Virus record (IMG/VR): IMGVR_UViG_3300009474_000012
Location: 1 to 24,973 of that record
From: a virus
Reading direction: 5' to 3' (one strand)
Length of the DNA: 24,973 nt
Below are positions 1-24,973 of this stretch, piece by piece. The translations under genes and the position numbers were made by a program. Each line of letters opens with the position of its first letter. Position 1 is the stretch's first letter. The notes under the pieces were generated by a model that worked only from the letters and a program-made list of their open reading frames with translations, searched no databases and was not told the DNA's origin.

Positions 1-463
1 TTTTATATTTTTTTAACTTGTGTTCAGGTAGGTTTATTCTATATAAATATCTATTGTAATCATTCATTAATTCATCAAAAATATTTCCAGTAAATTTATG
101 ACTAGATTCCAAATCGTAACATGCATCTTTGTAAAAGTTATTTAGTTGTACAGCTCTATTATATACATCCATACTGTCTTGTGCTGTAGCTTTACCACCA
201 TATTGATATTTACTTACATCATCTTTTTTTGACATCCATCCGGCTTTGCCGCCAAATGTATATTTTCCGCCACCACATTTCATACAAGTGTTTACAGTTC
301 CACCTGACTTATGCATCTTGCCTCCGCATTTCATACAAGCAGAGCCACCATACTTATACGTTTCTCCACCATTTGCCATTTTGCTTGGTGACATATCACA
401 TCCACATTTTGCACAGGTTTTACCACCAGCTTTCATTTGGCAACCGCCTTTACATTTGTTCAT
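1..463 (-). CDS. Cys-rich CxxC / GG-repeat protein, 3' end beyond window
   Basis: Reading leftwards from an ATG at 463-461 gives 154 codons without a stop up to base 1, so the gene is cut by the window edge. Residues 1-75 carry repeated knuckles: C4-x3-C8, C17-AK-C20 (then C22), C43-MK-C46 and C60-MK-C63, the last two in the near-repeats ACMKCGGK and TCMKCGGG. Between them lie GG units (AGGK, NGGE, YGGS, SGGT, FGGK, YGGK). From about residue 95 the composition changes to an ordinary acidic/aromatic helical protein (DSMDVYNRAVQLNNFYKDAC). CxxC pairs suggest zinc binding, but this is inference. The GG units resemble those in the protein encoded just upstream, whose stop lies 21 bases before this start, so it probably belongs to the same virion cargo set. 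I do not recognise a family. Confidence 0.75.
   Translation of the reverse strand, partial: MNKCKGGCQMKAGGKTCAKCGCDMSPSKMANGGETYKYGGSACMKCGGKMHKSGGTVNTCMKCGGGKYTFGGKAGWMSKKDDVSKYQYGGKATAQDSMDVYNRAVQLNNFYKDACYDLESSHKFTGNIFDELMNDYNRYLYRINLPEHKLKKYK
194..463 (-). repeat. Coding repeats: CxxC knuckles alternating with GG units
   Basis: Within the partial left-edge gene, the segment encoding about residues 1-90 is built from degenerate short repeats. The clearest pair encodes ACMKCGGKM and TCMKCGGGK (around 325-340 and 265-286). The GG units recur every 7-20 residues. This is visible at the protein level; at the DNA level the repeats are imperfect, so they are not recent exact duplications. Confidence 0.55.
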
Positions 464-484
464 GACTTTATATTTTTAATGTTA

Positions 485-3400
485 TTAATTTCTTCTACCA
501 CCTGACGAATAAGGCTCACCACGAAGATAAGCTTTTTCTGCGTTATCTAACATCTTCTCTTTGATTTTATTAAACTCTGGCAGCCCACTTGCTGCATCTA
601 AGGCCTTATAATATTTTTTTGGAAATACAAGTGTACCTGGTCTAAGATGTAGCTTTACACCACCCTCTTCGTGAGTAGGAGCATCTGCAGGAATTTCTTT
701 AAGCAAGTTACCATTTTGGTCGTAAATGCGTTCGCTACGTTCTACTTCTACAGGTACCAAATCGGATTCACCGCCTTTAGACATTTGTTGATTGTACATC
801 ATCGGTGCAATGCTTTTATAGTTTTCACCAAAGTAACTTGCATCCTGTGGAGATTCAAATCTCATAGCTTCTTTGTTATATGGATTAGCATATCTATTAA
901 AAAATAGGTTACCATCTTGTCCTTCTTGTATTATCGGAAACATTACATTGCCATCGCTAGTAGTGTAATGAGTTCCTGTTGCTCCTGCTGGCACATCTAC
1001 CTTTTCATCGTAAAACATTTCGTCGCCAGTAAATGTGTATGTTTTGGGATATAGTGACGTCATACGTTTTGCAGCAGTATTTCCAAACTCTGCATCAGTT
1101 GCTATTCTTGCTTTCATCATTCCAGTCATAGCAGCTGTATAATCATCAGATACTGGATTGTAATCAGAAAACATATTTGTTGGTGCCTTAGGCAAGTTTG
1201 CCTCTAAACCATCTTGTCCTTTTTTCCAACCAGCAGCATTCTTAGCAAAGTTAGCCATTTTGACTACAGATGGAGAATACTCTTCTTTGTTAGCCATTAC
1301 TTTACTTGCTGCTTCTTGTACGCCCATGTCATGGTTTTGGGCCCAAGCTGTAAACTTGCCACGGTTTTCTGGTTTGATGTAAATGCCGGAACGTGCTTGT
1401 AAGTATGAGTTAGTTTCGCCTCCATATCTTTTTTGCGGTGTTTCTTGATTTAAAATATTTCCTCCAATAGTTGCAGCAGCGGCGCCAGTGCCTATTGCTC
1501 CAGGAATAACAGCAGGAGCTTCATTAAATATTTTTGATAAAGCAGAAAATTTCCATGGCGGTGTAAAAGATAAAAGTCTACCTGGTTCAATAAAAGCATG
1601 TTTAAATAATTTTAAAGGTGTTACTTTGTCGTATGTGTCTTTAAGTATACCTTTTTCAATCATTTTTCTTCTTGTTTCTCTTAAATGTGGATATGCTTCA
1701 TTATTCCATCTTCTTCCTCCAGATTGACTAAAGTATTTATAATCTCTTTCAACTTGTGGTCCTAAAACCTTCTTTGTAAACCATTCCCATCCTTTATCAT
1801 AAATATTTTTAGGCCTTATTAATTCTACTAGTTCTCTATCTATTGGCATTTGTCCACCTCTTTGTGTAGCGTGACCAAGTTCGTGATCTAATGTAAATAA
1901 ATCATCTGCATACCCTCTTCCAAGAGTAATTGAACCTGGTTGAAAATCTGGATTTGTAAATGGATTAGGTGGCCTATTTTTTAAATTAATAGTATTTGGT
2001 AAGTTAAAGGAAGTTTGTGTTGGTGTTGGTGTAGGATATGATGGATTATGATAAGCCCAATGAGCATTACCTAATGGAAATGTATCATTAAACCAATTTT
2101 TTACATCTGCTAGAGGATTATTTTCTATGTTTTCAACAAAATATTTAGGTTTATTATGAACAACAGATGCTTTTGCTTCGGCAATTCTTGTTTCTATTAA
2201 ATCATCTATTTCAGATGAAGTTAATTTTGGATTTTCTTTTTTAAATTGATTTGCTAATCTTCTTCTTCCTTCAGGAGTATTTATTCCTTCTTCGATTATT
2301 TTTAAACCTTTTTCTTCAATAAATTTTGAAACTTCTTTTGGATTTATTTTATTTCCAAAGTCGTCTATGTATTCATCGTTTATATTATTTAGCCCAATAT
2401 TTTTATTAGAAATAGGTCTAACTTTTGTATCTACTTGATGCATTGCTTTTTGAGCATCAATGGTTTGATCTGCAAACTTAAATCCTAAATTTTCATCTAT
2501 ACCGCTAACAACAGGATTTACTTCATTTTTAAAAAATGACACAGGATTGTCTATTGCTCTTTCAAGCATATTCATTTTAGGAGCATACTTTATTGCATTT
2601 GTAGTAGTTTTACCTATACCAGTTACTGCTGACAAAGGTTTAGTAAACATAGCAGGACCAGGAGTAAGAATATCTAATCCCATTGCTAAGTATGGATTTT
2701 TTTCTCTATCTACTCCAAGATAATCTGATAAGAACTGTTGTTGAGGAACCAAGTCAGACATTCCTTCAGCATTTAATGCCATTCTTGTAGGATTTGGCAA
2801 TGCTTTATTAAAATCATATTCTTTACCTTGTATTGCATTAACTCCTTCTGCAGTTAAAGCAAATGGAGTGTTAAATAACTCTATTGCTGGTTGAACTAAA
2901 TATTGTCCTAATGCTTTATCTACAGCACCTACGCCTTGCATAAATAAACTATTTCCAGAACCTCCAACACCTTCAGGTAATTTTTGTGTAATTTTAGTTA
3001 AATCGCCTGTATATGTTGATGGCAATGTTTGACTATGTCCAGAACCATATGTTTCTACAACTTGTGATTTTTGTGGTTCATTATAACCTGTTCCCCAACT
3101 ATAAGTAGGAGCTTGTGTGCCTGATTGTGCTTGCATGTATGGGTTAATCTTACCACCACTTTGCATTTCTTTCTGCTTGATTTTCTTCTCTTGTTCAAGC
3201 ATCTGCTTTGTTGGTTTGTTGCCAGAACCTTTGTTTGCTCTGATATTATCCCATAATCCACGTTGTGAGTACGAACCATCGGCACGTTTAATCATAGTGC
3301 CATTTCTAGCTGTATTTATAAATGGATTTTGCATGTCATTTTCGGCTAATTTTAACATTATATTAGATGTTCTAGTTTTTAAATCAGCTTTTTCTTCTGG

Positions 3401-4528
3401 TGTCATATCTTCATATTTTTGATTGCCAATTAAAGGTTTTCTTAAATTATCAGTTTTAAGGTTTCTGTAAAAATCATCTTTAAATATATAATCTATATGT
3501 TCATCTTCTATAATGTCACCATATTTCCATGGTTTTTTAAATGTGCCTTCTGGAACATTTTCTAACATATGCTCAACTTGTCTTTTTCCTGCCATTACTT
3601 CTTTTGGCAATGAATAGTACGAATCGTCTGTTTTAATGTTTTTGCTTATTAACTCATTTGCATAAGGAGTTAAATTATTGTCTTGTTGGTAATAAGGTAA
3701 AGTTCCGTTTTCTATTTTTGCTTCACCCATATAAATATATGGATTAGTATAATCATTGTATGGTGTTTGAGTGCTATGCTCACTTTCATGAACTATAATA
3801 CTTTCCATAGCATCTTTATAAATAGGATCAAAAAGTATTGGGTTTATTCCTATCCTACTAGCTCCTACATTAGCTACATTACTTGTTACAGAGCCTTTAA
3901 ATGGACCTTCTCTTTGGTATTCAGGTAGATTGTAATCAACACTAACTGTATGTAATCCACCTAATTTTTTGTCTATTATTTTATTTATTATATCTCTGTC
4001 ATATTTTATTTGTGTAGTTGGCTCTGCAAATTGTGTAGATGTATAACCAAGTTTTCTTTGTTCTAATAATTTATTTGCACCTGTTTTTGCATCATATTTT
4101 ACATTATTAAGTTTATTAGATTCTATTACTTCGTTTTTTAATCGTTTTAAATATTCTGGATTGTTAAGCCTATTGGCCATATATGTTTGTGCATTTGTTT
4201 TTGCTTTGTTAAAATAATCAATATTTTCTTGCAGATATGGATCATTTGGATATACAGGGTCTACAGGTTCTATTTTATATGGATTTACTTTTGTTATACC
4301 TCCTGATTCCATAATTGGTGTTTCATATACCATTTTACCAGGAAACTGATACTCTTTATTAGGGTACATCATTTGTCCATATCCAGTTTCATCTTGCCCG
4401 TACACAGGATAGTTTACTCCTTGCATAGTTATGCTTCCATCAGGAGTAGGTACAATAGTATCTTGTCCCGGATAATCCCATTGTCCTCTTTTGCTAACAA
4501 TGGCTTTCTTGTTTAGATATGGATTCAT
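485..4528 (-). CDS. Giant cargo/structural protein with two zincin-like modules
   Basis: 1347 residues, ATG start, five bases after the upstream gene. Visible layout: N-terminal low-complexity part with NPYLNKK and SGGITKVNPY; a first HExxH (HESEH, H247-H251) followed by E310 in PKEVMAGKR; a joint near 410-480 with SGGKINPYMQAQSG; a long helical middle; a second HExxH (HELGH, H882-H886) followed by E944 in NNEAYPHLR; a Gly/Ala-rich helix (PGAIGTGAAAATIGG) that may insert into membrane; YGGETNSYLQARSG; a basic helical motif at about 1050-1107 (KPENRGKFTAWAQ then ANKEEYSPSVVKMANF); and a C-terminal part with HEEGGVKLHLRPGTLVF near 1286. The HExxH plus downstream Glu pattern is that of gluzincin metallopeptidases. 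Its place after the muzzle and another cargo-like gene suggests an ejected or virion-packaged protein, perhaps acting on the host envelope or on virion proteins. Function is inferred, not shown. Confidence 0.75.
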   Translation of the reverse strand: MNPYLNKKAIVSKRGQWDYPGQDTIVPTPDGSITMQGVNYPVYGQDETGYGQMMYPNKEYQFPGKMVYETPIMESGGITKVNPYKIEPVDPVYPNDPYLQENIDYFNKAKTNAQTYMANRLNNPEYLKRLKNEVIESNKLNNVKYDAKTGANKLLEQRKLGYTSTQFAEPTTQIKYDRDIINKIIDKKLGGLHTVSVDYNLPEYQREGPFKGSVTSNVANVGASRIGINPILFDPIYKDAMESIIVHESEHSTQTPYNDYTNPYIYMGEAKIENGTLPYYQQDNNLTPYANELISKNIKTDDSYYSLPKEVMAGKRQVEHMLENVPEGTFKKPWKYGDIIEDEHIDYIFKDDFYRNLKTDNLRKPLIGNQKYEDMTPEEKADLKTRTSNIMLKLAENDMQNPFINTARNGTMIKRADGSYSQRGLWDNIRANKGSGNKPTKQMLEQEKKIKQKEMQSGGKINPYMQAQSGTQAPTYSWGTGYNEPQKSQVVETYGSGHSQTLPSTYTGDLTKITQKLPEGVGGSGNSLFMQGVGAVDKALGQYLVQPAIELFNTPFALTAEGVNAIQGKEYDFNKALPNPTRMALNAEGMSDLVPQQQFLSDYLGVDREKNPYLAMGLDILTPGPAMFTKPLSAVTGIGKTTTNAIKYAPKMNMLERAIDNPVSFFKNEVNPVVSGIDENLGFKFADQTIDAQKAMHQVDTKVRPISNKNIGLNNINDEYIDDFGNKINPKEVSKFIEEKGLKIIEEGINTPEGRRRLANQFKKENPKLTSSEIDDLIETRIAEAKASVVHNKPKYFVENIENNPLADVKNWFNDTFPLGNAHWAYHNPSYPTPTPTQTSFNLPNTINLKNRPPNPFTNPDFQPGSITLGRGYADDLFTLDHELGHATQRGGQMPIDRELVELIRPKNIYDKGWEWFTKKVLGPQVERDYKYFSQSGGRRWNNEAYPHLRETRRKMIEKGILKDTYDKVTPLKLFKHAFIEPGRLLSFTPPWKFSALSKIFNEAPAVIPGAIGTGAAAATIGGNILNQETPQKRYGGETNSYLQARSGIYIKPENRGKFTAWAQNHDMGVQEAASKVMANKEEYSPSVVKMANFAKNAAGWKKGQDGLEANLPKAPTNMFSDYNPVSDDYTAAMTGMMKARIATDAEFGNTAAKRMTSLYPKTYTFTGDEMFYDEKVDVPAGATGTHYTTSDGNVMFPIIQEGQDGNLFFNRYANPYNKEAMRFESPQDASYFGENYKSIAPMMYNQQMSKGGESDLVPVEVERSERIYDQNGNLLKEIPADAPTHEEGGVKLHLRPGTLVFPKKYYKALDAASGLPEFNKIKEKMLDNAEKAYLRGEPYSSGGRRN
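1697..1885 (-). other. Second zincin-like active-site module (HELGH ... E)
   Basis: Codons for H882-E-L-G-H886 lie at 1885-1871. The candidate third zinc ligand E944 (context NNEAYPHLR) is at 1699-1697, 58 residues after H886. The helix preceding the motif (DDLFTLDHELGHATQ) has the usual hydrophobic-x-x-HExxH-x-x-x pattern of zincin active-site helices. All predicted catalytic residues are present, so activity is plausible. Confidence 0.7.
3599..3790 (-). other. First zincin-like active-site module (HESEH ... E)
   Basis: Codons for H247-E-S-E-H251 lie at 3790-3776. The candidate third ligand E310 (context SLPKEVMAGKR) is at 3601-3599, 59 residues after H251. The active-site helix reads ESIIVHESEHSTQTP. 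The spacing and the E-[AV]-x-x-x-x-[LK]?-R context match the second module of the same protein, pointing to an old internal duplication or acquisition of two related domains. Confidence 0.65.
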
Positions 4529-4533
4529 TATTT

Positions 4534-5643
4534 TTATTTTAAATATGGATTTACTTGCGTGCCATTTCTAGCATAACCAGTATAGTCAGGCTTCATATTT
4601 TCTCTTGCATCATCAATACTTTGCATAGTATCTGTTGCAAGTTTTTTATTTTCGTAACGATCTTTTTGTTTAGCGTACTTAATAGCGTTTTTGATTAAAT
4701 CAACCGTACCGCCTATTGCCATTCCTGCAGGCCCAAAGCTAGAACCTATTTGGGTAAAAGTAGAATCGCCAAACATTGTTCCAAATGCATTTGGTTTTGA
4801 CATTCCTACACGTTGGTCGTACGTAGATGCATTAGTACCAATAAGCTTAGTTGCAGCACCAATACCAGCACCTAGTAAAGATGTTCCTGCTGTTCCTGTA
4901 AATGCTTTTTTTGTATCGAATCCCATTTTACCCCAGTCACCAAGCACATCGCTTTTTAGTCCATTGTCAACTACATTTTCTGCAGCAGGCACTCCTTCTA
5001 CGGATGGCTTATTAAACATATTTGTCATCCAGTTACCACCACCTGCCTGTTCTGCTGTTGAATTCGGCATTATTTCTGGAGTAGTTGCAATAGGTGGTGT
5101 TACTTGTGTTTGAGTTGGAATAGATGTATTTGTCATTGCTGACAATGGCTTATTCAATAACTGATTTCGAATAGCCAAATAAGGATTACCATATTTAGAA
5201 CTATCCTCCTTTGCCAAATCATATGCATTTAAAGTGTTGCCCTTATATGGACTTCCTATTAAAGGCATTCCACTTGCAGGCTGAGCAGTACTAGGATAAA
5301 ATTGATTTCCAACTGTAAACCCTAGACCTTTATCGGTCATTTCATATTTTAGCTTGTCTTGTGGGTTGTACTGATTAGTTGATGTTACATCTCCTTGAGC
5401 AATAGATACTTTTTGCTCGTTAGTCATTGATGCAGTTTCAGGACTTTGTATAGACCCTTGCTGTACAAAGTTTGTTCTTTGGTTATATGTTGGAGATTGT
5501 TGTGCGGCATTTAAAAATGGATTGCCACCAAACTGCTGTAACATTCCAAATTGTTGATTGTACTGCTCTTGTGTTGCAGGAACAAACTGTCCATTGTTAT
5601 CAAAATATCCAGTCTGTCCGTTGAGTGTTGTAAATGGAGGCAT
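4534..5643 (-). CDS. Probable virion cargo/ejection protein
   Basis: 369 residues, ATG start two bases after the muzzle gene. The first 190 or so residues are low in complexity and rich in Q, N, P, T and G (TQEQYNQQFGMLQQFGGNPF). Two Gly/Ala-rich helices follow at about 250-268 (SLLGAGIGAATKLIG) and 300-325 (GPAGMAIGGTVDLIKNAIKY), then a charged helix and the ending YARNGTQVNPYLK. Gly-rich amphipathic helices in a small protein placed after the tail-nozzle gene recall internal/ejection proteins of podoviruses such as T7 gp14, but this is an analogy of position and composition, not recognised homology. The NPYLK ending is echoed by MNPYLNKK at the start of the next gene. Confidence 0.6.
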   Translation of the reverse strand: MPPFTTLNGQTGYFDNNGQFVPATQEQYNQQFGMLQQFGGNPFLNAAQQSPTYNQRTNFVQQGSIQSPETASMTNEQKVSIAQGDVTSTNQYNPQDKLKYEMTDKGLGFTVGNQFYPSTAQPASGMPLIGSPYKGNTLNAYDLAKEDSSKYGNPYLAIRNQLLNKPLSAMTNTSIPTQTQVTPPIATTPEIMPNSTAEQAGGGNWMTNMFNKPSVEGVPAAENVVDNGLKSDVLGDWGKMGFDTKKAFTGTAGTSLLGAGIGAATKLIGTNASTYDQRVGMSKPNAFGTMFGDSTFTQIGSSFGPAGMAIGGTVDLIKNAIKYAKQKDRYENKKLATDTMQSIDDARENMKPDYTGYARNGTQVNPYLK

Positions 5644-5645
5644 AG

Positions 5646-8600
5646 TTATGCAAATGAAAGGTTAAAATAAGTCATTAGTTCTCGTACCCAAAGTTCTTTG
5701 TCGCCATCGTATTCTAGTTCTACAATAAGATATCGGCCGCGCATGGGTGTTTTGTCAAATCCAAAGTCATCGTAAATATTTAGTTCTGGTTCCTTAACAT
5801 TATCTGCTCTTCGTATAGGTAGTCTCCATTCGTTTTCTCTATATGTTGGAGCGTACCAAAACTCTGTAGTTGGTTGGAAAGGCCTTTGCTCTGCTAGCTG
5901 ATGTTGCGTTTCAAACTTAATAGCACTAAATACTCTGTTGTTACTTGTAATAACAATGTTGTCATAATGCTTAGTAATTTCTGCTCCTTCGGCAACAGAT
6001 ACTTTTATTTTCCAAATATCTTGAATGTTATAGAAGTTATCGTACTTATCTTTAACATCATGTAGCCAGGCTTTATTGTCAACAAAGCTATAAAGGTCTT
6101 CCTCTACCTGTGCGTACATATTTGGCTTGTAGCCATGTGTACCCAAGAACGTGTCCATTTCTTCTGAGAAAGCAATAGTCTTTGTTTCTTCGCCAAGTTT
6201 TAATGTCCAAATAACTTCCTTGTATTTTCTATTATACACTCCGTGTATACCTAATCCGCAAGTATGAGCGTTTGGCAATACTTCAAGAGCATCGCTATAT
6301 CCAGTAGAACCAATAGCAACTATTCTTCTAAACCAAGATTGTACACCTTTTTCTACATCGAGCATTTGAACTTCACCACCAGCAACTCTAAGCACTGCAC
6401 GTTTATTCCAATCAATGCAGTATAATGCCTGATTAGCTTTGATTACGCCAAATCTATGTTGAGTACCATATCCTCTTTTTATAACTTGTCTGTATTCTGT
6501 AAGTCCAGTAGATTGCCCTAATATTGCCGTACTACCTGATGTGCTTTGCTGTGTGACACGTTCATTGATTGGGTGTAGGTTTATTGCTCTATTTTGGAAA
6601 GAATACAAGTAATCGAACATTACAGCTAATGCTTGTATTTCTCCTGCTTCGTAGTCAAAGTCTTTTGCATCTGCAGGAATAAACTGTCTGTAACCATCGC
6701 GAACTGCACCAAAGATATGTTTAAGGCTTGGTCTTATTCTTGTTGGAAATCTATTGTCACTTAATGGTTGCAACAAATCAATACCTACTCCTGCTCGTGG
6801 GCCCAAGTATTCAGACATTCCTTTATTGTAAAAGAAACTTTCTGGACTATCATATATCCAGGCAAAGTCAATACCAGGGTTAAGAGGATTAGTTTTTGGA
6901 TAGAAATAGTTTCTTCCAAGTTCGTATCTGTAGTTTGGATTGTACTTATTTTCTGTAACAACACTTACCCAATGGCCATAACCTTTTTGAAATGAATCTA
7001 ATGCTTCTTCTGCATTTGTATTTTGTACAGGCGTAGCAGTCCCTATTACATTTGATAGTATATCATAAAATTCTTGTGATATATTTTCATTGCTAGCGTT
7101 TTGAAGTTTTAAATATGTTCTTGAAACAATACAATCACCTCGATAATATGTATGTTGAGCTGATGCTAAGAAATCTGTTATATTTTGAAACTTACTTATT
7201 GGATAAAACTCTGTATTCTTGAAATCATAAAAATCTGTATAGGTTAATGTGTTTGGATTTGCTATGTAAGTATTAACTATTGATCTATTCCAAGCATCTA
7301 TATAATGATTGTATTGTGTTTCAAACGGTGCATTGTATGCTGGAGCATTTGTTATGGCAACATAATCAGGAGTAGCAATAGGTAAACTTATTTCATAAAA
7401 TGCAGAAGACGAATTAACTTCTCCTTTGTAATAATACAGTCCATCTTGACTTGCTATTTTTCCTTCATCAAAACGAGATACAAATCTTGTATTAGGAACA
7501 GCAGTCCATCCAACTATATTTAAACAGTTAGAACTAAATCCTTCTGGTGTTACAATATTTAATCCATTTTGATTATATCCAACAAATGTTTGAATTACTC
7601 CTCTATCTGGAATGTCTACATTGTTATAAAGCGGTTCAAATCTTATAAATGCTGGAGTTGTTGGACCAATATCCGTAGAAGATGTTTTCCAGTTACCTAT
7701 TGCAGACCTATCGTTTATTACAAATGGATTTAATGATGTTGATTCTCTTCTCCAATGATCAAAATATCTTGTTGTTGCAAGTAGTTCTACATAAGAATTG
7801 TCTGGCACATTTTCTCTACCAATATAATAATCTGTTGAAAATATTGCTAAACTATTTTTATCTACAAAATCATTTCTTTGATTAAATTCATAAGGTTTAG
7901 CGTAGTTAAAAGTTTTAAATGAACTTGCATTATTTAAGAATAATTCTTGATACATACAATATGTAGCAGGTTCAAATAATGGTATTATTCTTTCTGTGTT
8001 CCAATTTTCTTCTGTAACATTAAAACTTACAGGACTTGGGCCTTGAAAATATAAAGATATGTTATCCTTATATGGCCTTGGATTCATTTTACCATTATAG
8101 CAACGCAGACTTAATCCTTGAAATAAAAGATTAGGCTTACGATCTGCTCTAGTAACATATATGCCTTCAAGATTTTCTTGTAACCACAAAGACGTATTGT
8201 AAATAGTAGCAGCACCAGATGTATTTACATTAATACCTTTTATAAAAGTATTTGTGCCATCGTATGCCGGCGCATTAAAGTATCTTCTAAATCTAAATAT
8301 ACCTTGATTGTTACTATTGGCCATCGTATTAAGGTAGTTGTCATAACCTGTTACCGGATATGGTAATCCAGTAAAACCACCTTTAAATACAGGTACAATA
8401 GCAAAGCAATAAGTTTCTCCAGAAAAGTAACCTACTTTTTCTTCTGTTTCATTTCCATCTGTAGAATATGGATTATTATTTTGGTCTGTTCGTATTTCAT
8501 CGGCAGGACCATTGTTAGTATAGCTTTCTGACAAAGTAAGCGCACACATAAACTTACGCAAATCTGGATGATCTAGTACAGGCCCTCTAGTATTTGCAAG

Positions 8601-9680
8601 AAAAAATGTGTTAAATGCTTGTGCTATGTCTTTGCAGTAAAGAGCATCGCTAGGTTTGTATAAGACTAACTCATCAATAGTAAGTGCTACAAGTGGCTCA
8701 TTACCAGTAATGTTTACTCCTACTTGCGGATTGCCATTTACGCTAAATCTTTTATCAATCAAAAAGCATTCAAAAATATCTTGACCAAAATAACGTATGT
8801 AGCCTATTTCTATAAAAGGTATATTAATATCAAGGCCTGATACTAAAAGATTGACAGACTTGTTTGAAATATCGTCTGACTCTCCACTAAATGTTACAAC
8901 TGCAGCACCTGCATTGTTGCTTACAAATAATGGAACAGGCCCAGATTGACTAAGAAAAGATGTTGTTAAATAGTTTAAATCTGTGTACCTAACAAAGAAA
9001 AAATAGTTGCCTACTTTTAAACTTCCAGAACCATAATTTTGAAAATCAACTATTGGATGATTGGAGTTTTCATTTATACCATTTATGTAACCAGACTGTA
9101 TCATGCCGGCAGTTACATAACGATTGTTTGGCGCACCAGTTCTTAGTACAAATCCATTATTAACGCTACGCCATGGAAGATTATCGTCAGTCCAGTAAAG
9201 ATTAACAGAACCATCAAAATCCAACCTTGCTTCAACTCGCAATGGCTTGTCGCATTTAAACCCAAGCAATGGAGTGGTAAACTCTCCAAGATTAGTAACC
9301 GTTGAAACAAGACAAGATTCGTCAATATCTGGTATGTATATCTGAGCTGTATAGTTTCTTAATGGCCTATAATCTCTAGTTATGTAGTTTGTTGTTGGAT
9401 CGGGAGAAGGATAAGAACCAATCTCGCAAAAGCTTGTAGATGGATTGTATGAAAAGATAAAAAGGAATCCATCAAACTCGACAGACCCTATTGGCACATA
9501 ATCTTCTTTTAGTTGAAATGTTTCTTCGTTACCCTTAATGTTTGCTGCCCAAAGCGTTCCTTCTTCTCTTCTGGCAAGTCTTATGTTATGACCATCAAGA
9601 TAAATATCTTGTGATCTATCGGTAAGGCTCATGTCAGAGTTTAAACCCTTATAGAATCTGTTAACGGTGGGCTGTGCCAT
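5646..9680 (-). CDS. Tail muzzle / stabilisation protein (T7 gp12-like nozzle)
   Basis: 1344 residues, ATG start, one base downstream of the ring-protein gene. The N-terminus (MAQPTVNRFYKGLNSDMSLTDRSQDIYLDGHNIRL) is the usual opening of tail-nozzle proteins: a short strand with GLNxD followed by YLDGxNIRL. The rest is long, beta-rich and low in cysteine, as expected of a multi-propeller tail tube tip. In crAss-like phages this gene, called stabilisation or muzzle protein, follows the ring proteins and closes the short tail, forming the channel gate and binding fibres. The length fits that family. The C-terminal 450 residues look well ordered (KHIFGAVRDGYRQFI, WNKRAVLRVAGGEVQML). The central part, roughly 7,020-8,110, is more AT-rich than both ends. 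Confidence 0.8.
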   Translation of the reverse strand: MAQPTVNRFYKGLNSDMSLTDRSQDIYLDGHNIRLARREEGTLWAANIKGNEETFQLKEDYVPIGSVEFDGFLFIFSYNPSTSFCEIGSYPSPDPTTNYITRDYRPLRNYTAQIYIPDIDESCLVSTVTNLGEFTTPLLGFKCDKPLRVEARLDFDGSVNLYWTDDNLPWRSVNNGFVLRTGAPNNRYVTAGMIQSGYINGINENSNHPIVDFQNYGSGSLKVGNYFFFVRYTDLNYLTTSFLSQSGPVPLFVSNNAGAAVVTFSGESDDISNKSVNLLVSGLDINIPFIEIGYIRYFGQDIFECFLIDKRFSVNGNPQVGVNITGNEPLVALTIDELVLYKPSDALYCKDIAQAFNTFFLANTRGPVLDHPDLRKFMCALTLSESYTNNGPADEIRTDQNNNPYSTDGNETEEKVGYFSGETYCFAIVPVFKGGFTGLPYPVTGYDNYLNTMANSNNQGIFRFRRYFNAPAYDGTNTFIKGINVNTSGAATIYNTSLWLQENLEGIYVTRADRKPNLLFQGLSLRCYNGKMNPRPYKDNISLYFQGPSPVSFNVTEENWNTERIIPLFEPATYCMYQELFLNNASSFKTFNYAKPYEFNQRNDFVDKNSLAIFSTDYYIGRENVPDNSYVELLATTRYFDHWRRESTSLNPFVINDRSAIGNWKTSSTDIGPTTPAFIRFEPLYNNVDIPDRGVIQTFVGYNQNGLNIVTPEGFSSNCLNIVGWTAVPNTRFVSRFDEGKIASQDGLYYYKGEVNSSSAFYEISLPIATPDYVAITNAPAYNAPFETQYNHYIDAWNRSIVNTYIANPNTLTYTDFYDFKNTEFYPISKFQNITDFLASAQHTYYRGDCIVSRTYLKLQNASNENISQEFYDILSNVIGTATPVQNTNAEEALDSFQKGYGHWVSVVTENKYNPNYRYELGRNYFYPKTNPLNPGIDFAWIYDSPESFFYNKGMSEYLGPRAGVGIDLLQPLSDNRFPTRIRPSLKHIFGAVRDGYRQFIPADAKDFDYEAGEIQALAVMFDYLYSFQNRAINLHPINERVTQQSTSGSTAILGQSTGLTEYRQVIKRGYGTQHRFGVIKANQALYCIDWNKRAVLRVAGGEVQMLDVEKGVQSWFRRIVAIGSTGYSDALEVLPNAHTCGLGIHGVYNRKYKEVIWTLKLGEETKTIAFSEEMDTFLGTHGYKPNMYAQVEEDLYSFVDNKAWLHDVKDKYDNFYNIQDIWKIKVSVAEGAEITKHYDNIVITSNNRVFSAIKFETQHQLAEQRPFQPTTEFWYAPTYRENEWRLPIRRADNVKEPELNIYDDFGFDKTPMRGRYLIVELEYDGDKELWVRELMTYFNLSFA

Positions 9681-9681
9681 T

Positions 9682-10323
9682 TTATCTTAAATTAAAAAAC
9701 TGAGCATTACGCAGCATCCATGCTGTGCTTTCCATATCATCTATACTAAGTTGTCTTGTGTCGCCTATTGCTACTTGGTAATGATTAGCCGCTTCTTCTT
9801 CAAATAAACCATAAACATCAGGTCGCATCTTACCTCTAACTAGTTCATCACGAGCAAGTATTCTTATTACTTCATACGCACAATAATCTAACTGACTTGG
9901 CGCTATCTGTATTTCTTGGCAGCTTTGTCCATTTTCATCAGTTACTTCTACTGTTGGAACAGCATAGTAATCAATGTAAATAGTACCCTCTCTTATCCAG
10001 GATGGTTTAATGTGTGTGTTTGTTTTATCGTAACGGCCGAAAGATTTTAACCTTGTTGATTCCATTGCATCACCAGTTCTAGCGCCATGGCTATTATCTC
10101 CGTACGCGCGTAACAACCTAAGTAGGTCGCATGGAAGTTCGCCAATGCCGTTTGTTATTTGAACAGGCACAGCGGCTTTTGTAATCATTGATATTGCAGC
10201 TCTGGAGTCTATTGCGCATTTATACACCAATCTCTTAATTCTTGGGAGATTTGACGACACGTCTATAAAGTCCGCTAAGTCTGTTATGCGCTGCAATACG
10301 TTCCTGTATGTCAATACTTTCAT
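9682..10323 (-). CDS. Tail ring / head-tail adaptor protein next to the muzzle
   Basis: 213 residues with an ATG start. The helical N-terminus (MKVLTYRNVLQRITDLADFI) and the pattern GELPCDLLRLLRAYGD, IYIDYYAVPTVEVTDENG, then a helix starting IAPSQLDYCAYEVI, match the fold logic of T7 gp11/P22 gp4-type adaptor rings: helix bundle, small beta domain with a Pro-[DC]-[FL] turn, and a C-terminal helix. Position immediately before the muzzle gene fits the lowest ring of the crAss-like tail barrel. The first 89 bases overlap the end of the preceding gene in another frame. The next internal Met is 46 residues on and would remove the N-terminal helices, so the long start is kept. Confidence 0.65.
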   Translation of the reverse strand: MKVLTYRNVLQRITDLADFIDVSSNLPRIKRLVYKCAIDSRAAISMITKAAVPVQITNGIGELPCDLLRLLRAYGDNSHGARTGDAMESTRLKSFGRYDKTNTHIKPSWIREGTIYIDYYAVPTVEVTDENGQSCQEIQIAPSQLDYCAYEVIRILARDELVRGKMRPDVYGLFEEEAANHYQVAIGDTRQLSIDDMESTAWMLRNAQFFNLR

Positions 10324-10945
10324 ATTCTCTTTTTTTAAGAATGTACGCGTTCTTTAGCTTTCTTTTTAGTTCGTTTTCTAATATCACTATTGGATAATAA
10401 TCTGAAATGCGCTCTATCGTTCCCGGAACTATTGAAAGAATAAGATTCTCAAAGTTAGTAAAAATACCTTTATCTTTAAACACTCCTATTTTAAAATATC
10501 CTTCAAGTGTACGATTATTTGTTCTAGTTGCTGCAAATGTAATCTTGTTTCCTGTTTCTATCATGTCATCAATCAACAACTTTATCAACAAATCAGCCAG
10601 GTACATTACAAACTTTTTCTTCTTTCTTTCAAACATCCCTTTTGGCTGTGTGTCTGTATCTGGAAGCCATTTTCGTTTTATAAACCTACCTAACTTTCCT
10701 ATGCGCACTGCTCGATGTAGATTTCTTTTTTGGTCGTAATCCCAGTTGTTTTCGTCAAAGAATATCCTATAGTTTATGTTATCAAAGTTATCTATTTTTC
10801 TGTTTAGCCTGTATCTTTTCTTTCTTATAAAATAGTTTGTTCCGTGATTTCTGTAGGCTTTTTTCCTTTTTATTAACTTCCTTTTTGTGATTCCCAAGGG
10901 TCTGTATACCACAGTCCCCCCTCTCTCGGTATTGATCTTTTCCAT
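10235..10945 (-). CDS. Basic protein of unknown function, neck gene cluster
   Basis: 236 residues from the ATG at 10,945. Strongly basic N-terminal third (KRKLIKRKKAYRNH, RKKRYRLNRK, FERKKKKF), then a helical hydrophobic segment (YLADLLIKLLIDDMI) and a mixed part with KITFAATRTNNRTLEGYFKIG. There is no recognised family. The basic character suggests binding of nucleic acid or an acidic partner. The start overlaps the previous gene by 73 bases and the end overlaps the next by 89. A TTG about 50 bases inside could give a shorter product with little overlap, so the start is uncertain; the reading frame itself is long and its stop is fixed. Placement among ring genes suggests a virion or assembly role. 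Confidence 0.6.
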   Translation of the reverse strand: MEKINTERGGTVVYRPLGITKRKLIKRKKAYRNHGTNYFIRKKRYRLNRKIDNFDNINYRIFFDENNWDYDQKRNLHRAVRIGKLGRFIKRKWLPDTDTQPKGMFERKKKKFVMYLADLLIKLLIDDMIETGNKITFAATRTNNRTLEGYFKIGVFKDKGIFTNFENLILSIVPGTIERISDYYPIVILENELKRKLKNAYILKKREYESIDIQERIAAHNRLSGLYRRVVKSPKN

Positions 10946-11322
10946 GGCGGTGTAAATAAATCTACATCCTTTCCTGATGTTTCGTCTTCGTAAGCGCTTT
11001 TTACAGGTGGATATTTTAAAGAATCAGTTTCTACAAAATTTTTTGACGTTACTACAAGCATTAAAAAAGAACCCTTTACGGTTGGCCATAAATATTCTCC
11101 TTCTTTGCACGTAGCAAAAGCATTGATATTGTAATTTCTTAAAACTTCCTTTGGCACTCCACCGCAACCACAACCAACTTCTACGTCTTCATATGAGTCA
11201 AACTTAAACTGCATACCTTGATAAATAATATACCTTTTACCAAATGGATCTACAGTCACATAGTTTTTTTGCGCTTCAACGTACAAGTCATTGTACTTTA
11301 AGTTTTTTTGTAATCCTGGCAT
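10873..11322 (-). CDS. Small virion/neck protein with CGCGG motif, unknown
   Basis: 149 residues; the ATG overlaps the stop of the upstream gene by one base (TAATG). The sequence looks like a compact beta-rich protein (KRYIIYQGMQFKFDSYEDVEVG) with the short metal-binding-like motif GCGCGGVP and an aromatic, proline-rich C-terminus (FTPPWKRSIPREGGLWYTDPW) that could act as a docking arm. No family recognised. Its position between two ring-type genes makes it a candidate minor ring or connector component. Confidence 0.6.
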   Translation of the reverse strand: MPGLQKNLKYNDLYVEAQKNYVTVDPFGKRYIIYQGMQFKFDSYEDVEVGCGCGGVPKEVLRNYNINAFATCKEGEYLWPTVKGSFLMLVVTSKNFVETDSLKYPPVKSAYEDETSGKDVDLFTPPWKRSIPREGGLWYTDPWESQKGS

Positions 11323-11951
11323 TAGTTGTCGCTATTTGTGTTATTCATTTTATCAATTCTTCTTTGAATTAAGAATGACGATAAATCTACTTTGATTTGT
11401 TGCTCTATTTCATCTATATGGTCGGCTGGTACAAATACATCATCTTCTGGACAACCGCAGGCAAATGGGTCAGCAAAGATTCCTTTTACCATAAGTATTT
11501 TTGTATCAACTGTTGGTAAGTCATACACATCTGCCTTTTGTCCTGTAAGAACAAAATATGGATTCTTTTTATCACAACCAAACTGAGCATAACTTACAAA
11601 CTCTGTACTTGATTCATCGCGCCATTCAAAAGGATGCTTTCCATCTACGGTGCCAAGATATTTTAATGCACGTCTTCCTAACTGAGCAAGAAGTTCTGGT
11701 ATCTTTCCTCTAATAACTGTTACAGGAGCGCCAGGACACACAGGTTCACAATTAACATCAAAGCAACACTGATTGTAGTATTGACCTGCAATAGAACCAA
11801 GATTTTGACGAAGATACTTAGATAAAATGTTTGCCCTTGCTACAAGCACTTTATCGCGTATCATTTTTCTGTTTAATCTTGTATCGTCATAAACAGCAAT
11901 CAAGTCATTCATCAATCTTGATGTTACTGCTTCAAGGCTTTGAAAACTCAT
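11322..11951 (-). CDS. Ring-type head-tail connector candidate, Cys-rich
   Basis: 209 residues, ATG start overlapping the upstream stop by four bases (ATGA). The N-terminal half is helical (FQSLEAVTSRLMNDLIAVYDD, DKVLVARANILSKYLRQN), followed by a cysteine cluster (YNQCCFDVNCEPVCPGAP) and a beta-rich part with TKILMVKGIFADP and ACGCPED, ending in a charged helix (IDEIEQQIKVDLSSFLIQRR). The helix bundle, beta domain and C-terminal helix layout, together with neighbours, suggests one of the stacked dodecameric rings of a crAss-like tail barrel. The specific ring cannot be told from sequence. The cysteines may bind metal or form disulfides in the mature virion. Confidence 0.55.
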   Translation of the reverse strand: MSFQSLEAVTSRLMNDLIAVYDDTRLNRKMIRDKVLVARANILSKYLRQNLGSIAGQYYNQCCFDVNCEPVCPGAPVTVIRGKIPELLAQLGRRALKYLGTVDGKHPFEWRDESSTEFVSYAQFGCDKKNPYFVLTGQKADVYDLPTVDTKILMVKGIFADPFACGCPEDDVFVPADHIDEIEQQIKVDLSSFLIQRRIDKMNNTNSDN

Positions 11952-12367
11952 GTTCGTAGTTTATGGGTTAATACAGTTATTGCTGATGATATAGGAATGC
12001 CTAAAATCCAAATATATAATGGGTACTGGTTATATACAATCCAGTAAATCAATGTTCCATAAAAAGAAGACATACATACCATACATGTCAGCAATGGCTT
12101 GTGCCATAGATTGCGATAAAGATGTAATAGTTCAAGCTTTTGCAATGCCGGGTTAATCCACTCTGAAGATTGGTATTGTCGTCTTCTCATTTCCTTGTAT
12201 CCAGATATTTCTATCTTTCTCTTGTCTAGTTTTATAGACCTAGATATATTTTCCATCCACGCTTTAATCGGGTATAGAATGCCGCCACTGTTGGCAGCGG
12301 CACTCAAACCCTGTGTAAAAAGCGAAACTAAGACAGAAAAGAACAAGGTCTCGCTCAGTATCATCAT
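11948..12367 (-). CDS. Small two-to-three-helix membrane protein with CxxC
   Basis: 139 residues; ATG at 12,367 shares one base with the upstream stop. An N-terminal hydrophobic helix (ILSETLFFSVLVSLFTQGLSAAA) is followed by a basic cytoplasmic-looking loop, then a hairpin of two helices at about 92-135 (LTCMVCMSSFYGTLIYWIVY and PLYIWILGIPISSAITVL). The CMVCMSSFYG motif resembles the CxxC-S-x-W/Y-G motif of small DUF1360-type membrane proteins found in phages; that match is from memory. A membrane protein between virion genes is out of place for a structural role and may act on the host envelope or be a late accessory gene. Confidence 0.6.
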   Translation of the reverse strand: MMILSETLFFSVLVSLFTQGLSAAANSGGILYPIKAWMENISRSIKLDKRKIEISGYKEMRRRQYQSSEWINPALQKLELLHLYRNLWHKPLLTCMVCMSSFYGTLIYWIVYNQYPLYIWILGIPISSAITVLTHKLRT

Positions 12368-13524
12368 TACTCTCCTACGTAGTTTACGTATTGTTGTGGA
12401 AGAGAAATAACAGCGTAATCTCCAAATGCATCAATTGGTGCACCAAATGTAATAACACCAGCAGCTTCTGAAATAACACCAGTACCGCCAAAGATTGCAT
12501 CAGCATTAGATACAAAATCAACAAGGCTAGTGCCTGATACAGAGAATGACAAAGAACCAATAGTAATTACATACGTAGTTCCGTCAATTGCATCAAATTC
12601 AAGTGAGCTTGCGTCTACACCAGTAACTGGTCCAATGATGCCTGATTGATATCCAGGAGCATTGTCAAGTCTATTACATGGATCTATTTCATTAATAAGC
12701 GAATCAATAAAATCGTTAAATCCAGGAGCAGCGCTGTTTACATACATTATCAAATCAAATGGCGTAGCACCTGTGTGTAGGTGTCCGCTATTTTGATTGT
12801 CATAGAAATCGCTACATGCGTCAATACAACCTTTGAGTTTGATTACGCAAATAGTCTGGCACCACATAAACTGATCTCTTGGTGCTTCGCCAAATACGTG
12901 ACCTACTTCTTGCGGGAACTGCTGTAGTAGTTTTTCTCTACTAAGAATAGCTTCTACGCCATCTTGGATTTCAGTAAATAAAGGAACTTCAGTAGAAGCC
13001 AAGTTATTGTTTGGCAACTGATAAATACCAAGAAGATTGTAAGTAGCTAATCCAGAACATGGTAATGTCAATGTTAATACAGCGCCATTTACTGTTGCTT
13101 CAAGCAAAAACTGATCGTGCTGATCATTTTGATTTTGAAGGTCAAGAATGTAAGTATAAAACCATTGAGCCAATGCAATACCTGTTGTAGATACAGCGTC
13201 TATTGGACCTTGATATACATATTGCTTACGCTGATTGTATTCAAAATAGGTTTGGTTGTCAAAGTCTGGATTTCTGTCAAGTAGTAATGTGAAACCATCA
13301 GATTTACCACATTCGTTACAAGGACCAAAATCAACATCTTGAAACTCAATTTCCCAAACATTTTGCTGACAAGGCGAAGCACATACTTTTTCACATCTTC
13401 TAACAGATTCTGCTAGGATAGATATTTGATCGACGATTCTGATTTCACCAGGAAAGTTAGGGTCAGTGCTGATTGTACTGCCTGATGGTGAAGGAATCCA
13501 AAGTTTTTGAGCATTACTTTGCAT
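12367..13524 (-). CDS. Cysteine-rich virion protein, unknown function
   Basis: 385 residues, ATG start, 20 bases after the upstream gene. The N-terminal region carries ordered cysteines: RRCEKVCASPCQQN (C-x3-C-x3-C), GPCNECGK (C-x2-C), and later WCQTICVIKLKGCIDAC (C-x3-C-x6-C-x3-C). The C-terminal third (from about 290) is a Gly/Ser/Thr/Val-rich beta region (TYVITIGSLSFSVSGTSLVDF) like small beta-sandwich domains of phage decoration or fibre proteins. Position between a ring-type gene and the membrane-protein gene suggests a head or neck accessory protein. I do not recognise a named family. Confidence 0.55.
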   Translation of the reverse strand: MQSNAQKLWIPSPSGSTISTDPNFPGEIRIVDQISILAESVRRCEKVCASPCQQNVWEIEFQDVDFGPCNECGKSDGFTLLLDRNPDFDNQTYFEYNQRKQYVYQGPIDAVSTTGIALAQWFYTYILDLQNQNDQHDQFLLEATVNGAVLTLTLPCSGLATYNLLGIYQLPNNNLASTEVPLFTEIQDGVEAILSREKLLQQFPQEVGHVFGEAPRDQFMWCQTICVIKLKGCIDACSDFYDNQNSGHLHTGATPFDLIMYVNSAAPGFNDFIDSLINEIDPCNRLDNAPGYQSGIIGPVTGVDASSLEFDAIDGTTYVITIGSLSFSVSGTSLVDFVSNADAIFGGTGVISEAAGVITFGAPIDAFGDYAVISLPQQYVNYVGE

Positions 13525-13544
13525 GATGTTAATAAATTATTCCG

Positions 13545-14267
13545 CTATGTTGGTACATTAGGCGGAGGTGTTTGTAAAAAATTTCTTTCAGTTATTGGAA
13601 GCATTGACTGAACTCTTGGATCTTTAATAGTTTCAAGATATGATATTACACAATGTTTTACAATCTCTAGCGTCTGTGGCCATGCAAACTCTGAGTCTAC
13701 ATTGTTTTGATTTGTTACATCAAAAAATATACGCTGAGGTAATCTCAAATATGCAATCTTTACATTTTGAACTATACTGTCTCCGCATCTAAATGTAAGT
13801 CTGTTACCTCTTTGATCGTAATAAAGATTTGGCCATTCGGCAGACGGCTTTTTATAGTAGTCATCTTCTATGGTAAATCTAAAATCATCTTTCAAGTGAG
13901 TAGCAGAAATATATCCAGATATAGTATTATCAACTTCGCAAGGTTGATTTATGTACTTTACTTTGACAGATACAGCCAGTAGGTGAAGATAATTGGCAGG
14001 CAATTGTACATATTCTTGTCCGGCAACAGCAGGTCCAAGATTTACCAATGGCGCAGGAAATCCCGCAATGCCATCTGTTACAACCTTTATGACAGATAGA
14101 TCGTCTATTTGTTTTTGATGCTGCTCATGAGCCCAATACCTGTTTTTGACATATTCAAGTGTAGCTATCCAAATGTGATAGTTAAACTCATCAGGAGTCA
14201 TACTAGTGGTATTATAATGCTTTAGTTCAGCAAGTACCGCCTTATATACTTCAACTACTGGTACCAT
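13545..14267 (-). CDS. Ring protein / head-tail connector candidate
   Basis: 240 residues; ATG shares one base with the stop of the upstream gene (TAATG). It begins with an adaptor-like helix pair (VVEVYKAVLAELKHYN, PDEFNYHIWIATLEYVKNRYW), then a beta domain containing YVQLPANYLHLLAVSVKVKY, where a Pro-x-x-[YF]-hydrophobic turn leads into a strand, RLTFRCGDSIVQNVKIAYLRLP, and finishes with a helix (LEIVKHCVISYLETI) and a proline-rich tail (TPPPNVPT). This is the T7 gp11-like connector layout. Being the first such gene after the capsid genes, it may be the ring that contacts the portal, by analogy with crAss-like tail barrels. Confidence 0.6.
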   Translation of the reverse strand: MVPVVEVYKAVLAELKHYNTTSMTPDEFNYHIWIATLEYVKNRYWAHEQHQKQIDDLSVIKVVTDGIAGFPAPLVNLGPAVAGQEYVQLPANYLHLLAVSVKVKYINQPCEVDNTISGYISATHLKDDFRFTIEDDYYKKPSAEWPNLYYDQRGNRLTFRCGDSIVQNVKIAYLRLPQRIFFDVTNQNNVDSEFAWPQTLEIVKHCVISYLETIKDPRVQSMLPITERNFLQTPPPNVPT

Positions 14268-15451
14268 TATTGATTATCAATATAGTTAGTCAAATATTCC
14301 TTTGCTTCCTTAAGGCTTGAATTTTCCGTGAAATCATGAACAATATTTTCATTATCCATGTAGTCAATCAACTGCTTTATGTTCATAAACTTTAAGTTTG
14401 CAGGAGCTTGCTTTTTTGTTGAAGTTACAACATTTGGTTCTCTCTTTACTTTAAGTCCATGTTTAGAAAGAAACGATACAGATGCGGCATCACGAACATA
14501 TCTTTCTTTTTCGATTTTGTTCTCGCCAACAACAATACCTTCAAGTTCTCTATAAGCTTTTATCAAGTCAAAATGCGTATCGATTTTAACCATCAGTTCG
14601 CTAAAGCTATCAGCAAGATGTGTTTTTTGTCCATAAACCGTAGGGTTTTTGAAATATGGACCATCAATACTACTTGCTTCAATATGACCTGAATGTATTA
14701 ATGCTTTTGCACAAATATAGTTCTCTTTCTTTTCAGTATCATGGGCACGTAACACTTCGTAAGGCATAGAGAATGCAACTTCGTCAAAGATTTCCTCAGC
14801 AATATCCTCATTGATATAAGGGTCTGCAGGATAGTCACCATCAAGAATAAGTATTCTAACACAGTCACGTTTCTGTTTTTTGCTAAGTTTGTCAATGAGC
14901 GCAGCAGCACCTTTTCTCTTTTTGATTTCTTTTTCTTTCTCCTGCTTCTCTTCTTCTTTAGAAAAGAAATAAAAGAATGCTCCATGGTCTAAAGCTTCTT
15001 GTTTGTCTTTTCCGATTGTAGATACAACCTCAAAAAGAACACGCACATAAGCTACATCGCGTGGATTAGAAAGATTAAAAAGTTGCCCTTCGCTTAACGA
15101 AAGAACAGAATCAGGGTGATACGGTTTCCCTGTTAGTGGATTTGTTGGTTCATTCAAGTAAAAGAATGGTACACCGCATTCTTCGTTGATGATTCTCTTT
15201 TCTTCCGATGTAAGACCATTTGCCCAGTAACCTGCAATCAAACCAGAACTGTCAAAAACTGGTGATGTATTGCCTGTTGCCAAGTCATCTATTTCAGGTC
15301 TTTTCTCGTCACGAAAAGTAATACCATCTTCACTAACATTTACTGTTTTGTACTTTTGTACCGCCCTAACTTCAAGATAGCCAGTTCCAAGAAGTCCTGC
15401 CTTTCTCAAAAGTTCTTCGTGTTGTTTTGGATAAAAAATTGTATTGTTCAT
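14267..15451 (-). CDS. Charged protein after the capsid gene, unknown
   Basis: 394 residues from the ATG at 15,451 (a GTG twelve bases upstream is possible but less likely). Visible parts: an N-terminal region with YLEVRAVQKYKTVNVSEDG and GNTSPVFDSSGLIAGYW; a middle helix block; a very charged linker near 170-185 (KEEEKQEKEKEIKKRKG); and a C-terminal helical half ending in ASSLKEAKEYL-like sequence. Directly following the major capsid gene, it could be a head accessory, packaged or assembly factor. No family recognised, and no catalytic motif seen. Confidence 0.6.
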   Translation of the reverse strand: MNNTIFYPKQHEELLRKAGLLGTGYLEVRAVQKYKTVNVSEDGITFRDEKRPEIDDLATGNTSPVFDSSGLIAGYWANGLTSEEKRIINEECGVPFFYLNEPTNPLTGKPYHPDSVLSLSEGQLFNLSNPRDVAYVRVLFEVVSTIGKDKQEALDHGAFFYFFSKEEEKQEKEKEIKKRKGAAALIDKLSKKQKRDCVRILILDGDYPADPYINEDIAEEIFDEVAFSMPYEVLRAHDTEKKENYICAKALIHSGHIEASSIDGPYFKNPTVYGQKTHLADSFSELMVKIDTHFDLIKAYRELEGIVVGENKIEKERYVRDAASVSFLSKHGLKVKREPNVVTSTKKQAPANLKFMNIKQLIDYMDNENIVHDFTENSSLKEAKEYLTNYIDNQ

Positions 15452-15480
15452 AATCTGTTTCACTTTTAAGTTAATAAATA

Positions 15481-17043
15481 CTAACGACGACCACGAGCAA
15501 GTTTAAGCTCTGCCATACAGTTAGGGTTATGCAAAGCAATACCCTGCATTGTAAGCATATGCTCTCCTTGTACGTCTGCTGTAGTTGTCAATGCACCACC
15601 GGGGCCAGGATCTGACATACCGTGTACTTTACCAACAACATTTTGACGGCCTTGCAAAGTAACCATAGTCATTGCATCTTGACCACCACGCATTTTAGCA
15701 AGGTTAATCAAAATACCACGATGTGATTGCTCACGATTACCTTCGCTTGTACGTACGCTTGGCATACCTTTACGGTCAAAGTATGGACAGTCTGATACAA
15801 TGATTTTTCCTGCAGGTGTTTCGTAGTAACGGAAGTTAGAACGAATACCCATAGTTTCATTACCAGTACCACCAGCCATATAGTTACCTTTGCCATCAAA
15901 ATAAAGAACCTCAGGAGAACCTTTAAACTCATTACGAATCAAACGGTCAATGTCAGTTCTTAGTTCAAGACCAGCACAAAGGAAAATCTCAGGCTTAACA
16001 CCAGTTTCGATTGAGTCATTGTACATACCTTTAATAAGGTCATCAAGGATAGAAAAATCATTCATCTTGACATACTCGCGCTTCAAGCGGCGATTTGCCT
16101 GATGATAGATACCCATACCAGAATAGTAGCGGTAGCCACGCTCATCTTTTTGGAAACGACCTTCATTGTCGGTGTATGACATACCCCAGAACAACTGATT
16201 GTCCATATGCTCGTAAGCATTTTTCCACATTTGGTATCTCCAGGTTTCTGTCCAGTAGTTTTCGATTTCTCCTTTGTCGTTTGTATAAACAATACCCATT
16301 GGAGATTTGTCGGTTTTTACGTGAGCAGCATGACCTGTGATGTTCCATTCCCAACGCATAGTTGTCATCCAACCACGATGCCATTCACCGAAAGATACAC
16401 GGCTTTTGCTACCATGCTCAGATGCTTCAGGCTTCATGTTGTACAATGGCGGTGATACCTCTTGTCCAACTGCAAGCAGGTAAGCTGGAATAGCTTGACC
16501 CCATTCTCCTTCTTTGGTAAGAAGTCTTGCGCGAATACGAAGTGTTCCATCTGCTTGTGCTTCTGGCTGTTTTGTGATGATGATTTGTGTAGTACCATCG
16601 GCAAGCAATAATACATCATCTTTGTCACCAAGTTGTTTGTTTACATTAAAGTAAAACTCACGGTGGAAACGACCAACAAAACCATTGTCATCATCAGGAG
16701 CAGTCTTAATACGATACACCCATCCTGAAGGAGCAGGAGAACACCAAGCGTATTCAAGATTGTTAAGCATTTTAAAGTTCTTTGCCCAAGCTGATTTTTG
16801 CTGGCCAAAGTTTTGTTGCTTAAATCTTTCTACAGTTGGGTCATAATTACTTTTCATGTAATAAAGAAGCTCGGTAATCATACCAGTTCTTTCTGAAAAG
16901 TGTTTAAATAATCCCTGAATAACATCAGGGCGAACTGCGGCGATATTGCGGAGGTTATTGTAGTCCGTCATCTTGAAGTTAGTCAAATCACGCGGATTAC
17001 CTACAACAACGCGGCCGGGTACGCCAAACTTTTCAAGTCCCAT
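15481..17043 (-). CDS. Major capsid protein (HK97 fold, probable)
   Basis: 520 residues, ATG start, five bases after the scaffold-like gene. Identification rests on position (portal, acidic helical protein, then this), length typical of crAss-like capsid proteins, and an even, well-ordered sequence with codons richer in G+C than neighbours, as highly expressed capsid genes often show. N-terminal arm MGLEKFGVPGRVVVGNPRDL, then helices (MITELLYYMK) and an E-loop-like Gly/Asp-rich stretch (TAPDDDNGFVGRFHREF). A long domain with YRYYSGMGIYHQANRR and PEIFLCAGLELRTDIDRL resembles the A and P domain logic of HK97-type shells. Stop is TAG. No protease-like N-terminal delta domain is obvious. Confidence 0.8.
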   Translation of the reverse strand: MGLEKFGVPGRVVVGNPRDLTNFKMTDYNNLRNIAAVRPDVIQGLFKHFSERTGMITELLYYMKSNYDPTVERFKQQNFGQQKSAWAKNFKMLNNLEYAWCSPAPSGWVYRIKTAPDDDNGFVGRFHREFYFNVNKQLGDKDDVLLLADGTTQIIITKQPEAQADGTLRIRARLLTKEGEWGQAIPAYLLAVGQEVSPPLYNMKPEASEHGSKSRVSFGEWHRGWMTTMRWEWNITGHAAHVKTDKSPMGIVYTNDKGEIENYWTETWRYQMWKNAYEHMDNQLFWGMSYTDNEGRFQKDERGYRYYSGMGIYHQANRRLKREYVKMNDFSILDDLIKGMYNDSIETGVKPEIFLCAGLELRTDIDRLIRNEFKGSPEVLYFDGKGNYMAGGTGNETMGIRSNFRYYETPAGKIIVSDCPYFDRKGMPSVRTSEGNREQSHRGILINLAKMRGGQDAMTMVTLQGRQNVVGKVHGMSDPGPGGALTTTADVQGEHMLTMQGIALHNPNCMAELKLARGRR

Positions 17044-17048
17044 TTTTT

Positions 17049-18182
17049 TTAGCGTTTAAACTTTTTAAGATAATTCGGGTCGGATGTATCTACATACTTT
17101 CCAGGTCCGCCCGTTGATTGTTGTTTTGAGTTTTTGCTCAATACCGGCGTAACACTTAACTTTTTGAATGCAGCATTGCGCTCCATGTTTTTCAAGTCTG
17201 TGAAATAACCTTTATCGTGCATGTGCAACAACCTCATAGTAGTAGCCAAATATTCAGCGTCGTTTTGCAATCGGTGCAACAGGGGCACCACCTGTTGTCC
17301 TTGATAATTGTGTATTTCAAGATTTTGCTTCATGTAATTGATAAAATCGTCTTTCTCGGCTTGGCCTGAGAAGTCAATGACAAGATTATCATTTTTTGAA
17401 AGCCTATCTTTAAATAAATTTGTAAGCTCTTCGACTTCGGTATTATACCTATGAAGTTCGGATGTATATTTCTGTTGTTGTTGCTGAATTAAGTTGTCAG
17501 GAAGTTTATTGATTTCCTGCATGTAAGACTGTTGAATCTGCTGCCCTCTTTGCTTAATAGCATCTGGATTCATGTTTTGTATTCTACGTTCTACCTCACT
17601 TACAAGATATTTCATACTTGCCTCGTCAGGATTACCATTTTGGTCTATGTTGATAGAGCCAAGTGCAGATTCTGACTTAAGCAAATGGTCATACATTGAT
17701 GCTTTGTACAACTGAACAGGATCTTGATTTGCAATACTTAGCAAATAGTTTTTATGCTCCATGTACTCGTCAAGACTTATACCTTGTTCAGATAGTTCAG
17801 CTATGCGAGGATCTACACCACCAAGTTTCTTTTGGATATAGTATTCACCTACTAGTTTATCCATTGCATCGGCATCAAAGTTTTCTACATCAATGTTTTG
17901 ATTTTTTACATCAATGTTTTTTTCTACGGCCCATTGCAAGTACGAGTCTAATACCGGATTGCCAGTTGTATCATTTGAATCATTGTCGTCACTTGATTCT
18001 AAAAAATCATCATTTTCGTTTTCTATTGGATTATCGAACTCGTCAAATTTTTCTTGAACATCATCCTGTTCTTGTAATCCTTCGTCACTAAAGAAGTCGT
18101 CCTGAAAATCCATATCAGGAGCTTTAAACTGAGTGGCAAAATCTGCACTCGATGTGTCTACAAAGTTGTTTTCGTTTTCCAT
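17049..18182 (-). CDS. Scaffold-like acidic coiled-coil protein
   Basis: 377 residues, ATG start four bases after the portal gene. The first 75 residues are extremely acidic and disordered (DFQDDFFSDEGLQEQDD, ENENDDFLESSDDNDSND). The centre is helical and rich in Q/N/E/K with coiled-coil periodicity (INKLPDNLIQQQQQKYTSEL, YNTEVEELTNLFKDRL), and the C-terminus is basic (NYLKKFKR). An acidic, helical protein with a short basic tail, located between portal and major capsid genes, is the classic profile of a capsid scaffold, the basic tail being the usual capsid-binding element. No protease domain is visible. A packaged internal head protein is the main alternative. Confidence 0.65.
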   Translation of the reverse strand: MENENNFVDTSSADFATQFKAPDMDFQDDFFSDEGLQEQDDVQEKFDEFDNPIENENDDFLESSDDNDSNDTTGNPVLDSYLQWAVEKNIDVKNQNIDVENFDADAMDKLVGEYYIQKKLGGVDPRIAELSEQGISLDEYMEHKNYLLSIANQDPVQLYKASMYDHLLKSESALGSINIDQNGNPDEASMKYLVSEVERRIQNMNPDAIKQRGQQIQQSYMQEINKLPDNLIQQQQQKYTSELHRYNTEVEELTNLFKDRLSKNDNLVIDFSGQAEKDDFINYMKQNLEIHNYQGQQVVPLLHRLQNDAEYLATTMRLLHMHDKGYFTDLKNMERNAAFKKLSVTPVLSKNSKQQSTGGPGKYVDTSDPNYLKKFKR

Positions 18183-18186
18183 GTTT

Positions 18187-20805
18187 CTAATCTTTTACAC
18201 GTTCTTTTTTAGCGGACGATTTCATTTCCATTGCTGTTTTTGCTCTGTTAATCAGCATCTGTGCTCTTTGGTTCGTCGCATTGACCTCGAGTTCTGTATA
18301 TGCAAAGTTAAGATAAGCTAACTCAACTTGTTTCTCATTTTCTACTTTTTCTTTATCAACAGCTAATTTTTCTGTATCTATTTGTTGTTGTACTTGTAGT
18401 TGAGTCTGTGAGTTTTGTATTTTCATTTGTTCTTTTTGTAATTCTATTTGTCCTTTAAGCTGCAATAATTGTCCTTCAACTTGACTAGACATTTGTGCTA
18501 TTTGTTGCTGCATCTGCATCTTCATCTGCTCTACTTCCATCTGCGCTTGTTTCTGCTGCTCTATAGAATCGCTTTGCATTTTTTGACTTGTTTCTAAAAC
18601 ACGTTGTTCAGCATCTTTTAAAAGTTTGCGCATTTCAAACATGGTGTCTGTGTCTAGCAAATCAAGAAAATCAGATGCTCCTATTTGTCCTTGTTGGAAC
18701 TTCATCTGTGCCATCTGCTTTGCTGTACGCATTATCTCACGTTCTTTGCTACCAGAATTCACTATAGTTCTAAACTCACCTTTTAACTGGTCTTTTTGTA
18801 TGTTTAAAATCTCTTGTCTTTCTTTGCCTACTACATACATACCACGCTTACCTTCTGCGTATGCGTATGGAAAAATATTACAAAGCCTAGTAAACAGAAG
18901 TTCATTTAGTTCATCTGATTTCATAAAGTAATACTCTGTAACAACATTAGATTGTGCTAATGCCATTTGAGATGTACCTACTTGATCTGACGCAAGTACC
19001 TGTCCTGTCTTTTGTCTTGTTACTCCAGTAATCTCACCAGCTAATGTATTAAGAGATTCCTTAATAACCATTATTGACTGTATTGCCGGAGATACAGTCA
19101 TGTCGTATGTTGCAAACTGATTAAAAGAAGTACGTACTGCCTTTCCGTTTGGCTTAACCGTTTCAATCAAACCAAGACCCTGCTTCATGTAGTACATTAC
19201 TTCCTGTGGTGTCATACCACTTGGCATTTGCGACAAGTCATAAATAATACCTTTAACACCAGATAGTGCAATCAAGAGTTCTTCCTGATAATGAAGTATG
19301 TTGTATAACTCTTGAATGTCTTTGGTTTCCCATAGCGGAGAATATGCTTTATAAAATCTATTGTTAGCATAGCCTATGTACGGAAGCGCAATGTCTGAAA
19401 GCCTGTCATGAGTGCGATATTGAAAATCATGTTTTTTAATTTTAATGTAAGTCATTGTTCCTATTCGGACACCTGACCACCTATCAACACGATATGCTTT
19501 AAGGATTTTCTGTCCTTTCTTTTCAAGACGTTTTCTTTTTGATTCTGTGGAAGTAAGATCTTGATACTCTTCCGCCGTGAGGAATTTAACGAAAGGCGGC
19601 TTCTCCGAGAAGTAGGGCGTTCCGTTTTTGTTTTCTGAATACAATGCATAAACTTCAACTTGTTCTTTCCAATTTACTTTATATGTGTCTACTTGGTGTG
19701 AGTACAAATAATCATTACCACTATACCAACCTGATGGACTACCATCGGGAAAGTTTGTAAGATTTGTTCTGTACCACGCATCTTGTGAAAACATAGGAAA
19801 CTCGCTTCTTAATGTTTCTAAGTTTTCTTCTGTTATGTCTGCTCCGTAATATTGAATAACCTGTCCTATTGACATTGGACTATATTCTACTATCCAGTCT
19901 AGTTCGTGTAAATACTTTGCTGCTTCGTTTGCTTGATACCAAAGATATTCAGGTCTTATCAATCTTACTTCGGGTTCGGCCAATCCAGGTTCCCAGTCAC
20001 AATACCAAATAGGTTCACCGGTAATCATCATTTCCTCAAAGAAGTTGTTCATTAAGTGTCGCAACCTCTTGCTGTCAATATATTCTTCTAATGCTTGCGA
20101 GCAAAGATTTTCTTCAAACTCTTTATGTGTGTATTGATAATATTCTTTAATGCGTTTTATTTCCTCAGAAGTAATAAGAATATCATTTTGTAATAAAAAT
20201 TGCAAATGTTCCATTTCTGTTTGCATCTGCATAATCATTTGCTGTGCTTGTGGATCTTGCGCTAACTGTTGCATCATTTGTTGTTGCATTTGCATTAACG
20301 CTTGCCTAGTAGCATTTATTAACTGATTTTGCTTTATTTTTTGCAGTTGCTTATCAAGAATATCAGTTCTTATTTTATCTAGCTTTTTACCAACTATTTC
20401 ATCTGTCATTCCAATTACTTTGGTAACAACAGGTCTTGACATTTCTTCAGATATAAGCGCTTGAAGCTTTGGTCTTACTATTGGAATATTACGTACCCGT
20501 GCTGGCATTTCAAGCGTAATAATATCATCAATACCAGATTGGCTATCATGTATTTGCTTGTCTATCTTATTGTACAAATAACCAAACCTTGCATCGTCAA
20601 GTTCGTTATTCCAAAGAGCGCGGCAATAAGTTATTTTGTCCATACGTGAACGTACAGAAGTGCTTTCAAGTGGTACATTCATTTGAAGTCCACCATCTTT
20701 ATGATTTTGCTCTATATAGCTGTCCATCAAAGACTTAGCATATTTTTCCTGCTCGTCTTTTGGTAAGCTCTCTAAGGGCACTGGATAAAACTCTCCGTAT
20801 ATCAT
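18187..20805 (-). CDS. Portal protein
   Basis: 872 residues; ATG overlaps the terminase stop by four bases (ATGA), and the stop is TAG. The portal call comes from position directly after TerL, length in the range of crAss-like portals, and a long central body with the usual portal-type sequence (MMITGEPIWYCDWEPG, EVRLIRPEYLWY, LYNILHYQEELLIALSGVKG, LNTLAGEITGVTRQKTGQ). A Gln/Met-rich coiled coil is inserted at about 165-205 (MQQQMMQQLAQDPQAQ), and the last 140 residues form another Gln/Met-rich coiled coil (EVEQMKMQMQQQIAQM) that would build the barrel above the crown. Twelve copies form the DNA entry vertex and receive the terminase. Confidence 0.85.
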   Translation of the reverse strand: MIYGEFYPVPLESLPKDEQEKYAKSLMDSYIEQNHKDGGLQMNVPLESTSVRSRMDKITYCRALWNNELDDARFGYLYNKIDKQIHDSQSGIDDIITLEMPARVRNIPIVRPKLQALISEEMSRPVVTKVIGMTDEIVGKKLDKIRTDILDKQLQKIKQNQLINATRQALMQMQQQMMQQLAQDPQAQQMIMQMQTEMEHLQFLLQNDILITSEEIKRIKEYYQYTHKEFEENLCSQALEEYIDSKRLRHLMNNFFEEMMITGEPIWYCDWEPGLAEPEVRLIRPEYLWYQANEAAKYLHELDWIVEYSPMSIGQVIQYYGADITEENLETLRSEFPMFSQDAWYRTNLTNFPDGSPSGWYSGNDYLYSHQVDTYKVNWKEQVEVYALYSENKNGTPYFSEKPPFVKFLTAEEYQDLTSTESKRKRLEKKGQKILKAYRVDRWSGVRIGTMTYIKIKKHDFQYRTHDRLSDIALPYIGYANNRFYKAYSPLWETKDIQELYNILHYQEELLIALSGVKGIIYDLSQMPSGMTPQEVMYYMKQGLGLIETVKPNGKAVRTSFNQFATYDMTVSPAIQSIMVIKESLNTLAGEITGVTRQKTGQVLASDQVGTSQMALAQSNVVTEYYFMKSDELNELLFTRLCNIFPYAYAEGKRGMYVVGKERQEILNIQKDQLKGEFRTIVNSGSKEREIMRTAKQMAQMKFQQGQIGASDFLDLLDTDTMFEMRKLLKDAEQRVLETSQKMQSDSIEQQKQAQMEVEQMKMQMQQQIAQMSSQVEGQLLQLKGQIELQKEQMKIQNSQTQLQVQQQIDTEKLAVDKEKVENEKQVELAYLNFAYTELEVNATNQRAQMLINRAKTAMEMKSSAKKERVKD

Positions 20806-22946
20806 ACTCTTTGTAATCTGCCGTTTCTTTTCATATATCCTGTAAACATAACACTATTTGTTGATTCTACCACCTTATCATAACCTTTTTTTATGTCATC
20901 TAGTATACCTTCGTATGCTAACATAACTGATATGGTAATGTCGCAGTTATGATCTCTAGAACGAAAGTCTCTTAATTTTTGAACCATAACAAGGTCATAT
21001 ATATTGTCAGCATAATCTTCTACATAAGACGAAAAGTGTTCAATCCATACTGGTTTTGTATTAGGGTCAACACCAAATCTATTATTTACTTTACTGTCTT
21101 TTACCGTAGCATAAGCTATTTCAGGCCTTTCTTTTAACAAATGGTCAAAGTCATTATTTTTGTACCAGTCAAAGATAGCAATATTTGACCATTCTATCAA
21201 GTTCTCACAATCGCCATAGTACATACAAGCCAATGCTGTCTGTTTATAAAACTTTTCTTTTTTTACTGGCCGCCAAGTTAATCTAGCAACAGGCATCATT
21301 GATGTTTTGTTGGAAGAATGATATCCTTTCATCACAACAAATGAACCCTCTGAATCTGATGCATTTGCTTCGTCTTTATCATAAGAGTCGGTGCCAGCAC
21401 CATATAAACCTTGAATGCTTCCAGAACCGGAATAATATTCATAACCAACAGAACTTACATAGTCAGGCCTATCAGGATGCTCAATGATAATAAAAGGGTA
21501 CATAAAATCTCCTTCGTGATCTATCGCATCTTCCATGCCCATTGGTGCAGCTATCCAACGCACACCAACTATTTTACCATTCTCTACTATCTCTTCAAAC
21601 TTACCTTGTTGTAACTTTTCTTCCCATTCTTCAGACAATAACTTTTGCAGCTGCCTTTCTAGTTTCTCAGTATTGAATGGCGATAAACCAGATGAACTAA
21701 ATGCCTCTGTAGGAGTTAATGGCATCTGAGTTTTGTTTTCGTGCAAATCCTTTTTGTTATTGCCTATCTTTTTACGTTTCTGCTTAATTAGTTCTAGTGA
21801 TGGTTCTTTATAGCTATTGCCATCATTATCCATAACATAAAAATACCATGCAGGAAAGAATGGACAACACTTTGTATTTTCAGCACCAGGTTCATAAGTA
21901 TTTTGTACTGACAAAAGATTATACTTATCTGGCTTATAAAACATATCCATCAAATCTGCAACACCTTTTCTCATTTCACCACCAGTACCAACTATGACAT
22001 TAATACGGCCGTTCTGCTTTCCATTTTCTTCAATAGATGGCTGTATCATGTTGTACACTCTTTTTAAGAGCGGATTGATACCAGCTTCCTCCATAAACAC
22101 TAAGGTTGGAGATTTACCTGATGCTGCCTGAGCATTATCTTTTGTAGTAATGGCAAATATCTCTGATAGATACCCTTTTTGTACGCTTGTTGCTTCAAAG
22201 CCAAACTTAACGTACTGAGGAATATCTTTTAGCTTACGTTTGAAAAACTCTCTACCTGATTGCTCTTGTGAGTATGGCGACAAAGCATCTATGCCCATAA
22301 CAACTTTATTAAAGCAGTTAGTAGCATAATCATCAAGACCTGCTACTATCAATGTCTGCGATGATGGATATAGTAATGCTTCAAGCGCACACAACGCTGC
22401 CATTTTTTCGGTAAAACCAATCTGACGTCTTTTAAGGCATAATAAGTTTTTGTCATTTGTTTTTGCCTGTTCCAGTAAATCAAAGAACTCTTTGTCCATA
22501 TCAATAAACCTTGGAGGTATAAGACCGGCACCTTTCTCTTTAGTCTTAATACGCCAAAAGTTTAAATACCAATAGTTTGCTCCAGTAAGATGAATACCAC
22601 CAACAGTATATCCTTCAATACATCTTCTGCGCTGCTCGTACCACCATTCCATGTAATGCCTAGGAAAGTTAATACGTATCAGCTTTTTCTTTTTAATATT
22701 TGGATTGTCATAGACTTCCCACGCGCGATTGTATTTAGGCATAGGGTTGTCAAGGTCATAGATAACCGGCTGAAACAACTCTACGTTTTGAAACTTACAC
22801 ATGTGGTCATCATAGCAAGATATATTCTCAGGCAACAAAGAAGATCGATAATATCTTTTGTTGACTAGTTTAGTGCCATCAAGTATAATATTTGATTGGG
22901 CATCTATTTTATATCCTGCTATGTCTATGACGTTTTTAGATATCAT
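20802..22946 (-). CDS. terL: Terminase large subunit (ATPase-nuclease)
   Basis: 714 residues, ATG start overlapping the upstream gene by 11 bases. It pumps DNA into the prohead and cuts it. The N-terminal third carries aromatic sequence usual in this lineage (GANYWYLNFWRIK). Adenine/Walker A region: K172-R-R-Q-I-G-F-T-E-K181, a deviant P-loop common in phage terminases. Walker B: TLVFM285-E286-E287, with the catalytic Glu present. Nuclease domain: GAGTD520-SYD523, then a late acidic residue at DHNCD669-ITISV, consistent with the RNase H-like metal site. All expected key residues are in place. No small-subunit gene is visible in this window; crAss-like phages often have none recognised. Confidence 0.93.
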   Translation of the reverse strand: MISKNVIDIAGYKIDAQSNIILDGTKLVNKRYYRSSLLPENISCYDDHMCKFQNVELFQPVIYDLDNPMPKYNRAWEVYDNPNIKKKKLIRINFPRHYMEWWYEQRRRCIEGYTVGGIHLTGANYWYLNFWRIKTKEKGAGLIPPRFIDMDKEFFDLLEQAKTNDKNLLCLKRRQIGFTEKMAALCALEALLYPSSQTLIVAGLDDYATNCFNKVVMGIDALSPYSQEQSGREFFKRKLKDIPQYVKFGFEATSVQKGYLSEIFAITTKDNAQAASGKSPTLVFMEEAGINPLLKRVYNMIQPSIEENGKQNGRINVIVGTGGEMRKGVADLMDMFYKPDKYNLLSVQNTYEPGAENTKCCPFFPAWYFYVMDNDGNSYKEPSLELIKQKRKKIGNNKKDLHENKTQMPLTPTEAFSSSGLSPFNTEKLERQLQKLLSEEWEEKLQQGKFEEIVENGKIVGVRWIAAPMGMEDAIDHEGDFMYPFIIIEHPDRPDYVSSVGYEYYSGSGSIQGLYGAGTDSYDKDEANASDSEGSFVVMKGYHSSNKTSMMPVARLTWRPVKKEKFYKQTALACMYYGDCENLIEWSNIAIFDWYKNNDFDHLLKERPEIAYATVKDSKVNNRFGVDPNTKPVWIEHFSSYVEDYADNIYDLVMVQKLRDFRSRDHNCDITISVMLAYEGILDDIKKGYDKVVESTNSVMFTGYMKRNGRLQRV

Positions 22947-23436
22947 TTATTACAATATTGATTCCTAAAGCAAGATTATCCCCACAAAGACTATAGTTTA
23001 AATATGGAGTATAAGAACCTGGCAATATTGTATCACTTATTTGTATTGTAGCTACCAACTCATTAGTTTCAGGTTCTATAATATCTGGACTATATGTTGA
23101 TATGCTTATACTAGGATTACCAGGGTCAGATGTAATTTTACCAAATGTTGCGTTGCATTCTTCATTATTGTTAATAAAAAATACTTCTATTATTGCTGGT
23201 AACATTGAAATGTCAATAGTAATAGGATCTGCATTTCCAAAATCTCGTCCATTAACAATATAGTTTCTGCCAATATTAAAACCACATTCTTCGCATTTTG
23301 GCGGAGCAGGTGGCCTTGGCAATGGTTCTGCCGTTAGATAACAACACTCTTCTACTTCTGGAGTGCAGCATTTGTCATATAACGTTTGCTTTCCAAATAA
23401 AGCAGCTCGGTTTTTGTTTTTAGTAAATAATGCCAT
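22936..23436 (-). CDS. Small Cys-knot/beta protein B, upstream of terminase
   Basis: 166 residues, ATG start four bases after its sister gene. A short basic N-terminus (MALFTKNKNRAALFGKQTLYDK) leads into CCTPEVEECC, a proline-rich hinge (LPRPPAPPK) and CEECG, and then a beta-rich domain with Ig-like strand spacing (DPITIDISMLPAIIEVFFIN, VATIQISDTILPGSYTPYLNYS). It shares overall architecture with the preceding 146-residue protein. In crAss-like phages head fibres are encoded near portal and capsid genes, and a short anchoring arm plus a beta domain would suit a capsid decoration or fibre; this is inference. I do not recognise a named family. Confidence 0.6.
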   Translation of the reverse strand: MALFTKNKNRAALFGKQTLYDKCCTPEVEECCYLTAEPLPRPPAPPKCEECGFNIGRNYIVNGRDFGNADPITIDISMLPAIIEVFFINNNEECNATFGKITSDPGNPSISISTYSPDIIEPETNELVATIQISDTILPGSYTPYLNYSLCGDNLALGINIVINDI

Positions 23437-23440
23437 ATTA

Positions 23441-23881
23441 TTATATTACTTTTATTTGTACAGTAAATGAATAATTACCACTGTCTGTAGTTACATCAAC
23501 AGTAAATAATCTTGTTCCAGTAGTTGACCAGTTAGCACTAACAATAGGACCCGTACCAGGATATGTAGCAGTGTATGGTGTAGAAGCTATAATTAAACCA
23601 GTAATAGTTGGTGTTACTACTATTGATGTAACTACTACATCGTCTAATATAAGTTCTAAATATATGTCCCATTGTGTATCTATAGCTATTGTAGTATTAA
23701 GTGTACTACCATTATTTATTTCTACAGGAGTCCCACCATCGTCGTAATAAACTTTATATCCTTTTAATCCCGTTCCAGGAGTGCAGCATGCTTTTTCTGT
23801 GTCGCAGCATCCATCTACCATTACTTGTTTTCTTCGTTGAAAGAAAGAACGCACTTTGTTTATATTTAAAAACTTAGACAT
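23441..23881 (-). CDS. Small Cys-knot/beta protein A
   Basis: 146 residues, ATG start overlapping the holin-like gene by eight bases. The basic arm (MSKFLNINKVRSFFQRRKQVM) is followed by CCDTEKACC and then an Ig-like beta domain rich in T, V, I and G (TTIAIDTQWDIYLELI, TRLFTVDVTTDSGNYSFTVQIKV). The arm plus CC-x5-CC plus beta domain repeats in the next gene, so the pair looks like an old tandem duplication with strong divergence. Likely a virion surface or capsid-decorating protein, inferred from fold type and position between lysis and packaging genes. Confidence 0.6.
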   Translation of the reverse strand: MSKFLNINKVRSFFQRRKQVMVDGCCDTEKACCTPGTGLKGYKVYYDDGGTPVEINNGSTLNTTIAIDTQWDIYLELILDDVVVTSIVVTPTITGLIIASTPYTATYPGTGPIVSANWSTTGTRLFTVDVTTDSGNYSFTVQIKVI

Positions 23882-24146
23882 TTGTTTCTATATTTTGATT
23901 GTTATCAATATTTGATTTCTCTACTTTTTTTTGTTGCACTTTCCCATACAAAAGCGTTCCGGAAAATGCTGCTATTGATGTAAGAAAGATTGACATTCCA
24001 GACCAATCAAGTGCTGTACATTTTGTTGCATGAATAATAAGATATATAAATATACCTACCGACAAAAGACAAATGCACATTGTTCCAAGAAACAACGTTA
24101 CGCGCATTGAACTAACATCAGTGTTTTCTTTAAGAAAGTTGAACAT
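23874..24146 (-). CDS. Two-helix holin candidate
   Basis: 90 residues using ATG at 24,146 (MFNFLKEN), two bases downstream of the previous stop; a TTG at 24,176 would extend it by ten residues but overlaps the neighbour. Two hydrophobic helices: about 14-38 (VTLFLGTMCICLLSVGIFIYL) and about 48-68 (WSGMSIFLTSIAAFSGTLLYG), with a charged C-terminus (KVQQKKVEKSN). Short length, two transmembrane segments and a polar C-tail beside a cell-wall enzyme and another small membrane gene fit a class II holin. Holin function is inferred from topology and context. Confidence 0.65.
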   Translation of the reverse strand: MFNFLKENTDVSSMRVTLFLGTMCICLLSVGIFIYLIIHATKCTALDWSGMSIFLTSIAAFSGTLLYGKVQQKKVEKSNIDNNQNIETNV

Positions 24147-24147
24147 A

Positions 24148-24456
24148 TTAGTGAGTTTTTTCAAGTTTTTCGACAAGGTTTAAAAGTTTTTTCATCATCG
24201 AAGTATTGTTTTCGATTACGTGATTGTTTGATGCAACGGTCTCAAGTAGCTTTCCACGATCTTCTGTCAGATAATCTTCAAGTCTTTTTTCAAGTTCCTG
24301 AATTCTTGCTTCGTTTTTCTTATGCCAAATAAAAAATTGCTTACCCATAAAGTAGATTAGCGCAATCATAAGGATAGCAAATATACCGAGAACCCCATAA
24401 TTCGCTAAAGAATTTAAAAAGCCGGGGATAGCTTCTTGTAAAAATAGTGTATTCAT
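24148..24456 (-). CDS. BhlA-like holin or holin regulator (one TM + coiled coil)
   Basis: 102 residues from the ATG at 24,456, one base after the preceding stop; the TTG at 24,471 is a weaker option that overlaps the neighbour. An N-terminal membrane helix at about 18-38 (YGVLGIFAILMIALIYFMG) is followed by a highly charged coiled coil (HKKNEARIQELEKRLEDYL) and a C-terminal helix (MMKKLLNLVEKLEKTH). This is the BhlA/UviB-type layout known from bacteriocin-release and phage holin-like proteins. Adjacent to a second small membrane protein, it may form a holin/antiholin pair. Identification is by architecture only. Confidence 0.6.
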   Translation of the reverse strand: MNTLFLQEAIPGFLNSLANYGVLGIFAILMIALIYFMGKQFFIWHKKNEARIQELEKRLEDYLTEDRGKLLETVASNNHVIENNTSMMKKLLNLVEKLEKTH

Positions 24457-24457
24457 T

Positions 24458-24649
24458 TTATTTGTATTCAATTATAGGTAAATATTTAACCCACCAGCAA
24501 TCGATGTTTTCGTTATAATAAATTTGATAAAGTGGTAAAATCCAAGTTTCATTCGACATTCTTAATGGTGTAAATAAATGTCCTGTTACGTATTCCTTGT
24601 TTTCTAAATATCTTTTTTCATCTTCATCTAATAAACCTGCTATCATCAT
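24458..24649 (-). CDS. Small hypothetical protein in the lysis module
   Basis: 63 residues; ATG overlaps the upstream stop by four bases (ATGA), which supports translation from the same message. Acidic N-terminus (MMIAGLLDEDEKRYLENKEY) and an aromatic C-terminal half (WILPLYQIYYNENIDCWW). No membrane helix, signal peptide or recognised motif. Tight coupling to the lysis enzyme and holin genes suggests a minor lysis or late function. Confidence 0.5.
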   Translation of the reverse strand: MMIAGLLDEDEKRYLENKEYVTGHLFTPLRMSNETWILPLYQIYYNENIDCWWVKYLPIIEYK

Positions 24650-24973
24650 ATCTCAATTAGTGTAAAGTTTATTTTCTGATTTGCTTTAAATATTTTGATA
24701 GCCTCAAACCAACGAGCATCAGGAACAACCATACAACCTGCACTCCATTGGTCCACAATTGACCCTAAACCGCCCCTGTGGAAGTTTATACCATACCAAC
24801 CTTTGGTCTTAATTGTCTTATCAATAGTGGCGTTTTTATTCCCATCTCTGTATATTTCAACCGCTCCAGATTGAAAGAAATAAGGAGCACCGAGCCAAAG
24901 CGATTTCCAATTTGCAGAAGTAACAAAAGTATGTGATCCGATTACTTGCTGTTCACACGCCACCGCTACACCT
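24646..24973 (-). CDS. L,D-transpeptidase (YkuD)-like lysis enzyme, 5' end beyond window
   Basis: The frame stays open to the right edge, so the start is not in the window (a GTG at 24,963 is only an internal possibility). The visible 100-odd residues contain GINFHRGG (His codon 24,780-24,778) and, sixteen residues on, WSAGCMVVP (Cys codon 24,735-24,733). The His...S-x-G-C-x-x-x-P arrangement is the YkuD L,D-transpeptidase active-site pattern with the nucleophilic Cys present; the Arg usually found two residues after the Cys is replaced by Val. As it sits beside two holin-like genes it is best read as a cell-wall active enzyme, perhaps an endopeptidase/endolysin built on this fold. Substrate cannot be told. 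Confidence 0.6.
   Translation of the reverse strand, partial: GVAVACEQQVIGSHTFVTSANWKSLWLGAPYFFQSGAVEIYRDGNKNATIDKTIKTKGWYGINFHRGGLGSIVDQWSAGCMVVPDARWFEAIKIFKANQKINFTLIEI

Follow-up and report, generated by a model that had tools for sequence, protein, structure and literature searches.

Crassviruses are the most abundant human gut viruses, and gp45 of phicrAss001 has been found in virions, where part of its structure is resolved at the portal and the tail barrel (PMC10172136). Phage polyvalent proteins can carry one to five zincin-like metallopeptidase (MPTase) domains, HExxxH forms included, and about 8% of the MPTase-bearing ones have more than one such domain (Iyer et al., 2017; PMC5512222). 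The same study describes N4-like virion RNA polymerases (RNAPs) of short-tailed phages that are fused to one or more MPTase domains. In the podoviral ejection proteins of the T7 gp15/gp16 group, enzymatic domains move between related phages (PMC8954989). Our literature search, which covered papers outside subscription, found none joining crassviruses with zincins, metalloproteases, or polyvalent proteins.

The DNA analyzed here (hereafter, the window) comprises 24,973 nt, i.e., positions 1 to 24,973 of the IMG/VR virus record IMGVR_UViG_3300009474_000012, and belongs to a phage that carries crass-type muzzle, capsid, portal, and terminase. Its ORF 485-4528 lies near the muzzle gene, like the crassviral C1/gene49 cargo, with one short ORF in between (Table 1). 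Residues 1049-1107 share 59% identity over 59 aa (E = 2e-15) with the C1 protein of cr128_1, a match that concerns the domain and not the full length, and 40% identity (E = 6e-4) with residues 376-423 of phicrAss001 gp45. This domain is encoded in the gene immediately past the muzzle gene in cr128_1 and Rudgehvirus jaberico, and in the gene following that of a large virion structural protein in cr108_1. Residues 1246-1347 also match a cargo-region ORF of Flavobacterium phage Fpv1. The proximity of the muzzle gene and the domain in common with gp45-type cargo indicate that the product of ORF 485-4528 is very probably a virion cargo or ejection protein, as the earlier note had proposed. From its homology with gp45 (PMC10172136), it is predicted to enter the host together with the DNA.

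Table 1. Location of the cargo-protein gene, its segments, and the adjacent genes in the window
Feature	Position	Strand	Observations
Cargo-protein ORF with both HExxH modules	485..4528	(-)	1347 aa
Conserved C-terminal segment, aa 1246-1347	488..793	(-)	90-97% identical in relatives
Shared cargo domain, aa 1049-1107	1208..1384	(-)	homologous to C1 domain of cr128_1, cr108_1, Rudgehvirus jaberico, and phicrAss001 gp45
NSYLQARSG linker, aa 1040-1048	1385..1411	(-)	
Module 2, zincin-like, aa 722-1012	1493..2365	(-)	elsewhere only in the neighboring cargo gene of L007
E944, putative third zinc ligand	1697..1699	(-)	context NEAYPHLR; same in L007
HELGH motif	1871..1885	(-)	aa 882-886, module 2
Platform segment, aa 470-720	2369..3121	(-)	46-48% identical in relatives, regardless of the payload after it
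NPYMQAQSGT linker, aa 462-471	3116..3145	(-)	
RGLWDNI adaptor segment, aa 401-461	3146..3328	(-)	about 72-77% identical in relatives
Module 1, zincin-like, aa 95-400	3329..4246	(-)	29-50% identical in relatives
E310, putative third zinc ligand	3599..3601	(-)	context KEVMAGKR; same in all module-1 relatives
HESEH motif	3776..3790	(-)	aa 247-251, module 1
Conserved N-terminal segment, aa 1-75	4304..4528	(-)	92-96% identical in four relatives
Neighboring cargo ORF	4534..5643	(-)	369 aa, short here; longer in relatives by modules, including module-2 and module-1-like domains
Muzzle protein gene, places the locus	5646..9680	(-)	PF25731, E = 1.9e-39

The two HExxH motifs, HESEH and HELGH, are present in the ORF as had been reported, and E310 and E944 are found 59 and 58 residues past the second His of the respective motif. 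When the ORF was shuffled 20,000 times preserving its composition, 1.5% of the shuffles contained one HExxH or more, and 0.005% (5e-5) contained two. Scans with module 1 and with a muzzle alignment both returned the same four phages, in all of which the module-1 Glu is retained, E310 being invariant in the module-1 alignment (A2). One of them, L007, keeps all four ligand/motif positions, with a motif that reads HEIEH; in the other three (L002, L003, and L005), the motif is HEIGGH (HExxxH), a form that is under purifying selection (dN/dS 0.13). The neighboring cargo ORF of L002 and L005 encodes a further distant copy with EEIEH, in which the Glu is retained and the first His is lost, and thus, some module-1-like copies may not be peptidases. 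ORF 14066-17947 of L007 (HEIGH at 1079-1083, and E1171), the sole known relative of module 2, shares all four positions with it, so that this conservation is that of two sequences; the scans of viral contigs and two scans of genome contigs provided no other. The catalytic-type Glu after the first-His position is present in every copy of both modules, HEIGGH included.

The AlphaFold model of module 1 has a mean pLDDT of 67, falling below 50 in the region where a beta sheet is expected. HESEH lies, with moderate confidence, inside the helix 141-159 of this model, and E310 on the helix 214-229. The fold itself could not be matched in structure libraries, since Foldseek returned nothing at E<=0.001 from PDB and BFVD, and the best row of a second-look structural alignment (Z 3.4, rmsd 5.2, 133 residues), in which the match is to an alpha-ketoglutarate-dependent oxygenase and its HExxH domain, is too weak to count. 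The module-2 model (pLDDT 44) is unusable. No Pfam, PHROGs, or NCBIfam family scored above the cut-off for the modules; the best sub-threshold Pfam matches of the HExxH slices of the relatives were SprT-like and another zincin family, the best one being SprT-like (E = 0.0066) for module 1 of L007. No meaningful match emerged when PDB sequences were searched with profiles, and when each module was compared by tblastn with 50,697 phage records, the matches were at chance level or absent. The zincin sites postulated in the earlier note thus find support in the retained motifs, their helical placement in module 1, and the sub-threshold zincin matches, but neither a family above cut-off nor a fold match accompanies them. 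We consider a zincin fold likely for both modules, which would bind zinc and carry out proteolysis.

A different picture emerged for the relationship between the modules, which had been regarded as two related domains, tandem and equally spaced. The motifs are about 630 residues apart, and a linker and the conserved platform segment lie between them. The distance from HExxH to the Glu varies in the relatives (59, 54, and 52 in module 1; 88 in module 2), and therefore, the 58/59 match is not a family property and is coincidental. The alignment of the two modules with hhalign, using profiles that are shallow, matched either 21 N-terminal columns, with a probability of 11%, or the 11-residue HExxH helix alone (38%). 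A tandem duplication was rejected, given that these profiles revealed no homology between the modules outside the HExxH helix. The two sites belong to separate modules, probably zincin-like domains of different families.

The four relatives share 98-99% identity in the capsid protein and 95-96% in the portal, yet only 29-50% in module 1, and module 2 is either missing or located in the neighboring cargo gene, while the ends of the cargo protein are 90-97% identical. A module-1-like domain is identical over 314 aa (dS 0.006) in two phages whose muzzle genes show a dS of 0.41, and between these two phages, the identity steps from about 70% to 96-100% near an NPYLKAQYGT linker. One recent exchange boundary is located near an NPYL linker. 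No direct DNA repeats of at least 30 nt occur within the two cargo genes of the window, and thus, any exchange in this genome left no long repeats.

In our opinion, the locus probably encodes a modular crass-like virion cargo with two exchangeable zincin-like payloads that would be ejected to cleave host targets, the ejected payload protease being the likeliest role. The conserved ends and the gp45-type domain would keep the protein in the particle, a packaging predicted from homology, and the region between the ends would consist of payload modules that are open to exchange and connected through NPYL-type linkers, two of the modules here being zincin-like metallopeptidases of different families. 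Stored in the capsid or in the tail, the protein would thread out partly unfolded before the DNA and regain its fold in the cytoplasm or the envelope of the host, where the modules may bind zinc and cut host targets involved in defense or physiology. More tentatively, this group of crass-like phages could keep a polymorphic payload system, with a conserved carrier that is ejected and whose effector modules, proteases among them, swap at the NPYL-type linkers between neighboring cargo genes, so that near-identical virions would deliver differing effector sets against different host defenses, and the two zincins would cut distinct host proteins.

The zincin modules might instead process the cargo protein itself, or its neighbors, before, during, or after ejection to free other domains, a role put forward by Iyer et al. 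for phage P1 DdrB, which is cut prior to packaging, and for other polyvalent MPTases (PMC5512222). The modules are flanked by other segments in a long protein, which would agree with such self-processing, but in relatives, proteins with the same ends are entirely devoid of module 2 and have module 1 as HEIGGH or EEIEH, which implies that a cargo protein of this type can work without any cut by these modules; we regard this alternative as possible, although doubtful. It is rather unlikely that the modules are metal-binding domains or zincin-like helix pairs devoted to other chemistry or to binding (a pseudo-peptidase or an oxygenase-like HExxH protein). The EEIEH copy and the oxygenase row mentioned above, if it were not so weak, would point in that direction, whereas the catalytic-type Glu of every copy, and the earlier description of the HExxxH form among MPTases (PMC5512222), point to proteolysis.

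The processing of capsid or tail proteins during virion maturation, also contemplated in the earlier note, fits poorly and seems very unlikely. The gene does sit within the late structural block, but the modules are wholly different among phages with such similar capsid and portal proteins, and module 2 is lacking in relatives at that level of capsid identity; exchange within a cargo gene among near-identical virions favors host-directed payloads over maturation. Least probable of all is that the HExxH strings arose by chance in a fast-evolving cargo protein, since two motifs are so rare in the shuffles and the residues are retained in relatives at 30-50% overall identity, even if the poor models and the lack of a family match would be compatible with chance.

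That phages whose capsids are nearly identical differ in this payload points to effectors aimed at the host, and the cargo gene offers defined modules for expression and testing. The suggestion that a double zincin of this kind had no described example does not hold, because Iyer et al. reported polyvalent proteins with multiple MPTase domains and MPTase-fused N4-like virion RNAPs (PMC5512222). The protein adds to a described class, as a variation on a known theme, and it is not a first case. Like the polyvalent proteins, it is large and multidomain, is encoded beside virion or late genes of a mobile element, and combines one to several HExxH/HExxxH modules and a downstream Glu with a variable architecture and a predicted ejection with the DNA. 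In contrast to them, its modules reside in a crassviral gp45-type cargo with conserved ends and have no curated Pfam match, and the zincin-like sites are the only ones recognized in ORF 485-4528, family searches having revealed no second enzymatic activity and assigned none to the platform and shared segments.

With phicrAss001 gp45 (C1) and the gene49 homologues (PMC10172136), it shares the location near the muzzle gene and a domain of 50-60 aa, and gp45 also has a GG-TNPY linker. However, it is longer than gp45 (1347 vs 842 aa) and contains HExxH, a motif found in none of 15 cargo-region ORFs from seven named crassviruses, gp45 included. Swapped enzymatic domains are common to the T7 gp15/gp16 group (PMC8954989), there of the peptidoglycan-hydrolase type and here zincin-like. 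The conserved carrier with exchangeable payloads also recalls polymorphic toxin cassettes, by resemblance only; unlike in these, no immunity gene was recognized, and the exchange is internal, between conserved ends. Finally, the N4-like virion RNAPs with MPTase domains (PMC5512222) resemble our protein as ejected proteins of short-tailed phages with at least one zincin per polypeptide, but ORF 485-4528 has no RNA polymerase. In a sister phage (G004), one RNA-polymerase-type protein of 7,505 aa has a GSDxDVD motif, which is of the RNAP type, and two HExxH.

The muzzle and major capsid protein genes of this virus record of 24,973 bases match crassvirus families (table below); for its portal and terminase the matches are to head-and-packaging families of PHROGs. 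Among annotated proteins, those closest to the muzzle share just 21-27% identity with it, over part of its length, which puts the phage at a great distance from the named crassviruses. The same locus occurs in four phages from public viral contigs (L002, L003, L005 and L007).

Features discussed in the text and their coordinates
Feature	Location	Strand	Remark
ORF with both HExxH motifs	window 485-4528	-	1347 codons
Muzzle gene	window 5646-9680		PF25731, E=1.9e-39
Major capsid protein gene	window 15481-17043		PF23898
EEIEH module-1-like domain, L002	ORF 2356-5997		aa 1025-1029
EEIEH module-1-like domain, L005	ORF 14080-17679		
7,505-aa ORF, phage G004	L044:7479-20000, continuing into L045:1-9993		
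Counterpart in phage G001	L047:1-19833		

The gene order of phicrAss001 is muzzle gene gp44, then the cargo genes gp45 and gp46 and the RNA polymerase genes; gp45 has been detected in virions by mass spectrometry and partly resolved at the portal and tail barrel (PMC10172136). In the window, a 369-aa ORF comes after the muzzle gene, and the 1347-aa ORF after that. Residues 1049-1107 of the latter match a domain of the cr128_1 gene located directly after the muzzle (59% over 59 aa, E=2e-15), which is also present in the Rudgehvirus jaberico gene directly after the muzzle and in the cr108_1 gene following a large virion structural protein; the match to residues 376-423 of phicrAss001 gp45 is weaker (40%, E=6e-4). 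Flavobacterium phage Fpv1 has a cargo-region ORF that matches the C-terminal segment. This domain homology, together with the position by the muzzle, supports the proposal of the earlier note that the ORF encodes a virion cargo protein, and we infer that it is packaged. The next cargo-region gene starts at 2-463 (minus strand) and contains many CxxC pairs (CMKCGGGKYTFGGK); in L002 and L007, the homologous genes run on into variable modules.

The ORF contains HESEH at aa 247-251, with E310 59 residues past the second His (module 1), and HELGH at aa 882-886, with E944 58 residues past it (module 2). When the residues of the ORF were shuffled, at least one HExxH appeared in 1.5% of the trials and two in 0.005%; therefore, the double motif reported by the earlier note is correct and exceeds chance. 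The sites are also conserved in homologues. In module 1 the motif is HEIEH in L007 and HEIGGH in L002, L003 and L005, and polyvalent proteins have been described with zincins of the HEXXXH variant (PMC5512222). Purifying selection acts on the HEIGGH form (dN/dS 0.13, L002 vs L003), so this form is not simply decaying. In L002 and L005, the adjacent cargo ORF holds a distant module-1-like copy with EEIEH; this domain, identical in both phages by recent exchange, is possibly a pseudo-peptidase. The downstream Glu is retained in all module-1 relatives, the EEIEH copies included. The one relative of module 2 lies in L007, in the adjacent cargo gene, and shares NTPEGRRRL, HE[LI]GHA and PHLRE with it; no counterpart was found in the other relatives within the reach of their contigs, the L003 record ending before this region.

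For module 1, AlphaFold (six sequences, mean pLDDT 67) places HESEH on helix 141-159 of the model and E310 on helix 214-229, as a zincin requires; ahead of the first of these two, where a sheet is expected, pLDDT is mostly below 50. The model had no match in PDB or BFVD, and a second structural comparison gave a best Z of 3.4. For module 2 the model, built from two sequences, had a pLDDT of 44 and was uninformative. Curated family libraries gave no match above cut-off; the hits below it, obtained with HExxH slices of the relatives, included a SprT-like family (L007 module 1, E=0.0066) and another zincin family (L007 module 2, E=0.046), both at the HExxH helix. With neither a fold match nor a curated family above cut-off, the zincin assignment is a prediction from the motif, its conservation and the placement on helices.

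The two modules do not appear to be duplicates. Comparison of whole-module profiles aligned just 21 N-terminal columns (11% probability), and comparison of the catalytic parts just the 11-residue HExxH helix (38%), so that tandem copies were rejected and the two related domains of the earlier note were not recovered. Since the profiles are shallow (six sequences for module 1, two for module 2), a remote common descent is possible. The equal spacing, taken as a shared trait, does not hold either: from the second His to the Glu there are 59, 59, 54, 54 and 52 residues in the module-1 relatives, and 58 and 88 in module 2. Judged from these sequences, the near-equal spacing within the window's protein is a coincidence.

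Between the window and its relatives, the capsid protein is 98-99% identical, the portal 95-96% and the muzzle 78-88%. The first 75 and last 100 residues of the cargo ORF are 92-96% and 90-97% identical, whereas module 1 is 29-50% identical, and the corresponding gene of the relatives contains nothing that matches module 2. In the neighbouring cargo gene, the DNA of L002 and L005 is mostly 89-97% identical over the first part, 65-74% over one module and 96-100% over the next, the rise beginning near an NPYLKAQYGT linker. This last module is identical over 314 aa, with a dS of 0.006 vs 0.41 for the muzzle genes of both phages, and therefore, from the sequences, it was recently exchanged between phages.

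The most likely mechanism is that the cargo protein, stored inside the particle, would be ejected before the DNA and refold, and its predicted proteolytic modules would then cleave host proteins; cutting of the cargo protein itself is the less likely alternative. Its basis here is the motifs, their conservation, the cargo homology and the exchange. The earlier note had proposed either a host-directed role or one in virion maturation. A payload that varies while the particle stays constant would be expected of host-directed effectors and not of a maturation protease, so only the host-directed role is favoured.

Polyvalent proteins, described by Iyer et al. (2017), are large multidomain proteins that phages and conjugative elements encode; in phages their genes lie beside late genes, and the proteins are predicted to reach the host cell along with the DNA. 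Zincin-like MPTase domains, one to five in number, occur in about 36% of them, with more than one in about 8% of this subset (PMC5512222). In short-tailed phages, N4-like virion RNA polymerases are likewise fused to one or more MPTase domains (PMC5512222), and hence the statement that no double zincin of this kind had been described was wrong. Swaps of enzymatic domains between ejection proteins have been described for T7-like phages (PMC8954989). What is new here is that zincin-like modules occur in a gp45-type cargo protein of a crassvirus, and that two adjacent cargo genes show direct signs of module exchange. Of 15 cargo-region ORFs taken from seven named crassviruses, none carries HExxH.

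HExxH is also present in giant cargo-region proteins of phicrAss001 (gp47), cr118_1 and Fpv1, and the Rudgehvirus jaberico record has an RNA polymerase gene annotated 'ZnMc_tr'. The 7,505-aa ORF of G004, a sister phage, has HEISH at 2488, HEFAH at 6097 and a GSDQDVD resembling GSDFDVD/GSDFDID of crassviral RNA polymerase proteins; neither Pfam nor PHROGs had a family matching it above cut-off, and its HExxH surroundings are 97-100% conserved in G001. Zincin-like sites in putatively ejected proteins look like a recurrent crassvirus feature.

In the structural block of the window, the protein encoded at 12367-13524 (minus strand) is 65-67% identical in all four relatives vs 93-99% for its neighbours, and is thus a virion protein that changes fast and may be exposed. 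Three genes of the same strand (9682-10323, 10235-10945 and 10873-11322, minus) overlap serially by 89 and 73 bases, and their proteins are 94-98% conserved. A truncated ORF at 24646-24972 (minus strand) contains GINFHRGG...WSAGC, which presumably recalls phage cell-wall enzymes.
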